Part shown: positions 1-64,000 of the stretch, one piece after another
Numbering within the stretch: the first letter of the stretch is position 1
How the letters are laid out: each line of letters starts with the position of its first letter
Assembly: GCF_032878875.1 (NCBI RefSeq)
Contig: NZ_CP118157.1
Span: forward strand, 1,736,001 to 1,800,000
Direction: 5' to 3'
Source: Microbacterium sp. AB
Lineage (GTDB): Bacteria > Actinomycetota > Actinomycetes > Actinomycetales > Microbacteriaceae
DNA length: 64,000 nucleotides
The notes under the pieces: model-generated
What the model was told of the DNA's origin: nothing
Seen by the model: the letters and a program-made list of their open reading frames with translations, nothing else
The model's database searches: none
Made by a program: the position numbers and the translations under genes

Positions 1-275
1 GCCTTCCGTGTTGAGGGGGCGAGCATGACCTCGAATGCTGCCGAGGCGATCTCCCAGGAGTCCAGCCCGTGCTTGCGGGCCAGCGGCCGGTATCGGGCCG
101 CGGTGTATCGCATCAGCTCGGCCGCTTCACGATCACGATGCCAGGCTCCGGAGTCGGATTCATGGAGCCGGGTCAGCAGCGCACGCAGCCCTTCCGGGCT
201 CTCGAATCCGTGGCTGGCCGAGCCAGCCGGGGCCGCAGCATCGTCGCTCTCGGCGGGTGAGGTGTGTTTGGTCAC
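1..275 (-). CDS. Hypothetical protein of actinobacterial conjugative elements, N-terminal part (runs off the left edge)
   Basis: The first 91 codons of a gene that continues beyond the left edge. The GTG start is preceded by a GGGAGG Shine-Dalgarno sequence 7 nt upstream. The first 20 residues are polar and disordered. They are followed by a helical segment with the features HRDREAAELMRY and GLDSWEIASAAFEVM. From memory, similar proteins with this helical motif sit next to relaxase and partition genes in actinobacterial integrative elements and plasmids; I know no function for them. The ribosome-binding site lies in one arm of a hairpin that abuts the start codon. That arrangement recurs upstream of the relaxase gene at 1990, which supports both genes belonging to one element. 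Confidence 0.6.
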   Translation of the reverse strand, partial: MTKHTSPAESDDAAAPAGSASHGFESPEGLRALLTRLHESDSGAWHRDREAAELMRYTAARYRPLARKHGLDSWEIASAAFEVMLAPSTRK

Positions 276-307
276 GGTGGCGCCTCCCGTGAGGGAGGTG
301 CGCCACC
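276..307 (-). promoter_or_regulatory. Inverted repeat sequestering the RBS of the leftmost gene
   Basis: On the minus strand the arms GGTGGCG+CCTCCC and GGGAGG+CGCCACC can form 13 base pairs with a 4-nt loop (plus-strand 289-292) and a 2-nt bulge (299-300). The 3' arm contains the GGGAGG ribosome-binding site and ends directly at the GTG start. The left arm shares 14 identical nucleotides, GCGCACCTCCCTCA, with the hairpin before the relaxase gene at 1955-1984. It could be a translational control element or a DNA-binding site of the mobile element. Confidence 0.55.
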
Positions 308-447
308 AGCGCCCAAACCAGGACGCGCGCCAGCACGTCCTTACACCCGCCGCTCGTCAGCAGAGGTGCCGCTCGTCCGCGCAGTGGCCGGTGCTGTCGG
401 CGACCGATTCGGAGTCGGAACTCACCCTGCTGCGGCTGGTCCTCCTG

Positions 448-813
448 TCAATCGACAGGGCTGACCCGGATGAGGTTGCCATCGGGATCAGCGATGACGA
501 ACGTCCGCCCGAACACGTCGTCGTGCGGGTCCTCGACCACGGTGACATCCTTGGCCGTCCAATCGGCGTAGATCTCATCAACGGCGGCAGCAGTACCAGG
601 AACCATGAGCCCGACCTCTGAGGTGCGCGGTGTTCCGGCCGTCGCGTTCTCTCCTCGCCCGCTCCACAACGCGAACAGGACACCCGGCGCAACCTCGAAA
701 GGTACGTATCGGGGTGTCCGGACGACAGGCTCGATCTGGAACAGATCGCTATAGAAAGCGGCGGCGCGTTCGACGTCGGAGACGTATATCAGGAACAGGT
801 TGGGTGCGCTCAT
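448..813 (-). CDS. VOC-family (glyoxalase/bleomycin-resistance fold) protein
   Basis: A 121-residue single-domain vicinal-oxygen-chelate protein. The N-terminal strand-helix unit (NLFLIYVSDVERAAAFYSDLF) and the C-terminal half ending FVIADPDGNLIRVSPVD show the paired beta-alpha-beta-beta-beta modules of the fold. The C-terminal DPDGNLI is the family's common metal-site loop. The start at 813 is chosen because AAGGAG lies 8 nt upstream; an upstream in-frame start would add 20 unconserved residues. It is transcribed divergently from the WYL regulator at 902 across an 88-nt gap, so that regulator is its likely controller. The substrate is unknown. Confidence 0.85.
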   Translation of the reverse strand: MSAPNLFLIYVSDVERAAAFYSDLFQIEPVVRTPRYVPFEVAPGVLFALWSGRGENATAGTPRTSEVGLMVPGTAAAVDEIYADWTAKDVTVVEDPHDDVFGRTFVIADPDGNLIRVSPVD

Positions 814-901
814 GGCGGCTACTCCTTTGGGTCGGATCACTTCGTCTCCTAGACTGGCAACAATAGAAGACACTCCATGTCATCTTTAGGAGGAGTATTC
901 G

Positions 902-1867
902 ATGCAGCGTCCGCAGCGGCTGCTCGCCCTTCTTGTCGCGTTGCAGGCGAACCGTCAGATGACGTCCGCGGAACTCGCTGAGCAGTTCGGCGTGTCCAAG
1001 CGCACGGTCCTGCGCGACATCGAGGCACTTGCCGACGCCGATATCCCCGTCCTCGCCGAACGCGGCCGCTACGGCGGCGTCAGCCTGCTGCCCGGAGCGG
1101 AGATCGACGTCGGACGTCTCACGACAGGCGAGACAGAGGTGCTGGAACTGATCGGAGTCGACCTCGACCGCGCGAGACAGCTCGGGATCGAGGCTGCCGC
1201 GCGCAGCGCAGCGCAGAAGCTAGCCTCTCGCAGGCCCTGGCGGAGACCAGATTCCACGGGGCTGCTCCCGCTGAACCAGGTCGTCGCGATCGACAACAGC
1301 GGGTGGTTCACCCCGGACGAACCCGCAGATGTGGCAGCGCTCATTCGTGACGTACGTCTCGGCAAGCGACTGCGCATCGACTACCGCGCCAGCGGGCAAC
1401 CGACCTGGCATGAACGCGACATCGATCCGTACGGCCTGTTCTCCCGTGGTGGCCGCTGGTACCTCATCGCGGATGCGTTCGAGGAGCCACGCATGTTCGC
1501 GCTCACTCGCCTACGGTCCTGGACGGTGCTCGACGAAGAACGACAGACACGCTGCGACCTCGCACTCAGCGAGATCGCTGCCAGCCTCGTAAGCGGGCTG
1601 GAGACACGCCACACCATCCGCGTCACCGCAACGCTTGAGACGAAGACAGAGGACATGGCCCGGCGCATCCTCGGCAGTCGGCTCCTGTCCGTCGAGCCGA
1701 TGGATGATCCGGATCGGGTGCTGATCACCGTCGGCTATGACCAACTCGACGCCGTGCGCCAGCTTCTGCAGTTCACCGATCACATCGAAGTCACAGACCC
1801 ACCAGAAGCACGGAAGCTCATCACCAACCTCGCGCGCACCATCGCCCGCCGACATCACGACGAGTAA
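902..1867 (+). CDS. YafY-type transcriptional regulator (HTH + WYL domain)
   Basis: A 321-residue regulator. Residues 1-60 form a DeoR-like winged helix-turn-helix (MTSAELAEQFGVSKRTVLRDIEALADADIPV). The middle carries the WYL domain, with the characteristic DPYGLFSRGGRWYLIADAFEE around residues 178-198. The C-terminal extension (about 240-320) is of the WCX type. WYL domains bind ligands, often nucleic acids or nucleotides. A good AGGAGGAG ribosome-binding site precedes the ATG. It is divergent from the VOC gene, a pairing common for ligand-responsive local regulators. Length and domain order are normal, and the gene looks intact although it lies in decayed element DNA. Confidence 0.9.
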   Translation: MQRPQRLLALLVALQANRQMTSAELAEQFGVSKRTVLRDIEALADADIPVLAERGRYGGVSLLPGAEIDVGRLTTGETEVLELIGVDLDRARQLGIEAAARSAAQKLASRRPWRRPDSTGLLPLNQVVAIDNSGWFTPDEPADVAALIRDVRLGKRLRIDYRASGQPTWHERDIDPYGLFSRGGRWYLIADAFEEPRMFALTRLRSWTVLDEERQTRCDLALSEIAASLVSGLETRHTIRVTATLETKTEDMARRILGSRLLSVEPMDDPDRVLITVGYDQLDAVRQLLQFTDHIEVTDPPEARKLITNLARTIARRHHDE

Positions 1868-1954
1868 TCCGAGACTCTGACCCACGAAGCTAACCAGACG
1901 ACAGACCATGACGACAGACCATGCACGTATGCCACGGCGGGGCCGTGGTGCGCA

Positions 1955-1984
1955 CCTCCCTCATGAGACGACTCATGAGGGAGG
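1955..1984 (+). promoter_or_regulatory. Perfect 12-bp inverted repeat sequestering the relaxase RBS
   Basis: The arms CCTCCCTCATGA (1955-1966) and TCATGAGGGAGG (1973-1984) are perfect complements around the 6-nt spacer gacgac. The 3' arm supplies the GGGAGG ribosome-binding site of the ATG at 1990, so the folded RNA would hide it. The 5' flank shares GCGCACCTCCCTCA with the hairpin before the gene at 1-275. A palindrome beside a MobF relaxase could also be part of an oriT or an operator. Confidence 0.6.
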
Positions 1985-1989
1985 CCCAG

Positions 1990-2580
1990 ATGAAGGGCGG
2001 GGTGATCCTGTTTCACGGCAGCGGGGCCGCCGCACGCCGGTACGTCGAGGCCGACCGCTCTCGCGCCGACGAGTACTACCTGGGCGCTGACGACGCCGTA
2101 GCCGAGTACGCGGTACTCAACGGCAGAGGCGAGGTCACTGCCGTCCGTTTCCTGTCGGCTGTCGAGTACGAGGGATGGGTGGACTGGATCAACCCAGAAA
2201 CGGGCGAGTCGATGGGCACCCCGCGCGCGGCCGCCGAAGGTACGAAGGGGTCGCCGTTGTTCGCGGACATGACGATCAACGCACCCAAGTCCCTGTCGGT
2301 CGCTGCTGCCCTGCACCCCGAGGTTTCCGAAGCACTCGACGCCGCTCAACACGACGCGCTGGCGGAGATTCGGCGGTGGCTCGGTCAGCACTCGGTGACC
2401 AGGGTGGGGCCGCGTGACGCGCGGGAGGTCGTGCCTATCGAGCACATGCAGGTCGTCGGTATCCGGCATAAGACCTCGCGGGCGGGTGATCCGCACCGGC
2501 ATATTCACATGCAGATCGGCACGAGGGTGTGGGCGGCTGGGAAGTGGCGGGCGCTGGATACGGCGGCGCTGTTCAAGTAG
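1990..2580 (+). pseudogene. MobF (TraA/TrwC-type) conjugative relaxase, N-terminal part ended by an in-frame amber codon
   Basis: A 196-residue relaxase domain. It has a tyrosine pair (DEYYLG) near residue 35, the site where MobF enzymes carry their strand-nicking tyrosines. It also has a metal-binding histidine cluster (PHRHIHMQI) about 20 residues before the end. The frame stops at TAG 2578-2580 inside the conserved stretch ALDTAALFK-QGAIRAMG and continues in the same frame without other interruption to 5442. Homologues, as I know them, have a glutamine at this point (CAG to TAG), so this looks like one nonsense mutation in an otherwise full-length gene. The start at 1990 is chosen over the upstream ATG 1921 because GGGAGG lies 5 nt before it. 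A suppressor or a separate translation restart could restore partial function; otherwise the protein is dead. Confidence 0.8.
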
Positions 2581-2598
2581 CAGGGTGCGATCCGTGCG

Positions 2599-5442
2599 AT
2601 GGGTACGGCGGTGATCGCCGCGCACCCGCAGCTCGCACAGACCCTCGCCAAGCACGGTCTCACCCTCGATCCGGCCAGCGGCGAGGTGACCGAGTTGGAG
2701 CCGTTCAACGGGGTCATGTCGAAGCGGTCAGCGCAGATCAAGAAGAACCTGGAACGTCTCGAAGCCGAGTGGGAGCAGGCGCATCCGGGTGAGGAGCTTG
2801 GCCCGGTGATGACGGCACGGTTACAGGGAATCGCCTGGACTCATCAGCGACCCGAGAAGAAGCCCGCCGACCTCAAGAACGATCAATGGTGGGTGCAGGA
2901 ACTCCGCGAGGCCGGATACGACCCTGCAACCTCTGAGCACCGCGCCGTACAACCGGCGGTCAGCCTGGATGACCTGGCCGTGCAGGAGGTTGCATCGCGG
3001 GCGCTGGACCGCAGCGCAGCGAGCGCATCGACGTGGACACGGCACACCATCCAGGAGCACGTCACCCGGATCACCACCGAGGAAGGCGTGCAGGCGACGC
3101 CCGGCGAGTTGCGGGAGTTCATCAACTTGGCGACCGAGCTTGCCGCCTCGGATTGCTTCTCCGTCCTGCCGCCAGACGCGGCGACACCGGAGCACGTCGC
3201 GCACCTGACCAGCCTCAGCGTGGTCGCTGCCGAGACCGCGCTACGCGACCAGCTCACCGCCGCGACACCGGAGCGGGAGCCGGAGCACCCCGACGTGACC
3301 AAAGTTGCACAAGCCGCCCGGCTGGACGCGGGGCAGACGGTCGCGGCTGCGGCGGTTGCCTCGACCGATCCGCTCGTGATCGTCGAAGGCGCGGCGGGCA
3401 GCGGCAAGACCACGATGTTACGCACCGCGATCACCATCGCCGCCGAACACGGCAGGCCGTCGCGAGTGGTAGCACCGACATTGCGAGCCGCGCAAGTCTC
3501 GCACAAAGAACTTGGGGTGCCAGCGACGAGCGTTGCGGCGCTCGTCCACGCACACGGCTGGCGGTGGAACAGCGACGGCGTATGGACGCGCCTCAGCCCT
3601 GGTGACATCGACCCCGAGAATGGGCGCACCTACACCGACCCAGCCGAGGGAGCGCGGCTCGCGAGAGGCATGCGCGTGATCGTGGACGAGACCGGGATGC
3701 TCGACCAAGACACCGCCCACGCACTCCTCACCATCACTGCCGAGGCTGGGGCGAGCGTCGCGCTGGTCGGCGACCGCGCCCAGCTCCCCGCAATCGGCCG
3801 TGGCGGGGTGCTCGACATGGCCGCGCAGATTCGCGGACGCACCTACGACATGACCGAACTTCACCGCTTCCGTGATGCTGAGTACGCGGCGCTCACGCTG
3901 ACGATGCGCGACCGGGAGGGCCCCGGGGAGGTCTTTGACCGGCTCGGCGCGCTGGGGCTCGTCACCGTGCACGCCGACGATGAGCAGGTCCGCGAGCACA
4001 TCGCTGCGCATCCGCGCAATGGTGAGGCGATCACCGTCGCCACCAACGAAGAGGCGGCGGCGTTGAACGAGCGCGTCCGCACCGGCCGGATCGAGCGAGG
4101 TGAGGTCGATGACGCGGTGACGGCGACTGGCAGCGACGGCTTGCCCATCGGTCGGGGTGATGTGATCCAGACCCGGCGAAACGACACCACGCTCGGGGTC
4201 GCGAACCGGCAGCAGTGGATCGTGCAGCATGTCATCGATGACGGCACCGTCTACGCGCGCGAAGCCGCCAGTGGTTGCAAGAACCGCCGCACCGTCACCC
4301 TGCCCGCCGAGTACGTGGCAGAGCATGCGCACCTGTCCTATGCGGCGACCGCGTACGGCGTCCAAGGCGCAACCGTCGACGCCTCGCACACGGCGCTGAC
4401 CGAGGCGACGAGCGCGGCAGGTGTTTACGTCGGGATGACGAGAGGCCGGGAGACCAACCGGCTGCATGTCGTCGCTGAGAGCATGGCGGACGCGCGAGCG
4501 CAGTTCATCGAGGCGATGCAACGCGACCCCGCAGACCGGGGCCTCGATCACGCCACCGCTCAGGCAGTCGAGGCCGTTCGCGGCATTGTCAGGGAAGGTC
4601 CTGTCAGGCTCGTCACCGGCGAACTCGCTCGGCTTGACCAGGAGGCCGAACGCGCCCAGCGGCAGACGGAACGGTGGGAGCAGATCGCCACACGCCTCGA
4701 TACCCAACGCGCTGCGCACCGAACCGAGGACGACGAAACCGCGACCGTACTCCGCAAGGTCGAGCACGAGGCCGGGCGGGTGCGTGCCGAGGTCGCGGGG
4801 CCGCTCACCGTGCAGGCCAAGACCGACGGCGCGGCCTACCTCGCGACCATGCAGACCGAGGCGGACGCAAGTGCCCGGCTCGCCACGGCAGGGAGGTTCG
4901 GCAGGCGTAGAGCGCGGGCCGAGCACCAGGCCGCGACCGCACAGGCTGGCGCGGCTCGGGCGAGCTTGCGCGCAACATGGGGTGAGCTGCCCTGCACCCC
5001 TGAATCGCTCTCTGCATGGGCGGCGCAGGCAGCGGCACGCCGAGCCGAGAGCGACCCCCGCGTGACCGAGGCCGACCATGCCGTCGAAACTGCGCACGCC
5101 GGACAAGAAGCGACGCAGCGGCGGCACAACCGGGAACGCCTGGCATTGCTGGTCAGCGAGCTCGGAGCCGACGAGGCGCGTCGCGACCAGTTCGGGATGC
5201 GCACCATCAACCCGAACCGCACCGCCCAGGATGCCCGCGCGAGAGCAGCCGTGGCCCGTGCCGAAGCCGACGAACTCCGCAGTCTCCCTGCCAACGATGC
5301 CGCACGGCGCATCGAGGCCAAGCGCGCCGAGCAGGAACAGATACGACAGCGGGCAGCGCAGCGGGCACGGCAACTCGACCCGCTCGACCGCGGTCCGCGC
5401 CGCCATGATCTGGGCCGCGACGGGCCAGGACGCGGCCTGTGA
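2599..5442 (+). CDS. MobF relaxase, C-terminal RecD/TraI-like helicase part (same gene as 1990-2580, separated by amber)
   Basis: A 947-residue open frame in the same frame as the relaxase domain. It starts at the first ATG after the amber codon, and no convincing ribosome-binding site precedes that ATG. The superfamily 1 helicase core is intact. It has Walker A EGAAGSGKTTML near residue 260, Walker B VIVDETGML near 360, QLPAIGRGG near 395, the TAYGVQGATVD motif near 585 and VGMTRGRETNRL near 610. The last 300 residues are Ala/Arg/Glu-rich and probably coiled coil. In a working relaxase this domain unwinds the nicked strand during conjugation. Without the N-terminal domain it cannot act as a relaxase. 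No coupling protein or type IV secretion gene is visible in the window. Confidence 0.8.
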   Translation: MGTAVIAAHPQLAQTLAKHGLTLDPASGEVTELEPFNGVMSKRSAQIKKNLERLEAEWEQAHPGEELGPVMTARLQGIAWTHQRPEKKPADLKNDQWWVQELREAGYDPATSEHRAVQPAVSLDDLAVQEVASRALDRSAASASTWTRHTIQEHVTRITTEEGVQATPGELREFINLATELAASDCFSVLPPDAATPEHVAHLTSLSVVAAETALRDQLTAATPEREPEHPDVTKVAQAARLDAGQTVAAAAVASTDPLVIVEGAAGSGKTTMLRTAITIAAEHGRPSRVVAPTLRAAQVSHKELGVPATSVAALVHAHGWRWNSDGVWTRLSPGDIDPENGRTYTDPAEGARLARGMRVIVDETGMLDQDTAHALLTITAEAGASVALVGDRAQLPAIGRGGVLDMAAQIRGRTYDMTELHRFRDAEYAALTLTMRDREGPGEVFDRLGALGLVTVHADDEQVREHIAAHPRNGEAITVATNEEAAALNERVRTGRIERGEVDDAVTATGSDGLPIGRGDVIQTRRNDTTLGVANRQQWIVQHVIDDGTVYAREAASGCKNRRTVTLPAEYVAEHAHLSYAATAYGVQGATVDASHTALTEATSAAGVYVGMTRGRETNRLHVVAESMADARAQFIEAMQRDPADRGLDHATAQAVEAVRGIVREGPVRLVTGELARLDQEAERAQRQTERWEQIATRLDTQRAAHRTEDDETATVLRKVEHEAGRVRAEVAGPLTVQAKTDGAAYLATMQTEADASARLATAGRFGRRRARAEHQAATAQAGAARASLRATWGELPCTPESLSAWAAQAAARRAESDPRVTEADHAVETAHAGQEATQRRHNRERLALLVSELGADEARRDQFGMRTINPNRTAQDARARAAVARAEADELRSLPANDAARRIEAKRAEQEQIRQRAAQRARQLDPLDRGPRRHDLGRDGPGRGL

Positions 5443-5661
5443 CACGGGCCACGGTGGTTGACCCCAGATCACGCAGGAGCATGTGCCTTATACGCGCATC
5501 GGCGACACCACGATTTCGAAACCTGGCCACTGTCTGAACGCGGTCTCGGGCTTGTTGACTCGGTGAGTAAGCGAGGCGCTGCCGTCCGAGATGCGGCGGT
5601 CACTGGTGCACCAGGCGGCAGCGCTGGTGTCGGGGTTCAGTCAGTCGCTCTGGTGCAAGCT

Positions 5662-5690
5662 GCATGTAACTGAGTATCATGGTTACATGC
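5662..5690 (+). promoter_or_regulatory. Promoter with palindromic operator overlapping the start of the ABATE/CGNR gene
   Basis: Perfect 9-bp arms GCATGTAAC (5662-5670) and GTTACATGC (5682-5690) flank an 11-nt spacer holding a -10 box TATCAT (5675-5680). The ATG at 5687 lies inside the right arm and 6 nt after the -10 box, so the transcript is probably leaderless. A protein bound here would block both promoter and start, which suggests autoregulation by the adjacent DNA-binding protein. The 220 bases upstream (5443-5661) show no gene. Confidence 0.6.
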
Positions 5691-6301
5691 GTTTCGATCC
5701 ACCAACCGGACAGTGGTTCATCGCCCACGACGGGCAACGCTGGTGGTTCGATTCGGGCTCGATCGCGTTCGACTTCGCCTACACCGGCGGCTTCCCCGGC
5801 CCGCCTGAGTGGGAGTTCTGGCATGGGCCGGAGGACGCCGCCAGCTGGTGGCGTGAACGGTTCGGAGTCGATGTTCCGGTGAGCGCGGCTGACTACGCGC
5901 GGGCACGCGAGCTACGCCAACGGATCGCACAGTCCGTGATCGCGGTATCCCACGGTCAACAGCTTCCGGTCGCGGCGGCTACCGTCATCGATGCGTGGGC
6001 AGCGCTTCCCGATGTGCCCCCTCAGTTGATGGCGGAGCCACCGGTCACCGTCGAACGCCTACTGGCCGCCATCGGACGAGCCGCTGTCGCCGCGCTGAGC
6101 CAGACCGACCGCGTGCGCATCTGCGGTGCCAGCGACTGCGCGGTCATGTACCTGGACACATCACGTTCGGGCAATCGTGCCTGGTGCTCAATGCAGCGGT
6201 GCGGCAACCGACACAAAGTGCGAGCGCTGCGCGCACGCCGCGCGACATCCGGCAGAACCAACGATCCAGCACACCGTTCAGAACAGGAGAACGACTCATG
6301 A
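5687..6301 (+). CDS. ABATE / CGNR zinc-finger regulator
   Basis: A 204-residue protein with an N-terminal ABATE domain (roughly residues 1-140). It ends in a CGNR zinc finger (RICGASDCAVMYLDTSRSGN then WCSMQRCGNRHKVRALRARR). The four cysteines CGASDC and CSMQRC are the zinc ligands. The family is predicted to be DNA-binding stress-inducible regulators. The start at 5687 matches MRFDPPTG and the leaderless promoter; the 32 additional upstream codons have no RBS. Its stop overlaps the RidA start by 4 nt (ATGA), so it heads a three-gene operon. It lies between relaxase fragments and is cargo of the element. Confidence 0.88.
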   Translation: MRFDPPTGQWFIAHDGQRWWFDSGSIAFDFAYTGGFPGPPEWEFWHGPEDAASWWRERFGVDVPVSAADYARARELRQRIAQSVIAVSHGQQLPVAAATVIDAWAALPDVPPQLMAEPPVTVERLLAAIGRAAVAALSQTDRVRICGASDCAVMYLDTSRSGNRAWCSMQRCGNRHKVRALRARRATSGRTNDPAHRSEQENDS

Positions 6302-6696
6302 CTCTCACGCACATCAACCCCGCGGCTCTGCACAAGAACCCCGCCTTCTCTCAAGGCGTCCTGGTGACGGGCGGTGCGCTGCTCGTCGTCGGCGGCCAGC
6401 ACGGCACCGACGAGAAGGGCGAACTCGTCTCCGCCGACCTCGGTGAACAGACCAAGCAAGCACTACGGAACGTCCTCACGGTGCTCGCCGAAGTGGGGGC
6501 CGACGCGAGCCACGTCGCGCGGCTCGGGGTCTATCTCGCAGCCGGGGCCGACGCCGGAGCTGGATACACCTCGGCGTTCGAGGTGTGGGGCGCGAATCCC
6601 GCCGCCGTGACGGTGCTGACCGTCCCCTCGTTTGCGCGTCCCGGCGTTCTCGTGGAAATCGAAGCGCTGGCCGCAGTGCCGGAGAACGCATCATGA
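6298..6696 (+). CDS. RidA family protein (YjgF/YER057c/UK114)
   Basis: A 132-residue RidA-fold protein. RidA enzymes hydrolyse reactive enamine/imine intermediates made by PLP enzymes. Visible features are the N-terminal FSQGVLVTGGALLVVGGQHGTDEKGELV, the central QTKQALRNVLTVLAEVGADASHVARLGVY, and the C-terminal PSFARPGVLVEIEALAAV. In canonical RidA an arginine in the C-terminal motif binds the substrate carboxylate; here FARPGVLVEIEALA keeps that arginine. ATGA overlaps at both ends (ABATE upstream, YdeI downstream) indicate translational coupling. Confidence 0.9.
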   Translation: MTLTHINPAALHKNPAFSQGVLVTGGALLVVGGQHGTDEKGELVSADLGEQTKQALRNVLTVLAEVGADASHVARLGVYLAAGADAGAGYTSAFEVWGANPAAVTVLTVPSFARPGVLVEIEALAAVPENAS

Positions 6697-6929
6697 CGCC
6701 GCGACGACCGACTCAGCAGATGCCGGACGACGTTGCGGAACTCGTTGCCCAGCACGGGGTGCGCAGCGCGTACGACGAGCGTCCTGCCTACCAACGCAAC
6801 GACTACCTCGCATGGATCGACCGCGCGAAGCGACCCGAGACACGCAGCAAACGGATCAATCAGATGCTGAGCGAACTCGAAGAAGGCGGCGTCTACATGA
6901 GGATGCGACACCGGCCATCCGAACGATGA
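6693..6929 (+). CDS. Small YdeI/OmpD-associated family protein
   Basis: A 78-residue protein. The core PAYQRNDYLAWIDRAKRPETRSKRINQMLSEL matches the C-terminal helical domain of the YdeI or OmpD-associated family, some members of which are linked to bacteriocin or peptide protection. It is shorter than full YdeI proteins (about 190 residues) and represents only the C-terminal domain, which also occurs alone. The start overlaps the RidA stop by 4 nt (ATGA at 6693-6696). It is the last gene of the ABATE-RidA-YdeI operon. Its function in this context is unknown. Confidence 0.78.
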   Translation: MTPRRPTQQMPDDVAELVAQHGVRSAYDERPAYQRNDYLAWIDRAKRPETRSKRINQMLSELEEGGVYMRMRHRPSER

Positions 6930-6987
6930 ACACGCGGTACCTGTACAGGACGGCCAGAGCTCAACCCGCTCGCCGCTCGCCGCACGC

Positions 6988-7091
6988 CGCACGATCACAA
7001 TGATGCACGACAAACGACATCACCCGCGGTCGGGGTCATACAGCCCGAGCCACCGGTAGATTGTGGAACCGCGCACACGCGCACGATCACA
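6988..7091. repeat. 12-bp direct repeat pair bounding an 80-bp segment before the second relaxase stump
   Basis: CGCACGATCACA occurs at 6988-6999 and 7080-7091. Between the copies the minus strand can encode RGSTIYRWLGLYDPDRG, which resembles the C-terminal HTH end of a serine resolvase and may be a resolvase scrap. The repeat could mark a recombination junction; it could also be chance within GC-rich DNA. The rest of 6930-7096 shows no gene. Confidence 0.35.
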
Positions 7092-7096
7092 GGTGA

Positions 7097-8104
7097 GTGC
7101 GTTTGGGGAACCTCGGCTACGCGGTCACCGCACATCGCGCGCAGGGCTCCACCGTCGACACCGCGCACGCGATCGTCCACTCCTCCTCGATGACACGAGA
7201 GACCTTCTACGTCTCGATGACCCGAGGTCGTGAATCGAACATCGCCTACGTCGCCACCGACGAAGCGCACCTCGAACGCCACCAGCAGACCGAGACAGAG
7301 GTCACCGCCAGAACGGTCCTCTATGGCGTGCTCCAGCACGAGGGAGCGGAGAAGTCCACCCACGAGACCATCAGCGCAGAGCAGCACGCCTGGACCTCGA
7401 TCCGGCATCTGGCCGATCAGTACGAGACGATCGCCCAAGAAGCCCAAGCTGAGCGTGTCACCGATCTCCTGACCCGTGCCGGCCTGGACCGCGCGCAACT
7501 CGACGAGGTGATTGCCTCAGAGAGCTTCGGATCACTCATTGCAGAACTACGCCGAGCTGAGGCCAACGGTCATCCTTCAGATCAGCTCATCTCGCGCGCG
7601 GTCGTGGCAGGTGGCCTCGATCAGGAGCCAGAATTGGCGACTGCGCTCCGAAACCGCGTCAGCCGCTTGGCCGATGCGCGCTCCGGAGGAACCCGACGTC
7701 GGGGACGAAAGCGCCTTGTCGCCGGACTGATTCCTGAAGCCACCGGTCCCATGCCCGCCGACATGGGGCGCGCGCTGACAGAGTTGAAGGAAGCGATCGA
7801 AGCCCGAGCTCGCGCTCTCGTGGCCACGGCAATTGCAGAAGACCAGCCTTGGACCCGCGCACTCGGGTCTCAACCGCCCGCGTCTAGGAGGCAAGAGGCG
7901 TGGCGAGCCGTGGCCGCGATGATCGCGGCATACCGAGACCGCTATGGCGTCACAGGACCACATCCTCTCGGGAACATGCCAGTTGCTCATCTTCAACGCC
8001 TCGACCGTGAACGAGCGGTCGTCGCTCTCCGCGACCTCCAGAACTCGTCTAGCGCCTACACAACGAGTGCATCAACCGCCAGCCGCGACGTCATCGATCT
8101 GTAG
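7097..8104 (+). pseudogene. C-terminal stump of a second MobF relaxase/helicase
   Basis: The reading frame begins abruptly within the last helicase motifs: LGYAVTAHRAQGSTVDTAHAIV followed by FYVSMTRGRESNIAYVATDE. These correspond to TAYGVQGATVD and VGMTRGRETNRL of the 2599-5442 gene. The remaining 270 residues are the charged helical C-terminal tail. The relaxase domain, Walker A and Walker B are all missing, and an in-frame stop (7094-7096) sits directly upstream of the GTG. The sequence is clearly not a duplicate of the first relaxase, so it came from a different element. It cannot be a functional helicase. Confidence 0.82.
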
Positions 8105-8262
8105 CCGAGCAGTGGTCGCCCTGCATCGCCGCGCAGGCGAGTCCGCGGTTTGGATCGGCTCACGGTGATTGGGTTCGCGACGGAGCGGGGCACACTTCAC
8201 GACGCACGCGCTTCTGCGGCAGGGACCCGGGGTGCCTTCCGTCGCGTGGGGGCGGTGGCCCC

Positions 8263-8268
8263 TACGAT
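8263..8268 (+). promoter_or_regulatory. Probable leaderless promoter -10 box of the AAA-protease operon
   Basis: TACGAT lies 6 nt before the ATG at 8275, the same spacing seen at many genes in this window. No Shine-Dalgarno sequence fits this start well. The 158-nt stretch upstream of it (8105-8262) contains no gene that I can support. Confidence 0.5.
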
Positions 8269-8274
8269 GGGAGC

Positions 8275-9249
8275 ATGGCGGGCAGACACTTGAAGGAGAT
8301 CTTCAAAGCGTTCCAGACGCGCGATGAGTTGACCTTCCGTCGTGTGGCCATGGAGATCATCGACGAAGAGGAAGCCAAGCATCACAACGCCCTGGCCCGG
8401 GATCTCAAGAGACTTCTGGTGGCTGGAGGAGCGCCACTCGACACCGGCTCCACCATCATCGTTCCGGCACCGCCGAAAGATCGCGAAGGTGACTGGGACC
8501 TCGGCGAGGTCACGGAGCCGACCCGCCTGCTCGACGATCTTATTCTTGACCCTCGACTCGTCGGGACCCTTGATAGCCTCGTCGAAGAAGTCCGTCAGTG
8601 GTCGACACTTGACGCAGCTGGCATACCTCGGCGGCAAAGGCTGCTCTTGGAAGGTCCTCCAGGCTGCGGGAAGACGACCGCAGCCGAAGCGCTTGCCACC
8701 GAACTAGGTCGGCCGTTCCTACTTGTCCGCCTCGATGCTGTCGTGTCCTCCTACTTGGGCGAGACAGCCAGCAACCTCCGCCGGATCCTCGATTACGCCG
8801 ACCAGGCACCGTTCGTTGTGCTCTTCGACGAATTCGACGCCCTCGGCCGCTCGCGAGACGACCAAGCGGAGCACGGTGAGATGAAGCGAGTTGTCACAGC
8901 GTTCCTCCAGATGACGGACCGGTACCGCGGTCCCAGCTTGCTACTGGCCGCGACCAACCACTCTGAGTTGCTTGACCAGGCTCTATGGCGACGCTTCGAT
9001 GAGGTCTTGACCTTTCGAAAGCCGAACGTGCACGAGTTGCGCAGGCTGTTGCGGCTTAGGTTGCGTCATGTTTCACATCATGGGCTCAACATCGACCTCA
9101 TCGCGAGCAAACTCAAGGGACTTCCTCACGCGGCGGCGGAGAAGCTGGTCGTAGACGCCAGGCGTCAGGCGATTCTGCGCGGATCGCACACGGTAGAGGC
9201 AGTGGACATCAACGCGGTGTTGTTGGGTGTTACTGGTCGGCCTTGGTGA
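8275..9249 (+). CDS. AAA+ ATPase paired with an S8 protease (candidate defence/conflict system)
   Basis: A 324-residue protein with an N-terminal helical region of about 70 residues and a single AAA+ module. Walker A is GPPGCGKT (127-134), Walker B is VLFDEFDA (182-189), sensor 1 is the Asn of AATNH (228), and the arginine finger is in ALWRRFDE (239-240). It resembles the FtsH/Vps4-like classical AAA clade that remodels proteins. The next gene, a subtilisin-like protease, starts at the nucleotide after its stop, so the two are translationally coupled and probably work as ATPase and protease of one machine. Codon use is less GC-biased than in the chromosomal genes on the right, consistent with acquisition. 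The role in defence is inference from context (degraded mobile element, operon pairing). Confidence 0.9.
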   Translation: MAGRHLKEIFKAFQTRDELTFRRVAMEIIDEEEAKHHNALARDLKRLLVAGGAPLDTGSTIIVPAPPKDREGDWDLGEVTEPTRLLDDLILDPRLVGTLDSLVEEVRQWSTLDAAGIPRRQRLLLEGPPGCGKTTAAEALATELGRPFLLVRLDAVVSSYLGETASNLRRILDYADQAPFVVLFDEFDALGRSRDDQAEHGEMKRVVTAFLQMTDRYRGPSLLLAATNHSELLDQALWRRFDEVLTFRKPNVHELRRLLRLRLRHVSHHGLNIDLIASKLKGLPHAAAEKLVVDARRQAILRGSHTVEAVDINAVLLGVTGRPW

Positions 9250-11598
9250 GTGCCAAACATGCCCCAGCACCTTCTTCTACCAAACCCACGACCGCTTCCC
9301 TCCCGTCGCGCAAGTGGTGCGGGAGGAGGTGGGCCGCAGCGCCAACGCGGAGAGCATGGCCGGCACCTGCAGGAGCAACTGCTACAGACAACGCGTCTGC
9401 CGCGACGTCTTGACCAGGGTGTCGATCCGCGGCTCGTATTCAAGATCAATGCTCGTTCTCGTCCGACGGAAACTTCGTTCGAGGGGCGCGGTCTGCACGT
9501 GCTTGGCGAGAGCGTGGACTACACATACTTTGTGCTCGCCGATGATTCTGGATCAGCGCTCTCTCAGGCGATCGATCGGTATGTTCGGACGGGTGAACTT
9601 CGCTCATTCTTCGACCTGATAGATGACATTGAGCCTTACGGTTCTGAAGATCGACGAGGTCCGGGACTCGCCGACATCGGCGATGGCTTTGCGGGAGAGC
9701 AGGTTCTCGATGTCAGCGTATGGGCCGCAGGAACACTCGATGAAGCGCGAGCACGAGTCCAGATAATCGAAGCTGTGCTCGCCGCTACGAGTGGACGAAT
9801 ACTGCTGCGATCGGTGAGTTCACGGCGCAGCTATCTCCGGGTCTCGGTGACGTCTGACGGCATGCGAGATCTACTGGAGACTAGTGTGGTCGAGACGGTG
9901 CGCACGCCACCCGTGCCGTATCTGGACTTCCGCGACTGGCGAGACCTTGGGGTGGGAGATATCCGCCGTGCCGAGACGTCAGGTGCCGTCGTCGGAGTAC
10001 TAGATGACTCGCCTGAGTCCGCACACCCGCTTCTCAATGGTCTCGTGCTTTCAGACGACTCTCTAGCGCCGCCGGACTATCAATGGCAACAACGCGGAAG
10101 CCACGGGTCCGAGGTGATTGGTCGCGTCCTGTACCCGCGTCTGCACGAGGAACTTCGTGACTTGACGGCTTTGACGGCCGTGGGCGCTGTTCGCGTCGTT
10201 AGAGTCCTTGAGCCTGACCCTCAGCGTGGCGGCGATGCGACTCGCTTCCCGACGTATGCGCTGCCTCACGAGGTGGTTGCCCAGGGTATCCGCCACCTTC
10301 ACGACACCTACGGCGTCAAGATTTTCAACATGTCGGTCGGATATTCCGAACCGTATAGCGATCTGCATGTCGGACCGCTTACCGAGACTCTTGACGATCT
10401 CATTCGTGAACTAGACATCGTCATCGTCGTACCCACCGGCAATGCCGGGATCACGCTGGATGCTCGCACTGTGAGCGGCCATCACATCATCGACGACAAG
10501 CCCGACTACTTCTTCACCCCAGAGCACCGAATCGCGGAGCCAGCACCAGCAGCTCTCGCTGTCACAGTCGGGTCGATAGCCCTAAGCGGAGCGGCCGCCG
10601 AACTCGGCCGCATCGGATCGCGGGCGGTTGCCGAAGCAGAAGAGGCTTCTCCCTTCAGTCGTTCAGGCCCAGGACTTGGCACCGCACAGAAACGGCTGAA
10701 CAAACCAGAATTGACGCACTACGGCGGAAACATTGTTGTCAACGACTCCGGGCACGCTGTTCGAAATGACCTTGGAGCGAGTCTTGTAAGTACCTCTTAT
10801 CGTGCGGGAGACGGCCGCTTGTTTGCCGTCGTGAATGGAACGAGTTTCGCTGCGCCTGCTGTAGCTAGGGTCGCGGCCGATATTTCATACGAGTATCCCG
10901 ACGCGTCAGCCAATCTCATCCGCGCACTGCTGGCGTCGAGTGCAGCGCACCCTGTTCCGGCGGCCGTGCTGCCCGAACTGCACAACCGGTCCAAGATCTA
11001 TGGCTACGGAAAGCCCCGCCGGGAACGGGCGATCGCAAGTGATCAGAACCGAGTCACGATGACGTATGAGGGAACGATGTCAACCGACACCGTTCAGATT
11101 CATCCATTTCCTGTCCCGGAACTGTTCCGTCGCGGGAGTGGCGGTGAGCGGGCGATCACTGTCGCTCTCGCCTTTGATCCTCCTGTACGCCGGCAACGCC
11201 GCGAGTACCTTGCAGGTGCTATGAAGATTGACGTGTATCGCGACATCGACCCGGACGAGCTTGCTGAGATTCTCAAGAAGCAAGATCCCGACGATCCGAA
11301 CGAACCGATCAAGGGGCGGCAACGACTAAACCTGGAGCCCGGGAGCAACTCATTCACAAACAGCACGTTGCATGTCCGGCGTTGGAGTGCAAAGAACTCC
11401 TTTGTCAATGACGACGAGACCTTCTTCGTCGTTGTTACACACAAGGCGCAGACGTGGGCTCGCGATGATCCCCAGTACAAACAGCAACGGTATGCGCTAG
11501 CGGTGACGCTCGAGGACCAGCACTTGGTGCAGGCTGACCTTTACCAACTTCTGACCCAACAAGTTCAGGTGCCGGCGCGAGTTCGACTTCGGGCCTGA
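9250..11598 (+). CDS. Subtilisin-like serine protease (S8 family) coupled to the AAA+ ATPase
   Basis: A 782-residue protein with no signal peptide, so probably cytoplasmic. The N-terminal 240 residues are not catalytic and contain the basic segment PRPLPSRRASGAGG and a mixed alpha/beta region. The S8 catalytic residues are all present: Asp in GVLDDSPESAHP (near 253), His in GSHGSEV (285), oxyanion Asn in VPTGNAG (398) and Ser in NGTSFAAPAVARVA (532). A C-terminal domain of about 200 residues, including TVALAFDPPVRRQRREYLAG, is unlike secreted subtilases and may bind a partner or substrate. The GTG at 9250 abuts the ATPase stop; the ATG at 9259 is an alternative start. The intracellular S8 plus AAA pairing suggests a regulated effector protease, perhaps anti-phage. 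Confidence 0.9.
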   Translation: MPNMPQHLLLPNPRPLPSRRASGAGGGGPQRQRGEHGRHLQEQLLQTTRLPRRLDQGVDPRLVFKINARSRPTETSFEGRGLHVLGESVDYTYFVLADDSGSALSQAIDRYVRTGELRSFFDLIDDIEPYGSEDRRGPGLADIGDGFAGEQVLDVSVWAAGTLDEARARVQIIEAVLAATSGRILLRSVSSRRSYLRVSVTSDGMRDLLETSVVETVRTPPVPYLDFRDWRDLGVGDIRRAETSGAVVGVLDDSPESAHPLLNGLVLSDDSLAPPDYQWQQRGSHGSEVIGRVLYPRLHEELRDLTALTAVGAVRVVRVLEPDPQRGGDATRFPTYALPHEVVAQGIRHLHDTYGVKIFNMSVGYSEPYSDLHVGPLTETLDDLIRELDIVIVVPTGNAGITLDARTVSGHHIIDDKPDYFFTPEHRIAEPAPAALAVTVGSIALSGAAAELGRIGSRAVAEAEEASPFSRSGPGLGTAQKRLNKPELTHYGGNIVVNDSGHAVRNDLGASLVSTSYRAGDGRLFAVVNGTSFAAPAVARVAADISYEYPDASANLIRALLASSAAHPVPAAVLPELHNRSKIYGYGKPRRERAIASDQNRVTMTYEGTMSTDTVQIHPFPVPELFRRGSGGERAITVALAFDPPVRRQRREYLAGAMKIDVYRDIDPDELAEILKKQDPDDPNEPIKGRQRLNLEPGSNSFTNSTLHVRRWSAKNSFVNDDETFFVVVTHKAQTWARDDPQYKQQRYALAVTLEDQHLVQADLYQLLTQQVQVPARVRLRA

Positions 11599-11684
11599 TT
11601 GCAGACCAGCGCATAAACTGTGGCAGGGGAGCGGAGCTGCAGAGCAGCCGAGATGAGCAGGTTCCCTCGTGGCATGCACTGCCG

Positions 11685-12167
11685 TCATGATTGCGCCGTG
11701 CTTCTGCGTGCGGGGCCACCCACGCCTGCGCGGATCTCAACACCCGCGTCCAGAAGCCTCGTGCGCATTGTGCCAGCGGAAACACCGAACTTTTCCCCGA
11801 CGCTCGCCAAGGATGCGCCACTCTCATACATGTAGGCAGCTTGGGAGATCTGTGCACGCGTGAGACGTGTTCTTGGCCGCGCCGCGCGAGCTTCGTACAG
11901 GACCTGACGGACCTTTCGCCGGTCGATCTCCAGGTCGGCAGCGATCAGCTTCATTGGATCTCCGGCGCGAAACCGCGAAACTACAATCTCCAAGTCTTCG
12001 GGATCTAGCTCGCGGCGAGTTCGATGCCCAGCCACAGGGCCACGTTGATCCTCCGACTGTCGCCTTGGAACCGAGCTCAAGAGTCCCTTTCGGATGCGCC
12101 GAACCTCTCTGGCCAGGCGTTCTGGCGTTGCTCCGGTGTTTGAACTTCTTCGCCCCACCTCCACCAT
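11685..12167 (-). CDS. HTH DNA-binding protein with recombinase-like C-terminus
   Basis: A 160-residue protein, convergent with the S8 protease gene. It appears to contain two HTH-like units. One is near residues 60-100 (LEIVVSRFRAGDPMKLIAADLEIDRRKVRQVLYEAR). The other is near 105-150 (LTRAQISQAAYMYESGASLASVGEKFGVSAGTMRTRLLDAGVEIR) and resembles the C-terminal HTH of resolvases and Hin-type recombinases. No catalytic recombinase domain is visible. The frame stays open upstream to 12461, but the ATG at 12167 is the first start that leaves a coherent protein. The alternative start at 12365 would add 66 residues that cross a hairpin. It could be a regulator of the neighbouring protease operon or a resolvase remnant. 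Confidence 0.6.
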   Translation of the reverse strand: MVEVGRRSSNTGATPERLAREVRRIRKGLLSSVPRRQSEDQRGPVAGHRTRRELDPEDLEIVVSRFRAGDPMKLIAADLEIDRRKVRQVLYEARAARPRTRLTRAQISQAAYMYESGASLASVGEKFGVSAGTMRTRLLDAGVEIRAGVGGPARRSTAQS

Positions 12168-12182
12168 AGAAGACGTACGAGA

Positions 12183-12215
12183 ACACCCGGCATCAGTTGA
12201 TGCCGGTTCGGGTGT
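12183..12215. repeat. Strong inverted repeat just upstream of the HTH gene
   Basis: CGGCATCA (12188-12195) and TGATGCCG (12198-12205) are perfect 8-bp arms around GT. They are nested in outer arms ACACCC (12183-12188) and GGGTGT (12210-12215). It lies 16 nt upstream of the HTH start, so it may be that protein's operator or a site for recombination. A transcription terminator is also possible, but no T-run follows. Confidence 0.45.
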
Positions 12216-12793
12216 CAGGGTGGCGAGCGGCTCAGCGAGTCGGATCGTCGCCCTTTCGTCTTCCCTGATCGCGATGCCGTTGGTGAGGGCGTAGAGGGCC
12301 GCGCAGCCGACCAGCACGCTGAGTGCATCGGCGAAGTGCGCAGCCAGGGAGCTTGTCGCTCTCATTCCGGAGCCGTCTGCGGTTCGGTCAGCTCGGCCGG
12401 TTTCCTGGGGGTGGGAGGCGAGGCGTTCGTCGAACGCGGGGCGTCGGAGGTGGCGGCGCATGGGCGCGGACGACGGCCGTGCGGTCGAGCACGACCCGAG
12501 CCTTCTCCCGTCCGCCGGGGGACACGGCGCCCGTGGCGAGGTGCTCGAGCGCGAGACGACGAGGCTGCTGCAGGCGTTTCTGCGCGCAGCGAGGACGGTG
12601 ACATGGAAGCGCTCTCCGGGCCGTCGCGCGGTTCGCCATCGGAGCGGCGGCTCTGCACGAGGCCCGTCACGCCGTGCGGTTCGTGACCGTGAACGGCACG
12701 CCGGGGGCGAGTGTGATGCTCTCCGGCATCCCGCATGTGGTGGTGATCGTCATCTTGTGGCGGACGTGCAAGGATCTCGGCCACGACCGACCG
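12216..12793. other. Gene-poor junction between the element and the accessory chromosome
   Basis: Several short open frames cross this stretch on both strands, but none has a good start, a consistent codon bias and a recognisable product together. The minus-strand segment 12365-12170 encodes an alanine-rich hydrophobic peptide (AHFADALSVLVGCAALYALT) that could be a scrap of a membrane protein. I see no integrase and no tRNA gene that would mark an attachment site. Confidence 0.4.
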
Positions 12794-13015
12794 ATCCCGT
12801 CGGCCGAGACCACCGTGCGGCGCGAGTGGAACGACGCCGAGCGCACCCGCGCGAAGGCCCGCGCCACCGCGGTCCTCGCCGGAACCCCCGATCGGGTGCA
12901 CGCCGAGCTGACCGACCTGGCCGAGACGCACGGGGCCTGCGAGATCATGCTCACCGCCCTCGCCAGCGACCCCGCCGACCGGCTCGCCTCGTACCGGCTG
13001 CTGGTCGAACAGTTC
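12794..13015 (+). pseudogene. C-terminal remnant of a luciferase-like (LLM class) flavin oxidoreductase
   Basis: About 74 codons encode IPSAETTVRREWNDAERT, then LAGTPDRVHAELTDLAETHGACEIMLTALASDPADRLASYRLLVEQF. This is the standard C-terminal end of bacterial luciferase-like monooxygenases (GTP-x-RV block, then the SYxLLAExF end). The catalytic TIM barrel, normally 250 or more residues upstream, is absent, and the sequence before 12794 is unrelated. The frame reads past the usual C-terminus and overlaps the end of the LysR gene. It is a deletion scar at the edge of the mobile region. Confidence 0.65.
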
Positions 13016-13919
13016 ACGAGATGGGGGCCCGGTAAGGATCGTTCTCGGAGTGTGTTGCGTGCAGACCGTCGAGGAACGCTCGGGCGGCGGGTGAGGGGTT
13101 GAACGTGCTCCAGGCGAGGTACTCGATGCGTGTCGGTCCGTCTGCGACCGTGATGACGCGGAGGTCGTCGCTGTCGGGCACGACGGCCGGTGAGAGCAGC
13201 GCGATCACGAGGTCGTGCGTGACGAGGCCCAGGATGAGGTCGGTGCTCATCGCCTCGAAGGCGACCTCGCGTCGGATGCCCGCTGCCTGGAACGCGAGAT
13301 CGGACGGTGCGCGGCCGGGGGTTCCCGCGGGGAAGTCCACGAAGGTCTCACCGACCAGGTCGTCCAGCCGCAGTCGGCGTCGCCCGGCGAGCGCATGGCG
13401 GGCGGACACCACGGCGACGAGCCGTTCACGGGCCAGCACACGCGTGTTCAGGCCCTTGGGCGGCGTGGTGTCGGGCAGTCCGAGCACGGCGACGTCCATG
13501 CTCCCTTCCGTGATCGCGGTGATGAACTCGTCGCTGCCGCCGCCGCGGAGACTGATCCGCACGGCCGGATGGGCGCGGTGGAACTCTCCGAGTGCGGCGG
13601 GGATGTCGATCGCGGTCGCCGTGGGGATGACACCGATGGTCAGGGTGCCACGAACCTGGCCCGTGGAGGCGGCAGCGTCTGCGACGGCGCGCTCAGCCGC
13701 ATCCAGGCTCGCCTTGGCTGCGCTCAGGAACGCCTCACCCGCTGCGGTCAGCTCCACGCGGCGACTGGTGCGAGCGAACAGGGTGACGCCGAGCTCACGT
13801 TCCAGTGCCTTGATCTGGTGACTGAGCGCGGACTGCACCACATGACAGCGCTCCGCCGCGCGAGTGAAGTTGCGCTCCTCGGCCACCGCGACGACGTAGC
13901 GCATCTGCTGAAGCTCCAT
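13014..13919 (-). CDS. LysR-family transcriptional regulator
   Basis: A 301-residue LysR-type regulator. The N-terminal winged HTH is MELQQMRYVVAVAEERNFTRAAERCHVVQSALSHQIKALERELGVTLFARTSRRVELTAAG. It is followed by a linker helix and a periplasmic-binding-protein-like effector domain from about residue 90 (TLTIGVIPT) to the end. The start at MELQQM is chosen because the 10 residues upstream are not part of the fold. It is divergent from the EamA transporter gene across 78 nt. A TGATGCA-GG-TGCATCA palindrome at 13927-13942 next to its start is a plausible binding site. The adjacency suggests control of that exporter. Confidence 0.92.
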   Translation of the reverse strand: MELQQMRYVVAVAEERNFTRAAERCHVVQSALSHQIKALERELGVTLFARTSRRVELTAAGEAFLSAAKASLDAAERAVADAAASTGQVRGTLTIGVIPTATAIDIPAALGEFHRAHPAVRISLRGGGSDEFITAITEGSMDVAVLGLPDTTPPKGLNTRVLARERLVAVVSARHALAGRRRLRLDDLVGETFVDFPAGTPGRAPSDLAFQAAGIRREVAFEAMSTDLILGLVTHDLVIALLSPAVVPDSDDLRVITVADGPTRIEYLAWSTFNPSPAARAFLDGLHATHSENDPYRAPIS

Positions 13920-13997
13920 ATGCCGATGATGCAGGTGCATCACTGGCATGACAAGAATGTGTTGGACTCATAAAAGCGCGGCACCCACGATGGAGGG

Positions 13998-14918
13998 GTG
14001 AGCACCACAACACCCCTGATCCCGGCCTTGCAGGTCACGCCCTCTGGTCGAGTGTCGTGGACGGCGCTGACGGCGATCGCCCCCGCGGCGTGGGGCACCA
14101 CCTATATCGTCACGACGCATCTGCTGCCCGAAGGACATCCCTTGTTCGCGGCGCTGATGCGTTCCCTGCCTGCCGGGGTGATCGCCGTTCTGATCGCGCG
14201 GCGCCTGCCCCACGGGTCGTGGTGGTGGAAGAGCCTGGTGCTGGGCGCTTTGAACATGGGCGCGTTCTTCCCGCTGCTCTTCCTCGCTGCGCAGCACCTG
14301 CCAGGCGGCGTCGCCGCGACTCTCGGCGCGGCGCAACCGATCCTGGTCGCGTTCCTGGCGGTCGCGATCCTCTACGAACGACTCTCCACCTGGCGGGTCG
14401 CCTGGGGAGTGATCGGAATGATCGGCGTCGCTCTCGTGGTGCTCGGCCCCGACGCGGCCCTCAGCCCGATCGGAATCCTCGCCGGACTCGGCGGGGCTGT
14501 GTCGATGGGCACCGGGGTGGTCCTGACCAAGCGGTGGGGACGCCCCGAGGGGCTCTCGGCGATCGGCCTGGCCGGATGGCAACTCACCGCCGCCGGGCTC
14601 GTCCTGATCCTCCCGGCCCTGGTGATCGACGGCATCCCCGCCGGCATCGACGGCCCCGCCGTGGCCGGATATCTCTGGCTCGGCCTGATCGGAGCACTGG
14701 TCACATACAGTCTCTGGTTCTCCGGCGTCCGCCGCCTTCCCGTGACCGCGACCGCGCTGCTCGGGCTGCTGTCCCCGCTCGTGGCCGCGATCCTCGGCGC
14801 CGCCATCGCAGGCGAAGCCCTCACCCTTGTCCAGCTCACCGGCTTCGCCGTCGCGCTCACCGCGATGGTCGCCGGTCAACTCACCCCGCCGAGAAAGAAC
14901 GCAGAAACACCGGCATGA
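13998..14918 (+). CDS. EamA/DMT-superfamily transporter (probable metabolite exporter)
   Basis: A 306-residue membrane protein with ten predicted transmembrane helices arranged as two EamA repeats. Repeat 1 runs from about 20 to 145 (GTTYIVTTHLLPEGHPLFAALMRSLPAG). Repeat 2 runs from about 155 to 295 (GLIGALVTYSLWFSGVRRLPVTATALLGLLSPLVAAILG). EamA proteins export small metabolites such as amino acids or purines; the substrate here is unknown. The GTG start is preceded by a GGAGG 4 nt upstream. It is divergent from the LysR gene and its stop overlaps the start of a broken NAD(P)-binding gene (ATGA at 14915). Confidence 0.92.
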   Translation: MSTTTPLIPALQVTPSGRVSWTALTAIAPAAWGTTYIVTTHLLPEGHPLFAALMRSLPAGVIAVLIARRLPHGSWWWKSLVLGALNMGAFFPLLFLAAQHLPGGVAATLGAAQPILVAFLAVAILYERLSTWRVAWGVIGMIGVALVVLGPDAALSPIGILAGLGGAVSMGTGVVLTKRWGRPEGLSAIGLAGWQLTAAGLVLILPALVIDGIPAGIDGPAVAGYLWLGLIGALVTYSLWFSGVRRLPVTATALLGLLSPLVAAILGAAIAGEALTLVQLTGFAVALTAMVAGQLTPPRKNAETPA

Positions 14919-15105
14919 GAATCGCCGTCTTCGGCACGACCGGCATGGCCGGGGGCGCGATCGTCACCGAAGCCCACGATCGCGGCCACCACATCGTCGC
15001 GCTCTCCCCGACGCCCCGATGAACGGCTCACCATCTGAGCCATCGACGTCGACGTCGCCGACGCCGACGCACTGAATCCGGTGCTGGCGGACAGCGACAC
15101 TGTTG
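14915..15105 (+). pseudogene. Degraded NAD(P)H-binding (NmrA-like) oxidoreductase, N-terminal scrap
   Basis: MRIAVFGTTGMAGGAIVTEAHDRGHHIVALSPTPR is a dinucleotide-binding Rossmann start with the G-x-x-G-x-x-G glycine motif. It ends at TGA 15020-15022 after 35 codons. A shifted frame continues the family pattern (DERLTI, then a stop, then AIDVDVADADALNPVLADSDTV), so at least one frameshift and one nonsense change have occurred. The rest of the gene is missing or scrambled before the TetR gene at 15180. The ATGA overlap shows it was once co-translated with the EamA transporter. Confidence 0.65.
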
Positions 15106-15179
15106 CGCCCCCCGCGTTCATCGGAGGCTCGTGGTGCGCCTTCGCCCGCGTCGTGGCGAGAGCCGTCTCCGCACGTCGA

Positions 15180-15830
15180 TCATCCTGGCCTGCCGGTGGG
15201 TCGAGCTGCGGCACGCCGGGCCTCCACGGGGGAGTCCGCGCGACCGCCGCGGAGGAGACGTTCGGTCATGTCCCGCCCGCTTCGGAGCATCTCGTCGTCG
15301 CCGTCGATGCCGCGGTGGGCGATCGCGCCTTCGAGAAGAAGGAACACCAGGTCCGCCGCCGTGTCCGCATCGCCCGCCTCGGGGTGGTCGGTGCGGATGA
15401 GGTCCGCGAGACGACGTCGCACGGCCTGCTTGTGCGCTCGGATCACCCGGTGGCCGCGATGGTCCACGGGCAGTTCCCCGGCGGCGTTGATGAACGCGCA
15501 GCCGCGATCGGAGGACTCGGCGTCCTGGGTGTAGGAGTCCCAGACGGCGAGCACCCGCGATGCCGGGTGCTCCGCCAGGCGTCGTTCCATGCGCTCCCAC
15601 CACCGCTGATGCCGGGCTTGCAGATACGCCTCGACCAGGCCGTCCTTCGAGCCGAACCGGTCGTACAGCGTGCGCTTGGTGACCCCCGACTCGGCGGCGA
15701 TGGTGTCGACCCCCACCGCATGGATGCCGCGACGGTAGAACAGATCGGAGGCGACCTCCAGGATGCGCCGCGCCCCGGCGGTGAGCGCGGGCGCCAGCAG
15801 CACCTCGTCAGGCTCTCGATCCGGCGTCAT
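15180..15830 (-). CDS. TetR/AcrR-family transcriptional regulator
   Basis: A 216-residue TetR-type repressor. The N-terminal HTH covers about 20-65 (ARRILEVASDLFYRRGIHAVGVDTIAAESGVTKRTLYDRFGSKDGLVEAYL). The C-terminal ligand-binding domain contains RGCAFINAAGELP, typical of the AcrR-like subgroup. The ATG at 15830 has a strong AGGAGGG ribosome-binding site 8 nt upstream; an upstream in-frame start lacks one. It is divergent from the MFS transporter. The intergenic region holds a TCACAGATC/GATCTGTGA inverted repeat, its likely operator. Confidence 0.92.
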   Translation of the reverse strand: MTPDREPDEVLLAPALTAGARRILEVASDLFYRRGIHAVGVDTIAAESGVTKRTLYDRFGSKDGLVEAYLQARHQRWWERMERRLAEHPASRVLAVWDSYTQDAESSDRGCAFINAAGELPVDHRGHRVIRAHKQAVRRRLADLIRTDHPEAGDADTAADLVFLLLEGAIAHRGIDGDDEMLRSGRDMTERLLRGGRADSPVEARRAAARPTGRPG

Positions 15831-15870
15831 CGTCGTGCTCCCTCCTGTGGTCGACTCCACGGCTCACCCG

Positions 15871-15922
15871 TTGACTTCACAGATCAGTATACCTACGCTG
15901 AAAATGGTTTACAGATCTGTGA
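15871..15922 (+). promoter_or_regulatory. Promoter and TetR-type operator of the MFS gene
   Basis: TTGACT (15871-15876), a 17-nt spacer and TACGCT (15894-15899) form a good promoter reading toward the MFS gene. Perfect 9-bp arms TCACAGATC (15877-15885) and GATCTGTGA (15914-15922) flank the -10 region with 28 nt between them. A repressor bound to both arms would cover the promoter. The local A+T content is well above the surroundings. Confidence 0.6.
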
Positions 15923-15935
15923 GATTGGAGCGGGT

Positions 15936-17150
15936 ATGCGTGATCGTGGTCGGGCGCCGGGGATCCGAGTGGCGGCCTCGCCCGTCGGGCGTCGCGAGCT
16001 GCGGCTGCTCGGGGCCGGGGTGATGCTGATCGCGGCGTGCTACGGCCTGGCCCGGTACGCATACGGCTTCTTCGTGCCGGTCTTCCGCACCGCGTTCGGC
16101 CTCGACGCCGCGACCGTGGGAGCGATCGCCTCCGGCTCCTACGCGGCCTACTGCGTCGCGATCGTCCTCACCACGATCCTGATCCCGCGCGTCGGCGCGC
16201 GTTCCCTGGCCGTCGCCGCCGGGGGCATCGCGACCGGAGGCATCCTCCTGGTCGCCCTCGCCCCGAACGCCACGGTGCTCGCCGTCGGCGTGCTCGTGGC
16301 CGGGTCGAGCACGGGCGTGGCGTCGCCGCCGCTTGCCGACGCCGTCGCCCGTACGGTGAGGACGAGCGTGCGCGACCGGATGCAGACCGTGATCAACGCG
16401 GGGGCCGGCGTCGGCGTCGCCGTCGCCGGCCCGGTCGCGCTGCTCACCCACGAGCAGTGGCGGTCCGCCTGGATCTCCTTCGCGATCGCCTGCGCCGCGG
16501 TCACCGTGTACGTCGCGTTCGCCGTTCCCTCCGGCTCGCCGCCGCCCGCGGGCCGCTCGCCGAGGACCGCGCTGCTTCCCCGGCCGCTCTTTCCTGCCGG
16601 GAGCGGGCGGCTGATGGCGGCCGCCGCGCTGATGGGAGCCGCCAGCTCGGCGGTGTGGACGTTCGGACGCGATGTCCTCGTCAGCGTCGGAGGGATGGAC
16701 GAGGCGGCCTCCACGACGGCGTGGATTCTTCTCGGCGCGTCCGGCGTGCTCGGCGCCGCCGCCGGCGACCTCGCGCGACGTCTCGGGATCGCGACGGGAT
16801 GGGCGGCAGCCATGATGACGATGGGCATCGCGACAGCCCTCCTGGCCGCGTTCCCGGACCTCCCCGTCGTCGCATGGATCACCGCGGCGGCCTTCGGCGC
16901 CGTCTACATGACCCTGACCGGACTCCTGCTGATCTGGGGGACCGAGGCGTACCCGATCGCCCCTGCGGCCGGGGTCGGGCTCGCGTTCCTCGTCATGTCC
17001 CTCGGCCAGGCCGCGGCCGCCCCGATCGTCGGAGGTCTCTCCGAGGGCATGGACTCCCGGGCGGCGTTCACGGCAGCGGCCCTTGCGGCCGTCGCCGGAG
17101 CCTTCATCCGGCCGAAACGCCGCGAGCGACCGCCGGCCTCGACGTCATGA
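15936..17150 (+). CDS. MFS transporter, YbfB/YjiJ type
   Basis: A 404-residue major-facilitator protein with about twelve transmembrane helices. It has the YbfB/YjiJ-type start CYGLARYAYGFFVPVFRTAFGLDAATVGAIASGSYAAY and the central loop DRMQTVINAGAGVGVAVAGP. Members are presumed exporters of small compounds or drugs. The start at 15936 lies about 7 nt after a GGAG and fits the promoter at 15871. The much longer open frame upstream is a high-GC artefact. Divergence from a TetR repressor suggests induction by its own substrate. Confidence 0.9.
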   Translation: MRDRGRAPGIRVAASPVGRRELRLLGAGVMLIAACYGLARYAYGFFVPVFRTAFGLDAATVGAIASGSYAAYCVAIVLTTILIPRVGARSLAVAAGGIATGGILLVALAPNATVLAVGVLVAGSSTGVASPPLADAVARTVRTSVRDRMQTVINAGAGVGVAVAGPVALLTHEQWRSAWISFAIACAAVTVYVAFAVPSGSPPPAGRSPRTALLPRPLFPAGSGRLMAAAALMGAASSAVWTFGRDVLVSVGGMDEAASTTAWILLGASGVLGAAAGDLARRLGIATGWAAAMMTMGIATALLAAFPDLPVVAWITAAAFGAVYMTLTGLLLIWGTEAYPIAPAAGVGLAFLVMSLGQAAAAPIVGGLSEGMDSRAAFTAAALAAVAGAFIRPKRRERPPASTS

Positions 17151-17192
17151 GCCGCCGCCTCGCCCGGATTCGCCAGGGTCGGGCGTCGGGCG

Positions 17193-18038
17193 TCAGGCGT
17201 CGATCGTGCCCGACACGCACACGTCCGTGCGCCCGCCGATCCACAGGTCGTCCCCGTCGCCCTCGACCGTGATCCGGCCCCGCCGCCCGAGGCGCGTTCC
17301 CTGACGGGCGAGATAGGGCGTGCGCGCGCGGCCGGTGCCCGTCAGCCACTGGGCGACGGATGCGTTCAGGCTGCCGGTGACGGGATCCTCGCGCAGGTCC
17401 GCGCCCTCCTCGTCGGTGAAGAACGCCCGCAGCTCGAAGGCGGCCTCCGAGCCCTCCGGATACGGGCCGACGACGCCGATGCTCGCCAGCCCGGTCGCGG
17501 TCCTGCGCGCGATATCGGGGACGATGCGGAGCACGTCGTCCGCATCCTCGAGGAGGATGCCGAGCCAGCCCGGGCCGTTGTCGACCCAGGCCATGTCGAC
17601 GGCGTGGTCCACGCCGATGAGCGCGAGGGCGTCTCGCGCCGTCCGTTCGTCGACGGGCCCGGAGCGCACCAACGGCGGCGCGCGGAACGCGTAGCGGTCG
17701 TCGTCGAAGCGCACGGGCACCAGCCCGGCCCCGCACTCCTGGACGACCTCGCCATCGCGGGCAGGCCGCCCTCCCAGGTCGATCCACGTCCGTGCCGTGC
17801 CGAGGGTCGGATGGCCCGCGAACGGAAGCTCGGCGTCGAGGCTGAAGATCCGCACCCGATAGTCCGCGCCGGGCCGCGTGGGAGGGAGGAGGAACGTGCA
17901 TTCGGAGAGGTTCGTCCAACGGGATACGGCTCTCATCTCCTCGGTGGAGAGCCCCTCGGCCGAGCCGATCACGGCAACCGGGTTCCCCGTGAACGCCTCC
18001 TCGCCGAACACGTCGATCTGACGGAATGGTCGGTGCAT
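17193..18038 (-). CDS. PhzF-family isomerase/epimerase
   Basis: A 281-residue PhzF-fold protein made of two similar halves. The N-terminal QIDVFGEEAFTGNPVAVI and the catalytic glutamate in LSECTFLL (residue 46) are present, as are DAELPFAGHPTLGTA and the C-terminal-half DPVTGSLNASVAQWL motif. PhzF-like proteins catalyse proton shifts; outside phenazine clusters the substrate is usually unknown, and no phenazine genes are present here. The ATG lies 7 nt after TATCGT, compatible with leaderless transcription. It is convergent with the MFS gene across 42 nt. Confidence 0.92.
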   Translation of the reverse strand: MHRPFRQIDVFGEEAFTGNPVAVIGSAEGLSTEEMRAVSRWTNLSECTFLLPPTRPGADYRVRIFSLDAELPFAGHPTLGTARTWIDLGGRPARDGEVVQECGAGLVPVRFDDDRYAFRAPPLVRSGPVDERTARDALALIGVDHAVDMAWVDNGPGWLGILLEDADDVLRIVPDIARRTATGLASIGVVGPYPEGSEAAFELRAFFTDEEGADLREDPVTGSLNASVAQWLTGTGRARTPYLARQGTRLGRRGRITVEGDGDDLWIGGRTDVCVSGTIDA

Positions 18039-18202
18039 GACCTCGACGATACGTCGCCGCAGGTGCGTCTCGACCCCCGGGAGCCGCGATCAGGCCACGG
18101 GCCCGCGATTGGCCCGCGGCGGAACGCGCGGACCCCCGCGCCGCCGCGTACCTCGTGAGACATCCACCCCACAGCGCCGCGGATCGCGCGTACGGTGAGA
18201 GC

Positions 18203-18379
18203 ATGTGGACAGTCATCGTGATCCTGCTCGTTGCCTGGCTCGTGCTGTCGATCGTCGGCTTCGCGTTCAAAGGCCTGCTCTGGCTGGCGATCATCGGAAT
18301 CGTGCTCTTCGTGGGCACCGTCGTCTTCGGCGTCATCAGAAGCCGTGTCAGCCGTAAGGGAGGCGGCGGAACGCGGTAG
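18203..18379 (+). CDS. Small membrane protein
   Basis: A 58-residue protein with two closely spaced hydrophobic helices (WTVIVILLVAWLVLSIVGFAF and LLWLAIIGIVLFVGTVVFGVI) and a basic C-terminal tail (RSRVSRKGGGGTR). It looks like the small hydrophobic proteins common in Actinobacteria; I know no function. The start at 18203 sits 6 nt after TACGGT, supporting a leaderless transcript. An upstream in-frame ATG at 18155 would add 16 unlikely residues. It is followed after 30 nt by the desaturase gene, so the two may be co-transcribed. Confidence 0.72.
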   Translation: MWTVIVILLVAWLVLSIVGFAFKGLLWLAIIGIVLFVGTVVFGVIRSRVSRKGGGGTR

Positions 18380-18409
18380 CGCGCTCCGTCTGCCTGTGCG
18401 GAGGACCTC

Positions 18410-19501
18410 GTGTCCGCCATCCGCTCGACCACTCCCCGGAACGGGGCTCCCCGTCGCGGGCAGAGCGAGTTCACCGCCCTGGCCAACGACATCCGCGCAC
18501 GGGGGCTGCTCCGCCGCCGATACGGCTACTACTGGACGAGGCTCGTCCTCCTGCCCGCCGTGCTCGCGGCCTGCCTCGTCGCCTTCGTCCTCATCGGCGA
18601 CACGTGGTGGCAGCTGTTCACGGCCGCCGCCCTCGCCGTCGTCCTCACCCAGATCGCGTTCCTCGGGCACGACGCGGCCCATCGGCAGATCTTCGTCTCG
18701 GGGCGGTGGAACGACTGGATCAGCCTGATCCTCGGCGACCTGCTGGTCGGGATGAGCTACGGATGGTGGCAGCACAAGCACACGCGTCATCATGCGAATC
18801 CGAACAAGGAGGGCGCGGACCCCGACATCGAACTCCCGGTCATCGCGTTGACGTCCGAGCAGAGGGAGGCGTCGCGAAGCCGCGTGTCGGCGTGGCTGCG
18901 CGGACACCAGGGGCTGCTCTTCTTCCCGATCCTCCTGCTCGAAGGGGTGTCGCTGCATGCGTCGGGCGTCCGACGGGTCCTCTCGCGTGAGCACATCGCG
19001 CGCCGATGGGTCGAGATCGTCATGCTCCTCGTCCGGCTCTGCGGGATGGGCGCGCTCGTGTTCCTCGTGCTGTCGCCCGGCATCGCGTTCGTCTTCCTCG
19101 CCGTGCAGCTCGGTCTCTTCGGGTTCTACATGGGCGTGTCGTTCGCCCCCAACCACAAGGGCATGCCGGTCGTCCCGCGGGACCTCACGTTCGACTTCCT
19201 GCGCCGACAGGCGATGATGAGCCGCGACATCCGCGGCAGCCTCTTCGTCGACACCGCCATGGGCGGGCTGAACTACCAGATCGAGCATCACCTCTTCCCG
19301 TCCATGCCGAGACCGCACCTGCGCCGTGCCGCGCCGATCGTCGCCGCCTACTGCCGACAGCACGGCGTCCCCTACACGCAGACGGGCCTGTTCGCGTCGT
19401 ACGCGATCGTGGTCCGCTACATCAACCGGGTGGGGCTGGGGGAGCGCGACGTCTTCAGCTGCCCGCTCGTCGAGCAGCGCGATCACCTGACGCCCGCCTG
19501 A
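18410..19501 (+). CDS. Membrane fatty-acid desaturase (acyl-CoA/acyl-lipid type)
   Basis: A 363-residue di-iron membrane desaturase. The three histidine boxes are HDAAH (near 94), HKHTRHH (near 127) and QIEHH (near 290). They lie between four hydrophobic helices (LLPAVLAACLVAFVLIG and others), the standard layout of front-end/delta-type acyl desaturases. It inserts double bonds into membrane fatty acyl chains using O2 and an electron donor. The GTG start has GGAGGA 4 nt upstream. It is convergent with the hypothetical gene at 19516. No ferredoxin or reductase gene is adjacent. Confidence 0.92.
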   Translation: MSAIRSTTPRNGAPRRGQSEFTALANDIRARGLLRRRYGYYWTRLVLLPAVLAACLVAFVLIGDTWWQLFTAAALAVVLTQIAFLGHDAAHRQIFVSGRWNDWISLILGDLLVGMSYGWWQHKHTRHHANPNKEGADPDIELPVIALTSEQREASRSRVSAWLRGHQGLLFFPILLLEGVSLHASGVRRVLSREHIARRWVEIVMLLVRLCGMGALVFLVLSPGIAFVFLAVQLGLFGFYMGVSFAPNHKGMPVVPRDLTFDFLRRQAMMSRDIRGSLFVDTAMGGLNYQIEHHLFPSMPRPHLRRAAPIVAAYCRQHGVPYTQTGLFASYAIVVRYINRVGLGERDVFSCPLVEQRDHLTPA

Positions 19502-19515
19502 GACGGCGGACGACG

Positions 19516-20157
19516 TCAGCCGAGACCGAAAAGCACCCCGATGAGGCTCCATGCGCCGTAGACGGCCAGTGACGCCGTGCCGACCGCTGTGACGGCGATC
19601 GCCGATCCCGTGGCATAGAGCCGCCTCCGTCGCGAATGCGCGGCCGGCACCCGGCCGCGCTCGACGATGACGTCGCGCGTCGCGAGCGCCTCCGACGCCG
19701 TCCTCGTGCTGCGCAGCTCCGCGCGGGCGAGGGGCGAGCCGGTCCACTTCTCCACGCCCCACGCGGTGGCCCGCGCCGTCTGCGTGCGCAGCGCGTCGCC
19801 CCATCCGATCTGCGCGATCGGGGCGAGTCGGGCGCTGAGTCGCCGAGCCGTGCCGGCCACGCGCTCCGCGTCGCGGAGCCCCGTCTGCGCCACATCGACG
19901 GCCAGCGCGTGCAGGCGGCGCCGGGCGCGCTTCTTGAGCCCGGGGTCGGACGCGAGCGCCTCCAGCTCGTGCATCGCGGTGCGGCTCTCGGAGAGCGCGG
20001 AACAGGCGTCGGCGAGATACCGCGCGGCCTGCCTGTCCTCCCCTGCGCCGACGAAGGCGGCCTCCTCGGCGAGCCGGTCGACGGCCTGATCGAAGGCGAA
20101 CACGGCGCGGCGCGGGTCGGGAACGCCGGTCACGCTCCGTGGGGAAGAGGCCGACAT
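19516..20157 (-). CDS. Hypothetical protein with a C-terminal membrane anchor
   Basis: A 213-residue protein I do not recognise. Residues 1-150 are soluble and strongly helical, rich in Ala, Arg and Glu, with conserved-looking blocks such as LKKRARRRLHALAVDVAQTGLRDAERV. The end carries one transmembrane helix (LYATGSAIAVTAVGTASLAVYGAWSLIGVLFG) after a basic stretch (HSRRRR). This predicts a cytoplasmic domain anchored by a tail. A good GGTGAGGTG ribosome-binding site precedes the ATG. It is convergent with the desaturase and codirectional with MarR 121 nt upstream. Confidence 0.7.
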   Translation of the reverse strand: MSASSPRSVTGVPDPRRAVFAFDQAVDRLAEEAAFVGAGEDRQAARYLADACSALSESRTAMHELEALASDPGLKKRARRRLHALAVDVAQTGLRDAERVAGTARRLSARLAPIAQIGWGDALRTQTARATAWGVEKWTGSPLARAELRSTRTASEALATRDVIVERGRVPAAHSRRRRLYATGSAIAVTAVGTASLAVYGAWSLIGVLFGLG

Positions 20158-20278
20158 GTCTGCACCTCACCTTCCTCGCGGGTTCGCGGTGACTGCCAGC
20201 TTACTTTTCCGAGAGGCGGAACGACATCGCCGTCGCGAAGATCACGGGGATCCGCAGGGAGCGCCGGGCGCCGCGGGC

Positions 20279-20806
20279 TCAGCGGCCGCGTCCGGTCGAC
20301 CCGCCGATCGTGCGCAGCGAGTCGATGAGCGCGGCGACCTGCGTCCAGCTCAGGCCGTCGAGGAGCCGGGCCTCTTCCGCGACGAGCGCGCGCATGGCGG
20401 ACTCGACGCGTTCGCGTCCGTCGGGGAGCAGCGTCACGATTCGGCTCCGCTGGTCGACCGGGTTGCCGGTCCTGACGACGTACCCGCGCTCCTCCAGACG
20501 TTCGATGCGGTAGGTGATCGTCCCGCTCGTCGCAGTCGTCCACGTCGCGAGCTGGGAAGGCGTCATGGACTGCTCGCCGGGAGAACGGCGCAGGAGCGAG
20601 AGGATGTCGAACTCCCACGCTCGCAGGCCCGACGACGCGAAGGCCGTCTCGCGGACCCGCTGGAGATCGCGGGCGACGCGACGCAGGCGGGACATGACGT
20701 CGAGCGGGGAGAGATCGACGCCGGGGAGGATCGTCGACCACGCGTCGATGATGAGGTCCACCTCGTCATCGCCGGAATGTGAGATCTCCGCGCCGGTCAC
20801 CGCCAC
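20279..20806 (-). CDS. MarR-family transcriptional regulator
   Basis: A 175-residue winged-helix regulator. The core is RAWEFDILSLLRRSPGEQSMTPSQLATWTTATSGTITYRIERLEERGYVVRTGNPVDQRSRIVTLLPDGRERV, with the wing hairpin DQRSRIVTLL. The N-terminal dimerisation helices precede it. The GTG at 20806 gives the full length; a GTG at 20800 lies 8 nt downstream of a TATGCT box and could be the leaderless start instead. The target is unknown. The 256 nt between this gene and the Met-rich gene (20807-21062) hold no other gene and may contain both promoters. Confidence 0.88.
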   Translation of the reverse strand: MAVTGAEISHSGDDEVDLIIDAWSTILPGVDLSPLDVMSRLRRVARDLQRVRETAFASSGLRAWEFDILSLLRRSPGEQSMTPSQLATWTTATSGTITYRIERLEERGYVVRTGNPVDQRSRIVTLLPDGRERVESAMRALVAEEARLLDGLSWTQVAALIDSLRTIGGSTGRGR

Positions 20807-21062
20807 CCAGCATACGGCGGGCAGGCCCGCGCGACGCGTCCGTCGAGACGCCCCTGCTCGTCCTCGGCGCCGTGAGCGACGTCGTCGAGCCGACGGCCGT
20901 CATGGCACCGGGTCCGTCCATGTTCATCCGATCGATGCCGAGCCCATCGATTCGAGCATCGACATCCGGGAAGAGCGGCCTGTAACATTTCGTCACAGAC
21001 ACACGCTTCGCGTCGATCGGGTCGAGCGTCGGCTCGCGCGGAGCGAGGAGAGCGGGCTGACG

Positions 21063-21482
21063 ATGGACATGAAGATGATGATGAGCGACATGATGGCCGA
21101 CTCACAGTCGGACACGATGATGCCGATGGATCAGGAGCTCATGCAGGCCTGTATGGAGGCGTGCATGGCGTGCGAGCAGGCGTGCACGATGTGCGCAGAC
21201 ATGGACATGGGCGGCGACATGGCGATGTCGCGCGGGATGTGCATGAACTGCGCCGACATGAGCCACACCATGATGCGCATGATGATGCGCCCCATGGGCA
21301 TGCAGATGGCCCCGATGATGGCCATGCTCGACGCGATGAAGACCATGGCGATGGCGTGCCACGACGAGTGCATGAAGCACGCCGAGATGAGCGAGCCGAT
21401 GAAGATGTGCGCTCAGGCGTGCATGGACTGCGCGAACGCCTGCGACGCGATGATGAAGAGCATGATGCCGGCCGCGATGTGA
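21063..21482 (+). CDS. Met/Cys-rich four-helix-bundle copper-storage-like protein
   Basis: A 139-residue protein of extreme composition: by my count 45 Met and 13 Cys. The cysteines lie in helix-spaced motifs (QACMEACMACEQACTMC near 30-45; CHDEC and CAQACMDCANAC toward the end), as in Csp-type (DUF326) copper-storage four-helix bundles, which bind Cu(I) with inward-facing cysteines. It has no signal peptide, suggesting a cytosolic protein. A central block (MSRGMCMNCADMSHTMMRMMMRPMGMQM) is methionine-rich, beyond what I know for the family, and could add Cu(I) sites or act as an antioxidant sink. The start at 21063 has GAGGAG about 11 nt upstream. No CopA or CsoR is adjacent. Confidence 0.85.
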   Translation: MDMKMMMSDMMADSQSDTMMPMDQELMQACMEACMACEQACTMCADMDMGGDMAMSRGMCMNCADMSHTMMRMMMRPMGMQMAPMMAMLDAMKTMAMACHDECMKHAEMSEPMKMCAQACMDCANACDAMMKSMMPAAM

Positions 21483-21531
21483 GCTGACCCCCCACCGGGC
21501 GTCGCACCCGGATCCGCGACGGGCGCCGACG

Positions 21532-21876
21532 TCAGGAGTCGCACTCGTCGCGCACGTTGAGCCACGTGTCGCCGACCGACAGCACGTGATAGCCGGCGTG
21601 CAGCGCGACCGGCTCACCGGGAAGCACGGTGCGCCGGAGGGACTCGTGGTGCCAGACGCGCGTGACCACGCGGCCGTCGAGGCCGTGCAGGTCGAGCCAG
21701 CCGTCCTCGGAGGTCGCTCCCGCGATCGCGTCGACCCATCGGCTCGGGGTCGCCGCCACCACCCGACGCTGGAGCATGTGCATGTCGTGACCCGGTCCGA
21801 CCTCGGCGCAGAGGGCGCCGGCCTCGTGGAGGCACACATCGGTGTGCTCGACGGAGACGCGGATCGGGCTGGTCAT
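21532..21876 (-). CDS. Hypothetical protein
   Basis: A 114-residue protein of unknown function with no signal peptide or membrane segment. It has a mixed beta-rich look (RVSVEHTDVCLHEAG, WLDLHGLDGRVVTRVWHHESLRRTVLPGEPVALHAGYHVLSVGDTWLNVRDE). The pattern of an EPVALHAGYHVLSVG strand pair resembles small beta-barrel or cupin-like proteins, but I cannot assign a family. AGGAG stands 9 nt upstream of the ATG. It is convergent with the Met-rich gene across 49 nt. Codon bias matches the chromosome, so it looks native. Confidence 0.6.
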   Translation of the reverse strand: MTSPIRVSVEHTDVCLHEAGALCAEVGPGHDMHMLQRRVVAATPSRWVDAIAGATSEDGWLDLHGLDGRVVTRVWHHESLRRTVLPGEPVALHAGYHVLSVGDTWLNVRDECDS

Positions 21877-22094
21877 GGCATGGGCTCCTGACAGACGTTC
21901 GGACGGAGAGGACGCCGTACGGCGTGCACTCCACGCTAGACAGGGGAGTCATCCGTGTCACGCGAGCCGTAACGGAGCGAAACGCGGCGTCGGACACAGC
22001 TGTTCGATAGGGTCGGGGAAGGGGGTCTCCGGCGTCGTGCACGGTGCGGTGTCGTCTGCGTGGCCCGCACCGCAACCGACGACAGGAGCATCCC

Positions 22095-22538
22095 ATGGCC
22101 ATCCGCCGCACAACCAAGACCGCCCTCCTCGCTGCGACGGCGCTCGCGCTGCTGCCGGCGCTCTCCGCATGCGCCGGCGGCCAGTCGGTCGCCGACGCCT
22201 GCTCGATCGTCGAGGACGGCACCGCCGAGCTCAACTCGAGCCTGACCGACATCAGCAGCTCGGTGACGGGCGGGGACAGCGACGCTCTCACGGAGCAGGT
22301 CGCCGCCGTCGACTCCGAGATCTCGGCGATCGGCGACGAGATCACCAACGAGGAGGTCAAGACGAGCTACGACGCCTTCGCCGCCGCCTTCAGCGACCTC
22401 ACGAGCCAGCTGCAGGGCATGGCCGACATCGACGTGACCGACACCGATGCCGTCACCGAGGCGACCGAGGCGATGACGGCCTCGTCGACGGACCTCCAGA
22501 ACGCGCAGGCCGACCTCACGGACACCTGCGGGTTCTGA
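22095..22538 (+). CDS. Small secreted lipoprotein
   Basis: A 147-residue lipoprotein. The signal peptide (MAIRRTTKTALLAATALALLPALSAC) ends in a lipobox LSAC with the lipidated Cys at residue 26. The mature part is helical and acidic (LTEQVAAVDSEISAIGDEITNEEV, and LTSQLQGMADIDVTDTDAVTEATEAM), with two further cysteines (DACSIV and DTCGF) that may form a disulfide joining the ends. I do not recognise the family. GACAGGAG lies 7 nt upstream of the ATG. A hairpin terminator follows at 22551. Confidence 0.8.
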   Translation: MAIRRTTKTALLAATALALLPALSACAGGQSVADACSIVEDGTAELNSSLTDISSSVTGGDSDALTEQVAAVDSEISAIGDEITNEEVKTSYDAFAAAFSDLTSQLQGMADIDVTDTDAVTEATEAMTASSTDLQNAQADLTDTCGF

Positions 22539-22550
22539 CGCCGCGACGGC

Positions 22551-22590
22551 CGAGGGTCCGTCTTCCGCCTCGGGGCGGGGCGGACCCTCG
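22551..22590 (+). terminator. Hairpin terminator after the lipoprotein gene
   Basis: Perfect 10-bp GC-rich arms CGAGGGTCCG (22551-22560) and CGGACCCTCG (22581-22590) close over a 20-nt loop, 12 nt after the stop. There is no T-run, as is usual in Actinobacteria. Confidence 0.6.
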
Positions 22591-22662
22591 CCCCCTCCCG
22601 AGGCGGCCCCGTGGGATCGGCACGTGCCTAGGCTGGGCAGGACCGCTATCGGAAGGAAGACG

Positions 22663-23310
22663 ATGTCTCGCATCCTGATCCTCGGAGGGCACGGAAAGAT
22701 CGCGCTCCTCCTCGCGCCCCTGCTCGCCGCCCGCGGGGACGAGGTGACCGGCGTCATCCGGAACCCCGACCACGCCGACGACGTCGCGGCCGCCGGGGCG
22801 ACGTCGGTGGTCGCCGACCTCGAGTCGCTCGACGTCCACGGGCTCGCAGAGCTCGTCCGCGGACACGACGCCGTCGTGTGGTCCGCGGGGGCGGGCGGCG
22901 GCGTCCCGGAGCGCACCTACGCGGTCGACCGGGACGCGGCCATCCGCTCGATCGACGCGGCGCAGGAGGCGGGAGTCCCGCGCTACGTGATGGTGTCGTA
23001 CCTGGGCGCGGGCCCGGACCACGGCGTGCCAGAGGACGACTCCTTCTTCGCCTACGCGGAGTCGAAGGCCGCGGCCGACGAGCGTCTGCGGGGGAGCGGC
23101 CTCGACTACACGATCCTCGCCCCGGGTCCCCTCACCCTCGACGACCCGACGGGCCTGATCGACGTGGCGGACCCCGGCGACGGACGTGTCGCGCGGGCGG
23201 ACGTCGCCGCCGTGGCGGCGGCGGTGCTCGCCGACCCGTCGACCGGGCGACGGACGATCGCCTTCGGCAGCGGCGCGACGCCGATCGCGGACGCCGTCCG
23301 CGGCGCGTGA
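22663..23310 (+). CDS. NAD(P)H-binding oxidoreductase (atypical SDR / NmrA-like)
   Basis: A 215-residue Rossmann-fold protein. The dinucleotide motif is ILGGHGKIALLLAPLL at the N-terminus. VSYLGAG in the middle and a YAESKAAADERLRGSGLDYTILAPGPL block follow the atypical short-chain dehydrogenase pattern (YxxxK at YAESK). Family members reduce flavins or quinones or act as redox-sensing proteins; the substrate is not predictable. The ATG at 22663 has GGAAGGA 6 nt upstream, while a longer frame from 22624 has no RBS. The end is convergent with dgt across 28 nt. Confidence 0.88.
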   Translation: MSRILILGGHGKIALLLAPLLAARGDEVTGVIRNPDHADDVAAAGATSVVADLESLDVHGLAELVRGHDAVVWSAGAGGGVPERTYAVDRDAAIRSIDAAQEAGVPRYVMVSYLGAGPDHGVPEDDSFFAYAESKAAADERLRGSGLDYTILAPGPLTLDDPTGLIDVADPGDGRVARADVAAVAAAVLADPSTGRRTIAFGSGATPIADAVRGA

Positions 23311-23338
23311 GGGGCGGCGGGTCCGCTCGCGTCCGCGG

Positions 23339-24898
23339 TCAGAGCCCCTGCCCGGCGTCCCACAGCCGCTCCGGAGAGCCGTTGATGAGCGCGTCGATGT
23401 GCATCGCCTGCGCGTCCGTGAGCGACGCGACGTAGTCGATGATGCCGCGTCCCGTCGCGCGGCGCCGCAGATCCTCCCCGTCGGCGGCGTCGACGAGCTC
23501 CGGCGACTCTCTGCGCAGGCGCGCGTAGTCCTCTGCGGCGAGATCGACGAGGTCGAGCAGGCGCCGCGGGGCGCGGCGCACGTCGAGCGGATCATCGAGC
23601 CAGGCGGCGAACCCGTCGACGAGGCGCTCGAGCACATTGGCCTGGCCGCGCTGGTACACGGCGAGATCGGGGCGGTCGAGGATGAAGCGCTGGTGCAGGA
23701 ACTTCAGCACGGCGACGTCGTGCCACGCGGTGCGGTCGAGGCTCACGTGCCCCGAGCGGATGGACGGGTCCGCGCTGACTGTGACGGAGTGCTGCAGGCG
23801 GGAGATCCACACGGCGGTGAACTGCGAGAGCGTGCGCTCGGTGAGCATCGATCCGTCGAAGGGCACGGCCAGGAGCCCGTCGATCACCTCGTCGTTGACG
23901 CGGGCGACGGCGTCGGCGAACGCGTCCTCGTCGGCGATCCACGGATCCTTCGCGGCGAGGCGCCGCCACAGCAGCTCGAGCGAACGGCCCGGCGTGCGCT
24001 CCGACAGCACGAGGTCGCCGTGGGCGGCGGCGTGGAGCGCGTCGCGGTCCCGTCGCCACGCGCGGAACTCGGCGGAGATCGTCGACTGGTTGAGCAGGCC
24101 CGCCCGGTAGAAGTCATCGAGGTCGTGCAGCGAGTACGCGATGTCGTCCGCGATGTCCATGACGGAGCACTCGACGGTCTGCTGCAGGGGGGCGATGGCC
24201 GGGTACGAGGCGCGGGCGTCGCGCATCTCGTGCGCGTCGAGCGTGAACGCCGAGAACTTGTAGGCGCCGGAGCCGGGCGCGGCGGGCGCCATCCCCCGGG
24301 GCATGACGTCCCGTCCGTCCCAGCGGTCGCCCTCGGCGCGCAGCCAGGGATATTTCAGCACGGCGGCGCGGACGGCGGCGGTGAGGTTCAGGCCCGCTCC
24401 GGCGCGGTCGTACTCGTCGAGGCGCGTGATGATCCGGAAGGTCTGCGCGTTCCCCTCGAACCCGTCGCGGAGCCCGAAGCGGTCCTTCGCGAGACGATCG
24501 AGCGACTGCTCCCCCAGATGGCCGAACGGCGGATGGCCCAGGTCGTGGGCGGCGGAGGCGGCCTGGACGACGACGGGGTCGCATCCGCCGAGCCCGGCGA
24601 CGAGACGGCCCGCGTCCCCGGTGTCGTTCGACAGCTGCACCGCGATGCCCCGGGCGACGGCGGCGACCTTGACCGAGTGCGTGAGCCGGTTGTGGACCGC
24701 CAGGCCGGCGCCCGTCTGCGCGATCACCTGCGTCACGGCGGAGAGTCGCGAGTAGTACGGCGAGAAGCGGATGCGCTCGACGTCGACGCGATACTCCGGA
24801 TGGCGCTCGCGGAGCTGATGCTCGTCGAGCGTCTCGGGCACGCGGCGTGCCGTGCGGGGGTCGTGTGCGGGGGAGGCTCCGCTGGCGTCTTCCGTCAT
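23339..24898 (-). CDS. dgt: Deoxyguanosinetriphosphate triphosphohydrolase (dGTPase), HD superfamily
   Basis: A 519-residue dNTP triphosphohydrolase that splits dGTP to deoxyguanosine and tripolyphosphate and so limits the dNTP pool. The metal-binding HD residues are in RLTHSVKVA (near 73), AASAAHDLGHPPFGHLGE (near 117) and the downstream DIADDIAYSLHDLDDFY. Family features include FSPYYSRLSAVTQV at the start and FEGNAQTFRIITRLDEY after the HD motif. Length is normal for the actinobacterial form. The ATG lies 7 nt after a TAGCAT box, compatible with a leaderless transcript. The DUF1992 gene upstream on the same strand ends 10 nt away. Confidence 0.93.
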   Translation of the reverse strand: MTEDASGASPAHDPRTARRVPETLDEHQLRERHPEYRVDVERIRFSPYYSRLSAVTQVIAQTGAGLAVHNRLTHSVKVAAVARGIAVQLSNDTGDAGRLVAGLGGCDPVVVQAASAAHDLGHPPFGHLGEQSLDRLAKDRFGLRDGFEGNAQTFRIITRLDEYDRAGAGLNLTAAVRAAVLKYPWLRAEGDRWDGRDVMPRGMAPAAPGSGAYKFSAFTLDAHEMRDARASYPAIAPLQQTVECSVMDIADDIAYSLHDLDDFYRAGLLNQSTISAEFRAWRRDRDALHAAAHGDLVLSERTPGRSLELLWRRLAAKDPWIADEDAFADAVARVNDEVIDGLLAVPFDGSMLTERTLSQFTAVWISRLQHSVTVSADPSIRSGHVSLDRTAWHDVAVLKFLHQRFILDRPDLAVYQRGQANVLERLVDGFAAWLDDPLDVRRAPRRLLDLVDLAAEDYARLRRESPELVDAADGEDLRRRATGRGIIDYVASLTDAQAMHIDALINGSPERLWDAGQGL

Positions 24899-24908
24899 CG
24901 GGACGATG

Positions 24909-25514
24909 CTACGGGAGGCCGCGTCCGCCCCGTGAACGCCGGAGCCGGGAGCGTCTGCGCGGCGCGGGCCGCTCCACCTGGGCCGCCATGCGGGCGAGCC
25001 GCTCCGCGCGGCGCGCGGCCCATCCGGCCGTCTCGGCGTCGACGTCGCACGTCGGCGTCACGACGGGCGGTCCGCCCAGGAGCTGCAGGCGTGCGTGCCG
25101 CACGCGGCCGTTGAAGTCCTCGAGGTACTCGCGCACGTCCGACTCGCGCGTGAGGGCGTCGAGCCTCTCCTGGAGCCCGGCGTGCTCGACGCGCAGCTGC
25201 AGCGCGGGCGGGCCGATGCCCGTGAGCCCCTCGCGCTGGATCTTCCGCCGGATCCACCAGTCCGGATCGTGCGTCGTGCCGAGGCCGGGGATGGGCCGGC
25301 CCGCGCCGGGCAGGTCGTCGAACTCGCCTCGGCGGATGGCCTGCTGGATGACCGTCTCGACGTAGGCCGTGCGATCGGTCGCCGTGGACGAGCCCGCGTC
25401 TCCGGTGGGCTCGTCGGGCGCGCCGTCGTCGACGTCCTCGCGGATGCGGTCGATGCGGTACCGCGAGGCGGCGACGCGCGGGTCCTCGGCCGGGCCCGGC
25501 TCCTGTCGCCCCAT
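24909..25514 (-). CDS. DUF1992 (DnaJ-C28-like) domain protein
   Basis: A 201-residue protein with the DUF1992 core (VIQQAIRRGEFDDLPGAGRPIPGL, DPDWWIRRKIQREGL) in the middle. It has a disordered acidic N-terminus and a basic C-terminus (RPAPRRRSRLRRSRGGRGLP). The domain also occurs in eukaryotic DNAJC28; its function is unknown and no J-domain is present here. The ATG at 25514 is chosen because GGAGG lies 8 nt upstream; the in-frame GTG at 25523 would overlap that site. It is followed by dgt on the same strand and probably shares a transcript with it. Confidence 0.85.
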   Translation of the reverse strand: MGRQEPGPAEDPRVAASRYRIDRIREDVDDGAPDEPTGDAGSSTATDRTAYVETVIQQAIRRGEFDDLPGAGRPIPGLGTTHDPDWWIRRKIQREGLTGIGPPALQLRVEHAGLQERLDALTRESDVREYLEDFNGRVRHARLQLLGGPPVVTPTCDVDAETAGWAARRAERLARMAAQVERPAPRRRSRLRRSRGGRGLP

Positions 25515-25556
25515 CGGGATCACCTCCGCCGTTCCAGACTAAGGCGGACGACCGGC

Positions 25557-26396
25557 TCAGGCGCCGATCTCGGCGCGCAGGCGCGCGAGGTGGGCGGCTG
25601 TCACGTCGTCCTCGGCGCGGTCCGCGGTCGGAAGCTCCCGGATGACGGGGTAGGGCACGTCGTGGGCGGCGCCCGTCGGGCGCACGTCGAGATGCGTGAC
25701 CTCGTCGCCGCGATCGTGGAGCCACGTGGCCATGTCGTAGTCCCCGGGGGAGTCCCCGGCCGTGAACCACCGTGCCGGCGGGGTCATCCGCGCCGCGACG
25801 AGCTCGAGGGCGCGTGCGGCGCCGAGCGCCTTGCCCGCCGTGACGTGCTCGATGTCGACGGAGATGATCGTCGGCACGATGTGGAACTCGTCGCCGAGCC
25901 CGAGATCGTCGATGACGTCCTGGCACGCGGCGACGAGCTCCGGCTGCGCGGCGAGATAGTCCTCGTTCGCCACGTCGACGTTCTGCTCGACCGAGATCAT
26001 CGTCTCCTTCGTCTCGTCCCAGAACATCAGCCGGTCCTCGCGCGCGGCGAGGGCGCGGACGCGTTCGAGGAGCGCGCGAGGCGGGCTCAGCTCGGTCGCG
26101 GCGCCGACCTCGCCCGCCTCCGGCCGTGGCGCGTCCGGCACGAGCGAGAACCAGGTGGCGCCCTTCTCGCCCACGCCCCACACCGGCGCGTCGGGGCGCA
26201 GCCCGGCGTCGGCCAGCACGGGGATCACCCGGTCGACGAGGAACGCGTGCGAGCGGCCGGTGTTGAACACGACAGGGGCGCCGGCGTGCGCCAGCGCCAC
26301 GAGATCCGGGGCGATGGACGGGACGCGCAGCGTGCGGGTCACGGTGCTCGCGAGGGGGCCGTCGACGTCGAGGAGGAGTCCGAGGGGAGAGGTCAC
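25557..26396 (-). CDS. HAD-superfamily hydrolase (Cof/sucrose-phosphatase-like)
   Basis: A 279-residue haloacid-dehalogenase fold phosphatase. Motif I is LLLDVDGPLAST near residue 10 (nucleophile Asp and acid/base Asp), and the motif III lysine lies in VTAGKALGAARAL near 205. Motif IV is FTAGDSPGDYDMA near 230, the Asp pair that binds Mg2+. The inserted cap domain between about 85 and 180 places it in the C2 group (Cof/SPP type), usually acting on sugar or nucleotide phosphates. The GTG start is the first that leaves the HAD motif at the normal place. It is divergent from moaB/mog. Confidence 0.85.
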   Translation of the reverse strand: MTSPLGLLLDVDGPLASTVTRTLRVPSIAPDLVALAHAGAPVVFNTGRSHAFLVDRVIPVLADAGLRPDAPVWGVGEKGATWFSLVPDAPRPEAGEVGAATELSPPRALLERVRALAAREDRLMFWDETKETMISVEQNVDVANEDYLAAQPELVAACQDVIDDLGLGDEFHIVPTIISVDIEHVTAGKALGAARALELVAARMTPPARWFTAGDSPGDYDMATWLHDRGDEVTHLDVRPTGAAHDVPYPVIRELPTADRAEDDVTAAHLARLRAEIGA

Positions 26397-26451
26397 CGTC
26401 CCATCCTCGCGGATCCCGGAGGCGCGTCCGCACGGGCCGTAAGCTGACACC

Positions 26452-26934
26452 GTGAGACACGAGAGGGCGGCCGTGGTGACGGTGAGCGATCGCTCGGCGC
26501 ACGGCGGCCGGGCGGATTCCGCCGGGCCCGTCGCGGTCGCGGCGCTGCGCGAGGCGGGGTGGGGCTGCGAGGACGCGAGGATCGTGCCGGACGGCGAGGA
26601 CTCGGTCGCGGACGCGCTCCGCGCGGCGATCGAGGGCGGGGCGCGGCTCGTCGTGACGACCGGCGGCACGGGCGTCGGACCGCGCGACCGCACGCCCGAG
26701 GGGACCCGTCGCGTCGTCGAGCGGGAGGTCCCCGGCATCGCGGAGGAGCTGCGCCGACTCGGGACGACGGAGAAGCCCGCGGGCATGCTGTCCCGGGGCG
26801 TCGCGGGAGTGACGGGGCGGGTGCTCATCGTGAACCTGCCCGGGGCCCCACGGGCGGTCGAGAGCGGCATGCCGGTCATCCTCTCCGTCGCCGCGCACGT
26901 CGTGTCCCAGCTCGACGGCGGGGATCACCGGTGA
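26452..26934 (+). CDS. mog: Molybdenum cofactor protein MoaB/Mog (molybdopterin adenylyltransferase fold)
   Basis: A 160-residue MogA/MoaB-type protein that activates molybdopterin by adenylylation before metal insertion. The family motif TTGGTGVGPRDRTPEGTRRVVEREVPGIAEELR lies near residues 75-108, with the conserved VTVSDRSAHGGRADSAGP at the N-terminus. The GTG start sits 6 nt after TAAGCT, a probable leaderless promoter. Its last codons overlap the moaE start (GTGA), so the two are co-translated. MogA and MoaB are hard to separate by eye. Confidence 0.92.
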   Translation: MRHERAAVVTVSDRSAHGGRADSAGPVAVAALREAGWGCEDARIVPDGEDSVADALRAAIEGGARLVVTTGGTGVGPRDRTPEGTRRVVEREVPGIAEELRRLGTTEKPAGMLSRGVAGVTGRVLIVNLPGAPRAVESGMPVILSVAAHVVSQLDGGDHR

Positions 26935-27368
26935 CGTCCCCATCGCGCGTGGCGCTCGCGCGGGTCGGTGCGGCGCCGTTGGACGTCGCCGCGCATCTCA
27001 CGGCGGTGGACGACCCGAGAGCGGGCGCCGAGGCCTCCTTCGTCGGGCGCGTGCGCGATCACGATCCGGATGCCGAGGGCCCGGTCGTCGCCCTGGAGTA
27101 CACGGCCCATCCCGACGCCGAGGCGACGCTCGCCGCGCTCGCGGCGCGCGCCGCCGACGAGCACGGTGCGACGGTCGCGGTGAGCCATCGGATCGGGCGG
27201 CTGGCGGTCGGCGACGTCGCGGTCGTCGTCGCCGTGTCGTCATCCCACAGGGCAGACGCCTTCGCCGCGTGCCGCCAGCTCATCGAGGACGTCAAGCGGG
27301 AGCTCCCCGTGTGGAAGCGGCAGGTGGAGGCCGACGGCACCACCGCGTGGAAGGGACTCGGCGGCTGA
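26931..27368 (+). CDS. moaE: Molybdopterin synthase catalytic subunit MoaE
   Basis: A 145-residue large subunit of molybdopterin synthase. It receives sulfur from the MoaD thiocarboxylate to make the dithiolene of molybdopterin. Visible features are EASFVGRVRDHDP near 36-48, ALEYTAHPDAEATLAA near 55, VSHRIGRLAVGDVAVVVAVSSSHR near 85, and the active-site lysines in VKRELPVWKRQVEADGTTAWKG at the C-terminus. The GTG start overlaps the mog stop by 4 nt. It is convergent with moaD across 15 nt; an unusual point is that MoaE and MoaD are on opposite strands. Confidence 0.93.
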   Translation: MTSPSRVALARVGAAPLDVAAHLTAVDDPRAGAEASFVGRVRDHDPDAEGPVVALEYTAHPDAEATLAALAARAADEHGATVAVSHRIGRLAVGDVAVVVAVSSSHRADAFAACRQLIEDVKRELPVWKRQVEADGTTAWKGLGG

Positions 27369-27383
27369 CGGCCCCGCGGGGGC

Positions 27384-27617
27384 TCAGCCGCCCGCGAACG
27401 GCGGGAGGACGTCGACGAAGGTCGCGTCTCCCAGCGGCGCGTCGGCGTCGTGACGCGCGCCGTCGACGAGCACGGCGCAGCGGGGGAGGATCGAGCCGAG
27501 TGCGGGATGCTCCGCCACGACGGCGAGGCGCAGCACGTCGAGCGTCGTCTCCTCGCGCCGTTCCTCCGCGGTGCCGGCGGCCTCCTCGGCCGCGGCGAAG
27601 TACCGGACCGTGATCAT
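27384..27617 (-). CDS. moaD: Molybdopterin synthase sulfur carrier subunit MoaD
   Basis: A 77-residue ubiquitin-like protein ending in the diagnostic Gly-Gly (DVLPPFAGG). The C-terminus is adenylylated by MoeB and thiocarboxylated, then gives sulfur to MoaE. The N-terminal MITVRYFAAAEEAAG fits the family. Its ATG overlaps the moaC stop (ATGA), making it the last gene of the moeB-moeA-moaC-moaD operon. Length is typical. Confidence 0.93.
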   Translation of the reverse strand: MITVRYFAAAEEAAGTAEERREETTLDVLRLAVVAEHPALGSILPRCAVLVDGARHDADAPLGDATFVDVLPPFAGG

Positions 27618-28111
27618 CCGGCGGCGCCGTCCTCTCCCTCTCGGGTCCACGAGCCGGACCGGCCTCCCGCTTTCGCGACGATGCGCGCGTTCTCGAGGAG
27701 CGCGGAGCGGTCGGCGCCCTTGACCATGTCGATGACGGCGAGGGCGGCCACCGTGACGGCGGTGAGGGCCTCCATCTCCACGCCCGTGCGATCGGCCGTG
27801 CGGACCGTCGCCTCCACGGCGACCCCGTCGTCCTCGATCGCGAGGTCGACGGACGCACCGTGCACGCCGATGACGTGGGCGAGAGGGAGGAGCTCGGCGC
27901 AGCGCTTCGCTCCCTGGATCCCGGCGATGCGCGCCACGGCGAGCACGTCGCCCTTCGGCACGGTGCCGTCGCGCAGGGCCGAGACCGTCTCCGCGGCGCA
28001 GCGGACGAAGCCGCGCGCGGTCGCCGACCGCACGGTCGGCTGCTTCGCGGTGACGTCGACCATGCGTGCGTGACCGGCCTCGTCGAGGTGGGCGAATGCG
28101 GCGGAGCTCAT
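27614..28111 (-). CDS. moaC: Cyclic pyranopterin monophosphate synthase MoaC
   Basis: A 165-residue enzyme that acts with MoaA on GTP to form cyclic pyranopterin monophosphate. Hallmarks are the N-terminal HLDEAGHARMVDVTAKQPTVRSATARG, the central ELLPLAHVIGVHGASVDL (with LCH replaced by LAH), and VEMEALTAVTVAALAVIDMVKGADRSALLEN. The usual family motif is LCHPLP; here it reads LAHVIG, a variation to note, although the downstream VEMEALTAV and DMVKG segments are intact. ATGA overlaps occur at both ends (moeA upstream, moaD downstream). Confidence 0.92.
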   Translation of the reverse strand: MSSAAFAHLDEAGHARMVDVTAKQPTVRSATARGFVRCAAETVSALRDGTVPKGDVLAVARIAGIQGAKRCAELLPLAHVIGVHGASVDLAIEDDGVAVEATVRTADRTGVEMEALTAVTVAALAVIDMVKGADRSALLENARIVAKAGGRSGSWTREGEDGAAG

Positions 28112-29349
28112 GACAACAGCATGACATCGACCGGGTCGCCGGTCGCGACCAAGGCCACGTCCGCGGGGACGACCGCATACGCCTCCGCTCGCGCGAGCCC
28201 GCCCGCGAGATGCGAGCCCGATCCGCCGGCCGTCGCGGGGCGCACGGTCCACCGTGCGGGATCGTCGCGGTCGACCGCGGCCGGGAGGTACTGGCGTCGG
28301 CCGGGCGGGGTGCGCCAGCCGGCGGACGCGGCGAGTCTGATCACCGGACGGAGGACGGTGTTCCGGCCCTGCATGGCGAGCAGCGCGGGGCGGACGAACA
28401 CCTCGAACGACACCGCCACGCTCACGGGGTTGCCCGGCAGGCCGAAGACGAGCGGCCCTCCGCCGAGGCGGCCGAAGGCCTGGGGCTTTCCCGGCTGCAT
28501 CGCGACCTTCGCGAACTCGACGCGTCCCGACAGGACGGTCTTGACGACCTCGTACGCTCCCTCGCTCACGCCGCCCGACGTGATGACGACGTCCGCGGAC
28601 GCCGCGTCGGCGATGACGGCCCGGAGGCCCGCCGTGTCGTCGCCCACGCGGGCGATGCGGACCACCTCGCCGCCCGCGCCGCGGACGAGCGCGGCGAGGA
28701 GCGTCGCGTTCGAATCCGGGATGCGGCCCCGGGACAGCGCCGCTCCGGGCTCGGCCAGCTCGGCCCCCGTCGAGACGATGACGGCACGGGGGCGCCGGAC
28801 GACGGAGACCGTGCCGGCCACTCCCGCGGCGGCCGCCGCGGCGAGGGAGAGGGCGCCGAGCGGCTCGCCCGCCGGGAGGACCTCGTCCCCGGCGCGGAGA
28901 TCGTCGCCCCGGCGACGGATGAACGCGCCGCGCGCTGCGGGAGCGCGTTCGACGACGACGGGCGCGAGCCGGCCGGCGAGCCCATCGCGGGTGTCCTCGA
29001 AGGGGACGATCGCGTCGGCGTGCGCCGGGACGGGAGCGCCGGTCATGATCCGCGCGGCCTCGCCGGGACGGAGCGCCGGGTCCTCCGCCGTGCCCGCGGG
29101 GAGGTCGGCGATCACGCGCAGGGTCGGCGGCGCCGCGTCGGCGGCGGCGACGTCGTCGTATCGCACCGCGAAGCCGTCCATCGCCGAGTTGTCGAACGGC
29201 GGGATGTCGATCCGCGCGGCGACGGGCCGCGCGAGCGTGAGCCCGGCGGCCTCGGCGAGCGGGACGTCGAGAGCCGGCAGCCTCCGCACCTCGGCGAGGA
29301 TGAGGTCGAGATGCTCCTCGACCGTTCTGAGGCCTGTGGCCGCGCTCAT
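28108..29349 (-). CDS. moeA: Molybdopterin molybdotransferase MoeA
   Basis: A 413-residue enzyme that inserts molybdate into adenylylated molybdopterin. It shows the MoeA layout. The N-terminal domain has IDIPPFDNSAMDGFAVRYDDV near 46-66, and the middle domain has GEAARIMTGAPVPAHADAIVPFE near 95-117. The MogA-like domain has SRGRIPDSNATLLAALVRGAGG and TSGGVSEGAYEVV near 205-265, and the C-terminal domain follows. The ATG overlaps the upstream moeB stop and its own stop overlaps moaC, both by 4 nt, a fully coupled operon. Confidence 0.94.
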   Translation of the reverse strand: MSAATGLRTVEEHLDLILAEVRRLPALDVPLAEAAGLTLARPVAARIDIPPFDNSAMDGFAVRYDDVAAADAAPPTLRVIADLPAGTAEDPALRPGEAARIMTGAPVPAHADAIVPFEDTRDGLAGRLAPVVVERAPAARGAFIRRRGDDLRAGDEVLPAGEPLGALSLAAAAAAGVAGTVSVVRRPRAVIVSTGAELAEPGAALSRGRIPDSNATLLAALVRGAGGEVVRIARVGDDTAGLRAVIADAASADVVITSGGVSEGAYEVVKTVLSGRVEFAKVAMQPGKPQAFGRLGGGPLVFGLPGNPVSVAVSFEVFVRPALLAMQGRNTVLRPVIRLAASAGWRTPPGRRQYLPAAVDRDDPARWTVRPATAGGSGSHLAGGLARAEAYAVVPADVALVATGDPVDVMLLS

Positions 29350-30458
29350 CCGGCGGTCGCCTTCGCCGCCGCGTCCCAGGCCGCATAGCCGCCGTCGAGC
29401 ACGGCGGCGCGAGCGTGCGGAGCGAGCGCCGCCGCCGCCGCGCGCGCCCGGCCGCCGGCCTGGCACACGACGAGGACGTCCTCCGCCGCCAGCGCGCGCG
29501 CGACCGCGCCGGGGGCGGCGAGCACCTCCGCGAGCGGGACGTGGTGCGCATGCGGCAGCGTGCCGCCGGCGATCTCGTGCGTCTCCCGCACGTCGAGCAC
29601 CGCAGGCGGCGTCGATCCGGCGAGCGCGGCGACCGCCTCGTCCACCGAGACGAGCCGCGGCGCGGCGGCGGCCGGCGGCGGGCCGGTATGCGCCCGCGGG
29701 CGCAGCGGGATCTCCCGGTGCCGGCCGCGGAGCGCGTCGATGAGCAGCAGGCGGCCGAAAAGGGGCTCGCCGATCCCCGCGACGAGCGCGATCGCCTGGG
29801 CGGCCATGATCGATCCGACCTGCAGGCAGAGTGCGCCGAGCACGCCGACGTCGGCGCACGACGGCGGCTCCCCGACGGAGGCGGACGGGAAGAGGTCGTC
29901 GAGGACGACCGGCTCGACGCCTCCGGGAGGCCGCGACCAGAACACCGTGACCTGGGCGTCGGTCTCCTGCACCGTCCCCCACACGAGCGGGACGCCGGAC
30001 GCCTCGCAAGCGGCGGCGACGACGCCGCGCGTGTCGAAGAGATCCGAGCCGTCGAGGACGACGTCGGCTCCCGCGAGCAGCCGGGCCGCGTTGACGGGGG
30101 TCAGCCGCTCCCGCACGGCGCACACGCGGACGTCGGGGGCCAGCTCCGCGGCGACACGGACCGCGCTGCCGGTCTTGGGCGCGCCGACGTCGGCGACACG
30201 GTGGATGACCTGGCGCTGGAGGTTCGACAGCTCGACGACGTCGTCGTCGACGACCGTGAGCGTTCCGACGCCGGCGGCGGCGAGAGCCAGCACGGCGGGG
30301 GATCCGAGCCCTCCGGCCCCCACGATCGCCACGTGGGCGGCCGCGAGGCGCCGCTGGCCCTCGTCGCCCAGGGCGGCGAGGGCACGATGGCGCGCGGTGC
30401 GGCTGCGCTCATGCTCGCCGAGCGCGTCGACCGGCGCGACGAGAGGGGGGAACGGCAT
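29346..30458 (-). CDS. moeB: MoeB/ThiF-type adenylyltransferase fused to a rhodanese domain
   Basis: A 370-residue protein. The N-terminal E1-like domain (to about 240) has the ATP-binding GAGGLGSPAVLALAAAGVGTLTVVDDDVVELSNLQRQV and a LDGSDLFDTR segment. It lacks the usual zinc CxxC pairs, because C-x-x-C is not visible where expected. The C-terminal rhodanese domain (about 265-370) has AVLDVRETHEIAGGTLPHAHHVPLAEV and the active-site cysteine loop VVCQAGGRARAAA, which can carry persulfide sulfur. It activates MoaD and supplies its sulfur. It is the first gene of the minus-strand operon, and its ATG lies 6 nt after a TAGCCT box, so it is probably leaderless. Confidence 0.9.
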   Translation of the reverse strand: MPFPPLVAPVDALGEHERSRTARHRALAALGDEGQRRLAAAHVAIVGAGGLGSPAVLALAAAGVGTLTVVDDDVVELSNLQRQVIHRVADVGAPKTGSAVRVAAELAPDVRVCAVRERLTPVNAARLLAGADVVLDGSDLFDTRGVVAAACEASGVPLVWGTVQETDAQVTVFWSRPPGGVEPVVLDDLFPSASVGEPPSCADVGVLGALCLQVGSIMAAQAIALVAGIGEPLFGRLLLIDALRGRHREIPLRPRAHTGPPPAAAAPRLVSVDEAVAALAGSTPPAVLDVRETHEIAGGTLPHAHHVPLAEVLAAPGAVARALAAEDVLVVCQAGGRARAAAAALAPHARAAVLDGGYAAWDAAAKATAG

Positions 30459-30534
30459 GAGACCAGGCTAGACGGAACGGACGCCCCGGGGCCCGGCCGG
30501 AGCCGACGCGGACGGCGCGGCATACGCTTGTCGC
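30459..30534. promoter_or_regulatory. Divergent leaderless promoters of moeB and moaA
   Basis: The 76-nt gap contains TAGCCT on the minus strand (30470-30465) and TACGCT on the plus strand (30523-30528), each exactly 6 nt from its start codon. There is no room for a molybdenum-cofactor riboswitch, and none is seen. Confidence 0.6.
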
Positions 30535-31551
30535 ATGCGCACCGCTCCGCCGCTCCTGGACACGCACGGCCGCGTCCATCGCGACCTGCGCATCTCGCTG
30601 ACCGACCGGTGCTCGCTCCGGTGCACGTACTGCATGCCCGAGCAGGGCAACGAATGGCTCGCTCGCACGAGCATCCTGACCCTCGATGAGATCGAGCGCG
30701 TGGGGCGCGTCGCCGTCGCGGCGGGCATCACGACGCTCCGGCTCACGGGCGGGGAGCCGCTGCTGCGCGCCGACATCGTCGAGGTCGTCGGGCGTCTCGC
30801 GCGGCTGCGCGGCCCCGCCGGTCCCGTGCAGGTGGCGATGACGACGAACGGCATCCGGCTGCCGGAGCTGCTCCCCGGCCTCGTCGAGGCGGGGCTCCAC
30901 CGCCTCAACATCTCCATCGACACGCTCGACCGGGAGCGCTTCCGCGAGCTCACCCGTCGCGACCGGCTCGACGACGTGCTCGCGGGGATCGCCGCGGCGT
31001 CCGCATCCGGGCTGCGTCCGCTCAAGCTCAACGCCGTCGCGATGCGCGACGTGAACGCCGACGAGCTCGCCGACCTCGCGGCGTTCGCCGTCTCGCACGA
31101 CGCGCAGCTGCGTTTCATCGAGCAGATGCCGCTCGACGCCGGGCACACCTGGTCGCGGGAGCGCATGGTGACGCGCGAGGAGATCCTGGACGCGCTGTCG
31201 GCGCGCTGGGACCTCACGCCCGTCCCCGGCCGCGGCGGGGCGCCGGCGGAGACCTGGCTGCTCGACGGCGGCCCTCACTCGGTCGGCGTCATCGCCTCCG
31301 TGACGGCGCCGTTCTGCGGCGCGTGCGACCGCCTGCGCCTGACCGCCGACGGACAGCTGCGCAACTGCCTGTTCTCGACGACGGAGTTCGACCTCCTGCC
31401 CATCCTGCGCGCGGGGCAGCGGCCCGACGACGAGAGCGAGCGTCTCGACGCGATGCTCCGCGGCTGCATCCTGCGCAAGCTCCCCGGCCACGCGATCGAC
31501 GACCCCTCCTTCCTCCAGCCCGCGCGCGGCATGAACGCGATCGGCGGCTGA
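30535..31551 (+). CDS. moaA: GTP 3',8-cyclase MoaA (radical SAM)
   Basis: A 338-residue radical SAM enzyme that starts molybdopterin synthesis from GTP. The N-terminal 4Fe-4S cluster uses the cysteines of CSLRCTYC (26, 30, 33). The C-terminal cluster uses those of FCGACDRLRL and RNCLF (near 261-278). TGGEPLLRADI and the C-terminal Gly-Gly (MNAIGG) are present, as needed for activity with MoaC. The ATG sits 6 nt after a TACGCT box. It is divergent from moeB. Confidence 0.95.
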   Translation: MRTAPPLLDTHGRVHRDLRISLTDRCSLRCTYCMPEQGNEWLARTSILTLDEIERVGRVAVAAGITTLRLTGGEPLLRADIVEVVGRLARLRGPAGPVQVAMTTNGIRLPELLPGLVEAGLHRLNISIDTLDRERFRELTRRDRLDDVLAGIAAASASGLRPLKLNAVAMRDVNADELADLAAFAVSHDAQLRFIEQMPLDAGHTWSRERMVTREEILDALSARWDLTPVPGRGGAPAETWLLDGGPHSVGVIASVTAPFCGACDRLRLTADGQLRNCLFSTTEFDLLPILRAGQRPDDESERLDAMLRGCILRKLPGHAIDDPSFLQPARGMNAIGG

Positions 31552-31572
31552 GGGGGCGGCGATCCCGTCGGG

Positions 31573-33225
31573 CTACGACGCCGGCCGCGCGATGCGCTCC
31601 CACTCGGCTCGGCGCTGCGCCTGGACGACGGGGTCGGGCACGGGCAGCGAGGCGATCAGGCGCCGCGTGTACGCGTCGCGCGGGGCCCCCAGCACATCCG
31701 CCGTGCGGCCCTGCTCGGCGATCCTCCCGCGATGCAGCACAGCGACCCGGTGGGCGAGCAGATCGACGACCGCGAGGTCGTGCGTGATGAACAGGGCGGC
31801 GAACCCGAAGCGCTCCTGCAGCTCGCTGAACAGCTCGAGCACACGCGCCTGGACGGACACGTCGAGCGCGCTCGTCGGCTCGTCCGCGATGACGAGCTTG
31901 GGCTCGAGCACGAGCGCCCGGGCGAGGCTCGCCCGCTGCCGCTGCCCTCCCGAGAGCTCGTGCGGGTACCGCCTGGCGAAGTCCCGCGGCAGGCGCACGG
32001 CCTCGAGCAGGTCCGCGACGCGATCGTCGGCCTCGCCCTGGGCGACGCCGTGCACGAGGAGCGGCTCGGCGACGCACGCGCCGACGGTGAGCAGCGGGTT
32101 GAAGCTCGACGCCGGGTCCTGGAACACGAACCCGATGTCGCGGCGCCTCGCGCGGAAGTCCCGCTCGCGGATCCCGTTCAGCTCGGCTCCCAGCACCCGC
32201 AGCGAGCCGCCCGTCACGGGTGCCAGCCCGGCCATCGCCCGGCCGATCGTCGTCTTCCCCGAGCCCGACTCGCCGACGAGCCCGAGCACCTCGCCCGGGC
32301 GGATCTCGAACGAGACGCCGTCGACCGCGCGGAAGCCGCGTGAGCCGAAGCGTCCGGGGTACTCGATCTCGAGGCCGTCCGCGCGGACGACGGGCGCGCC
32401 GCCCGGATCGCCGGCGTAGGCGCGATCGGCGATCTCGAGCCGGGGCACGGCGGCGAGGAGGCTCTGCGTGTACGGGTGCCGGGGCGCGGCGAAGAGCTCG
32501 ACCGTGCCGGCCGTCTCGACGATGTCGCCGCGGTACATGACCGCGACGCGGTCGGCGAGATCGGCGACGACGCCCATGTTGTGCGTGATGAGCAGGACGG
32601 CCGTGCCGAACTCGTCGCGGGCGCGGCGCAGCAGATCGAGGATCTCGGCCTGCACCGTGACGTCGAGCGCCGTCGTGGGCTCGTCGGCGATGATCACCTT
32701 CGGGCCGAGCACGAGCGCCTGAGCGATGACGATGCGCTGCTTCTGCCCGCCCGAGAACTGATGCGGGTAGTCGTCCACGCGCCGCTCGGGGTCGGGGATG
32801 CCGACGCGGCGCAGGATGTCGACGGCACGCGAGCGCGCCTCCCAACGGCCGATCCTCGTGTGGGCGCGGAGCCCCTCGGCGATCTGCCAGCCGATCGGGA
32901 ACACGGGGTTGAGCGCCGTCATCGGCTCCTGGAAGATCATCGCCGCCTCGGTGCCGCGCACCTTCCGCAGCCGTTCCCGGGAGATCTCCACCACATCCGT
33001 GCCCGACAGCACGATGGCCCCGTCGACCTGCGCCGTCTCGGGGAGGAGCCCCAGGACCGATCGCGCCGTGACGGTCTTGCCGGAGCCCGACTCGCCCACG
33101 ACGGCGAGCACCTCGCCGACGCGCACGTCGAGGTCGATGCCGTTGACGGCATGCACGTCGCCCCCGTCGGTGGCGAACGTGACGTCGAGGTCGCGGATGC
33201 GGACCGCCAGGTCGTCGTCGCTCAT
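31573..33225 (-). CDS. Dipeptide/oligopeptide ABC transporter, fused double ATP-binding protein (DppD-DppF type)
   Basis: A 550-residue protein with two complete ABC ATPase domains. Domain 1 has Walker A GESGSGKTV near 44, signature FSGGQKQRIVIAQAL near 161 and Walker B KVIIADEPTTALD near 181. Domain 2 has Walker A GESGSGKTT near 324, signature LSGGQRQRASLARAL near 435 and Walker B KLVIADEPTSALD. A short linker joins them. In many bacteria these are two proteins (DppD, DppF); the fusion ensures equal amounts. It powers import through the two permeases upstream in the operon; its ATG overlaps the second permease's stop by 4 nt. Confidence 0.93.
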   Translation of the reverse strand: MSDDDLAVRIRDLDVTFATDGGDVHAVNGIDLDVRVGEVLAVVGESGSGKTVTARSVLGLLPETAQVDGAIVLSGTDVVEISRERLRKVRGTEAAMIFQEPMTALNPVFPIGWQIAEGLRAHTRIGRWEARSRAVDILRRVGIPDPERRVDDYPHQFSGGQKQRIVIAQALVLGPKVIIADEPTTALDVTVQAEILDLLRRARDEFGTAVLLITHNMGVVADLADRVAVMYRGDIVETAGTVELFAAPRHPYTQSLLAAVPRLEIADRAYAGDPGGAPVVRADGLEIEYPGRFGSRGFRAVDGVSFEIRPGEVLGLVGESGSGKTTIGRAMAGLAPVTGGSLRVLGAELNGIRERDFRARRRDIGFVFQDPASSFNPLLTVGACVAEPLLVHGVAQGEADDRVADLLEAVRLPRDFARRYPHELSGGQRQRASLARALVLEPKLVIADEPTSALDVSVQARVLELFSELQERFGFAALFITHDLAVVDLLAHRVAVLHRGRIAEQGRTADVLGAPRDAYTRRLIASLPVPDPVVQAQRRAEWERIARPAS

Positions 33226-34190
33226 GCGGACGCTCCTTCCTCGGCGGCGGCAGGGGCCGCCGCCCTCGTGCGCGCGGCGCGCCGCGTGCGCAGGCGCGGG
33301 TCGGCGAGGTCGTTGAGGCTCTCCCCGACGAGCGTGATCCCCAGCACGACGAGGACGATGGCGGTCCCGGGGAAGACCGACGTCCACCAGATCCCGCTCG
33401 TGACGTCCTCGATCGACCGGTTGAGGTCGTAGCCCCACTCGGCCGCGGCCGTCGGCTCGATGCCGAAGCCGAGGAAGCCGAGACCGGCCAGGGTGAGGAT
33501 CGCCTCCGAGGCGTTCAACGTGAAGATGAGCGGCAGGGTGCGGGTCGCGTTGCGCAGGACGTGGCGCATCATGATCCGCCACGTCGAGGCGCCGACGACC
33601 TTCGCCGACTCCACGAACGCCTCCGTCTTGATGCGCACCGTCTCGGCGCGCACGACGCGGAAGTACTGCGGGATGAACACGACCGTGATCGAGATGGCCG
33701 CGGCGAGCACCCCGCCGACGAGGCTCGACTGGCCGCCCGAGATGACGATGGCCGCGACGATCGCGAGCAGCAGGGTGGGGAAGGCGTAGATCGCGTCGCA
33801 GACGACGACGAGCACGCGGTCGAGCCAGCCGCCGAGATAGCCGGAGACGACGCCGAGCAGGATGCCGACGAAGATCGACATCGCCACGGAGACGACGATG
33901 GCGATGAGGGCCGTCTGGCTGCCCCAGACGACGCGCGACAGCACGTCGAAGCCCCCGGCGGTCGTGCCGAGGAGGTGTTCCGCGCTCGGGGCCTGACGTG
34001 CGCCGAACGTGCCGTCGTCGTCCGACAGCTGGGCGAACCCGTACGGCGCGATGACGGGCGCGAGGACGGCCGCGAGGACGAACACCGCGCAGATGACGAG
34101 CCCGGCCGTGAGCATGCCGCGCTGCAGGCCGACGGCCTGGCGGTAGGACCGGACGACGGGCAGTCGGGTGAGGATGCTGTCACGGGTCAT
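33222..34190 (-). CDS. Peptide ABC transporter permease (DppC type)
   Basis: A 322-residue inner-membrane permease with about six transmembrane helices. The N-terminal periplasm-facing cap (DppC-type domain, about 15-80) is followed by the permease core. The EAA loop is seen in FVESAKVVGASTWRIMMRHVLRNATRTL, which contacts the ATPase. The C-terminal tail is Ala/Arg-rich and disordered. The start follows the DppB gene by 1 nt. Operon order on the minus strand is binding protein, DppB, DppC, ATPase. Confidence 0.92.
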   Translation of the reverse strand: MTRDSILTRLPVVRSYRQAVGLQRGMLTAGLVICAVFVLAAVLAPVIAPYGFAQLSDDDGTFGARQAPSAEHLLGTTAGGFDVLSRVVWGSQTALIAIVVSVAMSIFVGILLGVVSGYLGGWLDRVLVVVCDAIYAFPTLLLAIVAAIVISGGQSSLVGGVLAAAISITVVFIPQYFRVVRAETVRIKTEAFVESAKVVGASTWRIMMRHVLRNATRTLPLIFTLNASEAILTLAGLGFLGFGIEPTAAAEWGYDLNRSIEDVTSGIWWTSVFPGTAIVLVVLGITLVGESLNDLADPRLRTRRAARTRAAAPAAAEEGASA

Positions 34191-34191
34191 G

Positions 34192-35277
34192 TCAGTACCT
34201 CACCCTCGGGTCGATGAAGGCCGCGATGATGTCGACGACGAAGTTGGACAGAGCCACGATCACGGCCAGGAGAGCGACGATGCCCTGCACGGCGACGAAG
34301 TCGCGCGCCTTGAGGAACTCCGAGAGCTGGAAGCCGAGCCCCGTCCACTCGAAGGTCGTCTCGGTGAGCACGGCGCCGCCGAGCAGCATCGCGATCTGCA
34401 GCCCGATGACCGTGACGATCGGGATGAGCGCCGGGCGGTAGGCGTGCGTCGCGACGAGGCGCGTCTCGCGGACGCCGCGCGATCGTGCCGCGTCGATGTA
34501 GGGCATGGACAGCGTGCCGATGACGTTGGTCCGCACGAGACGGAGGAAGACCCCCGCCGTGAGCAGCCCGAGCGCGAGGCCGGGGAGCACCGCATGGGAG
34601 AGCACGTCGGCGATGTACGCCGGGTTGCCCGTGCGGATGGCGTCGATCGTGTAGATGCCCGTCGCGCCGTCGAGACGGTTCAGCGCGATCTCGACGCGCG
34701 GCGACGCGCGTCCCGACGTCGGGAGGACGCCGAGCCAGACGGAGAAGACGAGCTTGAGCAGGATGCCCGCGAAGAACACGGGAGTCGCGTAGCAGAGGAT
34801 GGCGAACACGCGCAGCACGGCGTCGCCCCAGCGATCGCGGACGGCGGCGGCGATCATGCCGAGCGGGATCCCGACGACGAAGGCGACGATGAGCGCGTAG
34901 ATCGCGAGCTCGAGCGTCGCCCCGCCGTAGCGCAGCAGCACGTCGACGACGCGCTGGTTGTCGAGCGTCGTGCCGAAGTCGCCGACGACGATCCGCCCGA
35001 GGTACTCGGCGTACTGGACGTAGAGGGGGCGGTCGTAGCCCGCGGCCGCGATGCGCTCCTGCAGCTGCGCGGGAGTGAGCTGGCCGCCGAGGGCCGCTGT
35101 GATCGGGTCGCCCGTGGCGCGCATGAGCACGAAGACCGTCGTCACGAGGATGAACACGGTCGGGAAGATGAGCAGGAAGCGGACGACGACGTAGCGCCAG
35201 AGGCCGCCGCCGCCCGCCGCCCGCCGGACGAGCGAGGCCGTCGGCGTCTCCGCCGACGTGAGTGTGGTGTCTGTCAC
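34192..35277 (-). CDS. Peptide ABC transporter permease (DppB type)
   Basis: A 361-residue permease with about six transmembrane helices. It shows the DppB/OppB pattern: first helix VVVRFLLIFPTVFILVTTVFVLMRATGDP, then the PLYVQYAEYLGRIVVGDFGTTL segment. The EAA motif lies in AARSRGVRETRLVATHAYRPALIPIVTVIGLQ. The GTG start has GAGGAG about 9 nt upstream. A strong terminator-like hairpin at 35299-35333 separates it from the binding-protein gene on the same strand. Confidence 0.92.
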   Translation of the reverse strand: MTDTTLTSAETPTASLVRRAAGGGGLWRYVVVRFLLIFPTVFILVTTVFVLMRATGDPITAALGGQLTPAQLQERIAAAGYDRPLYVQYAEYLGRIVVGDFGTTLDNQRVVDVLLRYGGATLELAIYALIVAFVVGIPLGMIAAAVRDRWGDAVLRVFAILCYATPVFFAGILLKLVFSVWLGVLPTSGRASPRVEIALNRLDGATGIYTIDAIRTGNPAYIADVLSHAVLPGLALGLLTAGVFLRLVRTNVIGTLSMPYIDAARSRGVRETRLVATHAYRPALIPIVTVIGLQIAMLLGGAVLTETTFEWTGLGFQLSEFLKARDFVAVQGIVALLAVIVALSNFVVDIIAAFIDPRVRY

Positions 35278-35298
35278 GGAAGGGGTCTCCTCATGCCG

Positions 35299-35333
35299 GA
35301 GGGGCGGCCCGGAGGTCGTCCGGGCCGCCCCTC
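35299..35333 (-). terminator. Perfect 15-bp hairpin between the peptide-binding protein gene and the permease genes
   Basis: Arms 35299-35313 and 35319-35333 (core GGGGCGGCCCGGA and TCCGGGCCGCCCC) are perfectly complementary around a 5-nt loop. It lies 7 nt after the binding-protein stop and about 20 nt before the DppB start. Such hairpins act as partial terminators or 3' stabilisers, giving more binding protein than transporter. Confidence 0.75.
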
Positions 35334-35340
35334 GCGGGAG

Positions 35341-36975
35341 TCAGCGCGTCAGGGGTGCGAAGCGCAGCTTGAACGAGGCGTCGAGCACGACGCCGTCGAT
35401 GTCGGACGCGCTGACGAGGGTCTGCGCGCCCTGGAGGTAGGGGACCGTCGAGAGGTCCTCGGCGACGAGCGCCTGGATCTGCTCGATGAGCTCCGTGCGC
35501 TCGTCCACGTCGGGCGTCACGGCCTGCTGGAGGATGAGGTCGTTCACCTCGGGGTTCTCGTAGTGGTTGCCGAGGAAGTTCTCCGTGAGGAAGAACGGGG
35601 TGAGGTAGTTGTCGGCGTCGGAGTAGTCGGGGAACCATCCCAGCTGGTACGACGGGTAGACGTCGGCGACGCGGTCCTCGGAGTACTGGGTCCACTCGGT
35701 GGAGTTCAGCGAGACGTCGAAGAGCCCGTCGGCCTCCAGCTGCTGCTCGATGAGCGCGTACTCGTCACCCGAGTTGGGGCCGTAGTGATCCGGGCTGTAC
35801 TGCAGGCTGAGCGACACGGGCGTCTCGACGCCGGCGGCCGACAGGATCTCCGCGGCAGATGCGGCGTCGGGGCCGCCCTCGCCGTCGCCGTAGAGGTCCG
35901 CGAGCACCTCGGTCGCGCCCGCGAAGCCCTCGGGCACGTAGGAGTACAGCGGCGTGTAGGTGCCGTTGTAGATCTGGTCGCTGAGCGCCTCGCGGTCGAT
36001 GAGCGACGCGACGGCCTGGCGCACGGCGAGCGCCTTGGCCTCGTCGGGCTCCTCGGTCGTGGCCCCGAAGGGCTGCGTGTCGAAGTTGAACACGATGTAG
36101 CGGATCTCGCCGCCGGGGCCCTCGTGCACGGTGAGCGCGTCGTCGCCGGACAGGTCGGAGACGTCGGCGGGGGACAGGCTGCGGTACGCCACGTCGACGT
36201 CGCCCTGCTGCACGGCGAGCTTCAGGTTCGAGGACTCGGCGTAGTAGTTGAGGATGATCCCGTCGTTGGCGGGCGCCTCGAGGAGGCCCGCGTACGACTC
36301 GTTGGGCGTGAACTCGACGATCTCGTTGAAGGTGTATGACGTGATCGAGTACGGACCGGCGAACGCCTCGGCCTCGACGATCTCGTCGTCCGGGGTGAGC
36401 GCGTCGGCGGCGAAGACGTCCTCGTCGACGATCGCTCCCGGGAAGCTCGTCAGGATGAACGGGAACACCTGGTCGTTCTCGGTCTTCAGCGTGAAGACCA
36501 CCGTCGTCTCGTCGGGCGTCTCGATCGAGTCGAGGTTGTAGAGCAGCGAGGAGGCGCCGTTGGGGTCCGCGATCGCGATCTGCCGGTCGAACGAGAACTT
36601 CACGTCGCTCGAGGTGAGCGGATTGCCGTTCGCGAAGGTCAGGCCCTCCGGCAGGGTGACCGTGTACTCGGTCGGCGACGTGAACTCCGCCGTCTCGGCG
36701 AGGTCGGGCACGACCTCGGTGCTCTCGGGCGCGGTGTTGACGAGGTACGGGAAGACCTGGGTCTGCACCGCGAGGGAGCCGTTGTCGTACGAGCCCGCGG
36801 GGTCGAGCGTCGTCACCTTGTCGGTCGTGCCGAGGAGGATCACGTTGTCGCCCTCGGGGGCGGAGGCGTCGTCGTCGCCCGAGCCGCCGGCGCAGCCGGA
36901 GAGGGCGAGGACGGCGATCGCGGACAGGGCCGCGACCGGGTATCGGCGACGGGCGCCGTGTCGGACAGTCGTCAT
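35341..36975 (-). CDS. Peptide ABC transporter substrate-binding lipoprotein (SBP family 5)
   Basis: A 544-residue extracellular lipoprotein. The signal peptide (basic MTTVRHGARRRYPVAALSAIAVLALSGC) ends in a lipobox LSGC, with the lipidated Cys at 28. The family 5 solute-binding fold is recognised by TTDKVTTLDPAGSYDNGSLAVQTQVFPYLV near 50-79 and TFANGNPLTSSDVKFSFDR near 112. Further along are AVRQAVASLIDREAL near 315 and the C-terminal DVYPSYQLGWFPDYSDADNYLTPFF near 440. The presence of DppB/C/D-F genes identifies it as the peptide receptor. It is transcribed first in the operon and divergently from the GH3 gene. Confidence 0.94.
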   Translation of the reverse strand: MTTVRHGARRRYPVAALSAIAVLALSGCAGGSGDDDASAPEGDNVILLGTTDKVTTLDPAGSYDNGSLAVQTQVFPYLVNTAPESTEVVPDLAETAEFTSPTEYTVTLPEGLTFANGNPLTSSDVKFSFDRQIAIADPNGASSLLYNLDSIETPDETTVVFTLKTENDQVFPFILTSFPGAIVDEDVFAADALTPDDEIVEAEAFAGPYSITSYTFNEIVEFTPNESYAGLLEAPANDGIILNYYAESSNLKLAVQQGDVDVAYRSLSPADVSDLSGDDALTVHEGPGGEIRYIVFNFDTQPFGATTEEPDEAKALAVRQAVASLIDREALSDQIYNGTYTPLYSYVPEGFAGATEVLADLYGDGEGGPDAASAAEILSAAGVETPVSLSLQYSPDHYGPNSGDEYALIEQQLEADGLFDVSLNSTEWTQYSEDRVADVYPSYQLGWFPDYSDADNYLTPFFLTENFLGNHYENPEVNDLILQQAVTPDVDERTELIEQIQALVAEDLSTVPYLQGAQTLVSASDIDGVVLDASFKLRFAPLTR

Positions 36976-37146
36976 GGAGCTTTCCTCTTTCTTGATGCAG
37001 GACGCATCGAAGCGGGGCGCCGAACGGTCGTCGGCGCTGACCTCTGCATACTTTCACAGGCCGCTTCCAGGCGAAGCCCGGCGAAGTCCGTGGGCGCGGG
37101 GTGTTTACACGACCGTCACACGGGAACGTCGACTTAGCATGGCCTC

Positions 37147-38388
37147 ATGGGGAGAGCGTGGGGGCGACGGCGGAGTGTGAGAAGACGGCTCTGGCCGGCC
37201 ACCGCCGTGCTCGTCGCGACGACGGCGATGCTGGTCGCTCCGCCCGCGACGGCGGAGTCCGCGGCACCGGAGCCCTCCTCGCCCGCGGGCGACGCGACGG
37301 TGCGCGTAGAGCCGGCGACGGGCGACGTCTACGCCGCGCGGGCGGCGCAGATCGTCGCCGGGATGACCCCCGAGCAGCGCGCGGGCGCCGTCGTCATGGG
37401 CCACATCCCCTCTCGGGACGCGGAGACCGTGCGCGCATACCTCGCGGACGGCGATCTCGGCGGGTTCCTGCTGATGGGCGCGAACGTCGGCTGGGAGGAG
37501 CAGGTGCGATCGCTCACGGACGCCATGGTGGTCGACCCCGCCCTGCCCCCGCTCATCGCCGTCGACCAGGAGGGCGGGTCGGTCTCGCGCCTGTACTGGG
37601 ACCGTGCCGAGTCCGCCCGCACGCTCCGCGACGAGTCCCCGGGCGTGACCGAGGACGCGTTCGCCGCGCGCGGCGCCCTCGTGGCCCGTGCGGGAATCGG
37701 CGTGAACTTCGGCATCGTCGCCGATGTGACGGACGACACGGGATCCTTCATCTGGCGTCGGGTGCTGGGCGAGACCGCGAGCGGCGCCACCTCGCGCGTC
37801 GCGGCGGCGGTCACGGGCGAGGCTCCGTACGTGCTGTCTGCGCTCAAGCACTTCCCCGGCCACGGCGCTGTTCGGGAGGACTCGCACTACACGGTGCCGA
37901 CGACCGACATGTCGCTCACCCAGTGGCAGTCACAGGCGGCTCGGCCGTTCTCGGCCGGCATCTCCGCCGAGGCGCCGATCGTGATGACGGGTCACCTGGC
38001 GTACACGGCCGTCGACGAGCGCCCTGCATCGCTGTCTCCGGAGTGGTACCGGATCCTGCGCGAGGACCTCGGCTTCGACGGCGTCGCGGTGACCGACGAC
38101 CTCGGCATGCTCGTCCAGAGCGGGCTGCCGGAGTACGCCGATCCGGTCCGGAACGCCGTGTCCGCCATCGCGGCGGGCGCCGACCTCGTTCTCACCGTCG
38201 CCAGCTCCACCTCGCAGACGGCCCCCGACATGGCGGCGGGCATCGCCGCCGCGGTGTCGGCGGGAGCCCTCGACGAGGCGAGGCTGACCGAGGCGGCGAC
38301 GCGGGTCGTCGAGCTCCGGCTCCGCCTCGCCGGCGACGGCCGTTCACTCCTGCCGTGCACCGGAGAGTGCCTCGCCCCCGAGAGCTGA
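37147..38388 (+). CDS. Secreted glycoside hydrolase family 3 (NagZ-like beta-N-acetylhexosaminidase)
   Basis: A 413-residue protein with a Sec signal peptide (WPATAVLVATTAMLVAPPATAESA). The GH3 barrel follows, with GGFLLMGANVGW near 100, LPPLIAVDQEGGSVSRLYW near 135, LSALKHFPGHGAV near 228 and VTDDLGML near 314. The Asp of TDDL is the GH3 nucleophile. KHFPGHG is diagnostic of the NagZ subgroup, where a histidine acts as acid/base. The likely substrate is muropeptide or chitin N-acetylglucosamine. A leaderless TAGCAT box ends 6 nt before the ATG. The 3' end overlaps the convergent gene by 45 bp. Confidence 0.9.
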   Translation: MGRAWGRRRSVRRRLWPATAVLVATTAMLVAPPATAESAAPEPSSPAGDATVRVEPATGDVYAARAAQIVAGMTPEQRAGAVVMGHIPSRDAETVRAYLADGDLGGFLLMGANVGWEEQVRSLTDAMVVDPALPPLIAVDQEGGSVSRLYWDRAESARTLRDESPGVTEDAFAARGALVARAGIGVNFGIVADVTDDTGSFIWRRVLGETASGATSRVAAAVTGEAPYVLSALKHFPGHGAVREDSHYTVPTTDMSLTQWQSQAARPFSAGISAEAPIVMTGHLAYTAVDERPASLSPEWYRILREDLGFDGVAVTDDLGMLVQSGLPEYADPVRNAVSAIAAGADLVLTVASSTSQTAPDMAAGIAAAVSAGALDEARLTEAATRVVELRLRLAGDGRSLLPCTGECLAPES

Positions 38389-39276
38389 CGCCGGCGCGCC
38401 CCGCCAGGCCACCAGGATCTGCGCGCGAAGCGCGTTCGCGCGCTCGGCGAACGCCCGTTGTCTGCGCACGTACTCGGCCTTGCCCTCCGGCGTCTCGATC
38501 GCGACCGGGGAGAATCCCCAGTCGGCGAGATCGTACGGGGACGCCTCCATGTCGAGTCGGCGGATGTCGCGCGCGAGCTCGAAGGCGTCGAGCAGGAGCT
38601 CGCCGGGCACGAGCGGGCCGAGCTTCACCGCCCACTTGTAGACGTCCATCCCGGCGTGGAGGCACCCGGGCTGCTCGCGGTCGGGCTGATCGAGGCGTGA
38701 CAGCCGCTCGCGATTGCGCGGCGCGGCCTCCGGCGTGAAGAAGCGGAACGCGTCGACGTGCGTGCACCGGAGGTCGTGCCCCTCGACGACGGCGTCCGTC
38801 CCTTCGCTCCCGAGCCGCAGCGGCTGGGGATGCCGGCGCTCGTCCTGACGGTAGACCATCGCCCACTCGTGCAGGCCGAAGCACCCGAACTGGCCGGGGC
38901 GGGACGCCGTGCGCCGGAGGATCGTCTCGACGAGCCGGACGAGCTGGGGCCGGGCGGCCTCGAAGGCGGCGCGGTCGACCGTCACGCTCCCGTGCGTGGG
39001 GCCGGCGACGTACCAGCGCCATCCGGCGCGTTCCTCCCCGGCGTCGCCGAGCTCGACGCCGGGGCCCGGATGCCAACGGCGGAGGACGGCGGGCTTGTAC
39101 GAGTAGTAGGTGAAGAGGAAGTCCCACACGGGGTGCTTCTCGCCTCGTGCCGCCCGCGTCCGGTGGGAGGCCGTCAGGGCGTCCGCGCGCGCGACGTGGG
39201 CCTCTTCCCGTGCCTTCCACTGCGCGCGCGGGAGACGGGCGAACGGCCGTGTCGCGACGTCGGGAGCCATGGTCAC
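38344..39276 (-). CDS. Conserved actinobacterial protein (often labelled 3-methyladenine DNA glycosylase)
   Basis: A 310-residue protein with no signal peptide or membrane segment. Conserved-looking blocks are PVWDFLFTYYSYKPAVLRRWHPGPGVEL, GQFGCFGLHEWAMVYR, LRCTHVDAFRFFTPEAAPRN and GCLHAGMDVYKWAVKL. Relatives in Actinobacteria are often named 3-methyladenine DNA glycosylase, but I see no helix-hairpin-helix or other glycosylase motif, so I would not assign that activity. The many Tyr, Trp and His residues in the conserved blocks suggest a ligand or metal site. The GTG start overlaps the M18 peptidase stop by 4 nt, so the two are co-translated. It overlaps the GH3 gene tail to tail by 45 bp. 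Confidence 0.72.
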   Translation of the reverse strand: MTMAPDVATRPFARLPRAQWKAREEAHVARADALTASHRTRAARGEKHPVWDFLFTYYSYKPAVLRRWHPGPGVELGDAGEERAGWRWYVAGPTHGSVTVDRAAFEAARPQLVRLVETILRRTASRPGQFGCFGLHEWAMVYRQDERRHPQPLRLGSEGTDAVVEGHDLRCTHVDAFRFFTPEAAPRNRERLSRLDQPDREQPGCLHAGMDVYKWAVKLGPLVPGELLLDAFELARDIRRLDMEASPYDLADWGFSPVAIETPEGKAEYVRRQRAFAERANALRAQILVAWRGAPASALGGEALSGARQE

Positions 39277-40553
39277 CGGGCGAGGACCGCGCTCATGGCG
39301 CGCGTGAGGTACCAGGGATCGACGACGGATGCGAGCTCGCGCGCCGAGTGCATGGAGAGGATCGGGACGCCCACGTCGACCGTGCGGATGCCGAGGCGCG
39401 TGGCGGCGATCGGGCCGATGGTCGAGCCGCACGGGATGGCGTTGTTCGAGACGAACTCCTGCGACGGGACGTCGGCCGCGGCGCAGGCCGCGCTCCAGAC
39501 GGCCGCGCCATGGGCGTCCGTCGCATAGCGCTGGTTCGCGTTGATCTTGAGGATCGGACCGCCTCCGGCCACGGGGCGGTTGGCGGGATCGTGCCGGTCC
39601 GCGTAGTTGGGGTGCACGGCGTGGCCGACGTCGCTCGAGACGTGGAACGAGGCGGCGTACGCACGGGCGCGCTCCTCGGGGCCGGCGCCGAGCGCCGCGG
39701 AGATGCGTACGAGCACCTCCTCGTGGAACGGCCCCGCCGCGCCCGAGCGCGACGCGCTGCCGATCTCCTCGTGGTCGAACGCCGCGAACATCGCGATCGC
39801 GCCGGACGGCCGCGCATCCCGCACGGCGAGGAGCGCCGCGTGCGTCGAGAGGAGGTTGTCGAGACGGCCCGCGGCGAAGAGGGCCTCGCCGGCGCCGAAG
39901 GCGCGCGGCGGCTGGGTGTCGGCGACGACGAGGTCGTAGCCGCCGACGCGCTCTGCGGGGACGCAGGCGAGGGCCGCGACGTCGGCGAGGACGTCCGCGT
40001 CGTCGTCCTCTCCGACGCCCCACACCGGCTGCGTATGACGCTGCTTGTCCAGGGCGAGGCCCTCGTTGACGGAGCGGTCGAGATGCACCGCCAGCTGCGG
40101 GATGCGCAGCAGGGGCCCGGTCCGGACGAGATGCTCGGCGCCGTCGACGTCGACGATGCGTCCCGCGAGCTCGAGCTCGCGATCGAGCCACGAGTTGAGG
40201 AGCGGGCCGCCGTACACCTCCACCCCGGCCTGCAGCCATCCGCCCGGGCCGGAGGAGGTCGGCTTGGGCTTCAGCTTGAAGCCGGGGGAGTCGGTGTGGG
40301 CGCCGACGATCGCGAACGGCGTCGTGGCGTGCGCGGCATCGGGGAGGGCGAAGGCGATGACCGAGCCGTCGCGGACGACGACGTAGCGGCCGCCCGGCTC
40401 GAGCGTCCACGCGTCCGTCTCGTGGAGGCGGACGAAGCCGCCGTCCACGAGACGGCGGGAGGCCTCCGCTGCGGCGTGGTAGGACGACGGGGACGCCGTG
40501 ATGAAGGCGGCGAGGTCGTCGACGTGGGCGCGCGCGGCGTCGGGAACGGTCAT
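39273..40553 (-). CDS. M18-family aminopeptidase
   Basis: A 426-residue cytosolic zinc aminopeptidase (aspartyl aminopeptidase type) that removes N-terminal, often acidic, residues. Metal-binding and catalytic blocks are IVGAHTDSPGFKLKP near 83 (His, Asp), AMFAAFDHEEIGS near 265 (Glu pair) and VPILSMHSARELAS near 403 (His). The interior ASFHVSSDVGHAVHPNYADRHDP is also family-specific. The ATG lies 6 nt after a TACGCT box. The next gene on the strand starts within its stop codon. Confidence 0.93.
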   Translation of the reverse strand: MTVPDAARAHVDDLAAFITASPSSYHAAAEASRRLVDGGFVRLHETDAWTLEPGGRYVVVRDGSVIAFALPDAAHATTPFAIVGAHTDSPGFKLKPKPTSSGPGGWLQAGVEVYGGPLLNSWLDRELELAGRIVDVDGAEHLVRTGPLLRIPQLAVHLDRSVNEGLALDKQRHTQPVWGVGEDDDADVLADVAALACVPAERVGGYDLVVADTQPPRAFGAGEALFAAGRLDNLLSTHAALLAVRDARPSGAIAMFAAFDHEEIGSASRSGAAGPFHEEVLVRISAALGAGPEERARAYAASFHVSSDVGHAVHPNYADRHDPANRPVAGGGPILKINANQRYATDAHGAAVWSAACAAADVPSQEFVSNNAIPCGSTIGPIAATRLGIRTVDVGVPILSMHSARELASVVDPWYLTRAMSAVLAR

Positions 40554-40566
40554 CGCTCCAGCGTAG

Positions 40567-41304
40567 TCAGCCGCGGAGCTCGCCGGCGAGGTCGTCGTCC
40601 ACGGGCGCGATGAGCTCGGGGGAGTCGTTGCGGACGTTCCCGACCGCCGGTGACACGCGGCGGAACGTCAGGCGCTCCGCGACGCGCGGGGCGTCGTCGA
40701 GCGCCGCGTCGAGGATGTCGAGGGGGTAGTCGACGTCCGTGTCGAGCCAGGCGTCGGCGTGGTCCTCGTCGAGGAACACGGGCATGCGCCGATGGACCGC
40801 GCCGAGGGGCCCGACCGCCTCGCGCGTGAGGACCGTGAAGCTCAGCAGCCACCGCGACGGGTCGTCCCGGCCCTTCGACGGATCCCGCCACCACTCGTAG
40901 AGGCCGGCCAGGAAGAGCGCCTCGCCGTCGGAGGGATGGATGAACAGCGGCGTCTTGCCGCCGTCGGTCTCCTGCCACTCGTAGTAGCCCGTGACGGGGA
41001 CGACCGCACGCCGCTTCTCGAGCGCCGGGGCGAACATGCGCTTCTCCTCGAGCTCCTCGGCGCGGGCGTTGAAGGCCCGGGAGCCGATCGAGGGGTCCTT
41101 CGCCCACGAGGGCACGAGTCCCCAGCGCGCGGGCTCCAGGCGCCTGGTCGGGGGGTCGGTCTTCGCCGAGTCGAGCACGACGGCCGCCGAGTCCGTCGGG
41201 GCGACGTTGAACGACGGAGCGGGCAGGTCGTCCGAGACGAGATCGACGCGCAGGCGACTGACGAGCTCAGACCCGACCCGGGCCACGACGAAGCGTCCGC
41301 ACAC
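40567..41304 (-). CDS. SRAP-domain protein (YedK/HMCES-type DNA abasic-site protein)
   Basis: A 245-residue SOS-response-associated peptidase fold. The catalytic Cys2 (MCGRF) cross-links to abasic sites in single-stranded DNA and shields them from cleavage. NVAPTD (near 34), FNARAEEL, VPVTGYYEW (the Glu near 109) and VHRRMPVFL (His) are the family's active-site blocks. The start is GTG immediately followed by the Cys codon, which is essential because Cys2 becomes the N-terminal residue after Met removal. A TAGCCT box lies 6 nt upstream, so the transcript is probably leaderless. It reads in the same direction as the M18 gene. Confidence 0.94.
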   Translation of the reverse strand: MCGRFVVARVGSELVSRLRVDLVSDDLPAPSFNVAPTDSAAVVLDSAKTDPPTRRLEPARWGLVPSWAKDPSIGSRAFNARAEELEEKRMFAPALEKRRAVVPVTGYYEWQETDGGKTPLFIHPSDGEALFLAGLYEWWRDPSKGRDDPSRWLLSFTVLTREAVGPLGAVHRRMPVFLDEDHADAWLDTDVDYPLDILDAALDDAPRVAERLTFRRVSPAVGNVRNDSPELIAPVDDDLAGELRG

Positions 41305-41313
41305 GCTGGCAGG

Positions 41314-42345
41314 CTACGCCCGGAGGAGCCCGACGGCCTCGAGGCGCTCCGCGAGGCCCGCGCCGTCGTCGGCCGTCACCCAGGGGATGCCCGACGCGCT
41401 GTGGTCGTCCACGGCCGTCCGCCCGCCCGCGAGGACGGCCTGGGCCGGGGAGAGACGGCGGATGGCGACGGCCGCCACCGAGGACGGGAACTCCCGCGTG
41501 AAGCCGGTGTAGATCTCGTCGTCGTGCTGCCCGTCGTCGCCGATCAGGAGCCATTCGACGTCCGGGAACTCCTCGGCGAGCCGCCGCAGATTCGTGCGCT
41601 TGTGCTCAGAGCCGCTGCGGAACCAGCGGTCGTGCGTCGGACCCCAGTCGGTGAGCAGGATCGATCCGAGGGGGAAGAGGTGCCGGGAGAGGAAGCGGGT
41701 GAGGGCCGGGGCGATGTTCCACGCGCCCGTCGAGAGGTAGACCATCGGCGCGCCGGGCCGTTCCCGCACGATGCGCTCGAGGAGCACGGCCATGCCGGGG
41801 ACGGGCTGGCGCGCATGGGTGTGGAGCACGAACGAGTTCCAGGCCGCGAGCAGCGGACGGGGGAGCGCCGTCACCATGACGGTGTCGTCGACGTCGGAGA
41901 CGATGCCGAACCGCACGGCCGGGTCGACGACGAAGACCCGGCCGGCCGTCGGCGCCCCGCCCTCGACGGACATCTGGAACGTCTGCCAGCCCGGCTCCAG
42001 ATCGGCCGGGATGACGGTGTCGACGACGCCGCCGCGGTCCGCGACGACCTCGTGCGCCGTGTCGCCCACCGTCACCGTCACCGGCGCGTACGCGATCGGG
42101 ATCCCCGCGAAGGACCGCCATCCGCGCACGCTCGCCGAATCGCCCTCCGACTCGTGCCTGTCCGCGGGGACGATCAGCACCCGGCCGACGACGCGGATCC
42201 ACCCGTCGCCGCCGTAGCCGGGGAACGGCACGGCGGTCGGCACGCGCCCGCCTCGGCGTGCGACGCGCTCGCGCCACGCGTGGAAGCGGTACTCGGCACG
42301 GGCGATCCAGCGGACCTTGTCCTGGGCGGGCGTCTTCGGGGACAT
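41314..42345 (-). CDS. DUF2183 (App1-type phosphatidate phosphatase domain) protein
   Basis: A 343-residue protein with the DUF2183 domain (about 170-330) also found in the yeast phosphatidate phosphatase App1. The HAD-like catalytic motif is FGIVSDVDDTVMVT (DxDxT) near 175. GAPMVYLSTGAWNIAP near 230 and WLLIGDDGQHDDEIYTGF near 285 complete the fold. An N-terminal beta-rich domain (about 50-165) precedes it. The ATG is 5 nt after the DedA stop, so it is co-transcribed with DedA. No signal peptide is seen; it may act on membrane lipids from the cytosol. Confidence 0.88.
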   Translation of the reverse strand: MSPKTPAQDKVRWIARAEYRFHAWRERVARRGGRVPTAVPFPGYGGDGWIRVVGRVLIVPADRHESEGDSASVRGWRSFAGIPIAYAPVTVTVGDTAHEVVADRGGVVDTVIPADLEPGWQTFQMSVEGGAPTAGRVFVVDPAVRFGIVSDVDDTVMVTALPRPLLAAWNSFVLHTHARQPVPGMAVLLERIVRERPGAPMVYLSTGAWNIAPALTRFLSRHLFPLGSILLTDWGPTHDRWFRSGSEHKRTNLRRLAEEFPDVEWLLIGDDGQHDDEIYTGFTREFPSSVAAVAIRRLSPAQAVLAGGRTAVDDHSASGIPWVTADDGAGLAERLEAVGLLRA

Positions 42346-42350
42346 CGCCC

Positions 42351-43061
42351 TCAGTCTTCCATGCGGCGAAGGGGTTCTTCGTCGGCCGGCCCGGGGCGGC
42401 TCGCCGTCTCGTCCTCCGCGGGAACGTGGAGGTGACGGCGTTCGATGCGCTCGAGCACCTTCTTCCCGAGGAGGACGATCAGGAGGAAGACGGCGATGAC
42501 GCCGACGAACACGTATCCGGCATAGTGCGCCTGGTCGGCGATCTCGCGGAAGCCGGTGGCGGCCCCCGCGGCGATCGAGACGTAGGCCCCCGACCAGAGG
42601 AGACAGGCGGGCAGGGTCCACGCGATGAAACGACGGTAGGGGTACCCGCTCATCCCGACCGTGAGCGGCACGAGCGAGTGGAGGACGGGCAGGAAGCGCG
42701 AGAGGAAGATCGCGATGCCCCCACGACGGCGCAGGTAGCGCTCGGAGCGCTCCCAGTTGTGCTCGCCGATCCTCCGGCCCAGGCGCGAGTGCCGGATCCT
42801 CGGGCCGAGCCAGCGGCCGAGCGCGAAGCCGACGCTCTCCCCGACGAGCGCGCCGACCGTCACGGCGCCGCCGAGGGCGATACCCTCCCCGAGCGTGGTC
42901 ACCCCCGTCGCGGCGACGATGACGATCGTGTCGCCCGGGACGATCAGCCCGACGAGCACGCTCGTCTCGAGGGCGATCGCGACGGCGGCGAGCACCGTCC
43001 GAAGCACGGGGTCGACCGACTCCACGAGATCCAGGATCCAGAGGAGGACGTCGTTGAACAC
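42351..43061 (-). CDS. DedA-family membrane protein
   Basis: A 236-residue polytopic membrane protein with a SNARE-associated (DedA/VTT) domain. The core is [26 protein letters not shown] near 30-57, then [20 protein letters not shown] near 65. [43 protein letters not shown] near 120-162 is the most conserved segment. The cytoplasmic C-tail is highly charged. Members move or flip lipid carriers such as undecaprenyl phosphate. The GTG start is 6 nt after TATGCT (43073-43068), so it is probably leaderless. It is divergent from leuS. Confidence 0.9.
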
Positions 43062-43167
43062 GCCCCGAGCATACGGGGCGACCGTGGGCGCTAACCTGGA
43101 GGCTCCCGACTTTCCGCCGCCCGGCACCCCGCGCGGCGAGCTCGATCCCGATTGGCCCCATAGCACC

Positions 43168-45720
43168 GTGTCGCAGAACCCCCCAGAGACCCCCGAGAAC
43201 GACGTCCACGCCGCCGAGGCGAAGTGGCAGGCGTACTGGAGCGAGCACGGCACGTTCCTCGCGGGAGGCGCCGAGGACACGCGTCCGCGGAAGTACGTCC
43301 TCGCGATGTTCCCGTACCCCTCGGGGGATCTGCACATGGGGCACGCGGAGAACTACCTGTACAGCGACATCGTCGCGCGGTTCTGGCGTCACCGGGGCTA
43401 CAACGTGCTGCATCCCATCGGCTGGGACTCGTTCGGCCTTCCCGCCGAGAACGCGGCGATCCAGCGGGGCACCGACCCTCGGGAGTGGACGTATGCGAAC
43501 ATCGCGCAGCAGCGGGAGAGCCTGAAGAGGTACGGCGTCTCGTTCGACTGGAGCCGCGTGCTCCACACGAGCGACGACGACTACTACCGCTGGAACCAGT
43601 GGCTCTTCCTGCAGCTGCACGAGCGCGGGCTCGCGTACCGCAAGGAGAGCCCGGTCAACTGGTGCCCGAACGACCAGACGGTGCTCGCCAACGAGCAGGT
43701 CGTCGACGGCCGGTGCGAGCGCTGCGGCGCCGTCGTCGTCAAGAAGAAGCTCACGCAGTGGTACTTCAGGATCACCGACTACGCCGATCGCCTGCTCGAC
43801 GACCTGAACCAGCTCGAGGGCTTCTGGCCGCACAAGGTGCTGCAGATGCAGCGCAACTGGATCGGCCGCTCCGTCGGGGCCGACATCGACTTCGAGATCG
43901 AGGGGCGGGCCGAGAAGGTCACGGTCTTCTCCACGCGCCCGGACACGCTGCACGGCGCGACCTTCATGGTCGTCGCCCCCGACAGCGACCTCGCGGCCGA
44001 GCTGGCGGCGGGGGCGTCGCCCGAGGTGCGGACGGCGTTCCAGGACTACCTGGAGCAGGTGCGCGCGCAGACCGACATCGAGCGACAGGCCACCGACCGT
44101 CCGAAGACGGGAGTGTTCCTCGACCGCTTCGCGATCAATCCTGTCAACGGCGAGCGCCTGCCGATCTGGGCGGCGGACTACGTGCTCGCCGACTACGGCC
44201 ACGGCGCCGTGATGGCGGTGCCCGCCCACGACCAGCGCGACCTGGACTTCGCCATCCGCTTCGACCTGCCCGTGCGGGTGGTCGTCGACACGTCCGCCTC
44301 GGTCACGGGGGCGATCCCCGTGATCGACGTGGACGACGACGGCGTGCCGATCGACCCCGCACCCGCAGACGACCCGAAGACGACCGGCGTCGCCCTCGCG
44401 GGCGACGGACGCCTCGTCAACTCCGGTGCGCTCGACGGCCTCTCCAAGCGGCACGCGATCGCACGGGTCGTCGAGTCGCTGGAGGCCGCGGGGTCGGGCC
44501 GTGCCGCCAAGCAGTACCGCCTGCGCGACTGGCTGATCTCCCGGCAGCGGTTCTGGGGCACGCCCATCCCGATGGTCCACACCGAGGACGGCCGCGTCGT
44601 GCCGGTGCCTGCGGAGCAGCTGCCGGTGCGTCTGCCGGCGGCGGAGGGCCTCGACCTCAAGCCGAAGGGCACGTCGCCCCTGGGCGCGGCCACGGAGTGG
44701 GTCACCACGACCGACCCCGAGACGGGTGCGGCGGCGCTGCGCGACCCCGACACGATGGACACGTTCGTCGACAGCTCGTGGTACTTCCTGCGGTTCCTCT
44801 CGCCCGGCAACGCGGACGTCGCGTTCGACGGACGGGACGCCGACCGCTGGGCTCCCGTGGACGCCTACATCGGCGGCGTCGAGCACGCCATCCTGCACCT
44901 GCTCTACGCGCGCTTCATCACGAAGGTGCTGTTCGACCTCGGCAAGGTCGACTTCACCGAGCCGTTCTCGAGCCTCATCAACCAGGGGATGGTCATCCTC
45001 GACGGCGCGAAGATGTCGAAGTCCAAGGGCAACCTCGTGCTGTTCAGCGACGAGCTCGCGTCGCACGGCGCGGACGCGCTGCGCGTCGCCCTCGCCTTCG
45101 CGGGGCCCGTCGAGGACGACAAGGACTGGAAGGACGTCTCGACGACCGGCGCGCAGAAGTTCCTCGCGCGCGCCCTCCGCATCGCCGGCGAGGTCTCGAG
45201 CCCGACGGACGTCCTCTGGGCCGACGGCGACGTGGCGCTGCGCCGCGTGACCCACCGGCTCCTGGCGGATGCCCCCACGCTCGTCGAGCAGACGAAGTTC
45301 AACGTCGTCGTCGCACGGCTCATGGAGCTCGTGAACGCGATCCGCAAGACGATCGACACCGGCGCGGGCGCCGACGACCCGGCCGTCCGCGAGGCGGCGG
45401 AGGTCACGGCGATGGTCCTCGACCTGTTCGCCCCGCACACCGCCGAGGAGATGTGGGAGGCGCTCGGGTACCAGCCCTCCGTGGGGCTCGTCACGTGGCG
45501 CGCGGCCGACCCGACGCTGCTCGTCGAGGAGAAGGTCACGGCGGTCGTCCAGATCGACGGCAAGGTGCGGGCGACGCTGGAGGTCTCCGCGAAGATCGAC
45601 GGTCCGTCGCTCGAGCGGCTGGCCCGGGACGACGAGCGCGTCGCGCGCGCCCTCGGCGACCGCGAGATCACCCGCGCCATCGTCCGCGCCCCCAAGGTCG
45701 TCAGCTTCTCCACGAAGTAG
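43168..45720 (+). CDS. leuS: Leucyl-tRNA synthetase
   Basis: An 850-residue class I aminoacyl-tRNA synthetase. HMGH of the HIGH motif is in [15 protein letters not shown] near 50. The editing domain with its TRPDTLHG threonine-rich motif lies near 253-260. The zinc-binding CPNDQTV then CERC lies near 170-192, and the KMSKS loop is AKMSKSKGN near 614. The C-terminal anticodon-binding and tRNA-binding domains follow. The GTG at 43168 is chosen because it gives the normal N-terminus ([16 protein letters not shown]); no good Shine-Dalgarno is visible. A TAACCT box at 43093 is a plausible promoter. Confidence 0.95.
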
Positions 45721-45858
45721 GCGCGCGGGTCGTCCTCGCCCGAGGATCGGGCCGATTCTCCTTCTCGTCGCGTGCACAGGGGCTGCGATGCGGCGTGTCC
45801 TGTCCACAGCGCCCACGGACGGCGCCGGGCCTCGGAGGTCCGCTCGTAGCGTGGCGGG

Positions 45859-46482
45859 GTGACCGCTGAGACAGGCTTCCGATCATCGCGCGCACGCCTG
45901 GGCGTGGGCGGGGTCGTCCTGCTCGCGCTCGGCGCCCTGGCGGTGACCGTCGGGATCGGCGTGTGGCGCGGCGTCGCCTCGCCCGTCGAGGACGTCGTGA
46001 CGTCGTCATCCGCCCCGGGGCCGACAGAGGTGGCCGTCGAGAGCGGCGAGCTGTTCGTCCACGTGTTCGGCGCCGTCCGCGAGCCCGGCCTGTACGTCCT
46101 CGATGCGGGCGCGCGCGTCGTCGACGCGATCTCCGCCGCGGGCGGCCTCGCGGACGACGCGGACCAGGCGGGCGTGAACCTCGCCCGTCCCGTGGCCGAC
46201 GGCGAGCAGCTGGCCGTGCCCGCGGTGGGAGAGTCCCCCGTCGTCGAGGGCGCGGGCGGCTCCGGCGCCGTGCCGGGAGACGCGTCCGGCGGGGTCGTCG
46301 ACGTCAACACCGCGGATGCCGCCGCGCTCGAGACGCTTCCGCGCATCGGGCCGACTCTCGCCGGGCGCATCGTGGCGTGGCGCGAGGAGAACGGTCCTTT
46401 CACGACCGTCGACGATCTGCTGGCGGTGTCGGGCATCGGCGACAAGATGCTCGAGACGCTCCGCCCGCTGGTGACGGTGTGA
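45859..46482 (+). CDS. comEA: Competence protein ComEA (DNA receptor)
   Basis: A 207-residue membrane-anchored DNA-binding protein. One transmembrane helix (VGGVVLLALGALAVTVGIGVW, residues about 16-36) is followed by an SLBB-type domain (ELFVHVFGAVREPGLYVLDAGARVVDAISAAGGL). The C-terminal double helix-hairpin-helix DNA-binding domain is VDVNTADAAALETLPRIGPTLAGRIVAWREENGPFTTVDDLLAVSGIGDKMLETLRPLVTV. The leaderless GTG lies 6 nt after TAGCGT. The stop overlaps the comEC start by 4 nt. Confidence 0.93.
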   Translation: MTAETGFRSSRARLGVGGVVLLALGALAVTVGIGVWRGVASPVEDVVTSSSAPGPTEVAVESGELFVHVFGAVREPGLYVLDAGARVVDAISAAGGLADDADQAGVNLARPVADGEQLAVPAVGESPVVEGAGGSGAVPGDASGGVVDVNTADAAALETLPRIGPTLAGRIVAWREENGPFTTVDDLLAVSGIGDKMLETLRPLVTV

Positions 46483-49049
46483 CGGGCGCGACGCGGCGCG
46501 ACCTGCGGCTTCTCCCGGGGGCCGTCGGCGCGTGGGGGGCGGCGTTCGTCTCCGTGATGCTGCCCGTCGCGGCGTCGGGCGTCGCGATCGCGCTCTGGTC
46601 CGTGCTCCTCGCCTCCCTCGGATGGATGCGTGTGCGCCGATCGACGGGCGGCGTCGCCCTCCTCGCCGTCGCGGCCGCGGCGTCGGCGGTGACGGCGACC
46701 CATGCGGCGTTCGTCCATCCCGAGCGCGACGCGGTCCGCGAGGCGTCGGTCGGCGAGGGACGGCACGTCGAGATGACGGCGTCGCTGTCGACGAAGGTCC
46801 GTCAGGTGGGAGACCGCCTCTGGTTCGAGGCGGACGTCGTCTCGCTGCGTGCCGGCGGGAGGAGCACGGAATCGCGGGTGCCGGTGACGATCGCGATCGA
46901 GCCGGCCGACCTCGGAGGCCGGGACGCCGTCGACCTCGGCGCCCACGTGGAGGTCAGGGGGACGGCGCGTGCCGCCGACGCGGGGGACCGGCCGGTGATC
47001 GTCGTCTTCGCGGACGGCGGCGAGGTCGTCCGTCCGCCGCCGCACGTGCTCGGCACGATGAGCGCACTGCGCGACGGTTTCGTCACCGAGGTCGTCGCGG
47101 GGCTCCCGGAGCCGGGCGCAGGGCTGCTGCCCGGACTCGCGGTCGGAGACACCCGCGCGGTGTCGGACGAGCTGGACCATGCGATGAAGGCGTCTTCCCT
47201 CACGCACCTCACGGCGGTCTCTGGCGCGAACTGCGCGATCGTCGTGGGCCTCGTCTTCGGGCTGGCCGCGCTGCTGAGGGTGCCCCGTGCAGGGCGTGCG
47301 GCCCTCGCGCTGCTCGCCCTCGGAGGCTTCGTCCTGCTCGTGACACCGGAGCCGAGCGTCGTCCGGGCGGCGACCATGGCGGTGATCGCGATGCTGGCGC
47401 TGCTGCGGGGACGCACCGGCGCAGGAGTCGCCGTGCTGAGCGGAGCGTGCATCGTGCTCCTCGCGATGGACCCGTGGCTGGCGACGTCGTACGGGTTCGT
47501 CCTCTCGGTCGTGGCGACGGGCGCGCTGCTGCTCCTCGCCGGGCCGCTCGCGGCGGGGCTGTCGCGGTGGATGCCCCGGGCCATCGCGCTCGCGGTCTCG
47601 GTGCCGCTGGCCGCCCAGATCGCGTGCGCGCCGATCATCGTGCTGCTCAGCCCGGAGGTCTCGGTCTACGGCGTGGTGGCGAACATGATCGCCGCGCCCG
47701 CGGCGCCCGTCGCGACGGTGATCGGGATGCTCGCGTGCGTCGTGCAGGGCATCCCCTTCCTCGCGGCCGGCCTCGCCGGCGTCGCCTGGGCGCCCTCGGC
47801 GTGGATCGCCCAGACCGCGTTCCTCTTCGCCGGGCTGCCTGCGGCGTCGCTGCCGTGGTGGGGTGGACTCCCCGGGGTCACGGCGCTGACCGTCGTCGGG
47901 GCGTGCGCCGCCGTCGTCGTCGTCCGTCCCCGCCCCGGTGGGGCGGCCCGCCGTCTGCGACGCGCATCCGCGGCCGTCCTGGCCGCGACGGTCGGCGCCG
48001 CGGCCGGCTCGGCGGCGCTCGGCGGCATCGCGGGCCCGCTCACCGTCCCGAGCGGATGGACGGTCGCGATGTGCGACGTCGGACAGGGCGACGCCGTGGT
48101 CCTGCGATCCGGGGAGGCGACGGCGCTCGTCGACACGGGTCCGGATCCCGACCGGCTCGACGCGTGCCTCTCGCGTCTGGGCGTGGGCGGGATCGATCTC
48201 CTCGTCGTCACGCACTTCGACCTCGACCACGTCGGCGGCATCCAGGCGGTGGCAGGACGCGTGGGCACGGTGCTGCACGGACCGCTCGGGACGGATGACG
48301 TCGGATGGCTCGAACGGGCGGGCGATGCGCGCCGGATCGACGCGGCGCTCGGCCTGACCGGCACGCTCGGCGATGCGGAGTGGCGCGTGCTGTGGCCCCG
48401 CGCCGACAGCAGGGCGTTCCCGGAGGGGAACGATGCGAGCGTGGTCGTCGAGGTCTCCGGCGGCGATCTGCCGAGGACGCTTCTGCTCGGCGACCTGTCC
48501 GCGTCGGCCCAGTCCGCGCTCCTCGCGACGGGCGCCGTCGCGGGGCGGTACGACGTGGTCAAGGTCTCGCATCACGGCAGCGCCGACCAGCAGCCGGCGC
48601 TCTACCGATCGGCCCGTCCCGCCCTCGCCCTCATCGGCGTGGGCGCCGACAACGGCTACGGCCACCCGGCCGACAGCATCCTCGCCGAGCTCGGCTCCCT
48701 CGGCGCGACGGTCGCACGCACCGACGCCGACGGTCTCGTGCTCGCGGGGGACTCGGACGGGGAGCTCTGGGTGTGGCGTGCGCACGAGGCCGCGGACGAG
48801 CCCCGAGAGGAGGAACCGGCCTCTACGGCTGCAGCCGGGCCGCGGCGCGGGCGACGAGGGGCTCGCGGGTCCGTCGTGCATCGGCGATCGTCTGCGCGAC
48901 CTGGTCCTGATCCGCCTCCGGACGCGACGGGGAGCCGGCGTCGAACGGGGGCTGCGGGTCGTACTCCATCGCCAGCTGCACGCGCCGGGCGACCTGCGGG
49001 CCGTACACCTCGGCGGCGACGGAGAGCGCGAAGTCGATGCCGCTCGTGA
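46479..49049 (+). CDS. comEC: Competence DNA-translocation channel ComEC/Rec2, with an unusual C-terminal read-through tail
   Basis: An 856-residue polytopic membrane protein of DNA uptake. The N-terminal soluble domain (about 90-200) is followed by the competence membrane core. LTHLTAVSGANCAIVVGLVFG near 240 and SYGFVLSVVATGALLLLAGPL near 340 are typical of that core. The C-terminal metallo-beta-lactamase-like domain has MCDVGQGDAVVLRSGEATALVDTGPDP near 530 and VTHFDLDHVGGIQ near 577. The normal end is near ELWVWRAH (residue about 770). The frame then runs on for about 85 Arg/Pro-rich residues and overlaps the DJ-1 gene on the other strand by 227 bp. The tail is probably not conserved. Confidence 0.88.
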   Translation: MTGATRRDLRLLPGAVGAWGAAFVSVMLPVAASGVAIALWSVLLASLGWMRVRRSTGGVALLAVAAAASAVTATHAAFVHPERDAVREASVGEGRHVEMTASLSTKVRQVGDRLWFEADVVSLRAGGRSTESRVPVTIAIEPADLGGRDAVDLGAHVEVRGTARAADAGDRPVIVVFADGGEVVRPPPHVLGTMSALRDGFVTEVVAGLPEPGAGLLPGLAVGDTRAVSDELDHAMKASSLTHLTAVSGANCAIVVGLVFGLAALLRVPRAGRAALALLALGGFVLLVTPEPSVVRAATMAVIAMLALLRGRTGAGVAVLSGACIVLLAMDPWLATSYGFVLSVVATGALLLLAGPLAAGLSRWMPRAIALAVSVPLAAQIACAPIIVLLSPEVSVYGVVANMIAAPAAPVATVIGMLACVVQGIPFLAAGLAGVAWAPSAWIAQTAFLFAGLPAASLPWWGGLPGVTALTVVGACAAVVVVRPRPGGAARRLRRASAAVLAATVGAAAGSAALGGIAGPLTVPSGWTVAMCDVGQGDAVVLRSGEATALVDTGPDPDRLDACLSRLGVGGIDLLVVTHFDLDHVGGIQAVAGRVGTVLHGPLGTDDVGWLERAGDARRIDAALGLTGTLGDAEWRVLWPRADSRAFPEGNDASVVVEVSGGDLPRTLLLGDLSASAQSALLATGAVAGRYDVVKVSHHGSADQQPALYRSARPALALIGVGADNGYGHPADSILAELGSLGATVARTDADGLVLAGDSDGELWVWRAHEAADEPREEEPASTAAAGPRRGRRGARGSVVHRRSSARPGPDPPPDATGSRRRTGAAGRTPSPAARAGRPAGRTPRRRRRARSRCRS

Positions 49050-49509
49050 CCCCGCCGCCCGTGATGAGGTCGCCGTCCCGGACGACCCGGGCATGCTCGG
49101 GCACGGCGCCGAGGAGCTCGAGCAGCGCGTGCGACCCCCAGTGCGTCGTCGCGCGCCTGCCGCGGAGGAGGCCCGCGGCGCCGAGCACGAAGGAGCCGGT
49201 GCACACGCTCGTCACGTAGCGGGCCCCGGCTGCCTGGGAGCGGACGAAATCGATGGCCTCCGCGTCGTCCATGAGGTCGAACGCGCCCTGGCCGCCGGGG
49301 ACCATGAGCACGTCCGCCTGAGGCGCATCCGCGAACGTCGTCGTCGGGAGGATGGAGAACCCGGAGTCGGTTCCGACGGGCTCGATCCGATGCCACACGA
49401 GGTCGACGGCCGCGTCCGGCAGCCGTGAGAAGAGCTGGACGGGCCCGGTGAGATCCAGCTGTGTGACCTGCGGGAAGAGGAGAGCCACGAAGCGCACGGG
49501 CGTCGACAT
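48823..49509 (-). CDS. DJ-1/PfpI-family protein (isonitrile-hydratase-like)
   Basis: A 228-residue class I glutamine-amidotransferase-fold protein. It shows FPQVTQLDLTGPVQLFSRL near 13-31 (the Asp-Leu-Thr-Gly-Pro block of isonitrile-hydratase-like members), VPGGQGAFDL near 70 and the nucleophile elbow VTSVCTGSFVLGAAGLL (catalytic Cys near 104). TTHWGSH follows, where a His pairs with the Cys. The last 30 residues are basic. It may hydrate isonitriles or deglycate proteins. Its start fits a GATACT box 6 nt upstream. Its 3' end overlaps the comEC frame. Confidence 0.88.
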   Translation of the reverse strand: MSTPVRFVALLFPQVTQLDLTGPVQLFSRLPDAAVDLVWHRIEPVGTDSGFSILPTTTFADAPQADVLMVPGGQGAFDLMDDAEAIDFVRSQAAGARYVTSVCTGSFVLGAAGLLRGRRATTHWGSHALLELLGAVPEHARVVRDGDLITGGGVTSGIDFALSVAAEVYGPQVARRVQLAMEYDPQPPFDAGSPSRPEADQDQVAQTIADARRTREPLVARAAARLQP

Positions 49510-49672
49510 GGGACCAGTATCCCAGCCGTGCCGCAGCGCCGCTCCGGATCGGCGGCGATTGGCCGGCGTCGTGCCGACATGGGAAACTGGCCTGGACGCC
49601 GGATCGGGCTGTCAGGATTCCTCCGCACCGCACATAGACGGGGTGAAGGGGCACGCACCGGAGGTGGAGAGC

Positions 49673-50194
49673 ATGCGCCGTCGCCAGGTGTTCAGCGACC
49701 TCTTCGCGTCCTACTACGCCTTGATCGTCCGATATGTGGAGCGTCGTGTATGGAACAGAGCGATAGCGGAGGAGATCGCCTCCGAGACCTTCGAAGTGGT
49801 GTGGCAGAAGCTCGATCCGGAGGATCCGCCGGGGCTTCCCTGGCTGTACCGGACGGCGGCCTTCAAGATCTCGAACCACCGCGCACGGGAGGAGCACCGG
49901 CTCCGGGCGGACGCCGCGCTGCAGCGCGAGGCGGCGGAGGCGGCGGATCCCGGCGACGACGGCTCGCGGATGGACATGCGGCGCGCGATCGGGGACCTGC
50001 CGGACCGCGAGCGGGAGGCGATCGCGCTCACCTACTGGGAGGGGCTCTCGGCTCTCGAGGTGGCGGAGGTCCTCGACTGCAGCGTCGCGGCGGTCTGGAA
50101 GCTCCTCAGCCGCGCGAGGGCGAGGCTGAGGACGGCGCTCTCGGAGGACGCCGACGCATCCGAGGGGAGGTCCGAGCATGCCCTTGAGCGGTGA
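49673..50194 (+). CDS. RNA polymerase sigma-70 family factor (ECF type)
   Basis: A 173-residue sigma factor. Region 2 is FSDLFASYYALIVRYVERRVWNRAIAEEIASETFEVVWQKLD (about 7-50). Region 4 is IGDLPDREREAIALTYWEGLSALEVAEVLDCSVAAVWKLLSRARARLR (about 105-152). The short linker is typical of ECF factors. GGAGG lies 9 nt upstream of the ATG at 49673. The next gene starts inside its 3' end (17-nt overlap), which suggests a sigma plus partner pair, where the partner is membrane-anchored. Confidence 0.92.
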   Translation: MRRRQVFSDLFASYYALIVRYVERRVWNRAIAEEIASETFEVVWQKLDPEDPPGLPWLYRTAAFKISNHRAREEHRLRADAALQREAAEAADPGDDGSRMDMRRAIGDLPDREREAIALTYWEGLSALEVAEVLDCSVAAVWKLLSRARARLRTALSEDADASEGRSEHALER

Positions 50195-51173
50195 CGAGCT
50201 CGACCGTCTCATCCGCGCCGCGGACCCGGCCCGGACGCCGCGGTCGGCGGGCGGATCCGCGCTGGCGGTCCGAGACCGCATCATGGCCTCCGCGCCGGCG
50301 GCCGACGCGCGCCGTCGTGCCGCGCGGCGACCGGTCGTCCTCTGGAGGCGGGCCCTCCTCGCGGCGGCGGCCGCGTCGGCGCTGGTCCTCGCCGTGGTCT
50401 TCGTCGCGCCGTTCGGCGGGCAGACGGCCGTCGCCCTCACACCGCCGCCCCTCCCGTATGCGCCGACGGACGAGACGGTCGACGACGTCGTGGAGACGGC
50501 GGACGCGACTCTTCTCGCGTCCGCGGGTTCCGACGCGCCCCAGCGGAAGGGGACGTCACTCGGCTGGTATCTGGACATCGCGCACTCGGCCACAGACGTC
50601 GAGGTCGTCGCGATCGCCCCGGAGATCACCGACCTCGCCTGGGATGAGGAGCTCGCCGGGAGGCTCACGGTCACGGCGGCGGCGACGTACGGGAGCGACG
50701 GCTCGGAATCTCCCGTCGACGACGCACCGGCGCCCGGCACCGTGATCCGGGACGAACGATTCGCGGCGGGGCAGGCTCCGGTGTCGGTCGTGACGCCTCC
50801 GGGCGACGACCGGGAAGAGATGCTCGAGGCGCTCCGCGGCGTGGGGCTCCCCGACGAGTATTCGGCTGCGGACCTCATGCAGGCGGTCGATGCGCTGTTC
50901 TTCTCGTGGACGCTGACAGATCGCCAGCATTCCGTCCTCCTCGACCTGCTGCGGGAGGCGGACGGCCTGGCCGTGCAGGGGAGCGCCGAGGACCGCGCGG
51001 GTCGTCCGATCGTCGGGATCAGCGCGCGGACGGACGGCATCCACGAGCTCACGCTCCTCGTGTCCGCGGAGACGGGACGGATCACGGGGCTCGAGACCGC
51101 GCTCACAGAGCCGTACGAGGTCCTCGACGCGGGCTCCGTCATCAGCTACGTGATGTGGGACGCGACGGCCTGA
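50178..51173 (+). CDS. Membrane partner of the sigma factor (CU044_5270-like, possible anti-sigma)
   Basis: A 331-residue protein with one transmembrane helix (LLAAAAASALVLAVVFVAPFG, about 60-80). A cytoplasmic N-terminal segment of about 55 residues contains the Arg-rich RRRAARRPVVLWRR. The extracytoplasmic domain of about 240 residues includes TSLGWYLDIAHSATDVEVVAIAPEI and the C-terminal GRPIVGISARTDGIHELTLLVSAETGRITGLETALTEPY. It matches the CU044_5270 family, commonly found downstream of ECF sigma genes and thought to be a sensor or anti-sigma. The overlapping start indicates translational coupling. Confidence 0.78.
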   Translation: MPLSGDELDRLIRAADPARTPRSAGGSALAVRDRIMASAPAADARRRAARRPVVLWRRALLAAAAASALVLAVVFVAPFGGQTAVALTPPPLPYAPTDETVDDVVETADATLLASAGSDAPQRKGTSLGWYLDIAHSATDVEVVAIAPEITDLAWDEELAGRLTVTAAATYGSDGSESPVDDAPAPGTVIRDERFAAGQAPVSVVTPPGDDREEMLEALRGVGLPDEYSAADLMQAVDALFFSWTLTDRQHSVLLDLLREADGLAVQGSAEDRAGRPIVGISARTDGIHELTLLVSAETGRITGLETALTEPYEVLDAGSVISYVMWDATA

Positions 51174-51285
51174 CGAGGCATCGAGGGAATCGACGTGTCA
51201 GGATCTGCCGCCAGCACACACAACCTCAGTGAGAGGCGTCGTGCACCCGGAGCACAGGGCGCCGACGACACCGAGGACGGATGGC

Positions 51286-51738
51286 ATGAGACGACTCATG
51301 ACGATCATCGCGATGGCGATCTCCCCGATCGCCTTCGCTCAGCCGGCAACGGCGGAGGAGCCCCTCCATCCCGACGTCGCCTATGCGCTGGCGGCCGTGC
51401 CGGGCGGCGTCGCACTGGACAGCCGGAACGCGATGTGGCCGGAGCTGGGGATGGAGCTGACCGTGCCGGCGGACGTGGCCGCACGCGCGGCCGTCGGGCG
51501 TTGCGCGTCGGGGAGGGTGTGCGCGTTCGCGCAGGGCTCCGGCGCCGGGACGATGCTGTCGTGGACGGGATGCAGCAACTATTCGACCGCCGCACTCGGG
51601 CAAGTGCGCTCGATCGCGAACGCGCGCACGAGCGGACAGTTCCATGCGCGGAGCGGCTCCACGATCCTCGCGACCGCCTCGGCCGGCACGCGCGTGAACG
51701 TGTCCGGCTCGGTGGACAACGTCCGGTGCGTGCCGTGA
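51286..51738 (+). CDS. Secreted peptidase-inhibitor-like protein (I36 family)
   Basis: A 150-residue protein with a Sec signal peptide (MRRLMTIIAMAISPIAFAQPATA, cleavage about 23). The mature part has an I36-like beta/gamma-crystallin pattern (GRCASGRVCAFAQGSGAGTMLSWTGCSNYST then a Cys near the end), with disulfide-forming cysteines. I36 members inhibit metalloproteases; whether this one does is not shown. The ATG at 51286 gives a proper signal peptide; longer in-frame starts exist at 51229. The end overlaps the next gene by 4 nt (GTGA). Confidence 0.7.
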   Translation: MRRLMTIIAMAISPIAFAQPATAEEPLHPDVAYALAAVPGGVALDSRNAMWPELGMELTVPADVAARAAVGRCASGRVCAFAQGSGAGTMLSWTGCSNYSTAALGQVRSIANARTSGQFHARSGSTILATASAGTRVNVSGSVDNVRCVP

Positions 51739-52343
51739 CGGCGATCGACGCCTCTCGCCGGCCGCCGGAAGCGAGCGCTCTGCGGCGCGCGACGTGGCCC
51801 GACCTTCCGCTGCTCGTCCGGCTCACGCTGCAGGACGCGTTGCGCAGGCATCCCGGCGTGCGTCGTCCGTTCCTCCTCGGCGTCGCCGCCGTGGCGGCGG
51901 TCGGCGTCCTCGCGGGCGCGCTCGGCGCGCCGGCGGCGGGGCTCGCGGCGCTCTGGGCCGTCGCGACGACGTCGTCGGTCATCGCCGCGGTCGTTCTCCT
52001 CGTCGCAGGCGATGTCGCGCGGCGGCTGGTGTCGCGCAACCGGGACATCGTGCTGTCGTCGCGGCGCGATGCCTCCGTGGACATCCGTCGTCCCGCGGAG
52101 GACCTGCTGGTCTTCTCCCATCACGTGGCGCTCGATCGCGGCGCGGGCGAAGGGCGTGCGCTGCGCGAGATGCTCTCCGCGGCGGTCGGGACGACGGCCG
52201 TCGCCGCACGCATGATCGTGCCGAGCGTGGAGTTCGCCGCCGTCGTCATGGGGGAGTTCCCGAACCTCGTCCTGCGCGACGCGGGCGGCGTCCTCGAGCT
52301 GTCCGCCCCCGGCGGCACGCCGTCCGACGCCGGGAAGGGCTGA
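51735..52343 (+). CDS. Hypothetical membrane protein
   Basis: A 202-residue protein of unknown function. Two adjacent hydrophobic helices (FLLGVAAVAAVGVLAGALGAPAAGLAALWAV and SSVIAAVVLLVAGDV, about 45-93) follow a basic N-terminal region. A C-terminal soluble region (FSHHVALDRGAGEGRALREMLSAAVGTTAVAARMIVPSVEFAAVVMGEFPNLVL) looks helical. No catalytic motif is visible. Its GTG overlaps the I36 stop, so it is co-translated with that secreted protein. Confidence 0.62.
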   Translation: MTAIDASRRPPEASALRRATWPDLPLLVRLTLQDALRRHPGVRRPFLLGVAAVAAVGVLAGALGAPAAGLAALWAVATTSSVIAAVVLLVAGDVARRLVSRNRDIVLSSRRDASVDIRRPAEDLLVFSHHVALDRGAGEGRALREMLSAAVGTTAVAARMIVPSVEFAAVVMGEFPNLVLRDAGGVLELSAPGGTPSDAGKG

Positions 52344-52404
52344 GCAGGTCACGACGGCGGAGGGGCTGCGTGGGGATGTCCGCGCGCGCCGATAGGCTGG
52401 ACGC

Positions 52405-53445
52405 ATGGCCGCCGCACCCCGCAAGTCGCCCGCGAAGTCGGCCATCCCGCAGCTTCCGTGGCGCAAGCCCGAGCCGGCGCCGATCGTGCTCGTCTCGGGG
52501 CCCGAGGAGATCTGCGCCGAGCGCGCGATCGCGGGGGTGCGCGACTACCTCAAGGCGGAGGACCCGTCGCTCGAGATCACCGACATCGCCGCCTCCGACT
52601 ACACCTCCGGGACGCTGCTGGCCGTGACCTCGCCATCGCTGTTCGGGGAGCCGCGGCTCGTCCGCGTCTCGAACGTCGAGAAGTGCAGCGACGCCTTCCT
52701 CGCGGAGGCGCTCGCGTACATCGAGGCCCCGCAGGAGGGGGCGACCGTCGTGCTCCGGCACAACGGCGCGACCGTGCGGGGCAAGAAGCTGCTCGACGCG
52801 ATCCGCTCGGGCGTCGGCGGGGGCGTGGAGGTCCCGTGCCCCGCCGTCAAGCGCGACGGCGACCGCTTCGACTTCGCCGCGGGGGAGTTCCGGGCGGCCG
52901 GACGGCGCGTCGCGCCCAAGGCGCTGCAGGCCCTCACACAGGCGTTCACGGGAGAGCTCGCGGAGCTGGCGTCCGCCTGCCAGCAGCTGATCTCCGATGT
53001 CGAGGGCGACATCGGAGAGGACGTCGTGACGCGCTACTACGGCGGGCGTGTCGAGACGAACGCGTTCACGGTCGCCGACACGGCGATCGCCGGCCGCTAC
53101 GGCGAGGCGCTCGTCGCGCTCCGTCATGCCCTCGACTCGGGCGCCGATCCTGTTCCGCTCGTCGCGGCGTTCGCGATGAAACTGCGGACGATGGCCCGTG
53201 TGGCGGGGTCGCGCGAGCCGGCGCGGGCGCTCGCGACGAGGCTCGGGATGAAGGACTGGCAGGTCGACCGTGCGCGCCGCGACCTGCAGTCGGGGTGGAA
53301 CGAGCGGGCGCTCGCACTGGCGATCCAGGCGATCGCGCGAGCCGACGCCGAGGTGAAGGGGGCCTCCCGCGACCCGGTGTTCGCCCTCGAGCGGATGGTG
53401 ACGGTCATCGCGACGCGCGCGCCGTTCGGCGCCGCGACCCGCTGA
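52405..53445 (+). CDS. holA: DNA polymerase III delta subunit
   Basis: A 346-residue clamp-loader delta subunit that opens the beta sliding clamp. The N-terminal AAA-like fold starts at PIVLVSGPEEICAERAIAGVRDYL. The middle helical domain and the C-terminal collar (KLRTMARVAGSREPARALATRLGMKDWQVDRARRDLQSGWNERALALAIQAIARADAEVKGASRDPVFALERMV) are typical. The ATG lies 6 nt after TAGGCT (52393-52398). The 20-residue lysine/proline-rich N-terminal extension is common in Actinobacteria. It is convergent with rpsT, with a shared terminator between them. Confidence 0.94.
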   Translation: MAAAPRKSPAKSAIPQLPWRKPEPAPIVLVSGPEEICAERAIAGVRDYLKAEDPSLEITDIAASDYTSGTLLAVTSPSLFGEPRLVRVSNVEKCSDAFLAEALAYIEAPQEGATVVLRHNGATVRGKKLLDAIRSGVGGGVEVPCPAVKRDGDRFDFAAGEFRAAGRRVAPKALQALTQAFTGELAELASACQQLISDVEGDIGEDVVTRYYGGRVETNAFTVADTAIAGRYGEALVALRHALDSGADPVPLVAAFAMKLRTMARVAGSREPARALATRLGMKDWQVDRARRDLQSGWNERALALAIQAIARADAEVKGASRDPVFALERMVTVIATRAPFGAATR

Positions 53446-53451
53446 CACGAA

Positions 53452-53481
53452 GAAGCCCGCCCCGGGACCGGGACGGGCTTC
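53452..53481. terminator. Bidirectional terminator between holA and rpsT
   Basis: GAAGCCCGCCCCGG (53452-53465) pairs with CCGGGACGGGCTTC (53468-53481) with a single G-T-type mismatch and a tight loop. It lies 6 nt after the holA stop and 12 nt from the rpsT stop, so it can end transcripts from both sides. Confidence 0.72.
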
Positions 53482-53493
53482 GAAGAGGTGCGC

Positions 53494-53754
53494 TCAGAGC
53501 GAGATGACCTGCTTCGCGAGACCGGACTTCCGGTTCGCGGCCTGGTTCTTGTGGATGACGCCCTTGCTCACGGCCTTGTCGAGCTTCTTCGACGCCTTCG
53601 CGAACGCGGCCTCGGCGGCGGTCTTGTCGCCGGTGGCGACGGCTTCCCGCGTCTTGCGGACGAGCGACTTCAGCTCGCTCTTCACGGCCTTGTTGCGCTC
53701 GCGCGCCTTCTCGTTGGTCTTGATGCGCTTGATCTGCGACTTGATGTTTGCCAC
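53494..53754 (-). CDS. rpsT: 30S ribosomal protein S20
   Basis: An 86-residue small basic protein of the 30S subunit that binds 16S rRNA early in assembly. It shows the family start [33 protein letters not shown] and the end [21 protein letters not shown]. The GTG start at 53754 has only a weak upstream RBS (GAAAG about 13 nt away), which is notable for a ribosomal protein and may reflect regulation through its structured leader. The leader runs upstream to about 53,870. Confidence 0.96.
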
Positions 53755-53780
53755 GTCGAATTGACTTTCGTTCAGTGAGT

Positions 53781-53859
53781 TTCGGATGGTCCGAATGTGC
53801 TTCGGAGGTGCCGCGCGACGGAAGAGGGGCGTCGTGCGGCTGTGTGGGTGGCCCCACAC
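53781..53859 (-). promoter_or_regulatory. Structured 5' leader of rpsT with competing hairpins
   Basis: On the transcript three segments, TCCGAA (53806-53801), TTCGGA (53795-53790) and TCCGAA (53786-53781), can form either an upstream hairpin (5-nt loop) or a downstream hairpin (3-nt loop), which exclude each other. A further 7-bp hairpin GTGTGGG/CCCACAC (53842-53859) lies upstream of them. A TAGCAT -10 box at 53880-53875 implies a leader of about 115 nt. Autoregulation of S20 through its leader is known in E. coli; here it is inference. Confidence 0.5.
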
Positions 53860-53885
53860 GCAAGCCAAGTGCCCATGCTATCAGG

Positions 53886-54620
53886 TCAGGCTCCTGCGCC
53901 CGCCTCCGCCACCGTCGCGATGGCGACGTCGAGCACGGTGTTGAACACGCGTGGACGCATGGCCGTGACGAGATGCGTCGACCGCGGGACGACGAGGAGC
54001 TCCGCGTGGGGGACGAGCCGGGTGAAGAGCCTCTCGTTGACGCGGAGCTGATCCCACTCGCCGTTGACGAACCACGTCGGGACCGCGATGCGCCGGAGCG
54101 CCGCTTCGACGTCGAGACCGGACAGGCTCACGAGCGCCGCGTCCTCGGAGGCGAGCGCGTACCCGCCCGCGCCGAAGTCCACACGCGTCTCGTCGGGAAG
54201 GGTGGCCGCGAGGACGCGGCGCACGAGCCACATGCCGTTGCCGGGCATCGTGCGCATGCCGCGGAGGATGAGCCGGTAGATCCGTAGACCCGCGCCTCGG
54301 GGCAGGGCCGTCGACCCGACCGAGACGAATCCCGCGACGGGCGGCGGGGCCTCCACCCCGAGATAGGCCGTCGCGAGGAGCCCGCCCATGGAGTGCCCCA
54401 CGAGGAGGACGGGGCCGCTCGCCGCCGCTGTCCTCACGGCGTCGTCGACGGTCGTGAGAGCCGCGTCGAGCGACCATCCCTCGTCCATCCGCGAGCCGTG
54501 GCCGGGCAGATCGATCGCATGCACCGTGATCCCGCGCCGCTGCAGATGGCCGACCTGAGCCCGCCACATCGTGGCGGACGTGCGGATGCCATGGACGAGG
54601 ACGACCTGCACGTCGGGCAT
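53886..54620 (-). CDS. Alpha/beta-fold hydrolase (lipase/esterase-like)
   Basis: A 244-residue alpha/beta hydrolase. The oxyanion strand and HG motif are VQVVLVHGIRTS near 4-15. The nucleophile elbow is LLVGHSMGGLLATA near 73 (Ser in GHSMGG). The acid is probably in VNGEWDQLRV near 192, and the catalytic His is in VPRSTHLVTAMRP near 217. The substrate is not predictable; the fold resembles monoglyceride or haloperoxidase-like hydrolases. The ATG lies 6 nt after TAGCAT (54632-54627), a probable leaderless start. It is upstream of rpsT on the same strand. Confidence 0.9.
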   Translation of the reverse strand: MPDVQVVLVHGIRTSATMWRAQVGHLQRRGITVHAIDLPGHGSRMDEGWSLDAALTTVDDAVRTAAASGPVLLVGHSMGGLLATAYLGVEAPPPVAGFVSVGSTALPRGAGLRIYRLILRGMRTMPGNGMWLVRRVLAATLPDETRVDFGAGGYALASEDAALVSLSGLDVEAALRRIAVPTWFVNGEWDQLRVNERLFTRLVPHAELLVVPRSTHLVTAMRPRVFNTVLDVAIATVAEAGAGA

Positions 54621-54645
54621 GGGGACATGCTAGCGACGGGCGCAG

Positions 54646-54680
54646 AAGGGGCCGGCAGCCTGGGAAGGCGCCGGCCCCTT
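54646..54680 (-). terminator. Terminator after the substrate-binding-protein remnant
   Basis: Perfect 11-bp arms AAGGGGCCGGC (54646-54656) and GCCGGCCCCTT (54670-54680) enclose a 13-nt loop. It follows the remnant's stop codon by about 20 nt on the minus strand. Confidence 0.65.
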
Positions 54681-54699
54681 CGAGGAAGGAACGGACGGA

Positions 54700-54910
54700 C
54701 TACTCCGTCGCCATCCAGCCCGTGTTCTCGACAGGCTGCACGCCGTAGAGGTCGAGTCCGGTGTATCCCTCGGGCGAGAGATTCGCGAGCCCCTCCGTCG
54801 CCGCGTCGATCCAGGGCCGCTGTAGAGCGGCAGAATGCCCCACGTCTCGGCCATGATCTCCGATTCGAGCACCATGCCCGCCTCGTTGTGCTCCTCCTTG
54901 GTGTCGAAAA
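54700..54910 (-). pseudogene. Frameshifted 3' remnant of an ABC-transporter substrate-binding protein gene
   Basis: The minus strand reads FDTKEEHNEAGMVLESEIMAETWGILPLYSGP. After a one-base deletion near 54816 the sequence PWIDAATEGLANLSPEGYTGLDLYGVQPVENTGWMATE follows and ends at TAG 54702-54700. The pattern matches the C-terminus of family 5 solute-binding proteins. The rest of the gene is missing, so both deletion and frameshift have occurred. The remaining 54911-55019 shows no gene. The break point lies within about 100 nt of the end of the nuclease gene on the same strand. Confidence 0.6.
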
Positions 54911-55019
54911 GCGTTGTCTATCCGTGCCGAGCCATGCGGAAATCATCCGTCTGAGGGGTTCCTACGCGCAGATTGCCAAACCGGGCACGTGTGGAGATGG
55001 CGTTCGGACGTCACCCAGA

Positions 55020-57839
55020 TCACCAGAAGAACACCGTGCGCGCTCGGCTCGAGGAAGGCAGGAACGCCATCGTGTCAGGGACGAAGCTCGCGGTGAGGCG
55101 GTGCAGGCCTCGACCGACGGACGTCGGGAGTCTCAGCGTCGCCCGCCCGTCGTCCACCTCCGCCGTCCCGACCACCTCGCCCCGGACGACGAACTCGACC
55201 GTGCCGGACGGCGCCTCGGCCGAATCCGCCGTGACGGTCGCCGTCAGCGAACGGGTGAGACCGTGTCGCAGCGACCACGAGTACTCGACCCCCAGCTTCG
55301 TCTCGGTCTCCACGGGCACGGCGTCGGACGCCGCGTCGAGGCCGACGATCACCGGGTCGTGATCGCTCGACCGGTAGGCGTTCGGCTCGTAGAAGAGCGT
55401 GCCGTGGGAGTTGTAGCGGCTGTATTCGAGGGCGATCGCCTCTCCGCTGTTGATGGGCCAGATGTCGGCACCGGTGGCGAGCTCCGCGGCGGCGGCGTTG
55501 AGCAGCACGTGGTCCAGCGAACCCGAGAGGCCGTCGTACACGTAGCTGCTCTCCGAGACTCCCAGCTCGCTCTCCACACCGACGTACCCGGCCTCGTAGA
55601 GGACCTGCATCGGATCCTCCTGCGTGTAGGAGTTGAAGTCCCCCACGAGCAGCACGGCCTCGGCCCCTGTGCCGGTCGGGTCGGTCTCGACCCATTCGGC
55701 GAGCGCCTCGGCCTGGTGGACGCGCGACTGCGTCGACGCGCCCTGGCCGTCGCCGGAGTCCTCGTCGCCGGGCCACGGACCCGCCGAGCCCTTCGACTTG
55801 AAGTGGTTGACGACGACCGTGAACGCCTCGCCGCCACCGGCGGGGACGAAGGTCTGCGCGATCGGCTCGCGCGCGTTCTGGAAGGCGTCGATCTCGGCAT
55901 CCGTGGTGTCGAGCGCCGCCGACGCCCCTTCGGGCGCGACCACCGCGGGCTGGTAGATGAGGGCAGAGCTGATCACATCCAGCTCGGAGGCGTCCGGCAG
56001 GTTCGCGGGAGAGGCGACGTACGCCCATCTCTCCGTTCCGGCGGACGCGTTGAGCGCGTCGACGAGCGTCGCGACGGCTTCGTCCGCCTCCTCGCCCAGG
56101 CGTGCCGAGCTCTCGATCTCCATGAGGCCGACCACGCTCGCGTCCAGCCCCTCGATCGCGGCGACGATGCGCGCCTCCTGACGCTGGAAGTCCTCGGCGT
56201 CCCACGCCCCGCGCTGGTCGCATCCGCCGCGGACGGTCACGCCGTCGCCGTCGCGATCCGTGTACGCCGTGCAGCTCGCGTCGTCGACGCCGAGGGTCGT
56301 GAAGTAGTTCAGCACGTTGAACGACGCGACGCTCACGTCGCCGCCGACGTCCTCGGGCGCCGCCGTCCGCGTGTTCTCGAACAGCACGCCGTCGACGCCC
56401 GAGCCGTCGCCGACCAGGGGCGTCGTGGGATTGAGCTTCCAGGCGTCGTTTCGGAAGTCGACGATGTGGGGCTCGGCGAACGAGACCGCCGCTCCCACGC
56501 GGATCGGCTCGACGAGCGAGACGTAGGCGGGCGTCAGGCTCTTGGCGGTCGAGAAGTTCGCCGTCGTGCCGTCGTCGAGGGTGACACGACGCGCGGCGTT
56601 GTCCGCGGCGACCGCCTCGGCCTCGGCGCTGCCCGGGAGGGCGACGTCGGTGGGCTGGCGGAGCGGCGTCGTGCCCGAGGCGAGGACGACCTCCCCGTAG
56701 ACGTTCGTGTCGTAGGTGTCGGCCACCGTGAAGTCGCCGTCGGGCGCCACGAGCATGGATTCGAGCGACTCGCGCTCCGCGTCGGTCGCCGGCCATCCCA
56801 CGACGGCCGGCGTCACCGGCTCCGCGTCGGCGACGACCTGCGCTCCGCCGGCGCCCACGGTGATCTCCGTGAGCCCGTAGAACTCGGTGACCCGGCCGGT
56901 GACCTGCACGGTGTCGCCGAGCGCGACCTCCGACACGGTCGCCGTGGAGTAGACGAAGATCGCGTCGGATGCCCGATCCGCGGAGACGTCGACGGCGCCG
57001 CCCGTCCCGGGGGTCTGGATGACGTATCCGTCGAGCCCGCCCGTGGGATAGCGCGCCGTGACGACGCCCGTGGTCGTGACCGTCTGATCGACGAGCGGGG
57101 AGGTGGCGCCCGTGCCCTGGATCTCGGCGATCGTCGCGGATGCGACGGGCGTGTCGGTGGGAGTGGGGGTCGGCTCCGGGGTGGGCGGGGGAGTCGAGCC
57201 GCCGAGGGGCTCGGGCGTCGGCGCGCCGGTCGTGAAGTCCGCGCCGTTGTCGGCGGTGTTCGTCCCGTCCGCGTCGCGGGCGACGGACACCGCGTTCGAC
57301 GTCGTGGGCGCCGCCGCCGTGCCTGCGAAGTCGCTCGCGGCGCCCCACCCGACGTAGTCGACGACGGTCGCGGCGGACGCCATCCCGCTCGCGCCCGACA
57401 GCGCGGTCGCGCTCGACACGAGCGCGACCTTGCCCTGCGTGGCGCTGAGCGCGATCGAGCCGCTCACGTCGGCTCCGACGTCGGGAAGCGTCGTGTCCGC
57501 GCCGTACGCCTGGCCGACGACGAGCGTCTCCCCGGCCGGGAGCGCGATGTCGCCCAGCGGCGTGACCTGCCAGGCGGACCCCGTCGCCGATGCGTACTGC
57601 ACGCTCCAGCCGTCCAGGCTCGCGTCGTCGGACGTGGTGTTGACGATCTCGACGAAGTCGCGGCTGAAGGCGGCGCCGTTGTTGCCGCCGCCTCCGTACA
57701 CCTCGTTGATGAGGACGCCGGCGCCCGGCGCGACCGCGGCCTGTGCCGCGACCGGGGCGAGGAGGGCGGCGGCGATGCCGGCCACCGCGGCGGCGGCGAC
57801 CGCGCGTCGGCCGCGACGCGCGAGCGGGAGGTGATGCAC
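55020..57839 (-). CDS. Secreted ExeM/NucH-like nuclease with LTD and EEP domains
   Basis: A 939-residue extracellular protein. A signal peptide (RRAVAAAAVAGIAAALLAPVAAQAA) is followed by a lamin-tail domain (GVLINEVYGGGGNNGAAFSRDFVEIVN, about 40-65 onward). A Pro/Thr-rich linker (PEPLGGSTPPPTPEPTPTPTDTP) and an OB-like domain follow. The catalytic endonuclease/exonuclease/phosphatase domain has VASFNVLNYF near 505, GLMEIESSA near 560, NHFKSKG near 660, VLLVGDFNSYTQEDP near 705 and RSSDHDPVIVGL near 805. A C-terminal immunoglobulin-like domain ends abruptly (SRARTVFFW). No sorting signal or anchor is seen. AAGGAG lies 8 nt upstream of the GTG at 57839. Confidence 0.88.
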   Translation of the reverse strand: MHHLPLARRGRRAVAAAAVAGIAAALLAPVAAQAAVAPGAGVLINEVYGGGGNNGAAFSRDFVEIVNTTSDDASLDGWSVQYASATGSAWQVTPLGDIALPAGETLVVGQAYGADTTLPDVGADVSGSIALSATQGKVALVSSATALSGASGMASAATVVDYVGWGAASDFAGTAAAPTTSNAVSVARDADGTNTADNGADFTTGAPTPEPLGGSTPPPTPEPTPTPTDTPVASATIAEIQGTGATSPLVDQTVTTTGVVTARYPTGGLDGYVIQTPGTGGAVDVSADRASDAIFVYSTATVSEVALGDTVQVTGRVTEFYGLTEITVGAGGAQVVADAEPVTPAVVGWPATDAERESLESMLVAPDGDFTVADTYDTNVYGEVVLASGTTPLRQPTDVALPGSAEAEAVAADNAARRVTLDDGTTANFSTAKSLTPAYVSLVEPIRVGAAVSFAEPHIVDFRNDAWKLNPTTPLVGDGSGVDGVLFENTRTAAPEDVGGDVSVASFNVLNYFTTLGVDDASCTAYTDRDGDGVTVRGGCDQRGAWDAEDFQRQEARIVAAIEGLDASVVGLMEIESSARLGEEADEAVATLVDALNASAGTERWAYVASPANLPDASELDVISSALIYQPAVVAPEGASAALDTTDAEIDAFQNAREPIAQTFVPAGGGEAFTVVVNHFKSKGSAGPWPGDEDSGDGQGASTQSRVHQAEALAEWVETDPTGTGAEAVLLVGDFNSYTQEDPMQVLYEAGYVGVESELGVSESSYVYDGLSGSLDHVLLNAAAAELATGADIWPINSGEAIALEYSRYNSHGTLFYEPNAYRSSDHDPVIVGLDAASDAVPVETETKLGVEYSWSLRHGLTRSLTATVTADSAEAPSGTVEFVVRGEVVGTAEVDDGRATLRLPTSVGRGLHRLTASFVPDTMAFLPSSSRARTVFFW

Positions 57840-58011
57840 GGTGGTCTCCTTCGGAGAGGGAAGAGGGGCGTCGCCGGCGGCGGATCCCTCCCACCATGTC
57901 ATCGGCTGACGATGAACACGCGGTTACCGGGATGTCACGGATCGTCGCCGTCTCCCGTGCTCGACGGTGCGCACACGGGAACCGGGCCGTGCCCCGTAGA
58001 ATCGGACGGAT

Positions 58012-59862
<1,851 letters not shown>

Positions 59863-59889
59863 CCAGGGGCTGCGGTTAGGGTGGACACC

Positions 59890-60540
59890 ATGCGCCGGGC
59901 GACCTTCCGAGACGAGACGGTCGACTATGCAGCGGTCGGGGCCACGCAGGCGCCCGATCTGCTGCAGTATCCGCCGGAGGGCAGCATCCCCGCCGCCGCC
60001 GCGTGGCGGATCGGCAGCGGAGAGGAGCGGTTCCGCACGGCGGTCGACTCCCTCCTCTCGTGGGGGGCGCTCAAGGGCGCCGGACTCGTGCTCACGGATG
60101 TGCGCCCTGCCCCCGGCCCGACGTACACGGGCGTGAGCTTCGACGACGAGGGGAACGCGGTCGCGCCGAGCCGGTCCGACCAGGACCAGCGCTTCGACGC
60201 GGACGGCACGCCGTTCGTGGGAGCCGGGACGACCGTCACGGTCCACGGCAAGGTGGGGGGCTCCCGGGCCGACGCCGAGCTCCGCGTCATCTTCGTGATC
60301 GAGGAGGCGCGCCGCGTCGGCTTCGCCCTCGGCACGGTGGGCGAGTCGGTCGTGAGCGGCGAGGAGTCCTTCCTGATCGAATGGCGCGACAACGACGAGG
60401 TCTGGTTCGACGTCCGCGCCTTCGATCGCCCCGTCTCGCTCGGGAACCGGATCTTCCGCGGCCTCGTGAGGCGCCGCCGCAAGGCGCTGTTCGCGGCGTA
60501 CCTGCGCGCGATCTCGCCGCTGTTCAGCACGGGGACGTGA
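59890..60540 (+). CDS. DUF1990 protein
   Basis: A 216-residue DUF1990 protein. The beta-rich core has VTVHGKVGGSRADAELRVIFVIEEARRVGFALGTVGESVVSGEESFLIEWRDNDEVWFDVRAFDRP, ending in a basic helix RGLVRRRRKALFAAYLRAI. Family members occur mainly in Actinobacteria and plants; the function is unknown. The ATG is 7 nt after TAGGGT. The stop codon overlaps the hemW start (TGATG), indicating translational coupling. Confidence 0.85.
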   Translation: MRRATFRDETVDYAAVGATQAPDLLQYPPEGSIPAAAAWRIGSGEERFRTAVDSLLSWGALKGAGLVLTDVRPAPGPTYTGVSFDDEGNAVAPSRSDQDQRFDADGTPFVGAGTTVTVHGKVGGSRADAELRVIFVIEEARRVGFALGTVGESVVSGEESFLIEWRDNDEVWFDVRAFDRPVSLGNRIFRGLVRRRRKALFAAYLRAISPLFSTGT

Positions 60541-61757
60541 TGGCCGGCCCGCTTCCCGTCGGCGATCCCGCTCCCGCCGACGGGCGGCTGCCGCATGACC
60601 TCCCGCTCGACCCGTCGACGGACTTCGGCGTGTACCTGCACGTGCCGTTCTGCCGGGTCCGCTGCGGCTACTGCGACTTCAACACGTACACCTCGGGCGA
60701 GCTGCGCGGCGCCCGCCAGGACGAGTACGCGGACGTCCTGCTGCAGGAGGTCGGGCTGGCCAGGGAGGTCCTCGGGGAGGCGGCGGGGAGCCGCCCGGCC
60801 AGCACGGTCTTCTTCGGCGGCGGGACCCCGACCCTCCTGCCCGCCGGGGACCTCGCACGGATGCTGACGGGCGTCCGCGACGCGTTCGGCATCGCGCCCG
60901 GCGCGGAGGTGACGGTCGAGGCGAACCCGGACACGGTCACGCAGGAGGTCGCCGACGAGCTCGCCGACGCGGGCGTGACGCGGATGTCCGTGGGCATGCA
61001 GTCGGCCGTGCCCCGCGTGCTCGCCGCGCTCGACCGCACCCACACCCCGTCGAACGTCCGCACGGCCGTGGAGGCGGGCCGAGCGGCCGGCCTCGACGTG
61101 AGCGTGGACCTCATCTACGGAGCGCCGGGCGAGACCCTCGACGACTGGCGGGCCTCGCTCGATGCGGCCCTCGAGCTCGATCCCGATCATCTGTCCGCAT
61201 ACGCGCTCATCGTCGAGGACGGCACGAAGCTCGCCCGCCAGATCAGGCGCGGCGAGGCGCCCGCGCCCGACGACGACCTGCAGGCCGACATGTACGCGCT
61301 CGCGGATGCGGCGCTCGGCGACGCCGGCTACGACTGGTACGAGGTCTCCAACTGGTCGCGCGGAGAGGCCCACCGGTCGCGGCACAACCTCGCCTACTGG
61401 ACGGGGGCCGACTGGTGGGGCTTCGGCCCGGGGGCCCACAGCCACGTCGCAGGACTGCGCTGGTGGAACGTCAAGCATCCCGCCGCCTACGCGCAGCGCC
61501 TCGCGGCGCAGGAGTCTCCCGCGGCGGGCCGCGAGCGGCCGGACGAGGAGTCGCGGACGCTGGAGCGGGTGCTGCTGCGGAGCCGCATCCGCGAGGGGCT
61601 CGCGATCGACGACCTCGACGCGGGGGCGCGCAGCGCGGTCGCCGGCCTCATCGCGGACGGTCTCGTCGTGCCCGCCGCGGCGCTGAAGGGGCGGATCGTG
61701 CTGACGCTGCGGGGGAGGCTGCTCGCCGACGCGGTGGTCCGCGCGCTCACCGCCTGA
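60540..61757 (+). CDS. hemW: HemW (radical SAM heme chaperone)
   Basis: A 405-residue radical SAM protein, long called coproporphyrinogen oxidase-like, now known as a heme chaperone. It lacks the extra cysteine of true HemN. The 4Fe-4S cluster motif CRVRCGYC lies near residue 40. FFGGGTPTLLPAGDLARML is near 95, VTVEANPDTVTQEVADELADAGVTRMSVGMQS near 130, and the C-terminal HemN domain follows. Its ATG overlaps the DUF1990 stop by 1 nt. hrcA follows with a CIRCE element between. Confidence 0.94.
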   Translation: MAGPLPVGDPAPADGRLPHDLPLDPSTDFGVYLHVPFCRVRCGYCDFNTYTSGELRGARQDEYADVLLQEVGLAREVLGEAAGSRPASTVFFGGGTPTLLPAGDLARMLTGVRDAFGIAPGAEVTVEANPDTVTQEVADELADAGVTRMSVGMQSAVPRVLAALDRTHTPSNVRTAVEAGRAAGLDVSVDLIYGAPGETLDDWRASLDAALELDPDHLSAYALIVEDGTKLARQIRRGEAPAPDDDLQADMYALADAALGDAGYDWYEVSNWSRGEAHRSRHNLAYWTGADWWGFGPGAHSHVAGLRWWNVKHPAAYAQRLAAQESPAAGRERPDEESRTLERVLLRSRIREGLAIDDLDAGARSAVAGLIADGLVVPAAALKGRIVLTLRGRLLADAVVRALTA

Positions 61758-61794
61758 CGCGTCGCGGCGCGCCCCGGCGACGGCCGCGGATCGG

Positions 61795-61825
61795 TAGACT
61801 GGCACTCGGAGTCGTCGAGTGCCAG
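61795..61825 (+). promoter_or_regulatory. Promoter with CIRCE operator of hrcA-dnaJ
   Basis: CTGGCACTC (61799-61807), a 9-nt spacer and GAGTGCCAG (61817-61825) form a perfect 9-9-9 inverted repeat, matching the CIRCE consensus TTAGCACTC-N9-GAGTGCTAA at most positions. It overlaps a TAGACT -10 box (61795-61800). HrcA, encoded just downstream, binds CIRCE and represses heat-shock genes. Confidence 0.88.
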
Positions 61826-61840
61826 GGGAGAGGAGCGCAC

Positions 61841-62881
61841 ATGGTCAGCGAGCGCGGCCTTCAGGTCCTCCGCGCGATCGTGCAGGACTACGTCGACACC
61901 CATGAGCCCGTCGGCAGCCGCTCGATCGTCGACCGGCACTCCTTCGGCGTCTCCGCGGCGACCATCCGCAACGACATGGCGCTCCTCGAGGACGAGGAGC
62001 TCATCGCCCAGCCGCACACCTCGTCGGGCCGCGTCCCGACCGACAAGGGGTACCGGGTGTTCGTCGACCATCTCGCGGAGCTGCGCCCGCTCTCCTCGGC
62101 TCAGCGCGCCGCGATCACCGCGTTCCTCGGCGACCCCGCCGACCTCGACGAGCTGCTCGCCCGCACCGTGCGGCTGCTGACCCAGCTCACCGGCCAGGTC
62201 GCGCTCGTGCAGTACCCCTCGTTCTCCCGGGCGAACGTCACCCATGTCCAGCTCGTGCCGCTCGATCCGCACCGGCTGCTCGTCATCATCGTCACCGACA
62301 CCGGTCGCGTCTCGCAGCGCATCACGATCCTGCCCCAGCCCCTCGACGAGGCCGGCGTGGCGGCGGTCGGCGCACGCCTGATCCCGCGCCTCACAGGGCG
62401 TTCGGTGGCCGAGGCCGCCGAGCAGCTGTCCCTCGCGCGCACCGCGGCGAGCGTGCACCTCACCCCCGCGGAGGCGGCGCTGCACGCGGTGGCCGTCGCC
62501 GCGTCGGAGGAGCTCGACGAGTTCCGCCAGAATCGGCTCATGATGGCGGGGTCGGCGACGCTCGCGAAGCGGGAGCAGGACTTCCGCGGGAGCATCCACC
62601 CGCTCCTCGAGGCGATCGAGGAGCAGGTCACGCTGCTGCGGCTGATGAGCGAGATGGTCGCGGACGGCCAGGGCCTGTCGGCGAGCATCGGACGGGAGAA
62701 CGCCGCGTTCGGGCTCGCGGAGGCGTCGATCGTGGCGAGCGAGTACGACTCGGCGGTCGGGGCCGCGCGCATCGGGCTCATGGGCCCCACCCGTATGGAC
62801 TATCCGCGCAACCTCGCGGCGGTACGGGCGGTCGCCCGGTACCTCACGAGGCTGCTGGACGAAGACGAGGGACGGCGCTGA
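61841..62881 (+). CDS. hrcA: Heat-inducible transcriptional repressor HrcA
   Basis: A 346-residue repressor of the heat-shock regulon. The N-terminal winged HTH has [55 protein letters not shown] near 24-78. A GAF-like domain and a dimerisation domain follow ([25 protein letters not shown]). The ATG has GGGGAGAGGAG about 7 nt upstream. A perfect CIRCE site lies 16 nt before the start, so HrcA represses its own operon including dnaJ. Confidence 0.95.
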
Positions 62882-62936
62882 GGCACCGTCCGGACGGATC
62901 ACGGCACGGACGCACGGCGTCCGCAGGAAGGCTGAC

Positions 62937-64000
62937 GTGGCTGATCACTACGAGACCCTCGGTGTGTCGAAGGACGCTTCGCAGGAGGACATCAAGAAGG
63001 CGTACCGCCGATTGGCGCGCCGGCTGCACCCCGACGTGAACCCCGCGCCGGAGGCGGCGGAGGAGTTCAAGTCGGTCACGCACGCGTACGACGTGCTGAG
63101 CGATCCCGAGCAGCGGCGCCGATACGACATGGGCGGGGACGAGTCCCCGTTCGGAGGAGCGGGCTTCGGCGGCTTCGGCGACATCTTCGAGACCTTCTTC
63201 GGCGCGGCCGGAGGCGGAGGCGGGCGCAGCGGCAGGCCGCGGTCCCGCCGGGAGCGCGGCCAGGACGCTCTCGTCCGCGTCACGCTCGACCTGGGCGACG
63301 TCGTCTTCGGGACCCACCGCGACATCGAGGTCGACACCGCCGTGCTGTGCGAGACGTGCCAGGGCTCGTGCTGTCAGCCCGGGACGAGCCCGCAGACGTG
63401 CGACATCTGCCGCGGCACGGGCCACGTCCAGCGTCAGGTGCGGAGCCTTCTCGGCAACATGGTGACGAGCCAGCCCTGCGGCACGTGCCAGGGCTACGGC
63501 ACGGTCATCCCGCAGCCCTGCACGACGTGCCACGGGCAGGGCAGGGTGCGATCGCGCCGCACGGTCTCCCTCGACATCCCCGCCGGCGTCGAGACCGGTC
63601 TGCGGCTGCAGCTGCCCGGCTCCGGCGAGGTGGGGCAGGCGGGCGGCCCCAACGGCGACCTGTACGTCGAGGTCACCGTCGCCCCGCACCCCGTCTTCAG
63701 CCGCGACGGCGACGACCTGCTGGCGACGCTCGAGGTGTCGATGACCGACGCGATCCTCGGGACGACCACGTCGATCGACGGCCTCGACGGCGCCGTGGAG
63801 GTGGAGGTGCGCGCCGGGATCCAGTCGGGCGAGATCCTCACGGTCAGGGATCGCGGCATCACCGGCCTCCGCTCCTCGCGTCGCGGCGATCTGCGTGTCG
63901 GAGTGCAGGTGGTCACGCCGACGAAGGTCGATCACAAGACCCGCGAGCTCCTCGAGGAGCTGGCCAGGCGCACGAAGGCCCCGTCGCCGCGACTGGCGGA
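62937..64000 (+). CDS. dnaJ: Chaperone DnaJ (3' end lies beyond the window)
   Basis: At least 354 codons. The J domain has [32 protein letters not shown] with the HPD at about 31. A Gly/Phe region ([18 protein letters not shown]) follows, then the zinc-finger domain. Its motifs are [24 protein letters not shown] and CTTCHGQG; the first differs from the CxxCxGxG norm because the last Gly is Cys. The C-terminal peptide-binding domains follow. GTG starts 55 nt after hrcA, in the same CIRCE-controlled operon. This is the DnaJ copy paired with HrcA in Actinobacteria (DnaJ2). Confidence 0.94.

What the first reader, a model, noticed from the sequence alone, without database searches (positions are those of the whole stretch)
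8275..11598. AAA+ ATPase directly coupled to an intracellular S8 subtilisin-like protease on a mobile-element remnant
The two genes abut (TGA at 9247-9249, GTG at 9250). The ATPase keeps Walker A, Walker B, sensor and arginine-finger residues; the protease keeps Asp/His/Asn/Ser of the S8 triad and oxyanion site but has no signal peptide, plus a large non-catalytic N-terminal region and an unusual C-terminal domain. Cytoplasmic regulated protease/ATPase pairs in mobile DNA fit phage-defence or toxin-antitoxin logic, where the ATPase senses or unfolds and the protease executes. Less GC-biased codon use and flanking relaxase scraps support horizontal acquisition. From memory such AAA/S8 neighbours recur in mobile islands, but I cannot check how well characterised they are.
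Basis: partly seen in the sequence, partly recalled or inferred. Interest (0 to 1): 0.78.

Follow-up and report, generated by a model that had tools for sequence, protein, structure and literature searches.

The report
IetAS ATPase–protease toxin/defence gene pair
The two neighbouring genes look like an intact copy of IetAS, an already described bacterial pair in which an ATPase partners an intracellular cutting enzyme linked to stabilising mobile DNA and resisting phages, so the find is sound but largely ordinary.

Summary
Window 8275-9249 (+) encodes a 324-aa AAA ATPase. The next ORF encodes a 779-782-aa S8 protease with an intact Asp/His/Asn/Ser site and no signal-like stretch. One correction: relatives place the protease start at ATG 9259, nine bases after the ATPase stop, not at GTG 9250.

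The pair is IetAS. PADLOC's IetA and IetS models match at E 4e-85 and 8e-84. In print, relatives act as toxin-antitoxin modules, and ietAS is listed as an anti-phage system whose mechanism was still called unknown in 2025. Pairing is conserved: 31 of 32 related IetS loci have an IetA-like gene upstream; the last one ends at a contig edge.

The pair lies about 14 kb from a tRNA-Ala gene where synteny with two relatives ends and a serine recombinase begins, among conjugation-gene remnants. Its codon use looks foreign (GC3 0.60-0.70 against 0.91-0.94 in four chosen ORFs from 17 kb on).

Added here: the setting, a branch-specific C-terminal Arg-x-Trp tail on IetA, an intact pore loop, and a possible built-in prodomain in IetS. 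Function was not testable.

The parts
8275..9249 (+). ietA: AAA+ ATPase, 324 aa; N-terminal helical part (about 1-50), linker, classical AAA module with pore loop Y160-L161-G162, C-terminus R-P-W
   Evidence: PADLOC IetA E 4e-85; Pfam AAA E 5.6e-31; model pLDDT 70.7
9259..11598 (+). ietS: intracellular S8 (subtilisin-like) protease, 779 aa from the likely ATG start (782 aa from GTG 9250); N-terminal region about 1-225, catalytic domain about 226-593, C-terminal beta-rich part about 598-760
11685..12461 (-). 258-aa HTH protein (weak sigma-70 region 4 match), convergent neighbour; probably not part of the system
   Evidence: Pfam Sigma70_r4 E 5e-06; tblastn against 47 loci found only the window's own copies and one weak hit (L007, E 8e-05), but many loci hold only about 1.5 kb of flank
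7097..8104 (+). relaxase/helicase tail fragment upstream of ietA (335-aa ORF)
   Evidence: NCBIfam TraA_Ti E 2.2e-9 over model positions 671-722 only
1921..5442 (+). TrwC/TraA-type relaxase in two same-frame ORFs (1921-2580 and 2599-5442) separated by an in-frame stop: mobile-element context
   Evidence: Pfam TrwC E 1.2e-31; AAA_30 E 2.2e-40; frame check

Best explanation
The pair is a member of the IetAS family, carried among the remnants of an integrative mobilisable element.

Most likely way it works: IetA, an AAA+ ATPase with an intact nucleotide site, arginine fingers and an aromatic pore loop, forms a ring that handles IetS and keeps this cytoplasmic subtilisin-like protease harmless while both are made. 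When the element is lost, or when a phage replication complex disturbs the pair, IetS is released or switched on, cuts cellular proteins and stops the cell. That would stabilise the element and abort infection.

Shown here: identity, intact active sites, conserved pairing, lack of a signal-like stretch, mobile context. Shown in print for relatives only: the protease is toxic and the ATPase neutralises it. Inferred: ring formation, threading, the trigger, the cut substrates, and that this copy is expressed and active.
For: PADLOC IetA E 4e-85 (model 7-315 of 374) and IetS E 8e-84 (29-789 of 795).

NCBIfam anti-phage IteA (E 6.1e-72) and IteS (E 9.2e-27) are the best matches for the two proteins, though below the curated cut-offs.

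An IetA-like frame lies upstream on the same strand in 31 of 32 related loci: 28 of 32 in the first flanks, 3 of the remaining 4 after longer flanks, 1 at a contig end. The genome's two other S8 proteases have none in the short flanks held.

In 31 loci plus the window: catalytic Asp and His in 31 of 32 rows (1 gap), Asn and Ser in 32 of 32. For IetA (30 rows, two short fragments dropped): Walker B, sensor 1, both Arg and pore-loop Gly in 30 of 30, pore-loop Y/F in 28 of 30.

Toxin/antitoxin behaviour of relatives: passages of PMC5006074 (E. coli test of sgiAT), PMC8562856 (mycoplasma), PMC6755753 (minimal genome). Phage replication components linked to ietAS: cited second-hand in PMC10732053 and PMC10286901.
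Against: Scores fall below NCBI's equivalog cut-offs (242.8 against 510 bits; 93.6 against 900), so this is a divergent member and need not behave exactly like tested ones.

Expression is unproven: no sigma-70-like promoter was found, though shuffles average only 0.5 such sites, so the scan says little.

In PMC5006074 the pair gave no post-segregational killing from its own promoter. In PMC11878078 the tie of IetAS to phage resistance is a correlation; no lysogens of the IetAS-bearing phage were obtained, and the mechanism is called unknown.

IetA's model alone is not specific: it rings in 14 of 14 control genomes. In the loci, one upstream hit (L033, 52 bits, a 108-aa fragment at the locus edge) scores below the genome's own FtsH-sized AAA hit (84 bits).

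The wider IetS set includes weak matches down to E 5e-21.
Confidence: 0.72

Rival explanations
1. The pair is purely an addiction (stability) module for the mobile element; any phage effect is a side product. IetA is the labile antitoxin and IetS the stable toxin.
For: The pair sits among relaxase pieces and a coupling-protein gene downstream of a recombinase. 60 plasmid records hold a relative (all under 60% identity), 32 typed conjugative. No record of the phage collection matched. PMC5006074 describes SGI1 maintenance and cites pTiC58 stability.
Against: IetAS is catalogued as anti-phage in PADLOC and NCBIfam. PMC11878078 reports IetAS on a Pf prophage and correlates it with phage resistance. 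PMC8562856 calls plasmid maintenance very unlikely for the chromosomal mycoplasma pair.
Confidence: 0.25
2. IetS is made as a zymogen held by a built-in prodomain, and IetA acts as an ATP-driven remodeller that sets or releases that inhibition, rather than as a simple antitoxin.
For: The IetS model has a beta-alpha-beta-beta-alpha-beta run at residues 148-215, well predicted, just before the catalytic domain, the order recalled for subtilisin propeptides. Foldseek's first hit is a pro-form, ProN-Tk-SP, E 6.9e-24. IetA keeps an aromatic pore loop in 28 of 30 rows.
Against: No Pfam inhibitor-I9 match in any of 63 members at E up to 1, nor for the fragment alone. Of the 50 VIA-align rows shown none starts before model residue 220, which is inconclusive. 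Foldseek's long alignments to pro-forms have rmsd about 20, so the domains are not placed as in those structures. The toxin/antitoxin tests in print fit a plain neutraliser.
Confidence: 0.2
3. A general protein quality-control ATPase/protease pair, not tied to mobile DNA.
For: IetA's AAA module resembles FtsH, PAN and p97 in sequence and fold.
Against: Patchy occurrence: 12 of 394 class genomes and 15 of 396 phylum genomes, own included in both; 2 of the 12 same-genus genomes listed, own included. Foreign codon use, mobile context, and toxicity of relatives in print.
Confidence: 0.04
4. A decayed, silent leftover of the element.
For: The neighbouring relaxase is interrupted and no promoter-like site was found.
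Against: Both frames are full length with all key residues intact; the closest IetS relative from elsewhere is 77% identical and the closest IetA 97%.
Confidence: 0.1

Closest known systems
IetAS anti-phage system (PADLOC IetA/IetS; NCBIfam IteA/IteS)
   Same: Gene order ATPase then S8 protease, model matches over most of their length, intact active sites, no signal-like stretch, mobile context.
   Different: Below NCBI's equivalog cut-offs. C-terminal R-x-W tail on IetA in 22 of 22 close relatives aligned but 6 of 31 wider loci. Phage effect not tested.
ietAS of Agrobacterium plasmid pTiC58 (Yamamoto 2009; known here only through citing papers)
   Same: AAA-ATPase/serine protease pair on mobile DNA.
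   Different: Reported there for plasmid stability and incompatibility; here chromosomal and untested. Sequence not compared directly.
sgiAT of Salmonella genomic island 1 (PMC5006074, passages)
   Same: Two-gene operon, AAA antitoxin first, subtilisin-like toxin second, on an integrative mobilisable island.
   Different: Different host group and element; sequence not compared directly.
Mycoplasma TA132/133 (PMC8562856, passages)
   Same: 353-aa AAA-ATPase and 757-aa subtilisin-like protease in an operon; toxicity neutralised by the ATPase.
   Different: Chromosomal pair of a minimal-genome host; sequence not compared directly.
KP-43-type and intracellular subtilases
   Different: Stand-alone enzymes without an ATPase partner (recalled).

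Membership tests
IetAS | AAA ATPase matching the IetA models | tested here: met
   PADLOC PDLC02196 E 4e-85, model positions 7-315 of 374
IetAS | S8 protease matching the IetS models | tested here: met
   PADLOC PDLC02198 E 8.1e-84, model positions 29-789 of 795
IetAS | ietA upstream of ietS, same strand, adjacent | tested here: met
   8275-9249 then 9259-11598; 31 of 32 relatives likewise, one of them with a 700-base gap
IetAS | Intact Walker A/B and arginine finger; intact Asp/His/Ser and oxyanion Asn | tested here: met
IetAS | Cytoplasmic protease without signal peptide | tested here: met
   Hydropathy scan only; no dedicated predictor
IetAS | Protease toxic alone, neutralised by the ATPase; anti-phage or stability phenotype | not testable with these tools
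   Needs bench work; reported for relatives only
NCBIfam IteA/IteS equivalogs (NF042959, NF042956) | Score at or above the curated cut-off | tested here: not met
   242.8 of 510 bits and 93.6 of 900 bits: related, not the same equivalog
FtsH / proteasome-activating nucleotidase | Score at or above the curated cut-off | tested here: not met
   FtsH_fam 87.8 of 600 bits; PRK03992 92.2 of 500 bits
Type VII secretion mycosin | Score at or above the curated cut-off | tested here: not met
   48.1 of 278.75 bits
Subtilisin propeptide (inhibitor I9) in IetS 148-215 | I9 profile match or superposable fold | tested here: inconclusive
   No Pfam match in 63 members; only the order of secondary-structure elements fits

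The most novel reading that the evidence does not exclude
IetS is an ATPase-gated zymogen. Its N-terminal region carries a subtilisin-type inhibitory prodomain that is not shed but stays attached, and IetA, docked in this branch through its C-terminal Arg-x-Trp tail, uses its pore loop to pull on that region. Phage replication proteins would then tip the balance between held and released protease. This would give IetAS a concrete mechanism and a cytoplasmic, ATP-driven counterpart to zymogen activation.
Probability: 0.15. Interest if true: 0.6.

Novelty: new member of a known kind. Interest (0 to 1): 0.24.

Why it matters
It places a divergent, intact copy among integrative-element genes next to a tRNA-Ala gene, and names testable parts (pore loop, R-x-W tail, candidate prodomain) of a system whose mechanism the passages read here still call unknown.

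Tried and rejected
Secreted protease: not supported, no signal-like stretch. FtsH/PAN and mycosin membership: far below cut-offs. A second IetA-model hit in the genome (684-aa frame, E 6.2e-36) was not followed; by length it is probably FtsH-like. The convergent HTH gene as a third component: not supported (flanks short). A right-hand copy of the tRNA end: no 13-base seed in 100 kb. A clean empty site: not shown; the two relatives also differ from each other beyond the tRNA, so this may be a variable spot. The LysR gene at 13014 as right border: undecided, it is itself accessory (8 of 39 genus genomes, own included, at E 1e-60). Inhibitor-I9 profile in IetS: no match. The VIA-align rows shown do not cover the N-terminal region; that says nothing. 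Rfam in window 1-20000: none at gathering score. IetS in the phage collection: none. Other defence genes among eight chosen element ORFs: only WYL regulator models, a weak match of the L-PSP frame to PD-T4-2_B and weak matches of the relaxase tail to PDC-S68 and a type IV RecD model. Two papers asked for by id were not held. Searches on ietAS, the AAA-protease wording, IetS/IetA and sgiAT (several show only the top of longer lists) listed no mechanistic study of IetAS, in that library only. The host species was not identified; that it is an actinobacterium is inferred from the nearest named relatives.

Full report
Observation. The ATPase ORF at 8275-9249 and the protease ORF at 9250-11598 are present as described. 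Pfam finds AAA (E 5.6e-31) and Peptidase_S8 (E 1.3e-23). I aligned 25 proteases (the window plus 24 chosen, mostly full-length, from the 120 listed of 207 found) and 22 ATPases (the window plus 21 chosen from the 120 listed of 2593 found). The protease keeps D252, H285, N398 and S532 in all 25 rows, and the same residues in a 63-row alignment. The ATPase keeps Walker A, Walker B, sensor 1 and both arginines. Hydropathy shows no signal-like stretch. One correction: 22 of 24 other rows start at the Met encoded by ATG 9259, so the gap after the ATPase stop is probably 9 bases. Four of the six annotated plasmid relatives have gaps of 6 to 8 bases, one 20, and one is annotated with a later start.

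Identity. PADLOC names the pair: IetA E 4e-85, IetS E 8.1e-84. NCBIfam's anti-phage IteA and IteS are the best matches but below their cut-offs, so the pair belongs to the family without being the same equivalog.

Distribution. A search for close copies with the protein found only the window's own among 199 family genomes at E 1e-20. The PADLOC IetS model rings in 12 of 394 genomes of the class and 15 of 396 of the phylum at E 1e-20, own genome included in both, and in 0 of 14 control genomes at that level; at E 1e-3 it rings in 5 of 14 controls. Another genome of the same genus, G362, also has an IetS (L017, E 1.4e-81), but a clearly different one (783 bits against 1420 for the window's own with my profile).

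Conserved pairing. An IetA-like frame lies upstream on the same strand in 28 of 32. Longer flanks for the other four (and for a fifth, L039) were taken: three of the four have it too, so 31 of 32; the last contig ends at the start of IetS. In L026/L042 there is a 700-base gap and a short 619-aa protease frame, and in L032 the protease frame is in pieces. The IetA call in L033 rests on a 108-aa fragment of 52 bits. The genome's two other S8 proteases have no IetA-like gene in the flanks held.

Key residues in the wide set (31 loci plus the window; for IetA two short fragments dropped, 30 rows): catalytic Asp and His in 31 of 32 rows with one gap, oxyanion Asn and Ser in 32 of 32; Walker B, sensor 1, both arginines and pore-loop glycine in 30 of 30; Walker A lysine in 24 of 30, the other 6 being gaps where the held locus cuts the frame short; pore-loop Y or F in 28 of 30. 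An aromatic-hydrophobic-glycine pore loop is, from general knowledge of AAA unfoldases, the mark of a threading ATPase. The C-terminal R-x-W is invariant in the 22 close relatives but present in only 6 of the 31 wider loci, so it is a branch feature.

Setting. Synteny with two genus relatives runs past nadD and stops at the 3' end of a tRNA-Ala gene about 5.9 kb left of the window and about 14 kb from ietA. A serine recombinase frame runs through the antisense of that tRNA. Then come an SSB-like frame, a TraG/VirD4-type coupling protein, an IS3-type transposase, a WYL regulator, a TrwC/TraA relaxase split by an in-frame stop, a relaxase tail, and ietAS. The first 4 kb beyond the tRNA in one relative finds in the own genome only the tRNA end, a 47-base hit and a 68%-identical stretch of about 500 bases elsewhere. 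The two relatives also differ from each other beyond the tRNA, so a clean empty site is not shown. A decayed integrative element is the natural reading, not a proven one. No right-hand border was found. GC3 falls to 0.605 in ietS against 0.907-0.939 in four chosen ORFs from 17 kb on.

Literature, as seen in passages. PMC5006074: SGI1 sgiAT works as toxin/antitoxin in E. coli, with no killing from its own promoter. PMC8562856 and PMC6755753: mycoplasma pairs. PMC9958689 and PMC11878078 call the ietAS mechanism undescribed or unknown; the latter correlates Pf-borne IetAS with resistance but obtained no lysogens of that phage. PMC10732053 and PMC10286901 cite phage replication components in connection with ietAS. 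PMC12755874 reports ietAS in 54% of P. freudenreichii strains. The original pTiC58 paper was not held and is known here only through citations.

Conclusion. A real, intact, apparently horizontally acquired IetAS pair: a known kind of system, in a divergent branch. The mechanism remains inferred.

Noticed in passing
window 1921-2580 and 2599-5442 (+): A TrwC/TraA relaxase lies in two same-frame ORFs separated by an in-frame TAG, so the element's own mobilisation gene looks broken.
   Followed up: partly
L048 13561-15771 (-) and tRNA-Ala L048 14029-14106 (+): A serine recombinase frame reads through the antisense of the tRNA-Ala gene, and synteny with two relatives ends at the tRNA 3' end: a likely integration site.
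   Followed up: partly
P0003 against window 9250-11598: The database copy of this protease starts about 94 residues late, dropping part of the conserved N-terminal region.
   Followed up: partly
window 5591-6301 and 5995-6696 (+): An ABATE/CGNR zinc-finger regulator overlaps a frame carrying an L-PSP (RidA) domain; the latter weakly matches PADLOC PD-T4-2_B (E 6.9e-9).
   Followed up: no
window 902-1867 (+): A WYL-domain regulator next to the relaxase, matching PADLOC's accessory WYL models (E 1.9e-38).
   Followed up: no
   Followed up: no
L032 and L039 (genome G634): One genome holds two IetS loci, one of them (L032) with the protease frame in pieces.
   Followed up: no
P0123: A 97%-identical IetA (319 aa) is listed on another, 5.5-kb contig, so a near-identical IetA exists elsewhere; its neighbours were not seen.
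   Followed up: no
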